Of a stretch of 60,755 nucleotides of DNA, positions 1 through 60,755 are shown piece after piece. The notes beneath the pieces are model-generated. The model did no database searches, was not told the origin of the DNA, and saw nothing but the letters and a program-made list of their open reading frames with translations. Every line of letters starts with the position of its first letter. Position 1 is the stretch's first letter. The DNA comes from Phycisphaerae bacterium (GTDB lineage Bacteria; Planctomycetota; Phycisphaerae; UBA1845; PWPN01). Both the position numbers and the translations under genes were made by a program. The stretch spans positions 1 through 60,755 of the forward strand of contig JAGNEZ010000038.1 in the NCBI GenBank assembly GCA_018003015.1, read 5' to 3'.

Positions 1-1
1 C

Positions 2-763
2 TTCCAGACCGCGCTGCGGATCGATCCTCTGCTCACCGGCTGGCCATCGGCGTCGAAGCGTCTGGCCGATTGGGGTTACCCGGTTCGCGGCGATTTGGGG
101 TCCGGCGACCTCGATGGCGTGCGGCGTTTTCTCGACGATTGGATCGCCCGGATGAAGCCACGGTACATGGCCGTCTCGCTCAGTCCGGCGTTTCGCTTCC
201 CGGAGGACGGTTCGTGCGGACGCCTGATCGAGGAGTGCATTCTGCCGGTTGCCCGGCAGGCGGGGATTCCGTTCGCCCTGATGATTGGCGTTCGCCGGCA
301 GGTGAACCCTGGTCTTCGGCTTGCCGGCGACGGAGTGGGTGCGGCCGACGTTCAGGCGGTCAGCGAGTTGTGCATGCGTCACCCCGACAACCGCTTCCTC
401 GTCACCATGCTCTCACGCCAAAACCAGCATGAACTCTGCGTGACGGCTCGAAAGCTGCCTAATCTCCACGTATTCGGTTGCTGGTGGTTCCTGAACAACC
501 CGAGCATGATCGAGGAGATGACTCGCCAGCGGTTCGAGCTCCTTGGACTCTCGCATACTCCACAGCACTCTGATGCCCGCGTGCTGGACCAGCTCATCTA
601 CAAGTGGTCGCACTCCCGCGCGGTCATCGCCGAGGTGCTGGCCGACAAGTACGTGGATCTCGCCCGCGCGGGCTGGCAGGTGACGGCGGCGGAAGTGCGG
701 CGCGACGTGGCTGGCCTGTTCGGAGGCACGTTCGAGCAGTTCTGTGCGACAGCCAAGTCGTAG
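2..763 (+). CDS. Glucuronate isomerase family protein (UxaC-like), 3' part
   Basis: The reading frame is open from the left edge, so the start lies outside the window; 253 residues are visible and the stop is TAG. The segment reading HPDNRFLVTMLSRQNQHE, then LHVFGCWWFLNNPSMIEEMT, then a late GLSHTPQHSDARVLDQLIYKW resembles the C-terminal half of uronate (glucuronate/galacturonate) isomerases, which are metal-dependent TIM barrels of the amidohydrolase superfamily. Those enzymes convert D-glucuronate to D-fructuronate in the cytoplasm. Full family members are about 450-470 residues, so roughly half is missing. Planctomycete members are often divergent and the exact substrate cannot be read here. 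The gene converges on the lutABC operon, with a short GC hairpin between them. Confidence 0.72.
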   Translation, partial: FQTALRIDPLLTGWPSASKRLADWGYPVRGDLGSGDLDGVRRFLDDWIARMKPRYMAVSLSPAFRFPEDGSCGRLIEECILPVARQAGIPFALMIGVRRQVNPGLRLAGDGVGAADVQAVSELCMRHPDNRFLVTMLSRQNQHELCVTARKLPNLHVFGCWWFLNNPSMIEEMTRQRFELLGLSHTPQHSDARVLDQLIYKWSHSRAVIAEVLADKYVDLARAGWQVTAAEVRRDVAGLFGGTFEQFCATAKS

Positions 764-832
764 CCTGCTTCAACCTATTGCGTGGGCGCTGTGTCGGGTG
801 GGTATTGTGGGCAGGCCTCCAGCTTGTCGTTT

Positions 833-851
833 GACCGGCAAGATGCCGGTC
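833..851. repeat. Short GC-rich hairpin between convergent genes
   Basis: A perfect 7-bp stem (GACCGGC/GCCGGTC) with a 5-nt loop lies between the uxaC-like gene and lutC, which converge. There is no clear T run, so it may be a weak bidirectional terminator or an interspersed palindromic repeat. Its core on the minus strand, CCGGCATCTTGCCGG, resembles the hairpin at 44564-44582. Confidence 0.45.
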
Positions 852-873
852 TCACGTCTGACGGGCTGCGCTT

Positions 874-1521
874 CTATCCCACGACGACGACGTATTCCAG
901 CTTGGGGCCGTGTACGCCCATGACCAGGGCGAGCTCGATATCGGCTGTTTTGCTGGGCGCCGAGACGAGCACCATGTTGGACGGGGCGTGGGCCGGCCAT
1001 CGGGCGGCGAAATCGAGCAGATCGGGCACGATCTGATCCACGCCGACGATGCCGATGTGGGTGGGCACCGCCAGGCTGGCGAGCCGTCGGTGCTGGCCGC
1101 CGCTCGGGAGGCAGATCGACGCGGTCTCGGCCACCGCCAGGGTCACGCCGGTGATGCCTGCGTCGGCTTCGAAGGCCGCATCCGGTTGGTCAGGATTCGC
1201 CAGGGCGATTCCCTTCTCCTGCAAGCGGGCGATGATGGCCTCGCGGCCGGGAGTGTCCTCGGCCGGGAGGAGGGCGCTCTTGGCCCCGGCTTCCGCCAGG
1301 ATCTCGACGATCTTGTCCGGAAGGGCGGTCTGGCTGGCCACGCGGTGGGCGTGGATCTTGGCCTCGTCCAGGCGCTTCATGAAGATGTCAATCACATCAT
1401 TGCCCGGCTTGATGACCCGGGTGGTCTCCGTGTCCGCAGGCAACTTGACCTGTTCGCCGTGGACGAAGGAGGCGGCCCTGCGGACTGTCGCCAGGAACGC
1501 TTCCTGTGTGCATTCGGACAT
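874..1521 (-). CDS. lutC: LutC: lactate utilization protein C (LUD domain)
   Basis: A 215-residue LUD-domain protein, the third subunit of the LutABC L-lactate oxidase system that converts L-lactate to pyruvate. Visible family features are an N-terminal helical region, then a Rossmann-like LUD core with AGITGVTLAVAETASICL and VPTHIGIVGVDQIVPDL, matching LutC/YkgG. The start ATG at 1521 was chosen because it shares one base with the lutB stop (TGATG), indicating translational coupling; longer in-frame extensions run inside lutB and are not credible. It is the last gene of the rhaI-lutABC operon. Confidence 0.9.
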   Translation of the reverse strand: MSECTQEAFLATVRRAASFVHGEQVKLPADTETTRVIKPGNDVIDIFMKRLDEAKIHAHRVASQTALPDKIVEILAEAGAKSALLPAEDTPGREAIIARLQEKGIALANPDQPDAAFEADAGITGVTLAVAETASICLPSGGQHRRLASLAVPTHIGIVGVDQIVPDLLDFAARWPAHAPSNMVLVSAPSKTADIELALVMGVHGPKLEYVVVVG

Positions 1522-2969
1522 CAGGGCTTGCCCTCCTCGTTGACGTTCTGCTGAATGGTCGCCCATCGCCTGTGAAATGGCTTGGCGGCCATCAGCGGGA
1601 AATCGCGGTGGTCGGTCCATCCCGCGCCGGGGCCGAATAGTCTTGAGACCCAGCCGTCCTTGGCGGTGACGCTCAGGAACAGCCGTCCGAACCAGGAGCC
1701 CCAGGAGTAGATGAACCGCGACTGCATGGCGATTCGCCAGCCTTTGAATCCCCACTTCCAGACGAAGGGCATGCGATTCCGCCGATTGATTAGGTCGCGG
1801 TGCTGCAGAAGCAGGGTCGGCAGGTCGATTCGCACCGGGCACGCTTCCAGGCACGCGCCGCACAGACTTGAGGCCAGCGGCAACTGCTCGTAGTCGATCA
1901 CGCCGTCGAGCAGGGGGGTGATCACCTTGCCGATGGGGCCCGGGTAGACGCTTTGGTAGGCGTGTCCGCCGAGCTTGCGATACACCGGGCACGCGTTGAG
2001 GCAGGCCCCGCAGCGGATGCACCGCAAGGCATCCCGGAACTCGCCGCCCAGGATTTCGGAGCGGCCGCGGTCCATGATGACCAGGTGATACTCCTCCGGG
2101 CCGTCGAAGTCGCCCGGCCGCCTGGGGCCGCTCATCAGGCTGGTGTAGCAGGTGATCCGCTGGCCGGTGGCGCTCTTGGCCAGTAGCTTGAGGAACACGG
2201 GGAGGTCTCTCATTCGCGGAATCACCTTCTCCATGCCCATGAGGGAGACGACGACCCGCGGGCGCGACGAGCAGAACCGCCCGTTGCCCTCGTTGGTCAC
2301 GATGCAGATGGTCCCTGTCTCCGCTACCCCGAAGTTCGCCCCGGTAATGCCCATGTCGGCGTTTCTGAACTTCTCGCGGAGGACCTTGCGCGCGGCGGCG
2401 GTCAGGGTGGGCGGGTCGCCGGTATACTCGATCCCGAGCTTCTCGTGGAACAGCTGGCCGATGTCCTCCCGGGTCTTGTGCAAGACCGGGGTCACGATGT
2501 GGGAAGGTTTCTCGGCGGCCAGCTGCAGGATGTACTCGCCCAGATCGGTTTCGGCGACGTCGAAGCCGGCCGCCTCGAGGGCGTCGTTGAGCTCGATCTC
2601 CTCGGAAGCCATGGATTTGGCCTTGACGATGGTCTTGATCCTGGCCTTGCGGGCGATGTCGCAGATGATCTCGCGGGCCTGTTCAGCGGTCTGCGCGAAG
2701 TGGACCACGCCCCCGTTCTTGCGGACGTTGTCGGCCAGCTGCGCAAGGTATTGGTCGAGGTTCTGCAGGGTGTGGTTTTTGATTGCCTTGGCGAGTTCGC
2801 GCACCGCCAGCGGATCACCCAGTTCGGGCATGATCGCCCGCCGCCCGGTGTCCTGCCGGAGGGTTGCGGCGTTCATGGCCGCGCCCAATCGCGCGTTGGC
2901 CAGGGCCAGCGCGGCGCTCTTCTTGAAATCGGTTCTCACCGCGTGCTTGGTCAGTTGAGGCTCGCCCAC
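1521..2969 (-). CDS. lutB: LutB: lactate utilization iron-sulfur protein
   Basis: A 482-residue cytoplasmic protein with an N-terminal LUD domain (motif MGITGANFGVAETGTICIV) followed by a ferredoxin-like region. Two clusters of the form CxxCxxCxxxCP, near residues 317 (CIRCGACLNACP) and 368 (CGACLEACP), would bind two [4Fe-4S] centres. Length and order match LutB/YkgF. It is the electron-transfer subunit for L-lactate oxidation. It begins 12 nt after lutA and overlaps lutC by one base. The C-terminal 60 residues are rich in Trp, Arg and Lys, as in other family members. Confidence 0.93.
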   Translation of the reverse strand: MGEPQLTKHAVRTDFKKSAALALANARLGAAMNAATLRQDTGRRAIMPELGDPLAVRELAKAIKNHTLQNLDQYLAQLADNVRKNGGVVHFAQTAEQAREIICDIARKARIKTIVKAKSMASEEIELNDALEAAGFDVAETDLGEYILQLAAEKPSHIVTPVLHKTREDIGQLFHEKLGIEYTGDPPTLTAAARKVLREKFRNADMGITGANFGVAETGTICIVTNEGNGRFCSSRPRVVVSLMGMEKVIPRMRDLPVFLKLLAKSATGQRITCYTSLMSGPRRPGDFDGPEEYHLVIMDRGRSEILGGEFRDALRCIRCGACLNACPVYRKLGGHAYQSVYPGPIGKVITPLLDGVIDYEQLPLASSLCGACLEACPVRIDLPTLLLQHRDLINRRNRMPFVWKWGFKGWRIAMQSRFIYSWGSWFGRLFLSVTAKDGWVSRLFGPGAGWTDHRDFPLMAAKPFHRRWATIQQNVNEEGKP

Positions 2970-2981
2970 CGGATGACCTCC

Positions 2982-3728
2982 CTAGCGGCTCTTGCCGTTC
3001 CTCATCGCCTCGTCCAGCATCTGGGCGATGTGCTTGGCTTCGATGTGAACACCCTCGCGGCGGCAGGCCCCGATGATGTTCATCGTGCAGCCGCCGTCGT
3101 TACATATGAGCAGGTCGGCTCCGGTGGCCTTGATGCAGGCGATCTTGTCGCGGACCATGGCCCCGGAGATATCGCCGAACTTGACAGAGAATGTCCCCCC
3201 AAAGCCGCAGCACTGCTCCATTTTCTCCAGCAGGCGGAAGTCCAGCCCGCGAAACTCCTTGATCAGGCCGATCACATCCTCCGGGGACATGTCGATGCCG
3301 CGATGGTGGCAACTGTAGTGATAGGTCGCCGAGCCGGAGTAGGACAGGTTCCACGGCTTCCAATCCACTTTCAGCTTCTTCTGCAGGAACTCGACCAGCT
3401 CAAAGGTCTTGCCGGCCATGGCGACCGCCTTGGCGTGCATGGTCGGATCGTCTCGGAATGCGTGCGGGTAGTACTCGCGGACGATCGAGCAGCAGGATCC
3501 CGATGGCGTCACGATCACTTGGGCGTTCTCGAAGATCCGGATCATCCGGGCCGCAACGGCCTTGAAGTCGTCCATGAAGCCGCTGTTCAGGGCTGGCTGG
3601 CCGCAGCAGGTCTGTTCTTCGGGGAAGTCGATCCGATGGCCGAGGCGGTTGAGAATGCGGACCACGCACTCGGGGATATCAGGGTAGAACAGATCGCCGA
3701 GACAGGTCGCAAAAAGAGACACGCGCAT
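2982..3728 (-). CDS. lutA: LutA: lactate utilization (Fe-S)-binding protein, CCG domains
   Basis: A 248-residue protein with two cysteine-rich CCG domains: CCGQPALNSG at residues 41-50 and CCGFGGTFSVKFGDISGAM near residue 172, plus HYSCHHRG before the second. This is the pattern of LutA/YkgE and of the C-terminal parts of glycolate oxidase GlcF and HdrB, where the cysteines hold an iron-sulfur cluster. It acts with LutB and LutC to oxidise L-lactate to pyruvate. It is the first of the three lut genes and follows the small membrane protein by 71 nt. Confidence 0.93.
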   Translation of the reverse strand: MRVSLFATCLGDLFYPDIPECVVRILNRLGHRIDFPEEQTCCGQPALNSGFMDDFKAVAARMIRIFENAQVIVTPSGSCCSIVREYYPHAFRDDPTMHAKAVAMAGKTFELVEFLQKKLKVDWKPWNLSYSGSATYHYSCHHRGIDMSPEDVIGLIKEFRGLDFRLLEKMEQCCGFGGTFSVKFGDISGAMVRDKIACIKATGADLLICNDGGCTMNIIGACRREGVHIEAKHIAQMLDEAMRNGKSR

Positions 3729-3799
3729 GGGTGGCTACCTTCCTTGCATGCGACAGACGCTCAGCCTGCCTTCAGGGCTGCGGCACGGAAGAGCAATGA

Positions 3800-4147
3800 T
3801 CATCCGACGACCTGGGCGCGGGACCAGAAGAACGCCAGCATGCTGATCGTCAGGCAGATGGTCAGTGCCGCGACGAAGAAGCCGATCGTCGAGTACCGCG
3901 GTTTCTCGTTCCGTGCCTCTCCCCAGCTGGTCAGGCCGAGCCAGAAACCGGCCCCGGCGAAAACCAGCGTCCCCATCCCGGCGAGATAGACCAGCGTGGG
4001 GTAGAGCTTGTTGCCGTAGACCACGTCAGGCCAAGTGAGGTTGCGGCCCAGCAGGATGATCAGGGCGAGCACGCCCAGCACCGAGATGATGGACAGGACC
4101 ATGCTGTACTTGGCTTGTCGAGTATAGTCTCTTGAGAACTTGGCCAC
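3800..4147 (-). CDS. Small three-helix membrane protein in the rhaI-lut operon
   Basis: I do not recognise this 115-residue protein. A short basic N-terminus is followed by three hydrophobic segments (YSMVLSIISVLGVLALIILL, YPTLVYLAGMGTLVFAGAGF and IGFFVAALTICLTISMLAFF). The start is taken as GTG at 4147 because GGGGAG lies about 9 nt upstream; a longer ATG start at 4300 would overlap rhaI and encode low-complexity Pro/Arg residues. It lies between the sugar isomerase and lutA, so it may be an accessory membrane factor for lactate or electron flow, or simply a bystander. No transporter signature is visible. Confidence 0.62.
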   Translation of the reverse strand: MAKFSRDYTRQAKYSMVLSIISVLGVLALIILLGRNLTWPDVVYGNKLYPTLVYLAGMGTLVFAGAGFWLGLTSWGEARNEKPRYSTIGFFVAALTICLTISMLAFFWSRAQVVG

Positions 4148-4178
4148 GGCTGCAATCTCCCCAGAAAGGCGCGACCGA

Positions 4179-5420
4179 TCAGGCGAAGCTGGCTTCGGTT
4201 GGGGCGCCGTATTTCTCCTTTCGTTCCTTGGCGACGCGGGCCTCGTAGCCGCTGGCCCGGTAGGCGGCCAGGGCGTCGGCTTCGATGCCCATCTGCTCAC
4301 GCACGTAGCCGATCAGCGGCCGCGTGTCGGTGAAGAAGCCCGCGCGGAGGGTCTCCTCCGCCAGGACCAGGTCGTCCTTGGCCTGGGCGTTGCGCAGCTT
4401 CTTACGGTCTACGAGGAGAGCCTTGGCAAACAACTCGTGCGCGGTTGTGACCGTCTGGATCATGGCCTCGATCTTCGGCTTGAGATTGTGCGACTGATCG
4501 ACCATGTAGGCAATCTTCAGTGTCTGGCCCCGCTCCTCCTCGGCGGCAATGATCTCATGGAAGATGCGAAAGACCTGGTAGGGGTCGATGCTGCCCATGG
4601 TCAGGTCGTCGTCAGCGTAGCGCCGGTCGTTGAAATGGAAGCCGCCGAGCATGTTCTCGTCGATCAGCCAGGCGACGATCTGCTCGATGTTCTGGGCGAG
4701 GTAATGATGTCCGGTGTCGACCAGGACCCGGGCCTGCGGACCAGCGGCTCTGGCCAGAAGGCAGGCCATGCCCCAGTCGGCGATATCGGTATGGTAGAAG
4801 GCTGGCTCGAATGGCTTGTACTCGACCAGCATGATCATGTTCGACGGCATGGCCTTGTGGACTTCCTTCAGGGCGTCCGTAAAGCGCTTCTTGCGAACCC
4901 GGATGTCGTCCTGGCCGGGGTAGTTGGTGCCATCGGCGAACCACAGCGAGAGGTACTCGCTGCCGAGGTCCTTGCCCAACTTGACCGAATCGAGGCAGTG
5001 CTTGACCGCCTTGCGGCGGACTTCCGGGTCTCGGTTGCCGAAGCTGCCGTACTTGTAGCACTGGGATTGGAACACGTTGGGGTTCATTGCCCCGATGCGA
5101 ACGCCGGCTTTCCTGGCGTGCTCGGTGACCTTGGCATCCGCCCCGTGGGGAAAATCCCAGAGGACGTGAACGGCCACGCTTGGGCAGATCCCGGTCAGCT
5201 TGTGGACCTGACCGGCGTCGTCGAGCTTCTCCTGGATGGACCGGGCGGCGGCCGCCTGGTGGAACTTCCCGAAGCGTGTGCCGGTATCGGCATAGCCCCA
5301 GGAAGGGGTCTCGATTTCGAGCGATTTGAGACGGCTCAGGATGGCCTTGGGGTCTCGACCGAACTGCTCGAGCCGGTCCAGCATTCGCTGGGCACATTCT
5401 GACACTTTCGATTCCGCCAT
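4179..5420 (-). CDS. rhaI: L-rhamnose isomerase, RhaI (Pseudomonas stutzeri-type)
   Basis: A 413-residue xylose-isomerase-like TIM barrel. Features seen are WFADGTNYPGQDDIRVRKKR, the metal-ligand Glu in VEYKPFEPAFYHTD, VDTGHHYLAQNIEQIVAWL, GGFHFNDRRYADDDLTMGS and a DQSHNLKPKIEAMIQTV segment. These match the RhaI subtype, which isomerises L-rhamnose to L-rhamnulose and is often promiscuous on L-lyxose, L-mannose and D-allose. GGAGCG about 9 nt upstream supports the ATG at 5420. It heads the operon with lutABC. Rhamnulose 1-phosphate aldolase yields lactaldehyde and then lactate, which Lut would oxidise; the kinase and aldolase genes are not in the window. Confidence 0.85.
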   Translation of the reverse strand: MAESKVSECAQRMLDRLEQFGRDPKAILSRLKSLEIETPSWGYADTGTRFGKFHQAAAARSIQEKLDDAGQVHKLTGICPSVAVHVLWDFPHGADAKVTEHARKAGVRIGAMNPNVFQSQCYKYGSFGNRDPEVRRKAVKHCLDSVKLGKDLGSEYLSLWFADGTNYPGQDDIRVRKKRFTDALKEVHKAMPSNMIMLVEYKPFEPAFYHTDIADWGMACLLARAAGPQARVLVDTGHHYLAQNIEQIVAWLIDENMLGGFHFNDRRYADDDLTMGSIDPYQVFRIFHEIIAAEEERGQTLKIAYMVDQSHNLKPKIEAMIQTVTTAHELFAKALLVDRKKLRNAQAKDDLVLAEETLRAGFFTDTRPLIGYVREQMGIEADALAAYRASGYEARVAKERKEKYGAPTEASFA

Positions 5421-5461
5421 CGTTTGCGCTCCAAGAGAGTGAAAGCCACTAATCGACCGCT

Positions 5462-5490
5462 ATCATTAGGCTTAGGAACTAGTCTGTCAA
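5462..5490 (-). promoter_or_regulatory. Putative promoter of the rhaI-lutABC operon
   Basis: On the minus strand a perfect -35 TTGACA (5485-5490) is followed after 17 nt by AATGAT (5462-5467, 4 of 6 consensus bases). The start codon is 42 nt downstream, giving a leader of about 35 nt. Confidence 0.5.
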
Positions 5491-5742
5491 GAAGAGACCA
5501 GGGCGGCTGAAGCCGGAGGGCTCGTGCGGAGGACATCAGCCGGGCATGGTCTCCTGGACTTGACGGAGTCGCCTGCGGAGGTCAGCCGGCAGTCGCTTGG
5601 CCGGGGTCTCGTCGATCAGGCCGTTGGCGATCAAGTCCTTGATGTGGACTTGTCCAAACGCATGCGGTGAACCTGACCGTCCGATACACGACGCGCGGCG
5701 GTGGAGCAACAGCACGTCGAACGGTGAGGGGCTTGGGCCACG

Positions 5743-5771
5743 TTGCGACGACCCCGATCGTACCCTACAAT
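5743..5771 (+). promoter_or_regulatory. Putative promoter of the MscS-family gene
   Basis: TTGCGA (5743-5748), a 17-nt spacer and TACAAT (5766-5771) fit a sigma70-type promoter. The expected start of transcription near 5778 argues that translation begins at or after about 5812 and not at the upstream TTG, which is the -35 box itself. Confidence 0.5.
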
Positions 5772-5826
5772 AACCGCTCCAAGCCGCACCGTAAGGGTCG
5801 AATTCGTGCAGATGAGATGGGGTAGG

Positions 5827-8800
5827 ATGGATGAGAGAATGAAGATCGGCCGGCTGCTCCTCGGGGCTGTTCTCGGCCTTGGTTGTCCGGGCGCGCTCTT
5901 GCGTGCCGAGGTGGGGTCTAGGGGGCAGACCGAGGGGGGGTTCCTGATTGCGGGCCAGTCGGTCGCATCACAGAGCGCATCCTCACCGGGAACTGGGTCC
6001 GCGTCCCAGCCCGCAGAAGCGGAATCCGATGAGTCGGGTTCCGGTTCCGCGGCTACAGCCCTGGCTCCCCGGATCCTCCCCGCGCCCGCAACCGACGCCG
6101 ACATCGTCAAACGCCTTCAGCTCGTGCAGGAGGAGATGGACCGCTTCAACATCGCCACCCAGCCGGCCAGCATGCCGGCATCCAGCCCGGCCGAAGAAGC
6201 CGCCCGGAAGGCCGATCCGAAATACGCTCTTGCCCAGGTCCTGCGGCAGTACTACACCGAACTGAAGGACTGGCAGAAGACCCGGGCTCGTATCGCCTGG
6301 CTGAAGGGTGCGGAGAATCTCGCCAAGCTCTCGGCGGATCTGGATCTGTGGGAGAAGCAGCGGCAGAACTATGTTGCGTTGAATGCCGGTGACATCGGCT
6401 ACGTCTGGGACTCGCGGGTGGGGGAGATCGAGAAGCGTTGCACCGAGGAAGCCGCCAAACTGCAGGATCTCACGGCTCTCCAGGCCTCGCGCGAACAGCA
6501 GTTGCTTTCGCTGGTCAAGCAGAGACCGGAGAACGAGAAAGCCATCAAGGAAACCCTGGATGCCCTGCGGCTGTTTACGGCCGACCTGCCCGCCCAGTTC
6601 ACCCAGCTCAAAACGGAATCCGAGCGTGAACCGCTGTTGATGCGGAAGCGGGCCCTGGAATGGGAGCACAATCTCCGGCTGTTGCGGGCCGTGGTATTCC
6701 CCGATCAGAGCACGGCCGCGGAAGTCGCTCGGCAGCAGGGCGGCGATCGCATCGCCGCCTTGACCAAGTACCTCAGCGCTCTTCGCCAGTACCAGACCCG
6801 GCTTTCCGATGTGCGCGCGAAATCGAATGTTGCCTTTGCCAGCGAGCAGTTGGCTCGCCCCGATCTTTCGCCTCACATGAAGATCAACTGGGGAGTCCGG
6901 CTCGCGATTGCCCAGACGGTGGCCGACTTCCAGAAGATCGAGGCGACGGTGCGCGAGTTGATCCCGATGGCCGAGATCGACCGCCTGGAACAGCGGATTC
7001 AGCGTGGCCAGGCCTATCTCAACCTGACCATGGAGTCGCTGGATCGGCGGAGCGGCGAGAGCATCCTGGATCTGTATCGGCGGGTCAACGTCTACCTGGT
7101 TCGGTTCCAGGACAGCTTGAAGAACATGCGGAGTGACCAGGACCGGCTCTATGATCAGATGCGGATGGCCCAGGATCGCCGCGATCAGCTGATGGAGCGG
7201 GTCCTGAAGGGGCGGGAAGCCCTGGAGGAGCGGGTCAAGTCACTGAAGCCCGAAGAGGTGGTCAGCGTACGTGAGGCCCAGGCCAATCTGACCGACGACC
7301 TGAACGCCGTGCTGAAGACCAAGATTGATCCCCTCATGGCCGAGATGGAGAACCATCGCGACCGTCTCAAGAAGGCCATTCCGATGCTCGACCAGTGTGT
7401 GACCCACATCCAGCGGGAGCGGGCGAAGATGTATCGCACCTATCTCCTGGCTCGAGGACGGAGCTTGCTCTGGCCGGATTCGGCGAAGTTGTCGGAGGAG
7501 TGGAGGTCGATCCTTAGCCGCGAGGGCAAAACCATCGAGGAGGCGGTGACCAAGCAGCGCGAACTGGTCAGAGAATGGCGCACGGTTACGCGGGCCGGCT
7601 GGTGCGGAGCCGCTGCGCTGCTGGTTTTGACCGGCTGCCTGGCGTGGCGTTCCCGCGGCCGCCTGCTCAACTGGTCCCAGCATAAGGAGGAGACGCTTCT
7701 GGCCCGCATGGCGGTCCCGGCATCCGAGGGCCATCCTCTCTCGGCGTCGTTTCTAGCCGTCAAGCGATTCGAGGTGCAGGCCGCTCGGGCCCTGGCTCGA
7801 ACGGCGGCAGCCTGGCCGTTGGCGATCCTGCTGCTGTTCCTGGCGGAAATCAACCTGGGGCGGAATGCGCTCCTGCCGGTTGCCTCCGTCCTGTCGACCG
7901 CCTTACTGGCGATCATCGCCTTCGCCACGGTTACCGCCCTGTTTGACGCTCACCGGCCCCAGACTCGGCTTGTTCAGTGCGACGACCGAGTGGCGGCCTA
8001 TCATCGCCGATGGCTGCGGGTCAGTCTGGTGACCGCCCTTGTGGTGCTGCCTGTTCCGATTCTGCTCCGGGTCTCATCGCTTTTCCCCTTGATCGCCAGC
8101 TTGTGGTGGGACGGGTCGGTGCTGTTACTCCTGACCATGCTGTTCATCTACCTCGTTCGCCGGGATTTCTTCTTTCCGCCGAGGACGGCCTCGCCCGATG
8201 CCTCCGTATCCTGGCTTCTGCCGCTATATCGTGGTTTATTTCCGCTGGCACCGGCCACGGTAGCCCTGGTGATTGCCGGAATGCTGGCCGGGTATGCCGC
8301 TTTCGTGGACTACGTTCTGCTCGGCCTGGGCTTGACGGCGCTGATCCTGCTGGCGACCAGGGTGATCCGTCGATTCCTGGCCGGCTGGTTGGCCGAGGTC
8401 GCGTCACCGGAGGCGGAGGGGGTGCGGGCCTCAGCCTGGCAGCGTGTTTGGACGATCCACCCGCTGCTACCGCCGATCATGCAGGTCATGCAACTGGGCG
8501 TCCTTCTGCTGGCTCTGGTGGCGGTGCTGGCCGTCTGGGGCATTACTCCTCTGGACGTCAATACGCTCCTGAACTACCCGCTCCTGCAGACCGCCAAGGG
8601 CACGATCACGCTGTGGCGGCTGGTGGCGGCGGTTTGCGTGGTGGTGGTGGGCTTGTTCATTTCAAGGACGGTTCGGGCCTTTCTGGAGAGAGAGGTTTTC
8701 CCTCAGACCCGGACCGTGGATCGCGGTACGCAGGCGGCCATCATGGCGCTCCTGCACTACTCGATCATTGCCCTTTCCTGCTACGTGGCCCTCAACGTGG

Positions 8801-9474
8801 CCATGGTCGATCTGGGTGGCCTCACGATCCTTCTCGGGACCCTGGGCCTGGGCCTGGGGCTGGGTCTTCAGCCGTTGTTCGTCAACTTCATCAGCGGCCT
8901 CATGATCCTCTTCGAGCGGCAGATCAAGGTCGGCGATCTGGTCGAGGTCAACGGCCAGCCGGGCGAGGTCGTCTCCATCAGCATGCGATCGACCCGGATC
9001 AGGAGCTTTGACAACATCGACTTCGTCATACCCAACGGCGATTTCATCACCGGCCAGGTGGTCAACTGGACGTTGAGCGATCCGCGGATGAGGGCCAAGA
9101 TCGACGTGGGCGTGGCCTACGGCACGGACGTCGAATTGGTACGCAGGCTCCTCCTCGATCTCGCCAACCGCAATCCGTTCGTGCTGGCGGCGCCGGCACC
9201 GGAAGTGTGGTTCAAGAACTTCGGCGAGAGCAGTCTCGACTTCGTGCTGGTCTGCTGGTTCGCCGATCCCAAGTCCCGGGGCGTGTTCATGTCCCAGATT
9301 CGTTTTGAGATCGATCGTGTCTTCCGCGAGCACCACATCGAGATCCCGTTCCCGCAGCGGTCCATCAGTTTCAGTGGTGGCAGGCCCATTCCGGTGGAGG
9401 TGGTCGCGCCTCCGCAGATGGAGTGTGAAGGCCGCGGACCGCCCCCCTCATCTCACGATCCGAGCAATAAGTGA
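5827..9474 (+). CDS. Large mechanosensitive ion channel, MscS/MscK family
   Basis: About 1215 residues. A signal-peptide-like start (MKIGRLLLGAVLGLG) is followed by a low-complexity Ser/Ala/Gln stretch. A long charged helical region (about residues 70-580) is probably a periplasmic coiled coil, as in MscK/KefA. Roughly ten membrane segments follow, then the MscS core near residues 990-1085: a Gly/Leu-rich pore helix (LGTLGLGLGLGLQPLFVNF), then LFERQIKVGDLVEVNGQPG and VIPNGDFITGQVVNWTL. The last part is the alpha/beta cytoplasmic domain. Such channels release solutes on hypo-osmotic shock. The start at 5827 or 5839 is uncertain; promoter position excludes the farthest upstream candidate. It converges with the Tat TIM-barrel gene. 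Confidence 0.88.
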   Translation: MDERMKIGRLLLGAVLGLGCPGALLRAEVGSRGQTEGGFLIAGQSVASQSASSPGTGSASQPAEAESDESGSGSAATALAPRILPAPATDADIVKRLQLVQEEMDRFNIATQPASMPASSPAEEAARKADPKYALAQVLRQYYTELKDWQKTRARIAWLKGAENLAKLSADLDLWEKQRQNYVALNAGDIGYVWDSRVGEIEKRCTEEAAKLQDLTALQASREQQLLSLVKQRPENEKAIKETLDALRLFTADLPAQFTQLKTESEREPLLMRKRALEWEHNLRLLRAVVFPDQSTAAEVARQQGGDRIAALTKYLSALRQYQTRLSDVRAKSNVAFASEQLARPDLSPHMKINWGVRLAIAQTVADFQKIEATVRELIPMAEIDRLEQRIQRGQAYLNLTMESLDRRSGESILDLYRRVNVYLVRFQDSLKNMRSDQDRLYDQMRMAQDRRDQLMERVLKGREALEERVKSLKPEEVVSVREAQANLTDDLNAVLKTKIDPLMAEMENHRDRLKKAIPMLDQCVTHIQRERAKMYRTYLLARGRSLLWPDSAKLSEEWRSILSREGKTIEEAVTKQRELVREWRTVTRAGWCGAAALLVLTGCLAWRSRGRLLNWSQHKEETLLARMAVPASEGHPLSASFLAVKRFEVQAARALARTAAAWPLAILLLFLAEINLGRNALLPVASVLSTALLAIIAFATVTALFDAHRPQTRLVQCDDRVAAYHRRWLRVSLVTALVVLPVPILLRVSSLFPLIASLWWDGSVLLLLTMLFIYLVRRDFFFPPRTASPDASVSWLLPLYRGLFPLAPATVALVIAGMLAGYAAFVDYVLLGLGLTALILLATRVIRRFLAGWLAEVASPEAEGVRASAWQRVWTIHPLLPPIMQVMQLGVLLLALVAVLAVWGITPLDVNTLLNYPLLQTAKGTITLWRLVAAVCVVVVGLFISRTVRAFLEREVFPQTRTVDRGTQAAIMALLHYSIIALSCYVALNVAMVDLGGLTILLGTLGLGLGLGLQPLFVNFISGLMILFERQIKVGDLVEVNGQPGEVVSISMRSTRIRSFDNIDFVIPNGDFITGQVVNWTLSDPRMRAKIDVGVAYGTDVELVRRLLLDLANRNPFVLAAPAPEVWFKNFGESSLDFVLVCWFADPKSRGVFMSQIRFEIDRVFREHHIEIPFPQRSISFSGGRPIPVEVVAPPQMECEGRGPPPSSHDPSNK

Positions 9475-9583
9475 CCCTCCACCGGGTCGCCTGAAGTGTG
9501 CAGGCCGGGTCCTGCGACGTCGGTATCTTGGAGATCGGGCTCCGGTTCCCGCGGGCGGCCTGGCGGCTTTGGCCCGGGGCCCT

Positions 9584-10492
9584 CTACTTCGTCATGTCGG
9601 CCAGGATCTTCTTCAGTCCGGCGAGGGACATCTCGGTGCATTCCATGGGCGATTTGCCCTCGGGGTAGGACTCCTGCTCGATGACGAACCACTCGGTCGC
9701 GCCGACTTCGCGGCAGGCGGTGATGCAGGCTTTCCAGTCGATCGAATCCTGCCCGATGATGGCCTTCTTGCCGGCCTGCTTCCTGTCGGCGTGGGGGGCG
9801 AAATGGGTGGAGCCCGAACGGCCCGGGTACTTTCTGAACAGGGCCACCGGGTCCACACCGGCCGCCGCCGTGTGCCCGACGTCCTGTTGAAGCACGACAT
9901 CCTTGCTGGTTCGCTCGGCGAACAGGTCCCAGTAGGTCTTGTTGCCCTCTTTCTTGAACTCGCTGGTGTGGTTATGGAAGCCACAGAAGAGACCGTGCGG
10001 CTTGAGCACCTCGGCCGCCTTGTTGAACACCTCGGCCAAGGCCTTGCTTTTCTCCGGATGGGTAATGTCGCTGTCGCCGGGCACAATGATGAACCTGGAA
10101 CCGAGGATCTTGCCGACCTCGATGGTGTTCTTCAGTTCATCGCCTCTCAGGGCCGACGTTGCCGCGTGGATGCCCTCGGACTTGAGATTCAGGTCGTCCA
10201 ACCGTTTGCGCAGCTCCTTGGCCTTCTTGTTGTACTTGAAGTAGCTGTTGCCGTAGAACTCAACTCCGGCGAACCCCATCTTCGCCACGCGCTGCAGGAC
10301 GGCGTCGATGTCCTTGTCGCAGTCTCCGCGCATCGAGTAGAGCTGGACGCCGATCGGGATTTCCTTTGGCTTGGCGGCTCCAAAGGCCTGCGCTGGCAGC
10401 GCCCAGGCCGCTGCCCCTGCAGCCGCGGTACCCAGGATGTGCCTGCGCGTCCACTGACCTGCGATGTGCTGCGATCCGGGGGTATCCTTCAT
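9584..10492 (-). CDS. Tat-exported sugar phosphate isomerase/epimerase-like TIM barrel
   Basis: About 302 residues. A twin-arginine signal (RRHILGTAAAGAAAWALPAQAFG) near residues 16-38 is followed by an AP-endonuclease-2/xylose-isomerase-like barrel: PIGVQLYSMRGD at the first strand, FAGVEFYG, FCGFHNHTSEF and VVLQQDVGHTAAAGVDP with likely metal ligands His/Glu/Asp, and a late FVIEQESYPEG. The start at 10492 was preferred because AGGAG lies 7 nt upstream; the ATG at 10498 is too close to it. Planctomycetes carry many such exported isomerase-like proteins, mostly without known substrate. The next gene upstream ends about 200 nt away, so it may be transcribed alone. Confidence 0.82.
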   Translation of the reverse strand: MKDTPGSQHIAGQWTRRHILGTAAAGAAAWALPAQAFGAAKPKEIPIGVQLYSMRGDCDKDIDAVLQRVAKMGFAGVEFYGNSYFKYNKKAKELRKRLDDLNLKSEGIHAATSALRGDELKNTIEVGKILGSRFIIVPGDSDITHPEKSKALAEVFNKAAEVLKPHGLFCGFHNHTSEFKKEGNKTYWDLFAERTSKDVVLQQDVGHTAAAGVDPVALFRKYPGRSGSTHFAPHADRKQAGKKAIIGQDSIDWKACITACREVGATEWFVIEQESYPEGKSPMECTEMSLAGLKKILADMTK

Positions 10493-10696
10493 GGTCATAC
10501 TCCTACTAGCGCGAAGACCACTTTCAGGCCGTGCGAATGCGTCTCGACGACCAGAGCATTATCGCATTGGCCGAGCTGCCTGTCTACGGGCTGAGCCGGA
10601 CGGAGAATCAGCCTTGGATCGGCGGGCTCCCGTCGGGCTGGAGTCTTCTTTCCGGCCTGCTCCATCTCTCGACCCGGGCGAACGCGGCCTTCGTCG

Positions 10697-12670
10697 TCAC
10701 CTCGGCTCGCAACGCACGGTCGCTTCGAACTGCGAGATCGTCTGCCCCGCTTGCCATGAATGCTCGCCTTCCAGGACGTTGAGGAAGAGCCGATCGGTGG
10801 CCCGCGATCGTTCCGGACGGGATGCAGCCGCATAACGAACGTCCGCCGGCTTGTCCGTGGTGATACGCAGCACAGAGTCAATGTCGATGTGCCGGACACC
10901 ATCGCCGCACAGCAACTGCCCTGAACATGCTGCAACCGTGTGGGTCTGGTCTCCGAGGGTCACCCTGCGTTCGCCCCGCTGGTCGATCCACCGCCTGTCG
11001 TTGAGAATCCCAATCGTGCCGGTGGCGATCTCGGCCGTCGTGCAGTCCGCGGCCGCCACGAGTTTCTCACCCATCGTCCACGTACCTTCGGACGCAGACC
11101 TGAATTGCAGGTGAGCCTGGATCGGCGCCTTCCCCGGTTTGCCGTGATCCACGACGAGTTCGACTGCAAAAGCGTCCTTGCTGTCGGTTACACGGACATC
11201 GCTCAACGAAACGGGCAACGCCGACTCTGCCCCCTTGAGCCGGACGGAGCCCACTCCGCTCCGATCGTGCGGCGAAATCAGGCGATCGGTCCGGAACGGA
11301 ACGCACTGGGCCATGACCTTGGTGCCCCAACTGACCGCATGCACGGCCGAACGCGTCCGGTTGAGGATCATCCGTGCCGAATCGAACCGTCGCACACCCC
11401 ACCGCTGCGGCTCGACCGGCACGACCGGTTCCGCGAAGTGGAGCGACAACCACGTCCGGGCGAAGTGGTTGATCTTGTCGGTCTGTCCGGAAAGGAAGAA
11501 GTTCTCCTCCGGCAGGTAGATCGCCCCGCTCGGAGACCTGGCTTGCATCCGCTCGAGCACGTTGAGGCAGCGATCGGCCATCGCCCAGGCCTCCGGATCT
11601 CGGCCGAACACGCCCATGAGCACGTGGCCGTAAAGCCAATCCACCTGGCGGTAGATCGACCAGTCCTGCCCGGATGGGTAGACGAAGCCGCCGTCCGGCA
11701 GGCCGAACCACTTGAGGTTCTCGTAGATGCCGGCCACGTTGTACCGCAAAGCCTGCGGCGGGGGACGGCCGGTCATGGCGTACTCCATCGAGCAGCCGAG
11801 CGTCAGGCTGAACGTGGTCATGTAGTCGGGGTGAACGATACGATGATTCTCGAGCGTGAAGTCGTCGTAGATGTTGGCCCCGAGGAACTGCGCGGCCACC
11901 GACTTGCCGTCCACGAGGGCGTTCGCCTGCTCATCCGCCGGTCGCAGAAACGACGAGAAAGCCCACTTTTGGAATGCCGATTCCCATCGCCCTCGCCGGG
12001 GATCGTCGGGCATCAGCACGACGGCCGCTGAGAGGACCGTGCTGTTCCATGCGTTCTCTTCCGCCTTGGTATCGGCGCGGATCTGATGAGGAGGTGTCGC
12101 ATCGGGGAACCGCTCGGCCTCGTGGGCAACCACCCGTCGGACGGCTACCGCGAGATCGGCGGGAAGATCATCCCCCACCCACCAGGCTGCCAGGGCGAGC
12201 ATGTCGGTCCAATGGGCCGATTGCCAGTGATCGCCCCACTTGCGGCTATCGCCGGTCGGGCGCGAGCCGGTCACATGGGTTTCGGTGAGATACCGGATCA
12301 TGGGCACGATCCGCGTCGACAGAAGATCCGACCTGGACAGGCCGACAGTCTTCTCGTCGTACGGGCCGAACCGGTACAGGAACGCCAGACCGGCCACCAT
12401 GCCGGTATTCGGCCGGATGAACGCCTCGGCACTCTTGCTCTCGGTGAGGAGCATGAGGCGAGCGTCCTCCTTCCAGGGCTTGACGTCCTGCAGGAGATGA
12501 TGGGCCAAGCGTTCGGTTGCCCGGTAGATGCGCTCGCCGCGGCTGCGCATGGCTGGGTCGGTGACGGCAGGCAGGTGCCAGCGTAGACCGCTCTGTGCCG
12601 CGTGCGTCTGCCCCAAGGCGTTCGAGGCTGCAGTCACCAGGATAACGCCGGGCAACAAATGTCTGAGCAT
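10697..12670 (-). CDS. Secreted protein of unknown function, probable helical-toroid plus beta domain
   Basis: A 657-residue protein with a signal peptide (MLRHLLPGVILVTAASNALG). GAGGAAAGGA upstream of the ATG at 12670 supports this start over the longer frame to 12823, whose extra residues are low-complexity Arg/Pro. Residues 30-430 are helix-rich with conserved-looking Trp/His motifs (KWGDHWQSAHWTDMLALAAWW and HRIVHPDYMTTFSLTLG). Residues 440-657 look beta-rich. This layout recalls alpha/alpha-toroid polysaccharide lyases and glycosidases, but I could not place it in a family. A carbohydrate-active role is a guess from the fold pattern and export signal. Confidence 0.6.
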   Translation of the reverse strand: MLRHLLPGVILVTAASNALGQTHAAQSGLRWHLPAVTDPAMRSRGERIYRATERLAHHLLQDVKPWKEDARLMLLTESKSAEAFIRPNTGMVAGLAFLYRFGPYDEKTVGLSRSDLLSTRIVPMIRYLTETHVTGSRPTGDSRKWGDHWQSAHWTDMLALAAWWVGDDLPADLAVAVRRVVAHEAERFPDATPPHQIRADTKAEENAWNSTVLSAAVVLMPDDPRRGRWESAFQKWAFSSFLRPADEQANALVDGKSVAAQFLGANIYDDFTLENHRIVHPDYMTTFSLTLGCSMEYAMTGRPPPQALRYNVAGIYENLKWFGLPDGGFVYPSGQDWSIYRQVDWLYGHVLMGVFGRDPEAWAMADRCLNVLERMQARSPSGAIYLPEENFFLSGQTDKINHFARTWLSLHFAEPVVPVEPQRWGVRRFDSARMILNRTRSAVHAVSWGTKVMAQCVPFRTDRLISPHDRSGVGSVRLKGAESALPVSLSDVRVTDSKDAFAVELVVDHGKPGKAPIQAHLQFRSASEGTWTMGEKLVAAADCTTAEIATGTIGILNDRRWIDQRGERRVTLGDQTHTVAACSGQLLCGDGVRHIDIDSVLRITTDKPADVRYAAASRPERSRATDRLFLNVLEGEHSWQAGQTISQFEATVRCEPR

Positions 12671-12838
12671 GTTGCGTCCTTTCCTCGCGAGGGGCCTGCG
12701 GGCAAGCCGCGGCGCTGGAGCATGGGCCGGCCGAGGCAACGAGTGAAAGTGGCCTCCCGCACTTTGCCTGTAGCCCTTTTGCCGAGCCATGGGCAGGCCA
12801 TCCGACCGACCCCTGAAAGTCATGAACCGCGGCGTGAC

Positions 12839-15800
12839 TCAGCCGACTGTCTTGAGACGCTCCGAGACCTTCGCCAGCCACTCGGCGTTGGGCAGCGCGT
12901 ACGGACGGAACTTCTCGAGCACGCCCTGCTCCTCGCTGTAGTAGAGGGCCCGGTTGGGGCCCAGCTTGTTGGCCAGCGGCGAGTCGATGAGGTTGCTGGA
13001 GTCCGCAGCGCTCATCTGGAACAGGACGCGGTGGTCGAACTCGCGCATGCTGTTGCGGTCCAAGGTCCGCTCGACGGCTGCCAGCGTGTCGCACCAGGTA
13101 AGCACGTGCATCCCGAGCGCCGGCCCCTCGCGGAGCAGGTCGGCGAATTGCCTGTCCGGCTGTGGCTTCTTCTCCTCGCCGCTCATCGAGAAGCTGAAGC
13201 TGTCCTCCTGGCGGCGGAGGGCGCGGTAGCGCTGCAGGCCGTAGACGAAGACATAGACGGCCGGGGGGTTGGGATCATCGCTGCCTTGGCGGCGCTGGCA
13301 TTCGGCAGCCAGTTCACCGATCGCATCGGGCACGGCTCGATAGTCAACGAGCCGGACGGCATGCGGAAGCCGTTCCGGCATTCGCGGCAGAACTGAGGCG
13401 AGCGGTGAATCGGCCGGACTGCCATCCAGCAGCCAAAAAACCGCTCGATCCTTGGGGTGGATCACGACCAGAGACAGGACACCGGCGACCATCGTGGCCA
13501 TGGCGGCCTCTTCCTGTTGGCCGACGATGATCAGGTTGGCCCCGCTCTGGCGCCGCAGGGTGACAGCGGTAGCCTCCTTGATGGCCACCGGATCGCCCAG
13601 CCAGACGCGCGGAGGCCCTGAGACCTGCGGCAGGTGTGGCCCCGGCGTCTCGCCTGAGGTCTCATCTGCGGGAAACCGGGGCCACAAGACCTTGGCCAGT
13701 GCGTCGTTCTTGGCGATGTCCGCGGGCACGTTGCCTTCGAACACGACGGCCGGCTCGGTGCGAACGCCAAGCTTGGTCGCCTGTTCGCGAACGCGGGCCA
13801 GCTGCTCGTCGCGTCGTTCGTCGGGCAGCCACGCGACCTGGAAGGGGCTGTTGCCCTCAACCAGGCCGCCGGCGTCGTTGTAGACCGCCTCGCCCGGCCG
13901 GGAGAGCAAACGTGCGGCCGTGTTGCCGTCACCGAGGATGATCTGCGAATCCGTTTCCGTGGTCTGCAGCGCAATACGGACAGCCATCTGGCCGATGGTG
14001 CTGCGAGCCAGGCCGGAAGTGCCGCCGATGGTCTGCGAGCCGAGCAGCACGTGAATGCCGAAGGCACGGCCCTGACGCACCAGCCGGTCCAGCAGCAGGC
14101 TGGCGTCCTGGGCGAGTTTGTCATCCTCGGAGAAGAACTCCTGGAACTCGTCGATGATCAGGAGCACCCGGGGCATGGGTTGCTTCGACGCCTCGCGATA
14201 GGCCGCGATGTCCTGCACGCCAAGGTTGCGGTACAGCGTACCCCGCCGGGTGAGCTCGGCGTCGACGCGTTGCAGGACACTGAGACCGAACTCGCGGTCG
14301 CTCTCGACCGCGATCGCCCGGGCATGCGGCAGTTCGCTGGTTGCGTAGGCCTTGAACTCGACACCCTTCTTGAAGTCGACCAGGTAGAACTCGACCTCGT
14401 CGGGGCTGTACCACAACGCCAGGTTGGTGATCAGCACGTGCAGCAAGGTGGACTTGCCCGAACCGGTCTTACCGGCGATCAGCGTGTGCTGAGCCACGCC
14501 GCGGCCAAGCCGGAGGCTCTGCAGACGGGTCGCGCCCATGCGGCCGATCGGCACAGATAGATCGCCGACGCTGTGTCGGCTCCAGAGTTCGTCAGGAGCG
14601 GGAGTGATGGCTTCGAACGGCACCTCCACCCGCTTGAATTCCTTGGCATACCGCCCGACCACGTGAAGAACCCGTGTGAGGAAGTCCTCGGAGGGCGGGG
14701 CGTCCAACCGGAGCGGGAACCGGCGAAACACCTTGTCGTCCCAGACAAACCGGCCGTCCTCGAAAACGAGATTGACGCTGTGGAATTTGAGCTCGTCCAG
14801 GTGCGTGCCGGCAGGCAGCGATTGCCGGGTGTCGCGAGCGACCAGTGTGTAGACGCCGCAACGGGCCCCGGTCGCAGCGATGCTGTTGAGCCGCTGAACG
14901 GCCACATCGCTGAAGTTGGTCGGGAAATCCGCGACGACGAGGAAGCGGTACGGCTCGGCCAGTTCACCCGCCTGCCGGTTGTAGTCATCGATCGTCTCGA
15001 ACTCGTTGCGCAGGTACTTCTGAATCACCGTTTCCATATGCTCGGTGAGATCGGCCAGCCGGGCCTCGATGTGGTCGGCGTTGGTCCAGATGCGGCTGGC
15101 GACCAGGGCCTCGTCGTGATCGGCGAGGTGCATGAAGCCCGCAAAGTTCTGGCCCAGGCCGACCGGATCGATGATCGTGAAACGCACGCGGCCGGGCGGC
15201 AGCGAGGTCAGCAGGCGGAGCATGACGTTCTGGAGGGTCTGAACCGCCTGGTCGTGGCCCTTCTGGCCGGAGTGGATCAGGAGCGACGCCTGGTTGGGAA
15301 AGGCGAGCATCGCGGGTACCGAGAAACTTTCCGGCAGGGCGAGTTGCCGTGGCAGGTCCTCGGTGATCTGTTTCAGATCGACGCCCAATTCCCCGAAGCG
15401 AATCACGGAAGCGAAGTGACGAGGGGGGAGCCAGTCGTTCCACGTCGTGTCGCTCCAAGGCGGGAACTTCCGGCCGCCGGCAGTGCTCTGCTCGTCCATC
15501 GGAGCCTGGATGCGGGCCAGGCCCTCCTCCCAGGAACGGGTCAGTTCGCCGCGGTCCGCAGTGTATCCGGCTTCGACCCCTGTGATTCGGGCTTCGCGGC
15601 TCTTGCGGGCCGCCTCCACCTCGTTCTCGTATCCCTGTCGAAGCTCCTCCTGACTGTTGCGCCACCACTCCTCCACCTCGGCCTGGCTTTGCTGACGCCG
15701 CTCTTCAATGCGAGGTTGCAGGCGACCGCGTTCATCCTCCACGACCTTCAAGGCTGCCTCGTAGTTGTGGGTGGCATGGTTGATCAGCGGGGCAAAACGA

Positions 15801-16870
15801 GCCTTGGCCTCGTGCACCTCCCGATCACGCTTCTGAGTCGCGTCGCTCTTTCGCTTCTCGCGGTCGGCCACGCCGCGCCGATACTCGCATTCGACGCTCA
15901 GGGCGGCGGCGTCCACGACCTCTCGAGCCTCGGCCAATACCGTGCGAACCTCGGCGAACGCCTTCGAGCGGAGAACGATCGTTGCCAACACCGAAATGAC
16001 CAGCGCGGCTCCGGCGGCCATGCCCATGTAATGCCACTGGGCAGACTTCTCGCCGCTGATCAGCTGGGCCAGCCCGGCAGCTGCCACACACAGAATGAGG
16101 CCGATGAGGAAGGGTACCACGCCGACCATGAAACGCGGCAGACGAAGCGAGCCCAGCTCCTCCATCTTCTCGACTGCGGCCTTGTTGAGATCCTCGAACG
16201 AGGTGGCCGTCCGTCCGGCCTCCGGCGCCCCGCCGCCCTCCGCATGGTCCGACTTCGGGCCGCGGCCTCGGTTCTCCTCGTCCTCTCCCCCTGGCCCGGT
16301 CGCGACCGCGCTCTCGGGCCATTCCTGGCTGTACATGTGGGCCCAGGCGGCTCCCTGCTGCTCCAACACCGCGATGCGGCGGCGGCGCGTCGCCAAGTCC
16401 GACTCCGCCTCCTTGGCCTCGGCCTTGAGCTGGTTCTGCGTTGCCTCAAGAACCGTTTCTGCCAGCCAGGCGGCCTGGGTGTACTTCTGCTTGACTTCCT
16501 TCAGGGTTGTGCTGTGCTCGAGCTCGATCTGCTGCAGCGAGGTCTTCTCCGAGGTCGCCAGGGTCTTCAGGTCCGCCGCGTGCTGAGAGGTGATCCGGGC
16601 GAGCCAATCCTCGTGCTTCCGCTCCAGATCTCTCTGGAACTCCTCGCGGCGGCGCTCAATCTCCAGGCGGGCTGCCGTTGACTCGGTTTCGCACGCTTGC
16701 AGAGCCTGACGCCGGCCTTCCTCGATCGCGGTCTCCCGTGCGGCACACTCGGAGGAAAGGGCTACCAGGTCGCGCAAGGCGGTGCGCTGCAGATCCTGGA
16801 GAGTACCGACCGCATCCTCCGGCCCTGGGCGGCGACCATTCCCGATTGTCTTGGTGGGCTCCGGCATCAA
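12839..16870 (-). CDS. EssC-like FtsK/SpoIIIE ATPase of a type VII-like secretion cluster
   Basis: 1343 residues. Order: a long charged coiled coil (about 20-200), two membrane helices (about 250-303), a second coiled coil (about 320-440), then ATPase modules. The first full FtsK/SpoIIIE domain has Walker A GKTGSGKST at 800-808 and Walker B LLIIDEF with D907/E908, plus VLLGSQTIGGTSGL. A second C-terminal module (about 1095-1343) keeps the fold pattern but has GQQEEA where Walker A should be, so it is probably inactive. This matches EssC/EccC ATPases that export WXG100 proteins. The FHA domains of firmicute EssC are absent; the coiled coil replaces them. It starts 4 nt after a WXG-like gene. 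Confidence 0.85.
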   Translation of the reverse strand: MMPEPTKTIGNGRRPGPEDAVGTLQDLQRTALRDLVALSSECAARETAIEEGRRQALQACETESTAARLEIERRREEFQRDLERKHEDWLARITSQHAADLKTLATSEKTSLQQIELEHSTTLKEVKQKYTQAAWLAETVLEATQNQLKAEAKEAESDLATRRRRIAVLEQQGAAWAHMYSQEWPESAVATGPGGEDEENRGRGPKSDHAEGGGAPEAGRTATSFEDLNKAAVEKMEELGSLRLPRFMVGVVPFLIGLILCVAAAGLAQLISGEKSAQWHYMGMAAGAALVISVLATIVLRSKAFAEVRTVLAEAREVVDAAALSVECEYRRGVADREKRKSDATQKRDREVHEAKARFAPLINHATHNYEAALKVVEDERGRLQPRIEERRQQSQAEVEEWWRNSQEELRQGYENEVEAARKSREARITGVEAGYTADRGELTRSWEEGLARIQAPMDEQSTAGGRKFPPWSDTTWNDWLPPRHFASVIRFGELGVDLKQITEDLPRQLALPESFSVPAMLAFPNQASLLIHSGQKGHDQAVQTLQNVMLRLLTSLPPGRVRFTIIDPVGLGQNFAGFMHLADHDEALVASRIWTNADHIEARLADLTEHMETVIQKYLRNEFETIDDYNRQAGELAEPYRFLVVADFPTNFSDVAVQRLNSIAATGARCGVYTLVARDTRQSLPAGTHLDELKFHSVNLVFEDGRFVWDDKVFRRFPLRLDAPPSEDFLTRVLHVVGRYAKEFKRVEVPFEAITPAPDELWSRHSVGDLSVPIGRMGATRLQSLRLGRGVAQHTLIAGKTGSGKSTLLHVLITNLALWYSPDEVEFYLVDFKKGVEFKAYATSELPHARAIAVESDREFGLSVLQRVDAELTRRGTLYRNLGVQDIAAYREASKQPMPRVLLIIDEFQEFFSEDDKLAQDASLLLDRLVRQGRAFGIHVLLGSQTIGGTSGLARSTIGQMAVRIALQTTETDSQIILGDGNTAARLLSRPGEAVYNDAGGLVEGNSPFQVAWLPDERRDEQLARVREQATKLGVRTEPAVVFEGNVPADIAKNDALAKVLWPRFPADETSGETPGPHLPQVSGPPRVWLGDPVAIKEATAVTLRRQSGANLIIVGQQEEAAMATMVAGVLSLVVIHPKDRAVFWLLDGSPADSPLASVLPRMPERLPHAVRLVDYRAVPDAIGELAAECQRRQGSDDPNPPAVYVFVYGLQRYRALRRQEDSFSFSMSGEEKKPQPDRQFADLLREGPALGMHVLTWCDTLAAVERTLDRNSMREFDHRVLFQMSAADSSNLIDSPLANKLGPNRALYYSEEQGVLEKFRPYALPNAEWLAKVSERLKTVG

Positions 16871-16874
16871 ATCC

Positions 16875-17087
16875 TCACCTGCAATCCCGGCGAATGCGCT
16901 CGATCAGCGTAGATATCTGCGACATGGCTCCGACGACGCTGCGCATCTCCATCTGCAGCGGGATCATGTAGCGTTCCTCGAAGTCCTTGGCGGCGGCGTC
17001 ATCCCAGGAACTCCGTGTTTCCGCCCAATGCCGCATGAGTTCCTTCATGGCCTTGGCGAGCTGGCCGCCGCCTTCGTAGAGACCCAT
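16875..17087 (-). CDS. WXG100-like small helical protein
   Basis: A 70-residue helical protein whose central SWDDAAAKDFEERYM fits the W-x-G/D turn and following helix of WXG100 (EsxA/B) substrates. It lacks a signal peptide. GGGAGG sits about 10 nt upstream of the ATG at 17087. It precedes the FtsK-like ATPase by only 4 nt, as WXG genes often do. It is shorter than the usual 95-100 residues, so it may be a chaperone-like partner and not an exported substrate. Confidence 0.68.
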   Translation of the reverse strand: MGLYEGGGQLAKAMKELMRHWAETRSSWDDAAAKDFEERYMIPLQMEMRSVVGAMSQISTLIERIRRDCR

Positions 17088-17177
17088 ACCACGAATCCTC
17101 CCATGCCGGTGGGCGCCCAGCCGTCAGCAACGTGCCGATCGCGCGTCGCTCCCATCGACGCAATCCAGACGCGATGG

Positions 17178-17852
17178 TCAAGTCTCCGGAACCTGGCCGC
17201 CGCTCTTCGATTCAGGTTCGCCGCCTTCCGGCACTCCCTCCGCCGCAGGCGCGGGTGGGACGATCGGTTCGGGCCCGGGAACGGGTGCCGGACGGGCCAT
17301 TCCGCCCGAGACCTCATCGGGAGGAACAACCACCGAACCGGTCAGATCGATCTCCGTACCGCCAGTGGCCGGGGCCACCGCCAGGTACGCATCGAGCGTC
17401 GCGGCGAGCCGGTCGAGCCGATTGAGGGCCCGCGGGATTTCGGTGCCGATGATGGTCGAGAATCGCTGCACCTGCCCCTTGTACAGCAGGATCTCCTTCT
17501 GAAGCTCGCGGCAGTAGCGCTGCACGAATCCCAGCTTGAGGTTGGCCTCCTCCAACCGGGCCTGGGCGATCTTCAGGGCCTTCTCCTCCTCGATGGCCGA
17601 CCCCTGGCCGCCATCCACATTCCGGGTGAGCTTCTTGATGAGCACGGCCTGCTTGGCCTTGGCCACGGATTCGGTCCGATGGCGAATCTGGCCTTGCCAA
17701 TACGCCGGCTGCTCCGTCTCCAGCCAATTGAGCACCTTGCCGAGCTCAGAGTCGACGTCGCCGAGGACGGACTTGGCCGTCTCCGAGAACTTGCAGAGCA
17801 TGACTCGGAAATCCTTGAGGGCATCGATGGACTGAACCCGGGCGGAACTCAT
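17178..17852 (-). CDS. Coiled-coil protein with Pro-rich tail in the WXG/FtsK cluster
   Basis: A 224-residue protein. Residues 1-150 are amphipathic helix with heptad character (DVDSELGKVLNWLETEQPAYW, AKAKQAVLIKKL and LEEANLKLGFVQRYCRELQKE). Residues 170-224 are Pro/Gly/Glu-rich and probably disordered. No signal peptide or membrane helix is seen. The start is 3 nt after the WXG100 stop, so translation is likely coupled. Its helical hairpin character suggests a structural component or substrate of the secretion system, analogous to long LXG/WXG-type proteins, but it has no family I can name. Confidence 0.68.
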   Translation of the reverse strand: MSSARVQSIDALKDFRVMLCKFSETAKSVLGDVDSELGKVLNWLETEQPAYWQGQIRHRTESVAKAKQAVLIKKLTRNVDGGQGSAIEEEKALKIAQARLEEANLKLGFVQRYCRELQKEILLYKGQVQRFSTIIGTEIPRALNRLDRLAATLDAYLAVAPATGGTEIDLTGSVVVPPDEVSGGMARPAPVPGPEPIVPPAPAAEGVPEGGEPESKSGGQVPET

Positions 17853-17855
17853 AGG

Positions 17856-18128
17856 CTATCGCTGCTTGAGGTACTCCTCGATCAGGGAGGCCTTTTTTCC
17901 AAGGAAGGACACATGCTGCTGAGAGGCTTCGAGAAAGCCGGCCAAAACCTTCATGGTCTGGTCAAAAGCGTCGAAGAACTTCCGATGCTCCTGGTCCCGC
18001 CAGCTCCCCTCCAGGCCGTGAAGGCGGGCGTTGAGCCCCCCCATAAGGGTCTGCAACTCGTTGTTGAACCGATTGAGGTCCAGGGCAAACCGCCTCAACT
18101 CCGCGGGATCGACATGGGCCTTGGCCAT
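17856..18128 (-). CDS. WXG100 family protein, first gene of the type VII-like operon
   Basis: A 90-residue all-helical protein with the WXG-type turn SWRDQEHRKFFDAFDQT between two helices; the length matches the WXG100 family. The start MAKAHVDPAELRRFALDLNRF at 18128 has GGGAG about 8 nt upstream. An in-frame ATG at 18161 also has a strong GGAGGGGG, but the predicted promoter places transcription start within a few bases of it, so 18128 is preferred. It would be secreted by, or bind, the FtsK/EssC-like ATPase three genes downstream. No toxin or immunity gene accompanies it. Confidence 0.8.
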   Translation of the reverse strand: MAKAHVDPAELRRFALDLNRFNNELQTLMGGLNARLHGLEGSWRDQEHRKFFDAFDQTMKVLAGFLEASQQHVSFLGKKASLIEEYLKQR

Positions 18129-18177
18129 GAACCACTCCCTGCCGGCCGTGTTCTCGGACATTCCGCCGACCCCCTCC

Positions 18178-18205
18178 AGTATATCTTCTTGCGGCCGGCA
18201 GACAA
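18178..18205 (-). promoter_or_regulatory. Putative promoter of the WXG/FtsK operon
   Basis: On the minus strand TTGTCT (18200-18205), a 16-nt spacer and TATACT (18178-18183) form a good sigma70-type promoter just upstream of the WXG100 gene, in the space shared with the divergent histidine kinase gene. Confidence 0.55.
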
Positions 18206-18253
18206 CATTCACGCCGGCCCGCCGCCCAGCCGATTTCACCGGCAGAGACCCGC

Positions 18254-20713
18254 ATGACGACGCAGCCACCCATTTCCACGCGCCCGGTCGTCCAACCGGC
18301 CATTCGGCCGTTGCGCGACGGCATCATCGTCGGGGCTACGCTGTTCCTCACCGTGGCGATGAGCATTCTCGGACTCTACGCCCGGGCCGTGGACACTTAC
18401 ACGACGGGCATGCGGAACGGCCTGATGCGGCAGGCCGAAGTCGTGGCCTCAACCATCGACGGCGACCTGCACGGCACCTTCTCCGATCCCCGACAGGAGG
18501 CCACAGCCGAGTACGAGCGTGCGGTCGCATCCCTGCGGAAAGCACTCCGGAGCATCGAGGAGCTCAGATTCGTTTACACCCTCAGGGTCACCGATGGACA
18601 GTGGCGGTTCGTCCTGGACGGTTCACCGCCGGGTGACGCAGATCGCGACGGTGTGGAAGACCATTCATTGATCGGCGACCCCTATGAGAGCCCCGATGCG
18701 GAGATGATGACCGCGATGCACGAAAGAAGAGCCACGTGCAACAAGGAGCCAACTGTCGATCGGTGGGGAACGGCGATCAGCAGCTACGCGCCTATCCGCG
18801 ACTCCGCGGGTCGGGTGGTCGGCATCCTCGGCATGGACTACGGCGCAGAGCGGTACACCCGCGAACTGACCTCCATGTCGCGGACCATGATGTGCGGGCT
18901 CCTGCCGTCGCTGCTGGTGAGTATCGCGGCCGGCGTGGGGACCTTCGTATTGCGGGCCAAGGCCGCCCGCTCGGAGGCCCGCCGCCGCACGGCCGAGGAC
19001 AGCCTTCGGCTGACTCAGACCTCGGTAGACCGGGCATCGGAGGCGGTCTACTGGATCAGCCCGGAGGGCCGGATGGTCTATGCCAACGAGACGGCCTGTC
19101 GATCGCTGGGTTACTCGCGCGAGGAGCTTCTGTCTTTCTACATCTGGGACATCAACCCGGTCTACGTGGGCGGTGAGTGGCTCAAGCTCTGGCAGAAACT
19201 CAGGAGACAAGGCTCGCTCCTGTACGAAGGACATCATCAGCGCAAGGACGGTCGGGCCATCCCGGTCGAGATCTCCGCCGATCACGTCGAATTCAACGGC
19301 CAGGAGTTCGACTTCGCCACGGTGCGCGACATCACCGAGAGGAAGAGAGTCGAGGCGGAGATGAAGGCCAGGACCTCGGCCCTCAAGGCGGCCAACTATG
19401 AACTAGAGGCCCAGAAGGAGCAACTTCGGGCTCAACAGGAACAGCTGGAGATCTACAACTCCGAACTCCAGCAAGCCATGAAAGCGGTCGAGAACGCCAA
19501 CTCTGCCAAGAGTGCCTTTCTGGCCAACATGAGCCACGAGATCCGTACCCCGCTGACCGCCATTCTCGGTTACACTGAGCTGCTCGCGGAGCCGCTCGCG
19601 AACGAAGGCGAGCGGATCGACTATCTGTCAACGATCCGGCGCAACGGCGAACACCTGCTGAGCCTGATCAATGACATCCTGGATCTCTCGAAGATCGAGG
19701 CGGGCAAGATGACCATCGAACGCGTGCTCTGCTCGCTGCCCGGGGCCATTCAAGAGGTGGTCAACCTCATGCGCATGCGGGCCGAGGAAAAGGGCCTGAG
19801 CCTGAGGGTCAACTGCGATACGCCGATTCCGGAATGCATCCGGTCGGATCCCGTTCGACTCCGTCAGATCCTGGTCAATCTGGTGGGCAACGCGATCAAG
19901 TTCACCGACCAGGGCAGCGTTCGGATCAGAGTCGGACTGGAGGACGCCGATAGCCCGGGCGTCCGGGTCCGCATCCGCGTCACTGACACCGGAATCGGCA
20001 TGACTCCTGCGCAGTTGGGCCGCCTGTTCCGCCCCTTCACCCAGGCGGACGTCTCAACCACCCGGCGGTTCGGCGGCACGGGTCTGGGGTTGACCATTTC
20101 CAAGCGACTCGCCGAGGCGCTCGGCGGCAGCCTCGAGGCTGAGAGTGTGGAGGGACAAGGAAGCACTTTCATCCTCGACATCGACCCTGGCTCGCTGGCC
20201 GGGGCTCACATGCTCCAGTCCGTCGAAGGCATCGTGCCGCCCGCGAAGGCGGCCCTGCCGGCCCCCAGCCAGACCGCTCCGGTGCGGGCGAAGGTCCTCC
20301 TGGCCGAGGACGGCTGCGACAACCAGAGGCTGATCTCGGTCATTCTCCACAAAGCAGGGATGTCCGTCGACGTCGCCGAGAACGGACGCATCGCCTGCCA
20401 GATGGCCCTGCAGGCCATGGCCGGCGGCGCGTCCTACGACGCCATCCTCATGGATATGCAGATGCCCGAGATGGACGGCTGCGAGGCGACCCGCGAATTG
20501 CGTCAGAGAGGCTACACCCGGCCGATCATCGCCCTGACCGCCAACGTGATGAAACAGGACCGCAAACGGTGCATGGACGCCGGCTGTAACGACTTTGCCA
20601 CCAAACCGATCGACCGCGAGGCCCTGATCGAAGCGGTCCGACGGCACATCCCTTCCCCAGCAGCCATACCCGTCCGCGACACCGAGACCGGACGCGCTGC
20701 GGTGGAACGTTAA
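18254..20713 (+). CDS. Hybrid sensor histidine kinase/response regulator with PAS domain
   Basis: 819 residues. Membrane helix 1 (24-42), an extracytoplasmic sensor region (43-210), membrane helix 2 (211-233), a PAS domain (about 254-375), a coiled coil (375-420), a HisKA domain with SHEIRTPL and phospho-acceptor His428, and a HATPase domain with N, G1 and G2 boxes (NLVGNAIKF, DTGIGM, GGTGLGL). A receiver domain follows with phospho-acceptor Asp734 in MDMQMPEMDG and the late Lys in TKPID. The sensor region contains DADRDGVED (128-136), which looks like a calcium-binding loop. It is divergent from the WXG/FtsK operon and may control it, but no separate output regulator is adjacent. Confidence 0.92.
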   Translation: MTTQPPISTRPVVQPAIRPLRDGIIVGATLFLTVAMSILGLYARAVDTYTTGMRNGLMRQAEVVASTIDGDLHGTFSDPRQEATAEYERAVASLRKALRSIEELRFVYTLRVTDGQWRFVLDGSPPGDADRDGVEDHSLIGDPYESPDAEMMTAMHERRATCNKEPTVDRWGTAISSYAPIRDSAGRVVGILGMDYGAERYTRELTSMSRTMMCGLLPSLLVSIAAGVGTFVLRAKAARSEARRRTAEDSLRLTQTSVDRASEAVYWISPEGRMVYANETACRSLGYSREELLSFYIWDINPVYVGGEWLKLWQKLRRQGSLLYEGHHQRKDGRAIPVEISADHVEFNGQEFDFATVRDITERKRVEAEMKARTSALKAANYELEAQKEQLRAQQEQLEIYNSELQQAMKAVENANSAKSAFLANMSHEIRTPLTAILGYTELLAEPLANEGERIDYLSTIRRNGEHLLSLINDILDLSKIEAGKMTIERVLCSLPGAIQEVVNLMRMRAEEKGLSLRVNCDTPIPECIRSDPVRLRQILVNLVGNAIKFTDQGSVRIRVGLEDADSPGVRVRIRVTDTGIGMTPAQLGRLFRPFTQADVSTTRRFGGTGLGLTISKRLAEALGGSLEAESVEGQGSTFILDIDPGSLAGAHMLQSVEGIVPPAKAALPAPSQTAPVRAKVLLAEDGCDNQRLISVILHKAGMSVDVAENGRIACQMALQAMAGGASYDAILMDMQMPEMDGCEATRELRQRGYTRPIIALTANVMKQDRKRCMDAGCNDFATKPIDREALIEAVRRHIPSPAAIPVRDTETGRAAVER

Positions 20714-21000
20714 AGCAGGTGCCCTCGGATGACCATCACCGACCGCTTCTCCGGGCCCGGGACGGGACAGGTGATATGAGTGTATCTCCTGGGGTTGTTG
20801 ACTGTACGTCCAGAGGGGACATGCCCCCCAGTTGAAGCTGCCGTTCCGCAAGCGGATGAAATGGGCCACCGACGCCGTTCGGCAGGCCAGGGTCAGCCAT
20901 AAGCGTCCAGTACTCCGCCGCCTGGAGAAGCTCCCGGTGGCATCAAATCGGTCAGTTTGAGTCAAGAAGACGGCCTGCCATATAGAGGCAATAAGGGTTA
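20714..21000. other. Intergenic region after the histidine kinase, with coding-like fragment
   Basis: About 290 nt without an intact gene. The plus strand at 20805-20961 reads as KLPFRKRMKWATDAVRQAR and on to a stop, lacks a start, and could be the 3' remnant of a decayed gene. I see no terminator with a T run. Confidence 0.25.
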
Positions 21001-21073
21001 TGGGCCCGGAGGGACTCGAACCCACGACCAAGCGATTATGAGTCGCCTGCTCTAACCACTGAGCTACGGGCCC
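21001..21073 (-). tRNA. ileX: tRNA-Ile2 (CAU anticodon, lysidine type)
   Basis: The 73-nt cloverleaf has a 7-bp acceptor stem (GGGCCCG/CGGGCCC), D arm GCTC...GAGC, anticodon arm GGCGA-CTCATAA-TCGCT with CAT at 21038-21040, T loop TTCGAGT and discriminator A; CCA is not encoded. The D arm and anticodon arm match the E. coli Ile2 tRNA closely (GGCGACTCATAATCGC), so it is read as the AUA-decoding isoleucine tRNA and not methionine. The T stem has one T/T mismatch (positions 50/64). Confidence 0.9.
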
Positions 21074-21515
21074 CGGTGGCCAGATAGCCTACGCGGTCGC
21101 CAGTTCTTCGGCAAGCCGAGGGAGGTATCGAGCGACGCTTGGATGCTCAAGGGGACGACACTTCATGCCTCGACCCCGGACAGCCCCCGACTCGGGTCTC
21201 GCGGTGGATGACGAAGTTGACCCGATCAGGACAGCTGCTTCGCCGGAAGCTCCAGAATCACCCCCCCCTGCGGTAGACCTTCTCCGGCGAAGTGACCACG
21301 AACGGTTCGGCGGTAGCTGTGAATCACGGCGAGCACTCTCTACCCTCGGGTCGATGATGATTTGACTCCTATCGTCCCCAATCGCTCCAGCTGTGGTGGC
21401 CGGGAGTCTCCCGGGAACTATCCAATCCGATCAGTGTCTAATCCACTGTCGCCATCGCTTAGGCGGTGGTAAAGTCCGGTGCGCACGGATGTCCGTGCCC
21501 GAGAGGCGGTTACAT
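21074..21515. other. Intergenic region between tRNA-Ile2 and the macroglobulin gene
   Basis: About 440 nt containing a tRNA promoter candidate at its left edge. The rest shows no convincing gene; a 66-codon plus-strand frame at 21165-21365 is Pro/Ser/Arg-rich without a ribosome-binding site. Confidence 0.4.
21086..21114 (-). promoter_or_regulatory. Putative promoter of tRNA-Ile2
   Basis: On the minus strand TTGCCG (21109-21114), a 17-nt spacer and TAGGCT (21086-21091) end 12 nt before the mature 5' end of the tRNA. Confidence 0.4.
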
Positions 21516-24500
21516 ATGATCATGTCAAATCGACGGTTATGGCGATCGGGTTGGAGGCGGGCAGGTATCGGACTGGTCGTGGCCGCGGCCGCGGCGGTCC
21601 TGGGTGTGGCCGGCTTCTCCCGTGGCGAAGGCGACGAGGCCTCTTCGGCCGTCAAGGCCCTCAAGAAAGCCGACGGCTTGGTCAAGGACAAGAACTGGGC
21701 TGAGGCTCGAGTTGCCTACGACAAGGTCCGAGTTGGGGCCAAGGACTGGTCATCGCCGGACGTTCGGTCGGCCGTCGAAGGAGCCGTGGCCTGCTCGCTT
21801 CAGCTCCAGCAATGGGACGATGCCCTGGAGCGGGCCCAGGAGTACATTGCCCGCACTCCGGGGACGCTGGCCGAGGCGATCGGCGAGCGTTTCCTGGCCG
21901 GTCTGTACATACGCGTCCCGCACCATGGCACCAAGCAAGGAGGTCGGCTCCTCCGCGGTCAGTACACCCAAGGCGTTCGTGTCTCCACCTGGAACAAGGA
22001 CCGCAGAGCGGCCATCGCTCATTACGAGCGAGCCCGCGAACTGCTCATCAAGCTGGCCCAGGCACCGGCTGCTCGGCCGGCCGACGTGGACGGTCCTAAG
22101 GCGACCAAGTCCGAGCGGATTGGCGTGGCCTTTGATCTGGCGGGCGTGCTCGCCCGCCGCAATGAGTACCAATATGGTTCGAGCGGCTGGTGCTACTGGT
22201 GGTGGGATTCCGGCTTGGCTGACGAGGAGGACTCCGAGGCGGTCGAGGAGGCCGACTACGAGGAACCGCGCTGGGGATGGCGCCGGAATCCCAGCGATCA
22301 GAAGCCACCCACCGGCATCCCTGTCGGACCAGACGGCAAGCCCCAGTTCATTGTCGCGCCGAGGGAATACTCTCCCCGGCTGGGCGATGGTCCGAAGATC
22401 CGCTTCCTGCTCGAGGAAGTGCGGCAAATCGACGACTCCGAAAAGAAGAACGACGCTGCGACCGCGCTCATGCGCTGGGCGATGATCGCCCGCACGCTGT
22501 ATGGCCCTGAGAGTGCCCAGGGCAACGCCAAGGAACCGGTCAAGAAGGTCTGGGAGTTGGCGGATGATGAGGCCCTGACCATGGTCGGTGGCCGGGTAGG
22601 CGTGGTCACGTTGCCGCCGTCGGAGAGCCCCATCGCGTGCCTGCGAACGCTGGACGAGGTGTATCCCCAGAGCGACGTACGGCCAGAGGCTCACTATGCC
22701 CTGGCCATGTACTACCAGACCCGCCAGCAGTTCCCCAAGGCCGTGGGGGAGTATGAGGCCCTGATCAAGCTGTATCCCAACCACGATCGCAAGGCTGACG
22801 CCGAAACGCAGATCGCCCGCATCAAGCGGCCGGAGGCGATTCTCTCCCCGACTGGCATCTTCCTGCCGGACGACCGGGCGAAGCTGAGCTTCACCTACCG
22901 CAACACCGACCAGATTGACTTCGTCGCCTACGCATTCGATCTCGAGAAGTATGTCCGCGATCGAATGGAGAAAACCGACGAGCAATGGTGGAATTACCGC
23001 AACATCCACTGGGACTTGTTCAGTAACGAACACTTCAAGTGGAAGAGCTACAAGAAAGGAGAGGTTGCCCGCTGGGTCGAGAGCGTTCCGCGGCCGGAGG
23101 GCAACCGCGTGGCCGAGAGCGCCTCGTTGTCTCCGCTGACCAAGCCGGGAGCCTACATCGTCGAGGCTCGACCGAACGGCCCGGCCAACGATGACGGCGT
23201 GAGTCGCGCGCTGCTGCTGGTGACCGATATCGCCATCGTGCAGAAGAACCTGCCCGGTGGCGGGTTGATCTGGGTGGTCGACGCGCGCACGGGCCAGCCT
23301 TTGGCCGACAAGGCGGTGCGCATCTACGAGCACTGGAGCAGGTACGACGACAACAAGAAGAAGCACGTGACGCACTACAGGAGCTCGGTCGAGACCACGG
23401 ACAAGAACGGCGCCATCGAGTACAAGCGCGGACGGACCGAACAATGGTCACAGGTGGATGCGATCGTTCTCGGCGAAGGCGGCCGGATGGCCTTCTCCTT
23501 CTTCCAGAACTGGAACGAGAACGATCCGGCCGCGCACCATCGAGAGGGCGGCCCGCGCATCTACGTTGTCACCGACCGTCCGGTCTACCGCCCCGGCTCG
23601 ACCATCCGGTACCGCATCTGGTGCCGAGATCTGCAGGACCGCGTCTATCAAACGCCGCACGCCAGGCAGAGGACCCACATTGTGGTTTACGATCCAAAGA
23701 ACAACCCTTGCCAGACGCTCGATCTCGAGACGGATGAGAACGGCTGCGTCTCCGGTGAGTTCACCCTGGGCGTCGAGCCGCCGCTGGGCGTCTACCGCAT
23801 CCAGGTGAACGGCAACGGACCCGGCTCCCGGGCGGTGGGCGGTGGCTTCTTCCGAGCCGAGGAGTATAAGAAGCCCGAGTTCGAGGTCACCGTCAAGCCG
23901 GCCAAGACTCAGGCTCGGCTCGGCGAGAAGGTCAAAGCCCGCATCGAGGCTCGGTACTACTTTGGTGCGCCGGTCGCCAAAGGCAAGGTGACCTACAAGG
24001 TCTTCCGCGAAAACTACCAGCATGTCTACTGGGGGGCCGCCGAATATGACTGGCTCTACGGCAAAGGCTATGGACGGTACTACTATCCGTACGCCTGGTT
24101 CCCATGGTGGGGGCGGTGGGGCTGTTTCATCTGCTGTGAGTGGGGCTGGCCGTACTACGGTCCCTACGGGTATGGCTACGGCGACGATCAGGGCTGGCGG
24201 CGCCGATACGAGACCGACACGCGTAAGGCATTACGCGATCTGGTGGCCCAAGGCACGGCCGAGTTGAAGGACGACGGCTCGTACGAAATCGAGGTCGATA
24301 CCGCCAAGGCCAAGGAGGAACTCGGTGACCGCGATCACCGCTACACCGTCGAGGCCGAAGTCCGCGATGCCAGCCGCCGGACCATCGAGGGTTCGGGCAG
24401 CGTCATCGTGACTCGTCAGGCCTTCTACGCGTTCGTCGAAACCAATGCGGGATGGTATCAGCCGCAGAACGAAGCCTTCATCGAAATTCGCACCCTTACC

Positions 24501-27500
24501 CCGGACAACGTGCCTGTGGCCGTGAAGGGCGAAGCGATCGTCTATCACATCACCTACGGTGGGGCCGATCATGATGCGGTGCAGGAGGAGGAACTCAAAC
24601 GCTGGTCCGCCGAGACCGACGCCGATGGCCGGTTGTCGTTCCGATATCCCATCCCGAGACCCGGCCAGTATCGGGTGGCCTTTAAGACCAAGGACAGCTG
24701 GAACGAAGAGGTCCTGGGCAATGCGGTGTTCTGGGCCTGGGGACCGACCTTCGACGGCCGTGTCTACCGGTTTAACGATCTGGAGATCATTGCCGACAAG
24801 CGGACGTACAAGATCGGCGAGGTCGCCCATCTGCTGGTCAACGTCGCCCAGAACAACAGCCGCATGCTGTTCAGTGACGACGCCAGCATGGGCACGCTCC
24901 GCAACTATCGGTTCATCGACATCCCCTCCCGGACCATGGTGATCGACATCCCCATCGGGGACAAGCAGGTGCCTGACTTCTTCGTCGAGGCCACGCTGGT
25001 TCGCGATGGGCGGGTACACACCGAATCGCGCGAGATCTTCGTGCCTCCGGTCAACGGCCTGCTGAACGTGACTGTCAAGACGGACAGACCGACCTACAAG
25101 CCCGGTGAGAAGGGCAAGGTCGAGGTCGCGGTCACCGACCTGAACGGCGAGCCGGTGTGCGGACAAGTGACGCTGACCGCGTTCGACGAGGCCGTTACCT
25201 ACATCCAGGACGAGTACGGCCCGAGCCCGAAGGTCTTCTTCCACGGCCAGAAGCGACAGCACAGCCCATACGTCGATTCCTCGCTGAGTGAGACCTTCCA
25301 GGCTCAAGGGACCTTTGACCGTCCCGAGCAGTGGATTCACAATCCCAAGCAGCAACCCATGGGATGGCAGGGCTGGTGGGACCTCGAGTCGCTCGGTCTC
25401 GCCTATGACGGCGAGGCCAAGCAGGATCGTTTCGGCGGCTCGGGCGGCGCGGCAGGCAGATTGGCCGGCAGAGCCAAGGCATCTCGAAGTCTCTACTCCG
25501 GGTCTGGCCGAGAGGAGGCCATGGACAAGTCCCTTGCTTCTCCCGCTGTCCCAACTTCGGCCGCGCCTATGGCAGGAATATCTGGCGATCTCTTGTCTGC
25601 CCAGGTCAGCGAGTCGGGTGCAGACTTCGACGGTATAACCGACAACCGTAAACCACCTGGCCAGGGGCAATTGGTCGAGGCGGAGGTTCGCACACTCTTC
25701 GCCGATACCGCCCTGTGGATGCCAGCCATGTCTCTGGATGACCATGGCAAGGGCACAACCGAGTTCACCTTCCCGCAGTCGCTGACGACCTGGCGGGTCC
25801 ACGGTTACGCCCTCACCCAGAGTACGCAGGTGGGCGACAGCACCGCCAAGGCGGTCACGACCAAGAACCTCCTGGTCCGTCTGCAGGCCCCGCGGTTCTT
25901 CGTGGAGCGCGACGAGGTCGTACTCTCGGCCAATGTTCACAACTACCTCAAGGCCGCCAAGAGAGTCTCCGCCGAGCTGATCGTGCCGGCCGAGTTGTTC
26001 GGCTCGCTCGGCGAGCCCCCGCCCGGCTCCAAACCCGACGCCGAAGGGAATCTGCACCTGGCCGCCCAGGCTGAAGTGGCCGCCGGCGGCGAGCATCGCT
26101 TCGACTGGCCGGTCAAGGTCCTCAAGCAGGGACTGGCGAAGATTACCGTCAAGGCCCTGACCGACGAGGAAAGCGACGCCATGCGGATGGCCTTTCCCGT
26201 TCTGGTTCACGGGATCAACAAGACCGTTGCGCAGAGTGGTTCCTACCGCGTGCCTCAGGAAGGCGAGCGTACGATCAAGATTGACCTGCCCGAGCAGATC
26301 GACCCGGAGCAGACCCGACTCGAGGTGACCCTCTCACCCAGTTTGGCCGGGGTGATGATCGATGCCCTGCCTTACCTGATTGGCTACCCCTATGGCTGCG
26401 TCGAGCAGACCATGAGCCGATTCTACCCAACCGTGCTGGTAGCCGACACGCTCAAGAAGATGGGCACCAACCTGGAGGCAATCGGCAAGCAGCGCAAGCA
26501 GATGAACGAGGGTGATCTCCAGAACCGCTTCGGCCGCTACGACCACTGCCCGGTCTTCGACTCACAGGAGATGGACCACATGGTCAAGGCCGGCCTGCAG
26601 CGGCTGTATGACTTCCAGCGGCCCGACGGCGGCTGGGGCTGGTGGCGGGAGGATGATTCCTCGCCATTCCAAACGGCCTATGTCCTTCAGGGTCTGCACG
26701 CCGCCCGGCAGGCGGGGATCAACGTGGACGGCGGCTGCTACGAACGCGGGGTGAACTACCTGCAGGGCACCATCAGCCACGAACTCACCAAGCCCAAGGA
26801 CGAACGCCGGATCGGCGATCTGCAGACCCAGGCCTACGTGGCCTACATCCTCTCGCTGGAGAACCGCTTGGCCAAAGGCGATCTCAAAAAGTGGCTGGAT
26901 GGCCTGTACAAGAGCCGTGGCGACTTGAACAACTACGGCCGCTCGCTGCTCGCCCTGGCCATGCACAATATGAAGCGCGACGACGAAGCCAGGATGCTCC
27001 TCCGCAACGTGCTCCAGTTCGTCGAGCGCGACGACTCCAACGAGACTGCCTGGGTGCGCACGCCCCAGAGCCACTGGTGGTTCTGGTGGAACAACGACAT
27101 CGAGACCAATGCTTGGGCCCTCAAGGCCATGGTCGTCATCGACCCGAAGGACGACCTGGCCCCGCGCCTGGTCAAGTGGCTGCTCAACAATCGCCGCAAC
27201 GGCTACTACTGGCGCAGTACTCGCGACACCGCCCAGGTCATCGCCGCCATGACCGACTACATGGCCGCCACAGGCGAGTCCTCCCCTGAATACGCCCTGG
27301 TGTTGAGCTTCGACGGCCAGCCGATCAGGGAGATCATTCTCACCAAGGACAACTTCTTCACCTTCGACAACCGACTGGCGCTCTACGGCCTGCAGGTCAA
27401 ACCCGGCGCCCACACCGTCACCCTGGCCAAGAAGGGGCCGGGCGCCCTGTACTACTCCTGCTACCTGAGCTACTTCACCAAGGAGGAGGACATCAAGGGG

Positions 27501-28025
27501 GCGGGCAACGAGATCTTCATCGAACGGCAGTATTTCAAACTGGTCCCCAAGACGGAGACCGCCAGACTCCCCGACCCCGGCGCGGCTCATACCCCGCCGG
27601 CCAACCAGCCCGATCCACTGGATACCACCGGGCGTTCGGAAACGCGTGCGGGTTGGACCCGTATCCCGCTCAAGACCGGCGATGCCGTGGCCTCGGGCGA
27701 CCAGGTGGAGGTCGTGCTGACCATTACTTCCAAGAACGTCTATGATTACCTGGTCTTCGAGGACATGAAACCGGCCGGCTGTGAACCGGTGGAGCTCCGC
27801 AGCGGCGGACGTTGGGCCGGCGGCCTGTGCGCCAACCTCGAACTCCGCGACGAGAAGGTGTGCTTCTTCATCGGCCTGCTTGAGCAGGGTGAGCACATCC
27901 TCCGGTACAGGCTCAGGGCGGAGACACCGGGTTCGTTCCACGTTCTGCCTGCGTCCGGGCACGCCATGTACGCCCCGGAGGTCAAGGCAATCAGCGACGA
28001 GATACGCCTCGGCGTGCGGGAGTGA
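21516..28025 (+). CDS. Giant alpha-2-macroglobulin family protein
   Basis: About 2169 residues with an N-terminal signal sequence (hydrophobic GIGLVVAAAAAVLGVAG). The N-terminal 400 residues contain helical tetratricopeptide-like repeats (YPQSDVRPEAHYALAMYYQTRQ). MG2-type domains follow, with VVDARTGQPLADKAV and VTDRPVYRPGSTIRYRIW, the bacterial A2M hallmark. The C-terminal half has the A2M core LWMPAMSLDDHGKGTTEFTFPQSLTTWR, then YGCVEQTMSRF with the thioester-type Cys1628, and the alpha/alpha barrel RPDGGWGWWREDDSSPFQTAYVL. These proteins trap or shield against proteases in the periplasm. The start at 21516 follows GAGAGGCGG by about 6 nt. No PBP1C partner gene is adjacent. Confidence 0.88.
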   Translation: MIMSNRRLWRSGWRRAGIGLVVAAAAAVLGVAGFSRGEGDEASSAVKALKKADGLVKDKNWAEARVAYDKVRVGAKDWSSPDVRSAVEGAVACSLQLQQWDDALERAQEYIARTPGTLAEAIGERFLAGLYIRVPHHGTKQGGRLLRGQYTQGVRVSTWNKDRRAAIAHYERARELLIKLAQAPAARPADVDGPKATKSERIGVAFDLAGVLARRNEYQYGSSGWCYWWWDSGLADEEDSEAVEEADYEEPRWGWRRNPSDQKPPTGIPVGPDGKPQFIVAPREYSPRLGDGPKIRFLLEEVRQIDDSEKKNDAATALMRWAMIARTLYGPESAQGNAKEPVKKVWELADDEALTMVGGRVGVVTLPPSESPIACLRTLDEVYPQSDVRPEAHYALAMYYQTRQQFPKAVGEYEALIKLYPNHDRKADAETQIARIKRPEAILSPTGIFLPDDRAKLSFTYRNTDQIDFVAYAFDLEKYVRDRMEKTDEQWWNYRNIHWDLFSNEHFKWKSYKKGEVARWVESVPRPEGNRVAESASLSPLTKPGAYIVEARPNGPANDDGVSRALLLVTDIAIVQKNLPGGGLIWVVDARTGQPLADKAVRIYEHWSRYDDNKKKHVTHYRSSVETTDKNGAIEYKRGRTEQWSQVDAIVLGEGGRMAFSFFQNWNENDPAAHHREGGPRIYVVTDRPVYRPGSTIRYRIWCRDLQDRVYQTPHARQRTHIVVYDPKNNPCQTLDLETDENGCVSGEFTLGVEPPLGVYRIQVNGNGPGSRAVGGGFFRAEEYKKPEFEVTVKPAKTQARLGEKVKARIEARYYFGAPVAKGKVTYKVFRENYQHVYWGAAEYDWLYGKGYGRYYYPYAWFPWWGRWGCFICCEWGWPYYGPYGYGYGDDQGWRRRYETDTRKALRDLVAQGTAELKDDGSYEIEVDTAKAKEELGDRDHRYTVEAEVRDASRRTIEGSGSVIVTRQAFYAFVETNAGWYQPQNEAFIEIRTLTPDNVPVAVKGEAIVYHITYGGADHDAVQEEELKRWSAETDADGRLSFRYPIPRPGQYRVAFKTKDSWNEEVLGNAVFWAWGPTFDGRVYRFNDLEIIADKRTYKIGEVAHLLVNVAQNNSRMLFSDDASMGTLRNYRFIDIPSRTMVIDIPIGDKQVPDFFVEATLVRDGRVHTESREIFVPPVNGLLNVTVKTDRPTYKPGEKGKVEVAVTDLNGEPVCGQVTLTAFDEAVTYIQDEYGPSPKVFFHGQKRQHSPYVDSSLSETFQAQGTFDRPEQWIHNPKQQPMGWQGWWDLESLGLAYDGEAKQDRFGGSGGAAGRLAGRAKASRSLYSGSGREEAMDKSLASPAVPTSAAPMAGISGDLLSAQVSESGADFDGITDNRKPPGQGQLVEAEVRTLFADTALWMPAMSLDDHGKGTTEFTFPQSLTTWRVHGYALTQSTQVGDSTAKAVTTKNLLVRLQAPRFFVERDEVVLSANVHNYLKAAKRVSAELIVPAELFGSLGEPPPGSKPDAEGNLHLAAQAEVAAGGEHRFDWPVKVLKQGLAKITVKALTDEESDAMRMAFPVLVHGINKTVAQSGSYRVPQEGERTIKIDLPEQIDPEQTRLEVTLSPSLAGVMIDALPYLIGYPYGCVEQTMSRFYPTVLVADTLKKMGTNLEAIGKQRKQMNEGDLQNRFGRYDHCPVFDSQEMDHMVKAGLQRLYDFQRPDGGWGWWREDDSSPFQTAYVLQGLHAARQAGINVDGGCYERGVNYLQGTISHELTKPKDERRIGDLQTQAYVAYILSLENRLAKGDLKKWLDGLYKSRGDLNNYGRSLLALAMHNMKRDDEARMLLRNVLQFVERDDSNETAWVRTPQSHWWFWWNNDIETNAWALKAMVVIDPKDDLAPRLVKWLLNNRRNGYYWRSTRDTAQVIAAMTDYMAATGESSPEYALVLSFDGQPIREIILTKDNFFTFDNRLALYGLQVKPGAHTVTLAKKGPGALYYSCYLSYFTKEEDIKGAGNEIFIERQYFKLVPKTETARLPDPGAAHTPPANQPDPLDTTGRSETRAGWTRIPLKTGDAVASGDQVEVVLTITSKNVYDYLVFEDMKPAGCEPVELRSGGRWAGGLCANLELRDEKVCFFIGLLEQGEHILRYRLRAETPGSFHVLPASGHAMYAPEVKAISDEIRLGVRE

Positions 28026-28073
28026 CCGGTGTGCAACGGCCGAGGACCCGAACGGCTCAAGAACCGCGGTCGG

Positions 28074-28460
28074 CTATTCGGAGGAACCCGGCTGTTCAGC
28101 TTTCCGGGGAAGGGCCTGCTGGACCACGCCGAGGAGGTCTTCCACGCCGAACGGTTTCTCGAGAATGTGAAAATCGGCTGACTTCAGATGCACCTGCAGA
28201 TCGTCCGCCGAGTAGCCGGTCATCATGATGACGCGCAGCCTGGGATCCGCTTGGCACAAGGTCTCGGCCACGCGCAGTCCCGAGGTTCCTTCGGTCAGTC
28301 GCCAGTCGGCGACGAGGACGTCCGGACGGCACGAGTGTCCGACATCGATTGCCTCCCGGCCGCTGCGCGCGGTCCATACCTCATGGCCCTCGGCGGTGAG
28401 GATCATTGAGAGTTGGGTGCGATACGTCTCCTCGTCGTCGACAATCAGTAGCTTGGCCAC
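28074..28460 (-). CDS. Single-domain response regulator (CheY-like receiver)
   Basis: 128 residues, a complete receiver domain and nothing else. It has the acidic pair D8/D9 (LLIVDDE), phospho-acceptor D52 in VLVADWRL, T81 in MMTGYS and K102 in LEKPF. No DNA-binding output domain is present, so it would relay phosphate or act by protein contact. It converges on the macroglobulin gene with a gap of 48 nt. A candidate partner kinase is the hybrid kinase at 18254-20713, but that link is only proximity. Confidence 0.9.
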   Translation of the reverse strand: MAKLLIVDDEETYRTQLSMILTAEGHEVWTARSGREAIDVGHSCRPDVLVADWRLTEGTSGLRVAETLCQADPRLRVIMMTGYSADDLQVHLKSADFHILEKPFGVEDLLGVVQQALPRKAEQPGSSE

Positions 28461-28492
28461 GGTTGCCCCCTGAAGTCCCGCTCTAACCCTCG

Positions 28493-28522
28493 ATTATCCC
28501 ATGAACTCGGCCCGGTGAGCAA
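28493..28522 (-). promoter_or_regulatory. Putative promoter of the response regulator gene
   Basis: Minus-strand TTGCTC (28517-28522), an 18-nt spacer and GATAAT (28493-28498), 33 nt before the start codon. Confidence 0.4.
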
Positions 28523-28728
28523 GGGGTTCATGGCGGCGCAGGATGCGGAGAAGAGGGCGGTGGGTGGGGTACGCGCGTCCCCTCGGAGCGCTCTTCAGGT
28601 CATGACACAACTCATTCTTGGATCGGCACTTGGGTAGTCCTGCATCGGCCTTGACTGCTCCGCGGTCAGGCCTTCCGGATGGGGCCGGAATCGTCGGTTC
28701 TTGTGTCGGCCATTGGAAATGCGTAGAA

Positions 28729-28737
28729 TATAATGGA
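28729..28737 (+). promoter_or_regulatory. Putative -10 element (TATAATGGA) of the exported peptidase-like gene
   Basis: A perfect TATAAT followed by GGA lies 32 nt before the start codon at 28769. The -35 region is weak. The same 9-mer occurs at four other promoter positions in the window. Confidence 0.5.
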
Positions 28738-28768
28738 ATTGCGTGTCACGGAGAACGGAGGGACAGCG

Positions 28769-30787
28769 ATGCAGCAGCACACCGCCCAGGTCCTGACAGC
28801 CTGTGTCTGGCTGGCCGGCGGCTTGGGTTGCCTGGTCTCGGTATCCGCGGGGGCGACCGTCGATCTGGATGTCACCTACATCGAGCGCCTGCCGCGCTAC
28901 GAGTACAGCGCGCCCAAGCAGAATCCCGACCCGGGTGAAACGGTCACTTTTGAGGGGCACGTCAAGTGCTGGGACGGAGCGGTTTCCTCGGTCGCCTATT
29001 CCTGGCAGATCGACGGGATCACCGTGGATCAAGGATACCTGGCCGACCTCGCCGCCGATGAGGAGCGGGTGGTCACGCAACAGTGGGTCTGGCAGCCGGG
29101 AGACCACTGGGTCAGGCTGATCGTGGATCCGGACAATGCGGTGGGGGAGGTCAGCGAGGCGAACAATGCCCGTGAAGACCGCGTCAACGCCATCATCGCC
29201 GGTTTCTGGGTAGAGCGATCCAGTTATGATTACTTCCATGAGCACCAGAAGGAGCTGGGTACCGGATCGAACTCGTGGGAGGACTGGATCCAGCGGCAGA
29301 TGGGCAAACAGAATCAGCTCTACGCGGAAGCCGTCTGGCCGATCTCGCCGCAAGGTGTGCTGGACCGCGTTCGGATCGACAAGATCGTTGTCGTGCCTGA
29401 CGGGGCCTTGCCCCTGGCGGGAGGGCTGGCGACCAATCATCCGGATCTCCGGGACCGCACCGTCGATCTCATGTGGGGTTTTCCCGCCAGCCAGCTTCCG
29501 CCGAACAGCACGTACTACGCGGATCACACCACCGTTTCCGAGAACAATCCATTCCACATCGAGCAGTCCCTGATCCATGAGCTGGGTCACGCCCGCTATC
29601 TGATCGACAGTTATGGTTTCGACGTGCACAACACCGCGGCTCACGGCGGGTACGATGCAGTGCAGATCTGGGAAGGCGACACTTACGTTGGCGGCAGCCG
29701 CTACATGCCTTTCCTGGCCTTCGATGAAGTCCTGCACTACAACCAGAACGGCGGTGTGATGAGTGGCCCCTACGGCTTCCACTGGTCACCCTACGAGGCC
29801 GGGGCCCTGAACCTCATCGCCGGCCGGCGAGCCCGCTGCGGCAACTACAACGCGCCATGCAACATCGGCGAGTACCTTCAGAATCTGCCGACGAACAACC
29901 ATCTGCGGCTCATCGACGCCGCCGGTAAGCCGCTGGGTGGAGCGGACGTCAGGGTCTATCGAGCCGCTGGCGGCCAAGGCTGGTACGGGAAGACGTATGA
30001 CAACACGCCCGACCTGCTGTTTGTGGCCGACCAGGACGGTTACGCCCACATGGCGCGAAATCCATTCGCGGATGGCCCTCTCCAGCATACCTACGGCATC
30101 GCCAATACGGTCATGATTCTCCGCATTCAACACACCTGGAAGGTCTGGTACCGCTTCGTCGAGGCTGCGGATTTCAACATGGAGTACTGGCTAGGCAACA
30201 CCCAGGACGCATACTACACGATTCAACTGACTCTGCCGGCCTACGACTCCGATCTGGACGCCCTGCCCGACGACTGGGAGACGTATTACTTTGGCGACCT
30301 GTCGCACAACGCCACGGGCGACGAGGACACGGACAACCTGAGCAATGCCGAGGAAGTTCAGGCCGGCAGCAACCCCACTAAACAGGATACCGACAGTGAT
30401 GGCTGGATCGACGGCTACGAAGTGAACGTCAGCAAGACCGACCCCGCCCTGGCTGACACCGACGGCGACGGGGTCCTCGACAGCGGCGACAACTGTCCAC
30501 TGGTGGTCAACCCCGGCCAGGAAGACGGTGACCGCGATGGTCTCGGTGATGTCTGCGACAACTCGTTCAGCGCGGCGGACTTCGATAGAGATGGCGACGT
30601 CGACATGGACGATTTCGCCCACCTGCAGTCCTGCTTGAGCAGGACTGTGGGGCAATTGCCCGCCGGGTGCGAGGACGCCAACCTCGATCATGATCCCCAT
30701 CCGTACGTGGACAAGGACGACATGGCGGTTTTCAACACCTGTATGACCGGCCCCTCTGTTCCAGCAGACTCCGACTGTGGCCATTGA
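28769..30787 (+). CDS. Secreted putative zinc metallopeptidase with calcium repeats and dockerin-like tag
   Basis: 672 residues. Signal peptide (MQQHTAQVLTACVWLAGGLG); ATG at 28769 follows GGAGGGA. Residues 35-150 look like a CARDB/APHP adhesion-type Ig fold. A central domain holds LIHELGHARYLID with H270-E271-x-x-H274, a zincin signature. An Ig-like segment (LIDAAGKPLGGADVRVY) follows, then thrombospondin-type-3-like calcium repeats (DTDSDGWIDGYE, DTDGDGVLDSGDNCP). The C-terminus is a dockerin-like pair: DFDRDGDVDMDDFAHLQSCL and ANLDHDPHPYVDKDDM with late cysteines. The third zinc ligand is not certain. Calcium loops and export suggest an extracellular or surface-anchored protein. It faces the related 1688-residue protein tail to tail. 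Confidence 0.75.
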   Translation: MQQHTAQVLTACVWLAGGLGCLVSVSAGATVDLDVTYIERLPRYEYSAPKQNPDPGETVTFEGHVKCWDGAVSSVAYSWQIDGITVDQGYLADLAADEERVVTQQWVWQPGDHWVRLIVDPDNAVGEVSEANNAREDRVNAIIAGFWVERSSYDYFHEHQKELGTGSNSWEDWIQRQMGKQNQLYAEAVWPISPQGVLDRVRIDKIVVVPDGALPLAGGLATNHPDLRDRTVDLMWGFPASQLPPNSTYYADHTTVSENNPFHIEQSLIHELGHARYLIDSYGFDVHNTAAHGGYDAVQIWEGDTYVGGSRYMPFLAFDEVLHYNQNGGVMSGPYGFHWSPYEAGALNLIAGRRARCGNYNAPCNIGEYLQNLPTNNHLRLIDAAGKPLGGADVRVYRAAGGQGWYGKTYDNTPDLLFVADQDGYAHMARNPFADGPLQHTYGIANTVMILRIQHTWKVWYRFVEAADFNMEYWLGNTQDAYYTIQLTLPAYDSDLDALPDDWETYYFGDLSHNATGDEDTDNLSNAEEVQAGSNPTKQDTDSDGWIDGYEVNVSKTDPALADTDGDGVLDSGDNCPLVVNPGQEDGDRDGLGDVCDNSFSAADFDRDGDVDMDDFAHLQSCLSRTVGQLPAGCEDANLDHDPHPYVDKDDMAVFNTCMTGPSVPADSDCGH

Positions 30788-30871
30788 GGGCGAATCGCCG
30801 CGCGACGATGTACGACCCGTCGTCGCCGGAACGGCCGCCGCTTCGCGGGCCCCTTCGTGGCGGGGTCATGA

Positions 30872-30896
30872 CGCCCCGGCGCTTTCCGGCCGGGCG
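30872..30896. terminator. Weak hairpin between two convergent exported-protein genes
   Basis: CGCCC...GGGCG with an inner GG/CC and a bulged C lies between the convergent genes ending at 30787 and 30900. It could be a bidirectional terminator, but there is no clear T run. Confidence 0.25.
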
Positions 30897-30899
30897 AGA

Positions 30900-33800
30900 T
30901 CAGTTCGCGCAGTCGGAGTTGGCCGGCAGTCCCGCCCCGCTCATGCATCGGAGAAAGACCTCCAGGTCGGCCGCATCGACATAGGGGTGCGGGTCGCGGT
31001 CGAGGTTGGCCCCGGTGCACTCGGTCGGGAGACTGGTCTGGCCTACGGCGGTCAGGCAGGCCTGCAGGTGGGCGAAATCGTCCATGTCGACATCACCGTC
31101 TAGGTCGAAGTCGCCGGGGACGGCCACGATCTCCTCGCACTCATCGGGAATGCCGCTGTGATTGATGTCTTTGCTGGATCCGGCGGCGATGTCGCATTCG
31201 TCGGGCAGGCCGTTGTGGTTGCAGTCCTCGCTTGTGCCGCCAATGATGTCCTGATCGTCGGGCGTGCCGTTCCCGTTGCAGTCGCCCGCCTGGACCACGC
31301 CCCAGACTTCCACGTCGTCGATGTTCCAGCCGCAGTAGCGGCGGGTCTTGTCGGTCGTGCCCATCGTCCATCGGAGACTGACCGTCGGCTGATGGTCGGC
31401 GAAAGCGGAGATGTCGAGTGCCTGGAAGGACCAGCCAGCGTCGACAACCTCTTGAGACGGGTTCTGCCAGACGGTCACCCAGTTGGCGCCGTCGCTGCTG
31501 ACCCGGACAGAGGCGTGGTCATAGCGGTTCTGCTCGACGCCGAGCCACCGCCAGAAACGCAGCGTGACCTGGCTCAGGTGACTGCAGTTGAGCACCGTCG
31601 TGGTCAGGTGTTGCTCGGCCAGGCCGCTTTCGTAGTCGCCGGCCAGGTTGTAGCCGTACACGTTGCCGCCGGTATACCCCGCGGTCGGATCTCTCGTTCC
31701 GTATTCCCCGCCGGCTCCCAGGGGAGTGCCGAAACCCCACAAGCCTTCGACGTTCCAACCCGGATCGCTGTCCATCGGGAACACGTAGACCGGTTCCGGT
31801 CCGCCCACATTGATCGACACGGTCGCCGGGGCCGAGTCTTCGCCGTCATTGACGGTGAACTGGAAGGAGTCCGTCCCAGCGTAACCGATCGCCGGCAGGT
31901 ACTGGACGATCTGGCCGTTGCCGGCCAGATGATAGGGTGCTGTCTGGATGACCCCGCCGAGCGGATCCCTGAGACTGCCCTGGGCGGGTAAGGAAGTGAT
32001 TGCATAGGTGAGTGCGTTGTCGCGCGGCGAACTGCCCGTGAGGGTGATGGCGACCGCGGTATGGACGCGGGTCTGCGCGCTCATTTCGTTGGCCACGGGC
32101 GGGGCAATCGTCCCGAGGAGGACGACGCGGTTGGAGCCGTCCACCGCGTAGCAGGCGAGCATGTTGGGCCGCGCGGCGAAGGCGACGTCCACCGGGCGGC
32201 TGAGAACGGTGCTGCCCGCATAAACGCCGGCCGGCTGGGTGTAGGTGGCCGTGGTCAGCCAGGAGTCGCCGGATTCGCTCAGCTGAAGAACCTTGCCAAG
32301 CCGGGCATCCGTCACCAGGAGCATGACGGTCCCAGTGGCGGGATGCTCGGCACTGGCCAAACCCATCTCGGTGACGTCGGTTGCATCCCCGACGGGGATA
32401 CTCACCGGGTAACCGGGCTCGATGGTGAGAGTCGTGCCGTCAAAGCTGAACAGGAAGAGCTTGGACATCCCACTTGAGCGGCGATCGAGCATGAAGAACC
32501 TGTCCGACGCCACGGGATGAGTGGCGATCGCCGCCGGTCGCGCAGTACTGTCGGCCGACTGCCAGATCCCGGCCGGGGCCGTCTCGGCGGTCCACACGAC
32601 CACGCGCCGGTTCCCGGTATCGGCGATGACAATGTACTCGTTACCACCGAACAGGATCGTGTCCAGGCCCCGGGCGTTACTCAACTCCCGCAGGGCCGCA
32701 TTGGTGCCCGGTCGACCCGCCAGCCGCGAGCCGCCGAAGCTCAGGCTCGTCGAACCGGCGGCGAAAACGGCGGCGTCGGTGATGATCAGGTCTTCGGTTA
32801 TTTGTGTAACCCGGGCGGAAGCAGCGGGCCCGTCGACCTGATCGCCTGGTTGATATCGTACGGCATCCTGGACGCTGTGACATTGGATCAGAAAGGGGGA
32901 TGACGTGGTGAAGGCCTTCGCGCTGAGGGTGGCAATGTCGTTGCGGACATCATAGCCGAAGCTGGGCGCGGTGGGGGGATTGACCACGTCGAATCGGTAG
33001 TCGGGCTCCATGTCGGAGAAGGCGAGCGTGGCATAGTACTTGCCGTCCACAAGCCGCGAGGGAACCACCTTGTTGGCGGTGTGGCCGAACCGGAAGTGAT
33101 AGAACAACTCCTGGTGGGGTGTCGTCCCGTCGAGGACCTGACACATGGGGTTCGCGATCCCCGCGTTGGCGGCCAGGAGCAGCCTGCCGTCTTTGCGGCC
33201 GGTGATGCCGCGCGCTCCACTGATGCCGGTGACCTGGACCATGCGAGGCAGGCTCTCGCCACTGCCGGTCACCTGGGTCACTTCATACGTTGCCCGGAAG
33301 CGGTTCGATCCGTAACTGTCGGCGGCGGCCATGTTTTGTGCAACGGTCAGGTTCTGGCCGGACGAGACGTACTCGCCGACCTGCGTACGGATGTAGGCCG
33401 GCTCCCACCGCCGGTAGATGCGATACGTAGCCGGGGAGGCCCCGGCGATGCCGAGGCTCACACTGTGTCCCTGGACGGCGGCTGTGAGCGTGAAGGCAGG
33501 TGCGGTTGCGCCCGGCTTGTAGTGGGTGTGGAAGTCCCAAGTCCAGGAGGCCTCGTCTGTCCAGGAGTGGCCCATGCGCGTGTGCTGACTGTGGGCCGCA
33601 GTCTCGCCGGTGCCGAGGATGGCACAGTCCTGATAATCACTGCCGATCTTGACCGTGTAGATCTGTGTGCCGGTCTGGGCGCCGACGCCTCCGCTGGTCG
33701 GCGGCGAGTAGTAGTGCTTGCGTCCGAAAGCGTCCGTGGTCGCCGGTCCCAGCCATGCCGTGGTCTCCCACCGGCCGTCGGCATCGGTGAGCCCGGTGGC

Positions 33801-35966
33801 GGCGGCGACGGTATTGCGTTCAGGCCAGAGTGTGATTTCGGCGCCGGGCACGGGGTCGCCGTCGCGATCAAGCACCCGCACAAACGTGCGGGCTGGGGCC
33901 AGCGTCCACCAGGCATCGATGCTCTTGTTGCGCACGCCCACGAGGGCTCGTCTCATCATCTCGCAGGCCGGCCAGGAAATGCGCGTATGACCCGAGCCGT
34001 AGCTGTCCGGCGGCCACATCCAGGTGCGGATCTGCACGGGCGTGCCGTCGGCCATGGTGGCCCCGCCGGTGAACACCGGGGACACGTAGTACTGGTACAG
34101 GTCGCCAACGGGATGGAAGAGGTGCCCCGTTTCGTGCAGTTCCGCGCCACCGTCGCCCCAGTTGAATCGCTCCCATCCCTGGTAGACACCCCACCAGCCG
34201 TCGAGCTCCCGCCAGCCCTCGTATTTGCTCTGCACCGCCTGCCAGGCGGCGTCGCGATCGGCCGCATCGTCGGGCCAGCCGAATTCGTAGCTGTCGAACC
34301 ACAGACGCTGCAGGACGTCCTGGCCGTCCTGGGTCTGCGATCGCTCCCACATGCACTGGACGGCGTCGGCGAGTTTGCGGCAGAGGTACTCCTTGCTCGG
34401 TGGGTCGCCCAGAACAGTGGGCTGCCGATCGGCCAGCGCGGCCTGATTGCGGAGGATGGGGTGGAAGGTGAGACCGTGCAGGGCCATCTCGTAGCGATTG
34501 TCCCGCCCATTGGCGTCGCCGTCGCACTCGATGACCGCGACGACCCACCGTTCTCCGACTGTCTCGACGTTGACCTTCTGCCAGGTGGCGCCGGTGCTCG
34601 CGGGAACAAGACTGTAGGGCCAGGGGAAACTGACCGCACGAGTCACGTAGGTGGGGCTGTTGCTGTTGTACGCCGGCAGGCTCTCGGTGAGCACCTCGTC
34701 GAAATCAGGGGTATCACATGTGCCCGGGTCGGTGTCTGCGTTGCGGTTCGGGCGGTTGTACCAGACCTTCAGCCGCACGCCGCTGGCCGGAACGGCGATC
34801 GCGCCGGTGTTATGGATGTTGATGGTGTAGGTGACGGTCTGTCCGTTTGCCGGCCAGCCGTAGGGACCGCAGGCGTCCTTGGTCGGGCTGCGATGAGCGA
34901 AGGCGATTGCGGCATCCCCCGCCGTGGCCATGCTCTGTCGGGCGTTGAGGTCGGTGTCGATGTAACCGAACAGGCGCCCGGCAGCGATGGCGGGGCGGCC
35001 GTCGGCAGTGGTCTCCAACCGGCCGGTCATCACCACCAGGCTGGAAGACCCTCCATTACCGGGCAGCCACTGACCGGAAAGCGCCTTGCCGTTGTACTCG
35101 ACCCCCGGCTTGTAGTTCTGCCCGGGCTTGGCCGGAGCCGCTCTCAGCTGGAAACTCCCAGCCGCGGACGCGAGCGTCAGAACATCGAAGCCGTCCTTTT
35201 CATAGTCCGCCGCCGTCAGGCCGTTCACCTGCAACCCAGGCAGATCAGTGGCCGCATCGGCGACCAGCGTGCTGAAACTGTTGGCGGTCGTCTGGTAGGA
35301 ATAGAAGACCAGCCGAGTCTGGCCGCCTTCGGCGAATGCCAGCGAGAGGAAATCGGTGTCTTCGTTCCAGAAATCGCCGCAGGCCAAGCCCAGGTACGTG
35401 CCGCTGATGCTTGGGAGGCTTGACTCAGCGGTCTTGGTCCAACTGACGCCGTTGACCGAGGCGGGGGGGGTGAGGATGACGATGCGGATGGTCGAGCCGT
35501 TCTGCATGGCCACGAGGAGTTGGTCCTTGCCCGATCGCCTGAGGTTGCCGGCCGTCGCGCCGAGGAACGTGCCGGTCACCGGGATGGCGGTGCTGGTGCT
35601 CTTGAGTGCCCATGGCCGGGTGCTGAAGCACTCGGGAGGCTCGTAGACCTTCACGGTCAGGTTGCCGCCGGACACGCTGACGGTCGCCAGGTACTCCTTG
35701 CCGAAGCTGGCGGGCCAGAAGTCGCCGACCGCGAGGCCGCCGCCGGCGACGTCCACCAGCACGGTACTCCGGTCAAGCCAGCGCGAAGGCCAAGTGTCAT
35801 TCTTGGCGTGGAGCGGCGGCTCGTAGACCACGAGCCTCCGAGTTCCCTCGCTGTCCTCGATCGCGGCCAGGTAGGAGAACCCGAAACCCCAGTGCTGGGG
35901 TCCGGCCCAAACCGGGTTGACCAGAGCCAAGACCATCGTGGCGACAACAACGTTGATCCTGCGCAT
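30900..35966 (-). CDS. Very large secreted putative metallopeptidase with dockerin-like tag
   Basis: About 1688 residues. Signal peptide (MRRINVVVATMVLALVNPVWA); GGGGGAG upstream of ATG 35966 fixes the start. N-terminal 330 residues have repeated FG-GAP-like units (LAVGDFWPASFGKEYLATV, LACGDFWNEDTDFLSL). A CARDB-like domain is followed by AELHETGHLFHPVGDLY with H611-E-x-x-H615, a zincin motif. Then come an Ig-like segment (VRVLDRDGDPVPGAEITLWP), NHL-type repeats (ARGLDTILFGGNEYIVIADTG), a cadherin-like Ig fold (YAGTDSFQFTVNDGEDSAP) and a carbohydrate-binding-like beta-sandwich. The C-terminus has DFDLDGDVDMDDFAHLQACL and ANLDRDPHPYVDAADL, the same dockerin-like subtype as the neighbouring 672-residue protein. 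Substrate unknown. Confidence 0.75.
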   Translation of the reverse strand: MRRINVVVATMVLALVNPVWAGPQHWGFGFSYLAAIEDSEGTRRLVVYEPPLHAKNDTWPSRWLDRSTVLVDVAGGGLAVGDFWPASFGKEYLATVSVSGGNLTVKVYEPPECFSTRPWALKSTSTAIPVTGTFLGATAGNLRRSGKDQLLVAMQNGSTIRIVILTPPASVNGVSWTKTAESSLPSISGTYLGLACGDFWNEDTDFLSLAFAEGGQTRLVFYSYQTTANSFSTLVADAATDLPGLQVNGLTAADYEKDGFDVLTLASAAGSFQLRAAPAKPGQNYKPGVEYNGKALSGQWLPGNGGSSSLVVMTGRLETTADGRPAIAAGRLFGYIDTDLNARQSMATAGDAAIAFAHRSPTKDACGPYGWPANGQTVTYTINIHNTGAIAVPASGVRLKVWYNRPNRNADTDPGTCDTPDFDEVLTESLPAYNSNSPTYVTRAVSFPWPYSLVPASTGATWQKVNVETVGERWVVAVIECDGDANGRDNRYEMALHGLTFHPILRNQAALADRQPTVLGDPPSKEYLCRKLADAVQCMWERSQTQDGQDVLQRLWFDSYEFGWPDDAADRDAAWQAVQSKYEGWRELDGWWGVYQGWERFNWGDGGAELHETGHLFHPVGDLYQYYVSPVFTGGATMADGTPVQIRTWMWPPDSYGSGHTRISWPACEMMRRALVGVRNKSIDAWWTLAPARTFVRVLDRDGDPVPGAEITLWPERNTVAAATGLTDADGRWETTAWLGPATTDAFGRKHYYSPPTSGGVGAQTGTQIYTVKIGSDYQDCAILGTGETAAHSQHTRMGHSWTDEASWTWDFHTHYKPGATAPAFTLTAAVQGHSVSLGIAGASPATYRIYRRWEPAYIRTQVGEYVSSGQNLTVAQNMAAADSYGSNRFRATYEVTQVTGSGESLPRMVQVTGISGARGITGRKDGRLLLAANAGIANPMCQVLDGTTPHQELFYHFRFGHTANKVVPSRLVDGKYYATLAFSDMEPDYRFDVVNPPTAPSFGYDVRNDIATLSAKAFTTSSPFLIQCHSVQDAVRYQPGDQVDGPAASARVTQITEDLIITDAAVFAAGSTSLSFGGSRLAGRPGTNAALRELSNARGLDTILFGGNEYIVIADTGNRRVVVWTAETAPAGIWQSADSTARPAAIATHPVASDRFFMLDRRSSGMSKLFLFSFDGTTLTIEPGYPVSIPVGDATDVTEMGLASAEHPATGTVMLLVTDARLGKVLQLSESGDSWLTTATYTQPAGVYAGSTVLSRPVDVAFAARPNMLACYAVDGSNRVVLLGTIAPPVANEMSAQTRVHTAVAITLTGSSPRDNALTYAITSLPAQGSLRDPLGGVIQTAPYHLAGNGQIVQYLPAIGYAGTDSFQFTVNDGEDSAPATVSINVGGPEPVYVFPMDSDPGWNVEGLWGFGTPLGAGGEYGTRDPTAGYTGGNVYGYNLAGDYESGLAEQHLTTTVLNCSHLSQVTLRFWRWLGVEQNRYDHASVRVSSDGANWVTVWQNPSQEVVDAGWSFQALDISAFADHQPTVSLRWTMGTTDKTRRYCGWNIDDVEVWGVVQAGDCNGNGTPDDQDIIGGTSEDCNHNGLPDECDIAAGSSKDINHSGIPDECEEIVAVPGDFDLDGDVDMDDFAHLQACLTAVGQTSLPTECTGANLDRDPHPYVDAADLEVFLRCMSGAGLPANSDCAN

Positions 35967-36097
35967 CGAGTCCGCTCCCCCGAGTTCATTTCGCCGTTCG
36001 TGCCCCGGATCGATCAGTTCCCTTTGGCATCGAGAAACGAGGTCCACGGCGGCAGCGCGCAGCCCTCGCCACCTCGCTGCTTATCGGCGCGGACGGC

Positions 36098-39000
36098 TCA
36101 TTGGCAGTCCGGCGAGATCGGCTGCAGCGGGTTGCGGCTCAGACACCGCTGAAAAGAGCCGAAATCGGCCTGGTCCACATCGCCGTCCTGATCGTAGTCG
36201 GCCGCTCGGCAGTCGAAGAACTGGTCGCTGACCAGAATCGTGCCAAACGGAATGGTCGGACCGGAGAAACACGGCGTGAAGTAAAGCTCCAGGTCGTCTC
36301 TGTTGACGTGTCCGTCGAAGTTCAGGTCGAAGCTGGTACCCTGCAGCGACATGACCCATAGGGTGGTGTTGTACGGGCTGGTCGGTTCGCCGCCCTGCTT
36401 GATGTACACCCTGCCCTTGTGGGTGGCGGCGCTGGTGCCACTACCGGTCGCGGCAGGCAGCACACCGGTCGTGAACTGCTTGCTGGCAATGTCGTAGATT
36501 GTGAAGGAGGAGCTGGGGTCCGGTCCAAAACCCTCCTGGTTGCCGTTGGCTCGGCCGGCGACAATGAGCAGGCCGCCGTCGCTCCCGATACCACAACTCC
36601 ACTTGGCCGGCAGAGGAGCCATGGCCGAGCCGTATCCGGGTTCGAAAGGAAGCTGGCCCAGGTCGATGGCCGGACTCTCCTCGTGGGTCCACTCGTACCA
36701 TTCCGGCCCGGTCTTGGTGTTGAGCCTGAGATCCTTCGGGTCGATCGACCACAGCCGATCGCCATCGCCGGCCGGGCTGGTCTGCCAATCGTTCTTGATG
36801 CCGTAGAGGATGTCGTTCACCGCCGTCATCTGGACAACGCGGCTGAACCAGCCGGGGTCCCGGCCCTCGAGTCCGGTGAACGCGGCCCGGAAACAACTCG
36901 GCGCGTCGAGGTCCTTGAGATCGGCCACCGTGGTCGGACCGCCCTGGTTGACCGCCGCGGCGTGGCTGTTTCCGTAGAGGTAGTCGCCGATGACGGTGAA
37001 CCCGGTATGGCCGAAGTTGCGGTTGGCATGGACCGACCACGTGTCCGTCGCGATGTCGTAGGTGCACAGGCCGACATCACGGTTCGTGACCAGCGTACCC
37101 TGATCGCCCAGGCCCGGGTAGAAAGCCAGGGCCCCGTCCGGGTCGCCGTCCGGATCGCTCGGTGCGTCAGCAAGGGGCAACCAGCCGTGCCCGTCGGGCG
37201 AGCGATGGAGCTGTCCGTCTGCGGTCAGGTAATAGAGGTAATAACCACCAGAAGCCAATGAAGTGCCGTAGCTGCCCTCGATTGGCGTGCTCATCTGGAC
37301 GAACTGCCAGCAGCCGTTCCTGTAGGGAGGCGTTTCCGGTCCGTACACCGCTGTCAAGGTCTTGGGGCCGTTGGCCGCCAGCGTAGCGCTCGGATTTTCG
37401 ATCGGCGTCTGGCCTTCGACATCCCACCGGACAAACGTCATGTGCGGCACGTACGGAGCTGCCAGGGTCACCGTCTCCCCGCTGCCGAAACTGACGGTGA
37501 ACGGGGTCATCGCCGTCTCGCCACCGCTGCAATCCCTGGGCGTGTAGGCAACTACCACCGGATCGCCAGGACCTTCGGCGCCGACGTTGAACACTACCGG
37601 CGTGTCGCACCGCGACTGGTACATGGCCGTGGCGGTGACAGGGGCGGCGACCTGGAGCGAGAGGAGTTGGCCGGTCGTGGCAGGCTCCGCTCCGTCGACG
37701 GACCAGCCCAGGAAGGCGTAGCCTTTCAGGATTGGAGCAAGGAGGCTGACGTACTCCTGATAGCCGACCCTGCGAGTGAACGGTGTTGTGCCGGTGTTGT
37801 TGCCGTCGCAGTCGTCGGAACTCATGTAGACGGAGACGCCGTCCGTCGGAGCGCTGTTGACCGTCAGCGTGGATGCCATCGCGCAGGGATCCGCCAGCGA
37901 GACGGACATGACCCACAGGTCGGTGTTGGGGTCGTTGTCGGGGCTGGGTGAGCTGCCGCGCTTGATGTAAACCTTGCCCTGATGGAAAGTGGCCGAGGTG
38001 CCCGAACCGGTAGTGCCGGGCAGGTTCTTCACCGTGAAAGTGCCACCGGCAACGTCATAGAGGGCATATTGGCTGCTGGGTTCGCCCCAGCCTTCGTGGT
38101 TGGAGGGCGAGCGGCCGGCGATGATCAGCAGACCGCCGAGGCCGCCGATCTCCGCTGACCAGCCGGCCGGCAGGGGCACAATCGCCGAACTGTAGCCCGG
38201 CTCAAACGGCAGCGGGCCCAGGTCAATCGCGGTACTCGTGTTGTGCGTCCAGTCGTCCCAGTTGGGGCCGATGTACTGGTTGGGAACGATGGCCGAAGGG
38301 TTGATGACCCAGAGCCGGTCGCCGGTACCGGCCGGACTGGTCCAGTCGTTCTTGATGCCATAGAGCATGCCATTCACGGTCGTCATCTGCACGGCTCTGC
38401 TGAACCAGTCGGCAGCCTCACCGAGAATGCCGCCGGTTCCGGTGACAAAGGCGGCACGCTGGCAAGTGATCGCGTCCAGATCCTTCAGGTCCGCAATCGT
38501 GGTCGGCCCGCCCTGGTTCACCATCGCGGCGTGGGCGTTGCCGTACAGCGTGTCGCCAACGACCACGTAGCCAGTATTGCCGAAGTGGCGATTACCGTGG
38601 GCAATCCATGTGTTGCTCGCAATGTCATAAGTGTGCAGCACACGCTCGCCCCCGCCGAGGTCCCGACGCGTGATGAGTGCCCCTTGAGCGCCAAGACCCG
38701 CGTAGAAGGCCAGCGATCCGCAGTCGGCTCCGTCGCCGCCGCCGGGGGCGCTGGCCAACACGAACCAGCTTCCGGCCGTGCTCGGGTTCGGACAGAACAG
38801 CTGCCCGGTGTCCCTCTTGAAGTAGTACAGCCGAGTGCCATCCGAAGCCAGCGATGTTCCGAACTCGCCTGGTTCGGGAGTGCTCTCAACGGCAAACTGG
38901 ATCGAAGTGGCCGCGGGATTCACGAACACCTCCCACGTCTTGGTGTCCGATCCGGAGGCATTGGTCGCCGTGGCCTCGACGGTGAAGCTCTTGCCCAGAT

Positions 39001-39733
39001 CGCCGGCGGATGGCGTCCAGCCGCTGATCCTGCCGGTCGGGTCAATGACCATGCCGGCCGGATGCCGGCCGAGCGACCAGGTTACGTTCGCACCCTGGTC
39101 GAGAGTCAATTGCCGGGTGTACTCCACCGTTGCCCGTGCGGTGTCCATCGAGTTCACCGGATGAATCACCGGCGGGATCTGGTAGAAACGAAGGGTGTCA
39201 ATCGCGAACGAATAGGGCGTGTTGGCGGACGCCCATTCAACCGCATCAAGACGGAAGTAGTAGGCGGTGGCTGGATCGAAGCTCGTGGTCCCATCATAGT
39301 AGCTGACCTCGTCCGCAGGGGTGACATTCTTGGAGATCGTGGTCCAGCCGGCGTTGGCCGGTACGCTGATCGAGTAGGCTGCTCGGGCTTTCACCGTCCA
39401 CTGCGTCCCGTTCCAGATCCCCGCGTACACGCGGAGCCAGAAACCAACCGTCCCCGTGGCCGGACCTTCGTGACGAACGGTGACATCGAACCTGTTGGAA
39501 GTCAGGTCCAGCGTGGTTCCGCTCTGATAGGAGGCGGGATAGATTCGCAGCAGGGCATAGCCCGTGTCGCTGACGTCGCATCGGACCGCCGTGTCGCCAT
39601 CGATCAGGTACGGAGCCCCTGCAGGGGCAACGTTCTCCAGCCCGGCCAGCGAGGAAAAGTCGTTCAGATAAGTGTCGGCGGCCGCGACCCCGACCAGTGA
39701 CCACACCAGAACCGCGCTCGTTAGACATCGCAT
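36098..39733 (-). CDS. Secreted protein with two propeller-like modules and dockerin-like tag
   Basis: 1211 residues. Signal peptide (MRCLTSAVLVWSLVGVAAA), AAGGAG upstream of ATG 39733. Residues 20-170 form a beta-sandwich with an expected ligand face. Residues 190-275 are a putative Ig domain (WSLGRHPAGMVIDPTGRIS). Residues about 280-610 and 810-1130 are two copies of a kelch-like module sharing TSLAS.G, DIA..TW, VNQGGPTT.ADLKDLDA, LYGIKNDW, DLG.LPFEPGY and GSGTSA..H.G.VYIK. Between them are two InlB-B-like repeats (TPFT...F.GW.V.G). The C-terminus is a dockerin-like pair (DLNFDGHVNRDDLELYF, DYDQDGDVDQADFGSFQRCL). No catalytic residue set is apparent; a binding role is plausible. Confidence 0.75.
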   Translation of the reverse strand: MRCLTSAVLVWSLVGVAAADTYLNDFSSLAGLENVAPAGAPYLIDGDTAVRCDVSDTGYALLRIYPASYQSGTTLDLTSNRFDVTVRHEGPATGTVGFWLRVYAGIWNGTQWTVKARAAYSISVPANAGWTTISKNVTPADEVSYYDGTTSFDPATAYYFRLDAVEWASANTPYSFAIDTLRFYQIPPVIHPVNSMDTARATVEYTRQLTLDQGANVTWSLGRHPAGMVIDPTGRISGWTPSAGDLGKSFTVEATATNASGSDTKTWEVFVNPAATSIQFAVESTPEPGEFGTSLASDGTRLYYFKRDTGQLFCPNPSTAGSWFVLASAPGGGDGADCGSLAFYAGLGAQGALITRRDLGGGERVLHTYDIASNTWIAHGNRHFGNTGYVVVGDTLYGNAHAAMVNQGGPTTIADLKDLDAITCQRAAFVTGTGGILGEAADWFSRAVQMTTVNGMLYGIKNDWTSPAGTGDRLWVINPSAIVPNQYIGPNWDDWTHNTSTAIDLGPLPFEPGYSSAIVPLPAGWSAEIGGLGGLLIIAGRSPSNHEGWGEPSSQYALYDVAGGTFTVKNLPGTTGSGTSATFHQGKVYIKRGSSPSPDNDPNTDLWVMSVSLADPCAMASTLTVNSAPTDGVSVYMSSDDCDGNNTGTTPFTRRVGYQEYVSLLAPILKGYAFLGWSVDGAEPATTGQLLSLQVAAPVTATAMYQSRCDTPVVFNVGAEGPGDPVVVAYTPRDCSGGETAMTPFTVSFGSGETVTLAAPYVPHMTFVRWDVEGQTPIENPSATLAANGPKTLTAVYGPETPPYRNGCWQFVQMSTPIEGSYGTSLASGGYYLYYLTADGQLHRSPDGHGWLPLADAPSDPDGDPDGALAFYPGLGDQGTLVTNRDVGLCTYDIATDTWSVHANRNFGHTGFTVIGDYLYGNSHAAAVNQGGPTTVADLKDLDAPSCFRAAFTGLEGRDPGWFSRVVQMTAVNDILYGIKNDWQTSPAGDGDRLWSIDPKDLRLNTKTGPEWYEWTHEESPAIDLGQLPFEPGYGSAMAPLPAKWSCGIGSDGGLLIVAGRANGNQEGFGPDPSSSFTIYDIASKQFTTGVLPAATGSGTSAATHKGRVYIKQGGEPTSPYNTTLWVMSLQGTSFDLNFDGHVNRDDLELYFTPCFSGPTIPFGTILVSDQFFDCRAADYDQDGDVDQADFGSFQRCLSRNPLQPISPDCQ

Positions 39734-39959
39734 CCGGAGATCTCCTTTTCACTGGTGGCGGGTCGGCAGACGGGTGCGTGGTCCTCAACTGGACCGATCC
39801 GCGATTCGGTCCGCCTCCTTACCCCTGCCCGTTTCTGCATCGATCGAGCTTCCAGAGCCCTCGATCCCAGTATGCCAGCATGCCGGACGGAATTCAAGCC
39901 GATGGAATATCCCACCCTCTATCGCCCAGTGGAGAATCGGGTGACAAGCTGGAACTCGT

Positions 39960-42900
39960 CTACTCCCAGTTCAGCCCATCCACCCACAGGTCGAACGGAT
40001 CGTTCCCCATCGAATCGAACTGCAGGGTGATGCAATCGACTTTCCGGAGGCTCATCGTCTCTGCTTGGACTTGTTTCTTGGCCGTCTGGGCCTCCTCCGG
40101 GCTGAGTGGCTTGACCACCCAGAGATCATCATTGGTGGGAGCGTAGTTCATCCCGCCGCGCTTGATGAAGACCTTCCCCTGGTGGAATGCGGCCGACGTG
40201 CCCGACCCTGTCGGACCGGGCAGGTGCCCCAGGACGGTGTATCTAGCGGTGGCGATGTCGTAGATCGCGTAGCTGTCGGACGGTTGCCCGTAGCCCTCGT
40301 TGTTGCTCGGCGAACTGGCGGCCACGATGAACAAACCACCCTTGCCTCCGACCGCCGTCGACCAGTGGGGCGGCAGAGCGACCAGGGCTGAGCCGTGACC
40401 GACCTCGAATGGCAGGCTGCCCAAGTCGGTGACCGGCGTGCGGGCCTCCTTCCACTGTTTCTCGTCCCAGTGGAAGCCTCCGCCGAATGACGACGGCCTG
40501 TAGTCCTCAGGATCGAAGACAAACAGCCGATCGCCACTCTTGTCCGCCTCGCCAGGCTGGGGTGTGGTCCAGTCGTTCTTCATCCCGTAGACCCTGCCCG
40601 CCACCGCGACCAGCTTGGCCGCCCGGCTGAACCACCAGGCCGCCCCCCGGTCGCCCTTCAGGCCTTCCAACACCGTCCGCTCGTCCGTCGCCGTCGGCTT
40701 GGACAGGTCAAACCGGCTGATCGGTCCGCCGTAGTTGCCGCCCACCGCATGGGAGATGCCGTACAGGTAGTGCCCGACTACAGCCGTGCCATGACTCGGC
40801 GAGCACCATGTCGCCGTCCATCTCCAGGTGTCCTTCTCGATGTCGTACACAACGTAGCGGCCGGGATTCTGGCCGTGCTGGTCGCGCCGAGGGTCGGTGT
40901 GACGTACGATCAAGCTGCCCTTGCCGTCCGCCCCTTCCCCATAGGCGAGCATCTGGTTCTGCCAGCCGCCGGCGTCGCTTTTGAGATCGGCGGAGGGGCT
41001 CTTGCGACCGGTCCAATCCTTGCCGCTCTCCGAACGCCAGAGCTGGTCGCCGTCGGTCATGGCGCAGAACAGGTACTGGCCCGTCGAGACCAGCGACGTG
41101 TCCGACTGGCTCTCCATTGGCGTATCCACGGTCTCGAAACACATGGCGTTGTCAATGTGCGGCGGGACGGCGCCGTCGAGGCTTTCCGAGCGGATCCACT
41201 CATCGCTGCCGGCTAGCGGCACGGCCACCCGGAGCCAGCCATAGCGGGCTTCGGGATACGGCAGGTCGCCCAGGAGGTTACGCGGGTTCTTGTGGTACGC
41301 CGGCAGATAGGAGTAGGCCGCCTTCCCGCTGTGCAGACGGATGATCGGGTTGGGACCCTGGAAACCGCCGTTGTTGGGATTCTCGAAGCGGATCCACAGG
41401 GTGAGCGCCTTCTTGCCGGTTAGATCCCAGCCGGCGTTCCTGTCTTTCGGGAAAGTGAGAGTGACATCGGCTCCCTGGTAGGGATCGGGCCGCACGCGAA
41501 GGCTGGTCTTGCCCACGATGGCGTTCGCGTCATCGGTGAACCTGACCTTTCCCTTCTTGTCGGGGTCGTTGCCCATGCCCCAGCCCCATTGTGTGGCTTG
41601 CCCTTCGGTGGCGGATTCGGGTAGCTCCTCGATGACGTAGAAGTCCCGGAAGGCCAGCCCGGCCAGGAATCCGTTGCTGACCGTCAGGCTGACGCGGTAG
41701 AAGCCGGGCTTGTCGAAGGCGTGCTCGACCTTGGCCGTGGTGTACTCCTTGCCGGCCACATCCCACCGGAAGATCAGGGCTCGCCCGGCCTCGTCCTTGC
41801 TGCCCGAAGCGTCGAAGGCGACTCGCTCGCCGACCCGGGCCCGTGAAGGGCCGTCGAGGACAGCCTTGGGGGCGTTCTTGCCCTCTGGATCGGCCTGGCC
41901 CCGGACTAGGTTCGTGACTTCCTCCATGAACTCGTCCTGCTCCCTGTTGCCTCTGAAGGTGTTGTTGGCCAGGTACAGCGAGTCGGTGAAGCGGGCGAAC
42001 AGTCCCCACCGGTTGTTCTCCAGCCGGTTGTTCTGGACGATCAGGTGATACATCTTCCACTTGACGCCGCGGCTGCCAGCATCGCCGCGGAACACGATGC
42101 CGGCTCCGTTGTTGTCATGGCAGTAGTTGCCGTCGATGACCGTGTGACTGCCGGACCCGCCGACGATCACGATGCCTCCATGATTGAAGTCGGCCTCGGG
42201 GGCGTTGTGCTTGCCATCGGGAAGGCCGTTGAAAGCCGCTTCGTTGCCGATCAGCACCGTGTGATCCGAGCCGCCCAGCCAGAAGCCGTAACTGCAGTGA
42301 TTGGCCTTGTTGCGGATGAATGTGTTGCCCGGACTCCAGCTTTCGAAGCCGTTGTTGTTGGCATAGGAGCAGTCGTTCTCGATGAACACGTTCCCGGTCT
42401 GGACCCACCCGTTGAGTGGGCGAAGGAACACGCCATCGCCGCCGTGCGTGATGTCGTTGCGTTCGTAGAGATTGTCGTTGGAACCAGTCTCCATCAGCAC
42501 GCTGGTGGAATCGCGGGCATGGACCTCGCCGGGCTTCATCCGCAGGCCCCAGGACAGATTGTTGTCCCGGACCACGTTGCGGCATGCCAGCCACATCTTG
42601 AGGCAAACGTTGGAGCAATGCGAGAAATCGTTCTTCTCGATCAGGTTGTGGCTGGATTCCCACAGATCCAGACCGTTCCAGACATGGTTGGCCTTGTTGT
42701 TGCGGATGACGCACTTTTGCATGCGCGTCAGAATGATGCCCCCGTTGCGGTCACCGTCGCCCCAGCCGTAGTCCGGATCGTGGTAGTTGTCGGAGAAGTC
42801 GCAGCCCTCGATGGTCCATTCCGCCCCGTCGCGAGCCTCCAGGGCGCTGTTGAAGCCGCGGATCTTGATGTTCCGGATCGTCACCCTGGAACGGCCCTCG

Positions 42901-43133
42901 GCCAGGATGCCGACACCCACGAAGGACTTTAGATTGCCCGCCTTGCCCGGCCCCCGAAGCGTGGCTCCGTTGCCGTCAATCGTCACCCCGTCGGCCCGGA
43001 TGACCAATGGAGTGTCCAGAACCGCATCCTTGTCGAGCTTGAGGTTCTCCGTCACCACCCGGGGTGGACCCATCTGCTGGGCAAACGCCGGAATCGTCAA
43101 CAGTGCGGCAATGAGCAAGACGGCGTACGGCAT
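39960..43133 (-). CDS. Secreted right-handed beta-helix protein with PKD domain and propeller-like module
   Basis: About 1057 residues. Signal peptide (MPYAVLLIAALLTIPAFA); AGGAGA is 4 nt before the ATG at 43133. Residues 40-420 are parallel beta-helix repeats of the pectate-lyase/NosD type (VTIRNIKIRGFNSALEA, NLIEKNDFSHCSNVCLKM, GNTFIRNKANHCSYGFWL). Residues 430-520 are a PKD domain (VAFDASGSKDEAGRALIFRW, FYRVSLTVSNGF). A beta-sandwich of carbohydrate-binding type follows. Residues about 663-1008 are a third copy of the kelch-like module present twice in the next gene (LYGISHAVGG, VYGMKNDWTTP, DLGSLPFEVGHGSAL, GSGTSAAFHQGKVFIKRG). There is no dockerin-like tag. A polysaccharide lyase or binding role is inferred only from the fold. 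Confidence 0.78.
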   Translation of the reverse strand: MPYAVLLIAALLTIPAFAQQMGPPRVVTENLKLDKDAVLDTPLVIRADGVTIDGNGATLRGPGKAGNLKSFVGVGILAEGRSRVTIRNIKIRGFNSALEARDGAEWTIEGCDFSDNYHDPDYGWGDGDRNGGIILTRMQKCVIRNNKANHVWNGLDLWESSHNLIEKNDFSHCSNVCLKMWLACRNVVRDNNLSWGLRMKPGEVHARDSTSVLMETGSNDNLYERNDITHGGDGVFLRPLNGWVQTGNVFIENDCSYANNNGFESWSPGNTFIRNKANHCSYGFWLGGSDHTVLIGNEAAFNGLPDGKHNAPEADFNHGGIVIVGGSGSHTVIDGNYCHDNNGAGIVFRGDAGSRGVKWKMYHLIVQNNRLENNRWGLFARFTDSLYLANNTFRGNREQDEFMEEVTNLVRGQADPEGKNAPKAVLDGPSRARVGERVAFDASGSKDEAGRALIFRWDVAGKEYTTAKVEHAFDKPGFYRVSLTVSNGFLAGLAFRDFYVIEELPESATEGQATQWGWGMGNDPDKKGKVRFTDDANAIVGKTSLRVRPDPYQGADVTLTFPKDRNAGWDLTGKKALTLWIRFENPNNGGFQGPNPIIRLHSGKAAYSYLPAYHKNPRNLLGDLPYPEARYGWLRVAVPLAGSDEWIRSESLDGAVPPHIDNAMCFETVDTPMESQSDTSLVSTGQYLFCAMTDGDQLWRSESGKDWTGRKSPSADLKSDAGGWQNQMLAYGEGADGKGSLIVRHTDPRRDQHGQNPGRYVVYDIEKDTWRWTATWCSPSHGTAVVGHYLYGISHAVGGNYGGPISRFDLSKPTATDERTVLEGLKGDRGAAWWFSRAAKLVAVAGRVYGMKNDWTTPQPGEADKSGDRLFVFDPEDYRPSSFGGGFHWDEKQWKEARTPVTDLGSLPFEVGHGSALVALPPHWSTAVGGKGGLFIVAASSPSNNEGYGQPSDSYAIYDIATARYTVLGHLPGPTGSGTSAAFHQGKVFIKRGGMNYAPTNDDLWVVKPLSPEEAQTAKKQVQAETMSLRKVDCITLQFDSMGNDPFDLWVDGLNWE

Positions 43134-43315
43134 GTTCTCTCCTTGCGGACTCGCCAACAGAACCTGCGACCCGCGGTGAGGCGATCTCCTCGGGACAGGC
43201 TGTGTGCCTCACCTGTTTCTCAGTCTCCTGCCCGTGCTCACTCGGCGACCGGTCCTCCGCCTCGCTCACGGCCTGCGACCGATAGCGGAACGCGGCTCTC
43301 ATCAAGCATGGCTCG

Positions 43316-44509
43316 TCACTTCCTCCCGTCCCCGCATCGATCCCGAACCTTGGCAAAAGCGTTCATCGCCCGGTCAAGGTCCTCCCGGCTGTGAGCTGCC
43401 GAGATCTGCACGCGGATCCGGGCCTTGCCCTTGGGAACCACGGGATAGCTGAAACCGATGACGTAAATGCCTTCCTCGAGCATCATGGCGGCCATCTTCG
43501 TGGCCAATACCGCGTCGCCGAGCATGATCGGGGCGATCGGATGCTCGCCGGCCGGAATGCTGAACCCCCGATCCGCCATGCCCGCCCGGAATACCTTGGC
43601 GCTCGCCTCCAGCCGGTCGCGGAGTTCCGTCGAGCCGGAGACGATCTCCAGGGCCTTGAGCGTCGAGGCCGCCACGGCCGGAGCAAGCGTGTTCGAGAAC
43701 AGGTACGGCCGGCTCCGCTGCCGGAGCAGATCAATGATCTCCTTGCGACCGCTGGTGTAGCCGCCGGTCGCTCCGCCGAGGGCCTTTCCGAAGGTGCCGG
43801 TCAGAACGTCGATCCGCCCGACGACGCCGCGGTGCTCATGGGTGCCCCGCCCGGTCCGGCCGATGAAGCCCGTGGCGTGCGAGTCGTCCACCATGACGGC
43901 CGCATCATGCTTGTCGGCCAGCTCGCAGATGTCGGCCAGCGGGGCGATACTGCCGTCCATCGAGAAGACGCCATCCGTGGCGATCATTCTCATGCGGGCC
44001 CCGGCCGCTTCCTTGAGCTTGGCTTCCAGGTCGGCCATGTCGCAGTTCCTGTAGCGATAGCGCTGGGCTTTGCACAGCCGAACCCCGTCGATGATGCTGG
44101 CGTGGTTGAGCTCATCGCTGATGATCGCGTCCTGCTCGCCCAGCACGGTCTCGAACAGCCCGCCATTCGCGTCCCAGCAGGAGCTGTACAGGATCGTGTC
44201 CTCGGTTCCCAAGAACTTGGTGATTGCCGCCTCGAGCTGCTTGTGTAGGCCCTGCGTGCCACAAATGAACCGCACGCTCGAGAGCCCGAAACCCCACCGC
44301 TTCAGCCCGGCCTGGGCAGCTTCAATCAGACGCGGATCGTTGGCCAGACCGAGGTAGTTGTTGGCGCAGAAGTTGACCACTTCCTTTCCGCCTTGAACCG
44401 CAATCCGCGAACCCTGGGGCGTCGTAATGACCCGCTCCTCCTTGTAGAGGCCACTCTGGCGAATCTCGTCCAGCGTCGCACTGACGTGGCTCTTCATCGT
44501 CTTGAACAT
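43316..44509 (-). CDS. kbl: Glycine C-acetyltransferase (2-amino-3-ketobutyrate CoA ligase)
   Basis: 397 residues, the usual length for Kbl (E. coli 398). An alpha-oxoamine-synthase fold-type I PLP enzyme: [58 protein letters not shown] and the PLP-lysine motif [15 protein letters not shown]. It cleaves 2-amino-3-ketobutyrate with CoA to glycine and acetyl-CoA. It lies downstream of tdh, whose product is its substrate, with a gap of about 170 nt that contains a perfect GC hairpin. Confidence 0.95.
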
Positions 44510-44563
44510 CGGCGTGTCCTTCCTTTCTGGGCGTGCCTGTCCACCTGCCGGAAAGCCGCATGG

Positions 44564-44582
44564 CGCCGGCGTCTCGCCGGCG
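44564..44582. repeat. Perfect 8-bp GC hairpin in the tdh-kbl gap
   Basis: CGCCGGCG, loop TCT, CGCCGGCG. The plus-strand core CCGGCGTCTCGCCGG resembles the minus-strand core of the hairpin at 833-851 (CCGGCATCTTGCCGG), suggesting a family of interspersed palindromes. Confidence 0.5.
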
Positions 44583-44678
44583 GGCCTTCAGTGTTCCGAG
44601 ATGCCCTCTTCATCACCCGCCCTGCGGCCAAACCCCGCAGCCGCCTTGCCCATCTGCCCCACGCTCCACTTCCGCGGC

Positions 44679-45707
44679 CTACTTCTCCGACCAGTCCAGA
44701 ACCACCTTGCCCGAGTTGCCCGAACGCATGACCTCAAAGGCTCTCTCGAACTCGGTATAGTGAAAACGGTGAGTAATGACCGGGGCGATGTTCAAGCCGG
44801 ATTGGATCATCACCGTCATCTTGTACCAGGTCTCGTACATCTCGCGACCGTAGATGCCCTTGATGGTCAGGCCGTTGAAGACCACGTAGTCCCAGTCGAT
44901 CTCCGTTTTGGGTAGAATGCCAAGCAAAGCGATCTTCCCGCCGTGGCACATGTTGGCGATGAGATCGCGGAACGCGGCCGGATTGCCCGACATCTCTAGA
45001 CCGACGTCGAAACCTTCCTGCATGCCGAGCTGCTTCTGCACCTCCTTCAGCGTCCCCTCCTTGACGTTCAGCGCCACCGTGGCCCCCATCTTCTTGGCCA
45101 GGGCCAGCCGGTACGGGTTCATGTCCGTGACTACGACGTACCGAGCCCCCGCATGCTTGGCGATGGCCGTGGCCATGATGCCGATCGGCCCCGCCCCGGT
45201 GATCAGGACGTCCTCGCCCAGGACATTGAACGACAGGGCACTGTGGGTCGCGTTCCCGAGCGGGTCGAAGCTGCTGAGAAGCTCGAGCGGAATGTGCGGG
45301 TCCGCCGCCCAGACGTTGGTCACCGGGATGCTCAGGTACTCCGCGTAAGCCCCCGGCCGGTTGACACCCACCCCAGCCGTGTTCGGACACAGGTGGCGGC
45401 GACCCGCCAGGCAGTTCCGGCATCGCCCGCACACCAGGTGCCCCTCTCCGCTGACCAGATCGCCATGCTTGAAGTCGTGGACGTTGGCCCCCACCTTCTC
45501 GACTATGCCGACAAACTCGTGCCCGACGGTCATGGGCACCGGAATCGTCTTCTGGGCCCAGGCATCCCAGTTCCAGATGTGCACGTCCGTGCCGCAGATA
45601 CTCGTCTTGAGAATCCGGATGAGGACGTCGTTGATACCCATCTCAGGGACAGGCACTTCCTCAAGCCATAGACCTTCACGTGGATACGCCTTGACTAACG
45701 CTTTCAT
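44679..45707 (-). CDS. tdh: L-threonine 3-dehydrogenase
   Basis: 342 residues from the ATG at 45707, matching E. coli Tdh (341). Medium-chain Zn-dependent dehydrogenase: catalytic Cys38 in [22 protein letters not shown], structural zinc [15 protein letters not shown], and Rossmann [22 protein letters not shown]. It oxidises L-threonine with NAD+ to 2-amino-3-ketobutyrate for Kbl. GGGAGG lies about 11-13 nt upstream of this ATG; an in-frame GTG at 45713 is better spaced and adds two residues, so the exact start is open. First gene of the tdh-kbl pair. Confidence 0.95.
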
Positions 45708-45760
45708 CTTGTGCACAGCCACCTCCCGAACGCAACGGCCAGGCACCGGTCGGCCTGCGG

Positions 45761-45780
45761 ATCCTGCCAGCCGGCAGGAT
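45761..45780. repeat. Perfect palindrome in the tdh leader
   Basis: ATCCTGCC-AGCC-GGCAGGAT, an 8-bp stem with a 4-nt loop, lies between the predicted tdh promoter and start codon. It could be an operator, an RNA hairpin or an interspersed repeat. Confidence 0.45.
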
Positions 45781-45835
45781 GGCCCGGTGTCCGCCGGAGA
45801 GAGCCTCGGCCGTCTTCCGGTATATTGTGCCGGAG

Positions 45836-45844
45836 TCCATTATA
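45836..45844 (-). promoter_or_regulatory. Putative -10 element (TATAATGGA) upstream of tdh
   Basis: Reads TATAATGGA on the minus strand, about 130 nt upstream of tdh. No strong -35 is seen at 17 nt. Confidence 0.4.
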
Positions 45845-46184
45845 TTGAACACGCGGTCCCCCGAGTTGTCGAGAATCCGCGAGAATTCGAACACTTCGGG
45901 TTTCCTCGGTATGCCATCTTGTGCGCAAATCAGCCGGCTGTCAACTGCCGGGAAGAACCGGGACTTGCCGGCGGCCGTCGCCCTCGCCAGGGGACGCTCC
46001 GTCGCTGCCCGAGCGACGCCGCCCAGGCCACATTCATGCGATCGCCCACCACCCCATGCTCGGTTGGCAGGAAGGATGCTGGGTTGGCAGCAGCGGCACC
46101 ACGACCGCCGGCTCTTCATGGGTGCCTGGATCCACACTGCCGAACGGTCCGCCGTGAGTATGTTTGCCCTTCGCCTCGCCGGCC

Positions 46185-48497
46185 CTAATAGTCCACCCCG
46201 TATTCCTTTCCACTGGTGAGTGTGATCGGCCGGCCGGCGACCGTGAGTTGCACATCGGGTCCGAGGGCCCCCAGGTCTCTGATGCGGACCTCCTCCGGGT
46301 CAATGGAAAACAGCAGCCGGTGTTCGCGGTACTGCAGGTTGAATTGCATGCTTCGCCATGGCCTCGGAAGCCGTGGATTCACACGCAGCCCCGTCTCCGA
46401 GAGGCAGACTCCGCCGAAACCGAAGACGGCCGCCATCCAGGCGCCACCCGCCGCCGTGCCGTGCAGGCCGGCATAGGTGTCCTTGCGCCCGGTCAGTTCC
46501 TCGTCGATGTCCGAACCAGCGCAGATCAGAAACTCGCGGTAGGCGCGGTCCATCTCGCCCATCTCGGCCGCCATGATCGCGTTGAGCGCGAAACTCATGG
46601 ACGAGAAGTTCATGCTCTTGTCTTTGTAGAAGTCCCAGTTGGCCTTCAGCACGTCCCGATCAAAGTCGTCACGGAACAGGACCATGGCCATGACCACGTC
46701 CGGCTGGTTGAGGGCCTGGTAGGGGAACACCGTCTCAAACCAGACCTTGCGCCGGGCCAGCAGGTCGTCCGGCACGGGCTTGAGCTTGTAGAACCCCTCG
46801 CATTGTTCATACACCTTCGTGGCCGGATCGAACAGCAGAGTCAACCGGTCGGCCACCCGGAGCCATTGGGCCGGCTCATCCTCGGCGAGGCCCAGACGTC
46901 GTACGCACTCCGCGTGTGCGACCGGATCGTCACGCCGCATGCCCTCGAGCACCTCAGCCGCCCACCGGAGGTTGCGTGTAGCCAGGTAGTTGGTATAGAA
47001 GTTGTTAGTGCTCTCGCAGTGGCCTTCGTCCGGCCCGGCCACATCGAAGATGTCGTAGGCGTCGCGGCCGCTGTCGTACCGGGCCCGGGACGCGAGGAAC
47101 CTGGAGGTCTCCACCAGAATGTCAGCACCTTGACGGTGCAGGAAGGTCCGGTCGCCCGTCGCCCAGTAATACTGCATCACCGCGCAGGACACATCGCTGT
47201 TGATGTGAATGTTGGTGTGCGTGAAACGCCACCACTTGCCCAGGCACTCTTCGCCGAACGGTCCCGCCTGCCAGGCAAACTTGGCTCCCTCGTAACCGAG
47301 TTCCTTGGCGATCCTCCGGCCCGGCTCCAGGCCCAGCCATCGCCAATGGAGACAATGACGCGCGACCTCAGGATCCGTCAACGTGTAGACCGGAACGATG
47401 TAGGTATCGGTATCGTAGAACGTGTTGCCCTGGTAGTACTCGCCGGTGAGCAATTTGACCGGCACGCTCAGCTTGTCGGTGTGCCGGGGGGCGGCCGCCA
47501 GAATGTGATGGAGACAAAAGCGAAGGTAACGCTGGGCCACCTCGTCTCCCTCGATTTCGACGTCGGCCCGGTCCCAAGCCCGCTCCAGCGACATCGTGTC
47601 AACTTCGGCGAGGGCCCCGAGCTCACACTCGACGGCGCCGCTGATCTCCTGCTCCAAATCCACGTCCACCCCGAGGCGAGCGTCTTCCGAGGAGGTCAGG
47701 ACGACGTACCGGTCCAGAACAATCGGTGCTTCAGGCGGCTCCTCGAACTCGTAGACCGTGTAAACGGCGTCGTGCTCGATCACGGCTTCGGGCTCACTCA
47801 CCGGAGCTACTTCCACCAGTCTGTTGACCACGACCATGTCGATCTCGTGCTTGCGGACAAGGGTGCGCGCCCGAAGATGACACGCCTCCGCCGGCTCCGC
47901 CGTTTGGTCGACAACCACGAACTGGCGTTCACGCGTGGTGTTCGAGTAGACACGGCCGTCGATGCCGCTCAGGATGCGAACCCGCCTGCGGTAGTTGAGG
48001 GGAGTCACCTGGTAACGCATGTACACCCGGTGGGGGTGTCGCTGAGAGGCAAAACGCATCATGAGGATGCGCGTGACTTGCCCTCGTTCATCCTCGTGAT
48101 CGAACCGGTATCCGTAAACCCCCGACGACAGGTTCAGCGTCTGGTTGAAATGCGAGATCGTGCCCCGGGTGAGCGTCAACTCGCGGTTGTCGACGAACAC
48201 GCGAACCAGCAGGGGGTTCGGCAGATTGGCCACGGCCGGACTGCGGCCGGCAGAGTCAAAGTGCCGGGCGTCGAGATAACGCCGTTCCTCGCTCGAGACA
48301 CGGATCTGGCCGAACATGTCCAGCTCGTCGTAGATGCCGTTGATCAGTGTCACCGGGCTGTACCCGTCGCGGTCCTCCGCCAGATTGCCCTTGATCCCCA
48401 GATACCCGTTGGAGATGGTGAACACACTGTTGTGCTGGCCCAACGCGTGAGGGTCGTGCCGGGTGTTGATGATGAGCCAGCTCGTCTGGGGAGCCAT
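46185..48497 (-). CDS. GH65 family disaccharide phosphorylase
   Basis: 770 residues, typical of GH65 (maltose, kojibiose, trehalose and nigerose phosphorylases). N-terminal beta-sandwich begins FTISNGYLGIKGNLAED; the (alpha/alpha)6 barrel contains KLLTGEYYQGNTFYDTDTY, AKFAWQAGPFGEE, HINSDVSCAVMQYYWATGD and VAGPDEGHCESTNNFYTN, with the catalytic acid Glu491 in GPDEGH. It would split an alpha-glucosyl disaccharide with phosphate, releasing beta-glucose 1-phosphate. GAGG 6 nt upstream of ATG 48497 supports the start. It follows the HAD gene by 8 nt, so the pair is an operon. The exact disaccharide cannot be read. Confidence 0.93.
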   Translation of the reverse strand: MAPQTSWLIINTRHDPHALGQHNSVFTISNGYLGIKGNLAEDRDGYSPVTLINGIYDELDMFGQIRVSSEERRYLDARHFDSAGRSPAVANLPNPLLVRVFVDNRELTLTRGTISHFNQTLNLSSGVYGYRFDHEDERGQVTRILMMRFASQRHPHRVYMRYQVTPLNYRRRVRILSGIDGRVYSNTTRERQFVVVDQTAEPAEACHLRARTLVRKHEIDMVVVNRLVEVAPVSEPEAVIEHDAVYTVYEFEEPPEAPIVLDRYVVLTSSEDARLGVDVDLEQEISGAVECELGALAEVDTMSLERAWDRADVEIEGDEVAQRYLRFCLHHILAAAPRHTDKLSVPVKLLTGEYYQGNTFYDTDTYIVPVYTLTDPEVARHCLHWRWLGLEPGRRIAKELGYEGAKFAWQAGPFGEECLGKWWRFTHTNIHINSDVSCAVMQYYWATGDRTFLHRQGADILVETSRFLASRARYDSGRDAYDIFDVAGPDEGHCESTNNFYTNYLATRNLRWAAEVLEGMRRDDPVAHAECVRRLGLAEDEPAQWLRVADRLTLLFDPATKVYEQCEGFYKLKPVPDDLLARRKVWFETVFPYQALNQPDVVMAMVLFRDDFDRDVLKANWDFYKDKSMNFSSMSFALNAIMAAEMGEMDRAYREFLICAGSDIDEELTGRKDTYAGLHGTAAGGAWMAAVFGFGGVCLSETGLRVNPRLPRPWRSMQFNLQYREHRLLFSIDPEEVRIRDLGALGPDVQLTVAGRPITLTSGKEYGVDY

Positions 48498-48505
48498 AGG
48501 TGACC

Positions 48506-49897
48506 TCACTTGAGCAACAGGTTCTTGGCCAGGATCAACTCCGGCAGGCCGCCGCGGACCACCAGGGCCGCGGCCTGATAGTCCTGCCTGGACGTGTCAT
48601 GGTTCGGCAGGGCGACGGCGCAGCCGATTCCGGCCGATCGCAGCGAGATGATGCCCGGCTCAGTGTCCTCCAGGCCGACGCACGAGCCATAGTCATTCCT
48701 GGGAATCGACATCTGGTGCAGAGCGAGGCTGTACAAGTCGGGGTGGGGTTTGAGCCGATGCTCGCAGGCGTCCGAGGCGTTCACGAAGGCATCGAACACC
48801 GCCGTGTGGTCCGCCAGCCGCTCGGCAATCCGATCGCGGCAGGCGCCCGTCACCGGCCAGTGCAGCACCCGCTCGCGCATCACCCGGACGACCTCCTTCA
48901 TGCTCGCATGCGTCTCATACGCGATCGAGGCGGTAACCAGGGCCAGCTTGGCAGGGTGGGCTCGAAAGCGGTTGGCCAGTCTCACCAGTCGCGGGCGGTA
49001 GCCGTCTAGCTCGGATCGCGTGTGCCCCCCGCCCGAATGACCCAGCAGACGCTCGCGAAGCGGCTCATACAGGGCGTCAATCTCCGGGCCCAGCCAACCT
49101 TTGATCAGCGGCACGAACACCTCGTAACCGGGCATCGGCTCGATCAGATGCCGGCCAGGCTCGCCCAGCAGCTCCTCGCTGAGCTGCTCGCCTTGCCCCT
49201 GCTCGATCCGCCGCATGATCGAGTGGTACCGCATGTAGTAGACGTCCAGGGAGGCGCTGACCAGCTCCCCTTCATGTCGGCACGCGAACGCCGGGCCGAA
49301 CCGCCGGACAAACGGCTCGGCCAGCTGGCCGACATTGTCCGTTGTTACCGTCCCGCTTCCCACCAGACGCTGAAACCCGCCGTCGGCCAGCAGGGCAGCC
49401 AGCCCACACTTGACGGCGCTCTGGGCAATGTCCCGTCGCCGCTGCGGGTCGTCCATATTGGCCGACGTCCAGCAGACGGCCTCCACAAACGCGCTTCGCA
49501 GGGCGGTCAGGTCAATCCGGTCCCGGTAGCGGTTGACCAGAAACTCGGTGTGCCGGAAGTTGCTGTTGCCGATCACGTGGGGATAGTCGAGCTGCGGGTC
49601 CAGGCCAGGCCACTCGGCCGGTGTCGGCCGCCCGGTCAACCGCCGGACCATGTACTCCAGCGAATGCAGCGCCAGCGGCTCCGTCGTCGTGCTCGTACCG
49701 TCCATGTCAACCGCAAAGGCGGCAATCCGCTCCAGCGGAACAGGGGTCCGGGGGGCGAGGGGATACAACTCCCAGGGCGAAAAGACGTAGTCGATGTTTC
49801 TCACCCGGGCAAACTCGGTCACCCCCGTTTCGGCCCCCAGCCCGGCCAGGGCCGGTCCGCATCGGTCGACGGTCAGGTACTCGGCAAGTCGTTCCAT
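48506..49897 (-). CDS. HAD-superfamily hydrolase, beta-phosphoglucomutase-like, with large insert
   Basis: 463 residues. HAD motif I VDMDGTST with D64/D66, motif II LVTAS, motif III Lys in RLKPHPDLYSLAL and motif IV GLEDTEPGIISLRSAG. The late motifs match beta-phosphoglucomutases, which turn beta-glucose 1-phosphate into glucose 6-phosphate. Co-location with a GH65 phosphorylase, which makes that sugar phosphate, fits. Typical beta-PGM is about 220 residues; this protein carries an extra region of about 250 residues (roughly 75-325) between motifs I and II, and about 60 residues before motif I. Whether it still isomerises or has become a phosphatase is unknown. The start at 49897 lacks a clear ribosome-binding site. 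Confidence 0.8.
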   Translation of the reverse strand: MERLAEYLTVDRCGPALAGLGAETGVTEFARVRNIDYVFSPWELYPLAPRTPVPLERIAAFAVDMDGTSTTTEPLALHSLEYMVRRLTGRPTPAEWPGLDPQLDYPHVIGNSNFRHTEFLVNRYRDRIDLTALRSAFVEAVCWTSANMDDPQRRRDIAQSAVKCGLAALLADGGFQRLVGSGTVTTDNVGQLAEPFVRRFGPAFACRHEGELVSASLDVYYMRYHSIMRRIEQGQGEQLSEELLGEPGRHLIEPMPGYEVFVPLIKGWLGPEIDALYEPLRERLLGHSGGGHTRSELDGYRPRLVRLANRFRAHPAKLALVTASIAYETHASMKEVVRVMRERVLHWPVTGACRDRIAERLADHTAVFDAFVNASDACEHRLKPHPDLYSLALHQMSIPRNDYGSCVGLEDTEPGIISLRSAGIGCAVALPNHDTSRQDYQAAALVVRGGLPELILAKNLLLK

Positions 49898-50056
49898 ATC
49901 GTTGATGTTGTAAGGCGGTTGGCTCCGGTTTTCAAAGGAACACCTCGGCCGAGACGACGCGGTTGGATCGCCATGCAGCCACCAATGCCCGTTCACCGGG
50001 GATCTGATGCCCGCACTCTTTCAAAGGCTCGGAGGCGATGGTATCTTCTCTCGTCA

Positions 50057-51358
50057 ATGAAGCTCCTCTCCGCTCTAGTCTGGGCTTCGGTGGTCTTGGT
50101 CACGGCTGGCTGCCGGGATGAGCGGGAACCGGCCGAAGTCGTGCTCCGCGTCACCGACTGGGGCAGCCCGGTGGTCGAAAGCGACTTCATGCGAATCGAG
50201 CGGGAGATCCTCGAGGGTTTCGAACAACAGCAGCATCGGGCCGGCCGCAGCGTGCGCGTGCAGAAAGAGCAGATCCCCGGTCCGGGACAGTACGCGCCCA
50301 AGCTCACCATGATGTATGTCGCGGGCTGCGCTCCCGACGTCGTTCACCTGGACGCCTCCTGCGGGGCATTGTTCATCGACAACGGCATGCTCATGGATCT
50401 GGCCCCGCTGATGGCCAGGGATCCCTCCTTCGACCGTTCGATCTACTTCGAGAACGTACTCAACATCACCCGTCGGGGGGAGGCTATCTATGCCGTCCCG
50501 CTCGATTTCACCCCGATGATGATGTACTACAACCGCAAGTTGTTCAGACAGGCCGGCGTACCGTTCCCCAGGAACGGATGGAGCTGGGACGATTTTCTCA
50601 CCGCCTGCAAAGCCCTTACCGTCATGCCCCCCGGGGCTAAGATGCCGACCCAGTACGGTTTCAACTTCGAGAACGTCCTTCCGTTCTGGATCCCGCTGCT
50701 CTGGACCGGCGGCGGCGACGTGCTCTCGCCCGATGGCCGCCGGGCCAGCGGTTACCTCGACGGCCAGGCCACCGTCGAAGCGGTCCAATTCCTGGCCGAC
50801 CTCATCCTCAAGCACCGGGTCGCTCCCAGCATCGCCGAGCGGAAGATACTCGGCGGAGATGCCTTCCTGAACGGCAAGGCGGCCATGGATCTCAAGGGAC
50901 ACTGGACGTTGATCGACTACCACGCCCCAGACCGCCGACTGGACGTCGGCGTGGTCGGCCTGCCCACCCGGACCGGCAAGCCGGTGACGATCATATACGT
51001 CACCGGCATCGCCATCAGCCGGTCAACTCGGCACGCCGATCTCGCCTGGGAGTACCTCAAGTACATGACCAGCGCCCAGGTGCAGATCAAGCGGGTGGCC
51101 TCCGGCCTGGCCATCTCCGGCAATCGCAAGGCCGCGGACTTCTACCGGGCCAGGGACGATCAGGACAATCCCATCGAGGCGGAGTTCCATCAGGCGGTTG
51201 AGTACGCCCGGCCTGCCTGGGGTGCGACGGTCGAGAACTTCCCGATGTGCGAGGCCTTCGGCCAGGAGATGATGGAAGACATTCTGTACGGTGCGGCCGC
51301 GGTGCCCGAGGCAACCCGGCGGGCGGCCCAATACATGGACGCGGTGCTTGCCCCATGA
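50057..51358 (+). CDS. ABC sugar transporter solute-binding lipoprotein
   Basis: 433 residues. A lipoprotein signal peptide with lipobox LVTAGC (cleavage before the Cys) is followed by a family-1 extracellular sugar-binding fold: DVVHLDASCGALFIDNGMLMDL, VPLDFTPMMMYYNRKLFRQAGVPFP, GWSWDDFLTACKALT and AAMDLKGHW. It would capture an oligosaccharide outside the membrane. It starts a plus-strand operon with two permeases and a GH172 protein; its stop overlaps the next start (ATGA). It is divergent from the GH65/HAD pair, with about 160 nt between them. Confidence 0.9.
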   Translation: MKLLSALVWASVVLVTAGCRDEREPAEVVLRVTDWGSPVVESDFMRIEREILEGFEQQQHRAGRSVRVQKEQIPGPGQYAPKLTMMYVAGCAPDVVHLDASCGALFIDNGMLMDLAPLMARDPSFDRSIYFENVLNITRRGEAIYAVPLDFTPMMMYYNRKLFRQAGVPFPRNGWSWDDFLTACKALTVMPPGAKMPTQYGFNFENVLPFWIPLLWTGGGDVLSPDGRRASGYLDGQATVEAVQFLADLILKHRVAPSIAERKILGGDAFLNGKAAMDLKGHWTLIDYHAPDRRLDVGVVGLPTRTGKPVTIIYVTGIAISRSTRHADLAWEYLKYMTSAQVQIKRVASGLAISGNRKAADFYRARDDQDNPIEAEFHQAVEYARPAWGATVENFPMCEAFGQEMMEDILYGAAAVPEATRRAAQYMDAVLAP

Positions 51359-52305
51359 TTTCCGAACGGCCTCGAAACAACTGGCGCGGCTATCTGTTCA
51401 TCGCTCCGGCGACGATCTACCTCGCCGTGTTCTCGTTGATTCCGGTGGCGTTCGCCGCCTACCTCAGCCTGCACCGCTGGCACTTGCTCAAGAGCGACCA
51501 CCCCTTTGTCGGATGCGGAAACTACACCGCACTCGCGGCCAACCCCCTGTTCCGCGGAGCCGTGTGGAACACCCTGGTCTACGCCATGGCCAGCGTGCCC
51601 CTCGGCGTGGTCTCCGCACTCGTCGTGGCCATGCTGGTCAGTAGGCCGCTCAAGGCCATCGGCGTGTTCCGGGTCCTCTACTACATCCCCGCGGTCTGCT
51701 CTCAGGTCGCCCTGTCCATGGTCTGGATCTGGATTCTACTTCCGGAGAAAGGTCTGATCAGCCATGGCATCCGATTCCTCAACCTCCTCACCGAGACGGT
51801 CGGCAGCATCGGCGGCGTGGACCTCTCGATCTTCCATATCGATCTCGGTACCGATCTCCTGGCCATGCGCGGCTGGGCTATGGCCGCCTTGGTGTTGATG
51901 AGCATGTGGATCGGACTTGGGCCTCGCATGGTGATCTTCATCGCGGGCCTGCAGGGTATCCCGGAAACACTCTACGAGGCCGCCGATCTGGACGGCTGCA
52001 ATCGATGGCAGCGATTCTGGTACGTGACGCTGCCCCAACTCGCCCCGACCATGCTCTTCGTCACCGTCACCACAACCATTGCCGCCTTCCAGCTCTTCAC
52101 ACCCGTGTACATGATGACCCAGGGCGGCCCGCAACGCACGACCGACGTGGTCTCGTTCCACATTTTCCAGGAGGCCTGGCGCAAGTACGAAGCAGGCATG
52201 GCCAGCGCTCAATCGTATGTCCTCTTCGCCATGATCCTGGTGGTAGCCGCGTTCCAGATCGCCTTGATGCGCAAGGGACTTGATCGTGAGGAGGCGGCCC
52301 AATGA
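51355..52305 (+). CDS. ABC sugar transporter permease (UgpA/MalF type)
   Basis: 316 residues. Hydrophobic helices begin LFIAPATIYLAVFSLIPVAF and continue through VLYYIPAVCSQVALSMVWIWIL. The EAA loop EAADLDGCNRWQRFWYVTLPQL that contacts the ATPase is intact. The start ATG overlaps the binding-protein stop by 4 nt and its own stop overlaps the next permease by 4 nt, so all are translationally coupled. It forms half of the import channel. Confidence 0.92.
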   Translation: MISERPRNNWRGYLFIAPATIYLAVFSLIPVAFAAYLSLHRWHLLKSDHPFVGCGNYTALAANPLFRGAVWNTLVYAMASVPLGVVSALVVAMLVSRPLKAIGVFRVLYYIPAVCSQVALSMVWIWILLPEKGLISHGIRFLNLLTETVGSIGGVDLSIFHIDLGTDLLAMRGWAMAALVLMSMWIGLGPRMVIFIAGLQGIPETLYEAADLDGCNRWQRFWYVTLPQLAPTMLFVTVTTTIAAFQLFTPVYMMTQGGPQRTTDVVSFHIFQEAWRKYEAGMASAQSYVLFAMILVVAAFQIALMRKGLDREEAAQ

Positions 52306-53147
52306 CCCGACGGGGCATGAAGACCGCACTGCACTATCTGGTGCTGCTGCTGATCGCGGCCAGCACCGTGTTGCCATTCGTGTGGATGTTCTTCACCTCC
52401 CTGCACGGGCAGCGGGCCGAACTCCCGACGATGGCGAACCTGTTCTCCCCCGCCGGCGGATACCATTTCGACAACTACCGCTATGTCCTGACCTACGGCG
52501 AACTGCCGGTCTGGCGCTTTGCGGTGAACAGCGTGATCGTGACCACCGGCGTGGTTCTGTTCCAGCTGGCCCTGTGCTCCTTGGCCGCGTTCGGATTCGC
52601 CCGCCTCCACTTCCGGGGACGCAACTCGATCTTCTTCCTGTTCCTGCTCACCATGATGATTCCCGGCCAGGTGCTCATTGTCCCTCTGTTTCTCATGGTG
52701 CAGAAACTCGGCTGGCTCGACAGCTACTGGGGACTGATCATTCCCTATCAGTACCTGAGCACGGCTTTCGGCACGTTCCTGCTTCGCCAGTTCTTCGTGA
52801 CTATTCCGCACAGCCTGGACGAGGCCGCTCGCCTCGACGGCTGCAGCGAACTGGGCGTGTTCTGGCACGTCATCCTGCCGAGCTCGAAGCCGGCTTTGGC
52901 CACCATCGCGGCTTTCGCCTTCATCTGGACGTGGACCGACTTCTACTGGGCTTTGCTCGCGTCAAGTTCGCGAACCATGCGTCCTCTCGAAGTCGGCCTG
53001 TCCGCCTTCCGCGACTCCTATGGCATGACCTGCTGGTCGCTGCAGATGACCGCCGCCGTGATCGTCCTGGTGCCCGTCCTGTTGGTGTTTCTCGCTTTGC
53101 AACGCTACTTCGTCCGCGGCGTGGTCACGAGCGGGATTAAAGGATAG
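52302..53147 (+). CDS. ABC sugar transporter permease (UgpE/MalG type)
   Basis: 281 residues with six predicted helices (LVLLLIAASTVLPFVWMFF near the start) and the EAA loop EAARLDGCSELGVFWHVILPS. It pairs with the permease encoded before it. No ATP-binding subunit gene lies in the window; such CUT1 systems often share one UgpC/MsmX-type ATPase encoded elsewhere. A GH172 gene follows after 5 nt. Confidence 0.92.
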   Translation: MTRRGMKTALHYLVLLLIAASTVLPFVWMFFTSLHGQRAELPTMANLFSPAGGYHFDNYRYVLTYGELPVWRFAVNSVIVTTGVVLFQLALCSLAAFGFARLHFRGRNSIFFLFLLTMMIPGQVLIVPLFLMVQKLGWLDSYWGLIIPYQYLSTAFGTFLLRQFFVTIPHSLDEAARLDGCSELGVFWHVILPSSKPALATIAAFAFIWTWTDFYWALLASSSRTMRPLEVGLSAFRDSYGMTCWSLQMTAAVIVLVPVLLVFLALQRYFVRGVVTSGIKG

Positions 53148-53152
53148 CAGCT

Positions 53153-54265
53153 ATGTTCCCAATGACCGGCCTTGCCGCTCTGCCCCTGTTGCGGAACTAC
53201 CGCAGCAGACGGGAGAGCAGTTACGATCGTACCGGCGCGAACCGCGACTGGATGGACATCGAGGGCGGTACAACCAGGACCATCGCGAGGATCGAAGGAC
53301 CAGGGTGTATCCGCCATATCTGGAACACCATGCTCTTCACCAATGAGGACTACTTCCGGCGAGTCGTGCTGCGGTTCTTCTGGGACGAGTGCCCCGATCC
53401 CAGCATCGAATGTCCAGTCGGCGATTTCTTCGGGCTCGGCCACGGCAAGCGCAAGAACTTCGTCACCGCGGTCATGCAGATGAGCCCCCAGGACGGGCGG
53501 GCCTTCAACTGCTGGTGGCCGATGCCGTTCCACAAGTCCGCCCGCATCGAAATCGAGAACCCCGGCGACGAGACCTTCCCGTACTACTACTACATCGACT
53601 ACGAAAGCTACGATTCGCCGGCGGTGCTCGACGGCCAGGCCTTCTTCCACGTCCAGTGGCGGCGGGAGAACCCGACCGGCGCCTGGGGCGACGAGTACAA
53701 CCACCTCATGCCCGACCGGGCAACCGAATGGCGGGAAAAGCTCCACTTCGGCGGCGACCCGAGAGCGCTCAACAAGTCCAACAGCGACAACTACGTGATG
53801 CTCGACGCCGTCGGCGACGGGATCTACTGCGGCGCCCACCTGAACATCGATGTCTTCGAGCGGCAGAAGAACGAGTGGTACGGCGAAGGCGACGACATGA
53901 TCTTCATCGACGGTGAGCCCTGGCCGCCGTCCCTGCACGGCACCGGCACCGAGGACTGGTGCAACACCGCCTTCGGTCCCTCGCAGGAGTACACCGCGCC
54001 GTTCCACGGCATACTGCTCTACAGCGGCGATGAGCGCGGCAAGTGGCGAGGCAAGCAGACCATCTACCGCTACCACATCGAAGACCCGATCCGCTTCCGC
54101 AAGTCGATCCACGTCTCCATCGAGCATGGCCACGCCAACAAGCTCGGCAACGACTACAGCAGTACCGCATACTACTACCTGAGTCGGCCGGCTCGAGGCG
54201 GGGTTCTGCCTCCCGTCGAGCAGCGGCTACCGCGGCTGGATCCCGTCCAGAACCCGGCTCAGTAA
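53153..54265 (+). CDS. GH172 (DUF2961) family protein
   Basis: 370 residues with the DUF2961 pattern: IRHIWNTMLFTN, LRFFWDECPDPSIECPVGDFFG, FNCWWPMPFHKSARIEIEN, FFHVQWRRENPTG and GTGTEDWCNTAFGPSQEY. Members of this clan include alpha-fructofuranosidase/difructose-anhydride synthase and D-arabinofuranosidase (GH172). There is no signal peptide, so it should act in the cytoplasm on imported sugar. Co-transcription with the ABC importer and divergence from GH65/HAD suggest a fructose- or arabinose-containing oligosaccharide, but that is inference. It ends before a strong hairpin. Confidence 0.85.
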   Translation: MFPMTGLAALPLLRNYRSRRESSYDRTGANRDWMDIEGGTTRTIARIEGPGCIRHIWNTMLFTNEDYFRRVVLRFFWDECPDPSIECPVGDFFGLGHGKRKNFVTAVMQMSPQDGRAFNCWWPMPFHKSARIEIENPGDETFPYYYYIDYESYDSPAVLDGQAFFHVQWRRENPTGAWGDEYNHLMPDRATEWREKLHFGGDPRALNKSNSDNYVMLDAVGDGIYCGAHLNIDVFERQKNEWYGEGDDMIFIDGEPWPPSLHGTGTEDWCNTAFGPSQEYTAPFHGILLYSGDERGKWRGKQTIYRYHIEDPIRFRKSIHVSIEHGHANKLGNDYSSTAYYYLSRPARGGVLPPVEQRLPRLDPVQNPAQ

Positions 54266-54424
54266 AGCCCGTGCGGCAGACACCCCCGGCCCCACATTCC
54301 ACCTGAAGCCCCGCCGCCAAGACGGTGAGCCGCGACCGGGCAGGGAGTTCGGACAAGACCCACGCCGGAAGCCCCGCCTTCCGCTTCCAGCGCCTCAGCG
54401 AACGAAACCCGCCGTCGCAGAAAC

Positions 54425-54473
54425 ACCCGGGCCCCGGCAACCGCCTCCTGCGAGGCGCCTCCGGGGCCCGGGT
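54425..54473. terminator. Strong hairpin between convergent genes
   Basis: Perfect 13-bp arms ACCCGGGCCCCGG (54425-54437) and CCGGGGCCCGGGT (54461-54473) enclose a second inner hairpin (GCCTC/GAGGC). It lies between GH172 and the convergent 1121-residue gene and is flanked by TTTC on the right and AAAC on the left, so it could terminate both. Confidence 0.65.
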
Positions 54474-54518
54474 TTCGTCAATACTCTACCTGCTGCTTCC
54501 TACGGATGACCTCGGTCA

Positions 54519-57500
54519 TCAGGGATAGCAGCTCGGGTCGAACGGCGTGACCATGTCATTGCTCAGACACCTCTGGAACAGGCCGAAGTCAACCTGGTCC
54601 ACATGGCCGTCCGTGTTGAGGTCCGCGCACGAGCAGTCCTCGCCTTCCGGAGGAACCGGCGGGCCCAACATCGGACCCGTGTAGCACGGGACGAAGTAAA
54701 GGTCCAGGTCATCCTTGTTGACCTTCCCGTCGTTGTTGCAGTCCGGCCGGAACCGCGGCTTGAACGTCAGCGCAACCAGCGTGCCGGTTGTGTCGCCCTG
54801 GAAGAAGTAGATGCGCTGCTTGCCGTCCTCCCCGGTCGGGCCGAGGATCGGGCCGCCCACGGGCGGTGAGGTGGACATGGTGTCGTAATCGAACCAGCGG
54901 TCCTGCGGATTCTGCGGCGGGGCTTCCGTGAGCAGCGGGGTAGCCGTCACGTCCATCGCCACCACGTGAGCGCTGCCGCTCTCCGTACTCGTGCCGGTCA
55001 GAACGATGCTGTGCCCGCTCTGGTTCTTGAACAGGCCGCCGTAGCCGCGGTTCTCGCGGTACAACTCGTCCATCTGGTAGTACCCGTTACCCGCGAAAGC
55101 GCTCGGCGTAGGAGCAGGCCCCTGCCTGATCACGACGTTGTCGACGTAGAGCGGGCCAGAACCGGATGCTCCCGGGCCGACCTCGAAGTCAATGCCCGCA
55201 ATGGAGACATCGCTCGTTCCCGCCGTGGCCGACTTGTCGCCGAGCTGGAGGGTGACCGTGCCGGCCGCAGGATTGAAAATGTACGCGACGTGTTGCCAGA
55301 CGCCCGGAGTGACGGCGATCTTGCCGGAATCGCCCGACGTCCCCAACAGCCCGCTGCCGTTGTGCATCACCGTGTACCACCCATTGTAGCTCACGTTGTC
55401 CGCCAGCCACATGAAACCCTTGGTATCGGTGAAGTACTGATCCCACTCGATGGTGACGCCGGCCCCGGTGTTGGCCGCCGCTGCACGAACCGCCCCCATG
55501 TAGGAGGTGTAGTCGTCAGGACTGGTGCCCGTGGGGGCAAACGAGAGGACCTTGCCATGTCCGCCGTTGGTGGGATCTTCGACAATCTCCGGGTCGGGCT
55601 GGGGTGTACCCGCGTTGTCCCGAGCCCAGCCGTCCTGCCCGACGACCGTCCCGAGCAGGAAACCTTCAAACCCGGCCGAGTCATAGACAACCTCGGGCAG
55701 CGGCGGTGTCACGGCGCCGGGAATGCTGATTCCCAGATAACGCACCAACTGGCCACTGAAGCCGCCGGCGATGACGTCGACACCGTTGAAGTCGACCGCC
55801 CCGAGGTCCTCGAAGCCGTGGCCGCTGTTGTTGGCCGCGTTGCCGCTCGAGGCCGGCAGGCTGCCGTCCAGATTCCACGCGTAGAAGGTGGCCCCGTAAT
55901 CGCCCCACGTGTGGGTGCAGACTCGCTCCGCCCCGCTCACGTAAATCACGTGGCTGCGGGCCACTTTCCCGCCGTAGTCCTTCCAGGCCAGATAGGCCCC
56001 CGTCGGGTTGGCCACCACGGCATACATGCCGGCCGCCCCGCCTCCGTCCGCGTTGAAGTACAAGCCGTGGGCCCCGGGGCCAAAAGCGCTCGGGACCAGG
56101 GTCATCTGACCACCGGCGGAGGATTCAAAGCCGGAAACCACCTGGTCGGCGACAATCTCGCCCGTGCTCGCCTTGAGCACGTAAATGCCCTTGTCTCCCG
56201 ATTGCGCTCCGACCACGTACAGGAACCCCTGGTACAGCACCGGCGTCAACCGACCGGCGTTCGTGAAGCCGGTGTTGGGGAGCGCCGCGTCCCACACCCG
56301 GTGACCGTCGGCCTTGGAAAAAGCCGCGACACCCGTATCGGTGGTCACGTAGACATTGCCATTCTCGCCCTGGCCAACAACCGGGGAGCTCATGTCACCC
56401 GCACCCAGATCCTGGTTGGTGCCGGCGACGTTGCCGGTCCAGCGGATCGTCCCGGTCGGGGTGGCCGAGGCCAGGAAGCCGTCAATCGTCTTCCAGTAGA
56501 GATTGCCGGCCTCGTCAAAGCTGATCCGACCATAGTGCGTGGCCGGGCCCAGGCCCGCGCCTTTCACGTCCAGGGTCCAGTCGACCAGAGCGGCATTGCC
56601 CCAGTCGTCATGGAGAACCATCCCGGCGTCACCGGAGGACTGGGTACCGGAAATGTTGCCGGCAACCGTGCCCCAAGGCGGGGCAACTTCATCCCCGCCG
56701 GTCAACGCCTCGACCACCTGCACCTGCCAGACCTCGGTGTCGCTCCCGCCGGCATTCGTGGCCTGAATCCCGATCGTCACCGTGCTGCCAATCTCCGCCG
56801 CAGTCGGCGTCCAACCGCCGATCGCACCGGTCGTGGCGTTGACGGTGAGCCCGGCGGGGCCCTCAGTCTTGGCCCAGGTCACGGGAAGCGTGCCCCCGGC
56901 CAGCGAGGGTTGGCAGAGATAGACGCTTCCCGCGTAAGCCTTGCCCGTCGAGATCGTGTTGATGGTCGGAGGAACGACCACCACTTGGATGTCGAAACTC
57001 TCCGTCCGGGTGTCGGTGCCGTTGGTGGCCTGGACTACCACCGGATAGGTTTTGTCAATGTCGCTGGGCGCCGGCGTCCAGGTCAGGATGCCCTTGTCGT
57101 CAATCGCCATTCCGGTCGGGCCGGTGACGCTCCAGACAATCGCCGGGGGAGCGCACAGGCTGGTGATGAAGTGGTTCTTCTTGTACTGGATGCCGGGGTA
57201 GGCTGTTTCCAGGGTCAGGTCCGGCCCAACCCGCAACTCGGAGAAGATGTGCAGGTTCTTCATGTCGAGGAAATCACCGCCGGTACCCGCCCAGTCCGTC
57301 CCGTAGAAGCGAATCCGGGTGATCTTCGTGGGATCGAAGGTGTTGCCTTGGTAGTTTGTGTCAACGTAGTGGGCGGTCGTCCCGTAGCGGTTCTCGATGG
57401 GGTCGGGGTTGTTCAACGCGATCTTGGCGTGGCTCCATGTCGGGTAGTGGTCATCTCCCCGCTGCACCATGTAGAAGTACTCGTAGTCACGATAACCGAG

Positions 57501-57884
57501 GAGCGTCGTCCCGTCGGCCGCGTAGTTGTAGGCCCGCATCCGGACCGGGGCGTCACCGTAGTTGCCGGTCTGGAAGTAACGCAGATCGACCTCCAGGGTC
57601 AGCGCGCATCCGTCGCCGGTGAAGTCGAGATCGCCAAGCCCCGCCTGGCGGAAATCGACGTACGGGCCATAGAACCAGCCGGAGTTGAAGTTGTTCCGGC
57701 AGTAGCCCGGCGTTTCGTCGGAGCGGAAACTCAGGCTGCCATTGAGCCCTGCAGGCACGTAGATGGCAGGCCCGCTGCCCAGGTCCATCGGCTGATCCAT
57801 CGGGATGAAGATCTCCAGCCCCGAGGCGGCCCCCGCGGTGCAGGCCAGTGCCAGAACCAGAGATAAACGTTTGAGGTGTCTCAT
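54519..57884 (-). CDS. Secreted PQQ-propeller-like protein with dockerin-like tag
   Basis: 1121 residues. Signal peptide (MRHLKRLSLVLALACTAGAASG); AAAGGAGGAGACGG precedes ATG 57884. Residues 25-220 form a beta-sandwich; two Ig-like repeats follow (IVWSVTGPTGMAIDDKGILTWTP, WAKTEGPAGLTVNATTGAIGGWTP). A PQQ-like propeller segment (NVYVTTDTGVAAFSKADGHRVWDAALP, FLYVVGAQSGDKGIYVLKASTGEIVA) precedes a LamG/carbohydrate-binding-like sandwich. The C-terminus is DCNNDGKVNKDDLDLYFVPC and DLNTDGHVDQVDFGLFQRCL, the same dockerin-like subtype as the 36098-39733 protein. The first sandwich is also similar in plan to that protein's N-terminus. No catalytic motif is visible. Confidence 0.75.
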   Translation of the reverse strand: MRHLKRLSLVLALACTAGAASGLEIFIPMDQPMDLGSGPAIYVPAGLNGSLSFRSDETPGYCRNNFNSGWFYGPYVDFRQAGLGDLDFTGDGCALTLEVDLRYFQTGNYGDAPVRMRAYNYAADGTTLLGYRDYEYFYMVQRGDDHYPTWSHAKIALNNPDPIENRYGTTAHYVDTNYQGNTFDPTKITRIRFYGTDWAGTGGDFLDMKNLHIFSELRVGPDLTLETAYPGIQYKKNHFITSLCAPPAIVWSVTGPTGMAIDDKGILTWTPAPSDIDKTYPVVVQATNGTDTRTESFDIQVVVVPPTINTISTGKAYAGSVYLCQPSLAGGTLPVTWAKTEGPAGLTVNATTGAIGGWTPTAAEIGSTVTIGIQATNAGGSDTEVWQVQVVEALTGGDEVAPPWGTVAGNISGTQSSGDAGMVLHDDWGNAALVDWTLDVKGAGLGPATHYGRISFDEAGNLYWKTIDGFLASATPTGTIRWTGNVAGTNQDLGAGDMSSPVVGQGENGNVYVTTDTGVAAFSKADGHRVWDAALPNTGFTNAGRLTPVLYQGFLYVVGAQSGDKGIYVLKASTGEIVADQVVSGFESSAGGQMTLVPSAFGPGAHGLYFNADGGGAAGMYAVVANPTGAYLAWKDYGGKVARSHVIYVSGAERVCTHTWGDYGATFYAWNLDGSLPASSGNAANNSGHGFEDLGAVDFNGVDVIAGGFSGQLVRYLGISIPGAVTPPLPEVVYDSAGFEGFLLGTVVGQDGWARDNAGTPQPDPEIVEDPTNGGHGKVLSFAPTGTSPDDYTSYMGAVRAAAANTGAGVTIEWDQYFTDTKGFMWLADNVSYNGWYTVMHNGSGLLGTSGDSGKIAVTPGVWQHVAYIFNPAAGTVTLQLGDKSATAGTSDVSIAGIDFEVGPGASGSGPLYVDNVVIRQGPAPTPSAFAGNGYYQMDELYRENRGYGGLFKNQSGHSIVLTGTSTESGSAHVVAMDVTATPLLTEAPPQNPQDRWFDYDTMSTSPPVGGPILGPTGEDGKQRIYFFQGDTTGTLVALTFKPRFRPDCNNDGKVNKDDLDLYFVPCYTGPMLGPPVPPEGEDCSCADLNTDGHVDQVDFGLFQRCLSNDMVTPFDPSCYP

Positions 57885-58172
57885 TCCGTCTCCTCCTTTG
57901 TTGAGGTGAGTGCGTTCCCGAGGGGAAGGCCACGCGTCAACCCCCCTGAGTTGGATCGTCCGGTCAAACGGGGACGGCTCACGGACGCACCGGCTCTCCG
58001 CCTCGGTGCCAACCTCAAGCCGCTACTTTCCCCCTTCGTGTTCCACACAGTTCTTCCTCGCCCTTCCGTCTGAGAGACCGCCGATTCGGCTTCCCTCTGC
58101 TTCGTTCCGCCGACCCGTGCCGGGGGATGAAGCCACCCTGCCGTTCAGGGCCCGCGGCCAGGCCGGCTCCGG

Positions 58173-59123
58173 TCAGTACCCCACCCAGCCTTTGCGGGTC
58201 ACAACCGTCTTGGCCCAGGTCTTCGTGTCCGAGTAGTAGCCGGGGTCAAGTTCCTTGGGCGAGCCGGGGCCCAGAGGGTACTCGTTCTTCGTGCTGTCGT
58301 AGAAGCCCCCGCTGATGTTCCTGACATTGTAGGTGTCGTTCCAGAGACCCACCTCGGTGTGCTCGCCCGAACGCCAGAAGTACTTGTCCGTCGTCCTCAA
58401 GCCGCGGAGCAGGGCCGAGTTCGGGTAGGTGTCACCGAGATCCAGTCTGACCGGCCGCACGCTCGAGTCCGCGAAGGCGAAGTTGCCCACGGGTAAACGG
58501 CTGGTCCCGTGCCGGTAAGCGGCGCCGTTCGACCCCCAGTAGGTGACCTCGAAATTGTTCCGAAGCAGCCCGGCTGCACCGAAGCCGTGCATCCAGTTCC
58601 AGTTGCCCTCTCCGGCCAGGACCAGGCTGCTGGGCGTGGCCTTGCCCAGGGTGAACCCCGACTTGTCGGTGGTCTTCCAGCCTTGCGAGGACATCACCAC
58701 CGAAATGGCATAACTGTAATCGGCACCCGGACCGCCACCCAGCCGGGGAGGATAATTGAAGCTCCAGGCCTGCCCTCGCTGCCGGTTGAGTGGGTCGGGC
58801 TTCTTGTCGGTCGCGCAGTACCCGACCTCGAGGTCCCCGAGGTACTTCCTGGTGAAAAGGACATCAATCCACGTGGCCATGACACGCCCGGTGGGATCGG
58901 CCGAAGCCCCATCGTCGATGTCCGGGTACGCCCGGTACGTCTCGTACGCGTACCCCAGCGCAGTGCTGATCTGCTTGAGCCCCGCGGCACACTTGACAGT
59001 CTTGGCCTGCTCGCGGGCCGCGGTCAGGGAAGGAAGCAGGATGGAAACCAGCAGAGCGATGATCGCCACGACCACCAGGACCTCAATCAGCGTGAACGCC
59101 TTGCGAAATGGAGTTGTGCTCAC
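58173..59123 (-). CDS. Type IV pilin-like/pseudopilin protein of planctomycete form
   Basis: 316 residues. The N-terminus has the prepilin methylation motif KAFTLIEVLVVVAIIALLVSILLPSL, with processing expected before Phe and a single hydrophobic helix. The remaining 280 residues are a globular domain (VKCAAGLKQISTALGYAYE, then GNFAFADSSVRPV), the pattern of planctomycete DUF1559-like type II secretion G-like proteins. It stops 12 nt before... its downstream side is free; upstream, a small zinc-ribbon gene ends 12 nt away. No assembly ATPase or peptidase gene is present, so it is an orphan pseudopilin. Confidence 0.88.
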   Translation of the reverse strand: MSTTPFRKAFTLIEVLVVVAIIALLVSILLPSLTAAREQAKTVKCAAGLKQISTALGYAYETYRAYPDIDDGASADPTGRVMATWIDVLFTRKYLGDLEVGYCATDKKPDPLNRQRGQAWSFNYPPRLGGGPGADYSYAISVVMSSQGWKTTDKSGFTLGKATPSSLVLAGEGNWNWMHGFGAAGLLRNNFEVTYWGSNGAAYRHGTSRLPVGNFAFADSSVRPVRLDLGDTYPNSALLRGLRTTDKYFWRSGEHTEVGLWNDTYNVRNISGGFYDSTKNEYPLGPGSPKELDPGYYSDTKTWAKTVVTRKGWVGY

Positions 59124-59135
59124 GATTGACTCACC

Positions 59136-59492
59136 TCATTTCTTCGGAAGGTCCGCGGCTCCGGTCGACTGGCTGCCACAGTGCGGGCACTTCGGCATCA
59201 TCGGCGCACGCGGAGGTGTCCCTACCGGTTGCGGGACGAAAGTCTTGTCGCACTGGTTGCAGTGATAGAGCCGCCATGCGTCCATCTTCCCGCATTTCGG
59301 GCAGGCGATCGGAGGCAGCTGCTCAACCTTCAGATTGGCCTCGAACGCGTGACCGCACGCCCGACATTGCATCATCGTATCGTAGTCGTTGCGGCTGGTC
59401 AGGGCATTCTCAGACCCCGACCGTACATAGTATAGGACACCCGCCAGCACGAGGATCCCGACGCCGATCGCTATCTTGACTCCCTCGCTCAC
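59136..59492 (-). CDS. Small membrane-anchored zinc-ribbon protein
   Basis: 118 residues: one N-terminal helix (KIAIGVGILVLAGVLYYV) followed by three to four Cys pairs: CRACGH, CPKCGK, CNQCDK and CPHCGS, which look like two tandem zinc ribbons. The gene ends 12 nt before the pseudopilin start, so the two are likely co-transcribed from the double TATAATGGA element upstream. Its role is unknown; a tethered adaptor for pilin or secretion is one possibility. Confidence 0.72.
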   Translation of the reverse strand: MSEGVKIAIGVGILVLAGVLYYVRSGSENALTSRNDYDTMMQCRACGHAFEANLKVEQLPPIACPKCGKMDAWRLYHCNQCDKTFVPQPVGTPPRAPMMPKCPHCGSQSTGAADLPKK

Positions 59493-59597
59493 GTTGCTGC
59501 CCCTGCGCCCAGAGCGCGAAATCCACCTCCCCCGCCTCCCCGCCCCTTCGGATGACCAACCCGCCTTAAGCTGCCGTTCAGTAACTTCCAGAGGTCG

Positions 59598-59626
59598 TCC
59601 ATTATACTACTCATCGATCCATTATA
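59598..59626 (-). promoter_or_regulatory. Two TATAATGGA elements 20 bp apart upstream of the zinc-ribbon/pilin genes
   Basis: Minus-strand TATAATGGA occurs at 59598-59606 and again at 59618-59626, exactly two helical turns apart. They could be tandem promoters of the zinc-ribbon gene about 110-130 nt downstream, or paired operator half-sites. Confidence 0.45.
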
Positions 59627-59767
59627 TAGGATAATGGGGCCCGCCCCCAATTTCAAGGATGTTCAAAGGATTATTGTGCGATTCTTATGCGACCTGAGCA
59701 GACTGGCCGAGAACTCGGAGCTCCATCCTGACGATGGGTTGGACAGTCGATCCGCCGGAATCCGCAT

Positions 59768-60400
59768 TCAGTCGCGCATGTACGCAACCACCATGAAGGT
59801 GACCGCGTCGTCGGTTCCAATGTTCTCCAGCACATGAGCCGTGTCCGCCGGGTAGTAGGCCGAATCGCCTGGATACAGCTCGCAGGTCTGGTCTCCCGTC
59901 GTCACCCGGACCGTCCCGTGCCGGACAGTCAGGAATTCGTGTGTCCCTGAAAAATGCGCTGGGCTCCTTAACACCCCGCCCGGGCTGAGCAGAAGCTCGT
60001 GAAACTCAATGTCCTTCTCCAAGTGAAGCGGAGACAGCGTTCGCCATCGGCAGCGCCGGTCAAGCCGGTAATGATAGGTGCGATCGTCGGCGCGGATGAC
60101 CTCGATGGCCGTCGCTTGGTGAGCTTCCTCAAGCAGGGCCGACAGCGCCAGCCCCAGACCCTGGGCGATACGATAGACCGCCGTCAGCGTCGGATTCGCC
60201 TGATACCGCTCGATCTGGCTGAGCATCGAACGGCTGACCCCGGAGGCGGCCGCCAGTTGCTCCAACGTCCAGCCCTTCCGCTTCCGCACCGCCCGAATGC
60301 GATCACTCAGCGCCCGGCGGATCCCTTCCGTCTGCGCGAGACGCCCGTTGCTGTCTCCATTGTCAAGTTCAACGTCGGTCTGCGTCTTGCCTTCAGTCAT
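59768..60400 (-). CDS. XRE-family transcriptional regulator with cupin domain
   Basis: About 210 residues. Helix-turn-helix near residues 30-85 (RIRAVRKRKGWTLEQLAAASGVSRSMLSQIERYQANPTL) and a C-terminal cupin_2 domain (FSGTHEFLTVRHGTVRV, LYPGDSAYYPADTAHVLENIG). This two-domain layout is typical of small-molecule-sensing repressors such as those of the SutR/PuuR type. The start at 60400 has AAGGA about 9 nt upstream; an ATG at 60445 is possible. A palindrome in its own leader suggests autoregulation. Ligand and targets are unknown. Confidence 0.88.
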   Translation of the reverse strand: MTEGKTQTDVELDNGDSNGRLAQTEGIRRALSDRIRAVRKRKGWTLEQLAAASGVSRSMLSQIERYQANPTLTAVYRIAQGLGLALSALLEEAHQATAIEVIRADDRTYHYRLDRRCRWRTLSPLHLEKDIEFHELLLSPGGVLRSPAHFSGTHEFLTVRHGTVRVTTGDQTCELYPGDSAYYPADTAHVLENIGTDDAVTFMVVAYMRD

Positions 60401-60466
60401 GTGCGGCGGTCCTTCATCGAGCCAGGAACCGTATCCGTACGTCATCGGTAAGTTCCATGATACGAG

Positions 60467-60482
60467 ATCCAGGATGCTGGAT
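60467..60482. promoter_or_regulatory. Palindrome, possible operator of the XRE-cupin regulator
   Basis: ATCCAG-GATG-CTGGAT, a perfect 6-bp dyad, lies between the predicted -10 (60493-60498) and the start codon, overlapping the expected transcription start. This is the position expected for an autoregulated helix-turn-helix repressor. Confidence 0.45.
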
Positions 60483-60489
60483 GATAACT

Positions 60490-60498
60490 TCCATTATA
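60490..60498 (-). promoter_or_regulatory. Putative -10 element (TATAATGGA) of the XRE-cupin gene
   Basis: Minus-strand TATAATGGA, 90 nt before the start codon. A degenerate copy of the flanking TTCCATNATA (plus strand) recurs at 60453-60462. Confidence 0.45.
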
Positions 60499-60678
60499 TC
60501 GGAATGCTAGCGGAAAGAAAACGAACCGCCATCTGCGAAGCTCGATCGCTGCCTGCCTGCCACCATCGTTCGCCGAAAAGGATGCGAGCTCGGTCATCTA
60601 CGGGTGGAACGGTGCGCAGTACCCCGCGCCCCCCCCCCGGAGAACTGATGCATACCCTGTCACTACGAGAAGCGGCCG

Positions 60679-60732
60679 GCCGATCGCCGCCGACGGAGCT
60701 CTCGAGACAACCTGCTCCGGGCGGCGATCGGC
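60679..60732. terminator. Long GC hairpin near the right edge
   Basis: Perfect 13-bp arms GCCGATCGCCGCC (60679-60691) and GGCGGCGATCGGC (60720-60732) with an inner CGGAG/CTCCG pairing, followed by TTTCC. It looks like a rho-independent terminator or repeat hairpin belonging to a gene outside the window. Confidence 0.5.
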
Positions 60733-60755
60733 TTTCCGCAAGCGACTCGGAACAC

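Follow-up and report, generated by a model that had tools for sequence, protein, structure and literature searches.

The window, i.e. the whole stretch of 60,755 nucleotides that was analysed, is a complete planctomycete contig and carries on its reverse strand two adjacent genes coding for what are called here protein A and protein B. According to BLASTP, they share a module of about 335 residues, which is present twice in protein A (A1 and A2) and once in protein B (B1). A genome-wide search for a fourth copy found none beyond these three. The features of the two genes, and of the gene downstream of A, are as follows.

30900..36047, reverse strand: 1715-aa gene with a HETGH zincin-like motif and a dockerin-like tail, 50 bp downstream of A (ORF, Pfam)
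36098..39733, reverse strand: protein A, 1211 aa, with two copies of the predicted propeller (ORF, BLASTP)
36098..36346, reverse strand: dockerin-like C-terminus of protein A (Dockerin_1 E 0.011, below the Pfam cut-off)
36338-37345, reverse strand: module A2 (BLASTP, module collection)
37346..37891, reverse strand: linker of divergent InlB-B / Listeria-Bacteroides-type repeats (Pfam E 2.5e-4 and 4.5e-4, below cut-off)
37892-38941, reverse strand: module A1 (BLASTP, module collection)
38942..39733, reverse strand: N-terminal part of protein A, with signal, probable jelly roll and Ig-like stretch (by eye, domain types putative)
39960..43157, reverse strand: protein B, 1065 aa counted from TTG (ORF)
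39963..40100, reverse strand: helix and last two sandwich strands after the propeller, ...LRKVDCITLQFDSMGNDPFDLWVDGLNWE (model; kept in filled and empty homologues)
40101-41177, reverse strand: module B1, nested in the beta-sandwich of protein B (BLASTP, homologue comparison, predicted model, structural alignment)
41178..41603, reverse strand: first part of the beta-sandwich interrupted by the propeller (model; closed up in propeller-less homologues)
41670..41876, reverse strand: PKD domain of protein B (Pfam PKD_4 E 6e-13; collagenase PKD domains matched)
41892..43079, reverse strand: right-handed parallel beta-helix of protein B (Pfam; model pLDDT 88.1; Z 34.9 to AlgE6)

The two copies of protein A are 58-60% identical to each other (BLASTP 58% over 330 aa, E 1e-121), and B1 is 41-44% identical to each of them (A2 and B1 43% over 341 aa, E 1e-68); proteins A and B compared over their whole length give a BLASTP E of 9e-61. 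The first-pass annotation had described a module of about 330 residues occurring three times in two adjacent genes, between positions 36345 and 41145. BLASTP bears this out, that span covers the copies, and the shared motifs it named were located in all three, namely TSL (A 293, A 824, B 687), YG[IM]KNDW (A 458, A 977, B 857), DLGxLPFE (A 504, A 1024, B 911) and GSGTSA (A 576, A 1097, B 984). What it gave as “SHA or AHA followed by GG” has the exact form NAHA, NSHA or ISHA with GG a few residues further on, and its “three-residue W segment” is loosely worded and corresponds best to a conserved W-F-S-R. The module is real and little known.

The search for further copies in related genomes gave a set of 21 modules from 12 genomes. 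The module is rare: about 1-6% of the planctomycete genomes sampled have it, as does one verrucomicrobial bin. It was detected in 7 of 114 genomes of the order sample, in 7 of 397 of the class sample and in 5 of 294 of the phylum-wide sample (one of these a borderline 50-residue match), and scanning species genomes with a pattern brought in a verrucomicrobial contig and a further planctomycete. Weak matches in a Candidatus Moraniibacteriota bin, a Parcubacteria bin and genome G011 were left out as too short or weak. The modules of the set, which come from two phyla, are about 35-55% identical. In the module tree they separate into an A-type (n = 10) and a B-type (n = 11) with a clade support of 100/99, each spread over several families.

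These data do not agree with the recent duplication and exchange between neighbours that had been proposed from the sequence of the window. A second species of the window's genus has been deposited under the name Planctomycetota bacterium isolate RA.bin145; all three copies occur in the sister species with the same layout, and the orthologues of the A copies are 95-96% identical. Each A copy differs from its sister-species orthologue at 10-13% of four-fold degenerate sites; between A1 and A2 the figure is 55% (116 shared sites), so the A1/A2 duplication predates the separation of the two species. The A-type and B-type neighbours likewise diverged long before the window's genus. Since both clades extend over several families, recent exchange of the module between the two genes of the window is ruled out by the tree together with the synonymous divergence.

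The structure of residues 495-1065 of protein B (571 residues, alignment of 18 rows) was predicted with AlphaFold2, giving a sandwich-plus-propeller model with a mean pLDDT of 88.6 and a pTM of 0.87. Residues 175-525 of the model match kelch propellers in Foldseek and VIA-align, the closest being the kelch domain of NS1-BP (Z 24.2, rmsd 2.7 Å over 258 aligned residues of the predicted model), followed by LZTR1 (Z 22.9), plant specifier proteins (Z 22), and Keap1 and KLHL domains (Z 21-22). The module is therefore predicted to be a kelch-type beta-propeller, in line with the propeller-like module of the first-pass annotation, and the DSSP strands can be read by eye as six four-stranded blades with an N-terminal closing strand (178-184). 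It shares with the kelch domains of KLHL proteins, NS1-BP, LZTR1 and the thiocyanate-forming/epithiospecifier proteins the fold (Z 21-24), what look like four-stranded blades, a blade signature such as GGLFIVA...YDIxxxxY/W and the ligand loops DA and BC, but differs from them in being secreted and bacterial, in its low identity (12-16%), in its own conserved loop residues and, in protein B, in being nested in a beta-sandwich. No Pfam kelch model matches protein A or B1 above cut-off; in the set of 21 modules Kelch_6 reaches a best E of 3.8e-4, with 4 members matching at an E of up to 1. None of the Pfam, NCBIfam and PDB sequence profiles claims the module, and a module profile searched against PDB sequences gave no significant match (best E 0.11 with 3 rows and 0.49 with 21 rows). 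According to the first-pass annotation, this would be a plain domain duplication if a profile of the segment matched a well-characterised enzyme family of known function; such a match was searched for and not found. Galactose oxidase is among the Foldseek matches and, like protein B, combines a propeller with a beta-sandwich. In galactose oxidase (AA5) the sandwich stands in front of the propeller, and the copper is held by two Tyr and two His, whereas in the module a single His is kept in 18 or more of the 21 sequences; a copper-oxidase reading finds no support.

Conservation within the module set was mapped onto the model, the pocket positions being those that are polar and kept in 18 or more of the 21 modules. 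H803, N808, S844, R845, K860, N861, D862, D876, R877, E918, E954 and K999 (protein B numbering) are kept in 18-21 modules, and Trp, Tyr and strand residues are also conserved. According to the secondary structure of the model, the polar residues are mostly in, or at the edge of, DA or BC loops. With DSSP strands and blades assigned by eye, H803 and N808 fall in the BC loop of blade 3, W842-R845 in a DA loop, K860-D862 and D876/R877 in the BC loop of blade 4, E918 in a DA loop, E954 in the BC loop of blade 5, and K999 at the end of strand B of blade 6. By this assignment the polar residues would share one side, and so one face, of the propeller. In the kelch domains of KLHL proteins, it is the DA and BC loops that bind the substrate (PMC10146909). 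The pocket residues are kept equally in both types (9-10 of 10 A-type and 9-11 of 11 B-type modules), and the case for a ligand site common to A and B, to which the model points, relies chiefly on this. The earlier suggestion of a binding module gains from this a conserved loop face common to unrelated architectures, which speaks for it indirectly.

Protein A has a hydrophobic N-terminus (MRCLTSAVLVWSLVGVAAA) and was judged by eye to be secreted; a Pfam search of its N-terminal part (38942..39733) gave no match. Its tail reaches 16.3 bits with Dockerin_1 against a Pfam cut-off of 22.9, and the genome as a whole has 76 dockerin-like matches and one two-cohesin protein. A-type modules are found with a second propeller and InlB-like repeats (window and G294), as three propellers (G380), with a PQQ-type propeller in front (G297) and in a PKD-containing protein (G321). 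Over the 21 modules there are at least five host architectures, which makes the module a detachable one. The A and B genes are neighbours in the window and in G294, and also, in divergent orientation, in G321; in G297 and G380 they lie on different contigs.

Protein B follows a fixed plan of signal, beta-helix, PKD domain, beta-sandwich and propeller, and an internal ATG at 43133 (MPYAVLLIAALLTIPAFAQ) looks like a better start than the TTG. In the model, sandwich strands are found both before (160-175) and after (548-570) the propeller, the pattern V..I..QFDS.G..PF..WIDGL..E behind it being the end of the sandwich. This nesting of B1 inside another domain was missing from the first-pass annotation. 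A relative of the same family in G303 runs from WSREES directly to GKVNLERIDAVSISLDSWGGDPFTAWIDGLCFE, without a propeller. Close beta-helix relatives in the phylum sample have 1061-1172 aa with the propeller and 688-764 aa without it, all 11 complete propeller-less relatives (G303 included, 686-764 aa overall) close at the same turn, and G290 has one form of each kind in the same genome. The propeller in protein B is therefore a nested insert which can be present or absent. Domain insertion is common, a published account (PMC13114784) putting it at about 20% of multidomain proteins; compared with nested insertions in general, filled and empty relatives are here found within one family and even within one genome. 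On the best beta-helix tree the filled and empty states need three changes, while a single clade of propeller-bearing forms is compatible with the data (p-AU 0.148); the contig-truncated protein L064 of G305 was left out of this test. The joint in G050 (L066) is longer than that in G303, and as its leftover AGAPASPPDGDAGF resembles the linker leading into the propeller elsewhere, the propeller may have been lost there.

The beta-helix assigned to protein B by the first-pass annotation is recovered by Pfam (Beta_helix, E 4e-23). A model of this half (492 residues, alignment of 11 rows, pLDDT 88.1) has its best structural matches in the alginate C5-epimerases AlgE6 and AlgE4 (Z 34-35), followed by phage tailspikes, NosD, inulin fructotransferases and a PL6 alginate lyase. 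The same right-handed fold is shared with AlgE/AlgG epimerases, PL6 lyases and NosD (Z 29-35), but at 11-17% identity, and protein B adds the PKD domain, sandwich and propeller; a profile search of PDB sequences with this half gave matches to the PKD region and none to the helix. The shared fold leaves the reaction of protein B unfixed. A fructan link via a GH91-like beta-helix and GH172 was also considered, and was dropped since fold likeness alone is too weak. The genes upstream of B include several related to sugars.

43316..48509, reverse strand: glycine C-acetyltransferase, L-threonine 3-dehydrogenase and GH65 family protein (Pfam / sequence search)
48506..49996, reverse strand: HAD hydrolase, beta-phosphoglucomutase-like (sequence search)
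49022..54265, forward strand: sugar solute-binding protein, ABC permease and DUF2961 (GH172-type) protein (sequence search)

The DUF2961 neighbour matches PF11175 (E 1.3e-77) and belongs by family to GH172, as which DUF2961 has been named (PMC8605356), its activity being putative. GH65, a solute-binding protein, a permease and a DUF2961 protein are also found near the propeller-less B of G303, the last three being 57-73% identical to those of the window, so that the sugar context goes with protein B in general and is not tied to the propeller. The link to glycans from neighbouring genes is modest, since GH65 adjoins propeller-bearing B at only 4 of 11 loci (window, G294, G297 and G380, three of them in one family), in addition to G303.

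The explanation we favour, with moderate confidence, is that the module is a six-bladed (by strand count) kelch-type propeller which planctomycetes use in secreted proteins as a detachable accessory domain. The face formed by its DA and BC loops would bind a ligand in the conserved polar pocket, and the host proteins and neighbouring genes make a glycan the probable ligand. In protein B the propeller is inserted in a beta-sandwich turn after a beta-helix like those of alginate epimerases and polysaccharide lyases; catalysis would fall to this beta-helix, and the propeller would keep the substrate bound or in position. Protein A, with its two copies strung between InlB-like repeats and its dockerin-like tail, would be a bivalent binder. 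Ligand binding, the glycan and this division of labour are what we infer from the data. Kelch domains often bind peptides and not sugars, which counts against a glycan.

The predicted pocket could equally be catalytic, because one His (20 of 21 modules), one Tyr and several Arg and Lys are invariant or near-invariant, mostly on or beside the loop face. A propeller acting itself as a lyase or hydrolase through His, Arg and Tyr of its anterior face would be comparable to PL24, PL25, PL42 and GH145, all of which are secreted, sugar-active propellers with these residues on one face, as in the PL24 enzyme LOR_107, which uses His146 and Arg259 and has a conserved Tyr243 (PMC8377490). Those families are however seven-bladed, whereas the module's best matches are kelch domains, which are mostly six-bladed; we found neither sequence similarity between them and the module nor a sequence-profile match of the module to any enzyme. 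PL24/25, GH145 and NanM are absent among the 50 structural matches listed, which excludes nothing. Moreover, the module always forms part of larger proteins and is missing in close relatives of B, as is usual for accessory domains, and we consider an enzymatic propeller unlikely. There is only a slim chance that it represents a new sugar-active family, catalytic or substrate-handing, which by plugging into a conserved beta-sandwich socket makes a two-site enzyme of the beta-helix protein, and which the empty-socket relatives do without.

The favoured accessory domain also has to be weighed against roles that do not involve sugars. A protein-protein docking platform like the kelch domains of KLHL proteins, whose partners could be zincin-like proteins or cell-surface components, would fit the closest folds, which bind peptides via the same loops (PMC10146909). 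It would also fit the secreted HExxH-motif proteins adjoining the A-type genes of the window (1715 aa, 50 bp away) and G297 (1361 aa), the zincin-like neighbour in G294, and the case of G342, where a protein of the G297 type (59-62% identical over about 900 residues) is fused to a propeller. A docking face is however expected to follow its partner, whereas the loops are conserved alike in A and B types, whose neighbours differ, and no such zincin-like neighbour was seen at the B loci examined outside the window's genus, so that docking seems quite unlikely. That the propeller is dispensable in the relatives of B and strung with InlB-like repeats in A could be taken to mean that it is a structural filler, spacing or stabilising the repeats and conserved for folding; we regard this as very improbable, as folding alone is not expected to keep the charged loop residues (KND, DR, E and K) at about 35-55% identity across two phyla.

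A literature search for kelch and beta-helix in Planctomycetes found no paper. The analysis adds a propeller family that has no name yet, whose loop face is strongly conserved and which occurs in several unrelated architectures. The B family is in addition a natural experiment, in which the same beta-helix protein exists with and without the nested propeller. G290 has both forms in its genome, and the neighbourhoods of the two forms in the window and in G303 are similar sugar loci. Comparing filled and empty B proteins would reveal directly what a nested accessory domain adds.

Genes for A-type propellers, one of the two clades of the module, are adjoined by genes for zincin-like secreted proteins with HELGH, HETGH and HECTH motifs, for which no peptidase family match was found in Pfam, at the following positions:

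28733-36047, in the window
5257-9339, in locus L035
6075-10352, in locus L040

In genome G342, the propeller is fused to a zincin-like protein of a type known from G297 (1361 aa). A single protein of G380 carries three propeller modules, with InlB-like repeats between them:

8757-13688, in locus L042

Module matches are weak (E 5e-5) in a 2488-aa protein from a Candidatus Moraniibacteriota bin (L026, G687:C3).

Around the gene for protein B (window 43316-54265; L059, L034 and L043), GH65, HAD, threonine dehydrogenase and glycine C-acetyltransferase recur, enzymes of threonine breakdown among them, as does an ABC system for the uptake of sugar, accompanied by a DUF2961/GH172 protein. The propeller-less B relative of G050 (L066) retains a longer leftover at the joint closing its beta-sandwich, similar to the linker into the propeller, and may have lost its propeller secondarily.

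One protein of the window's genome (G000), 2099 aa long, matches cohesin twice and dockerin twice:

25194-26636, on contig C63 (L079, L080)

Together with the 76 dockerin-like matches in this genome, it possibly constitutes a small scaffold system.
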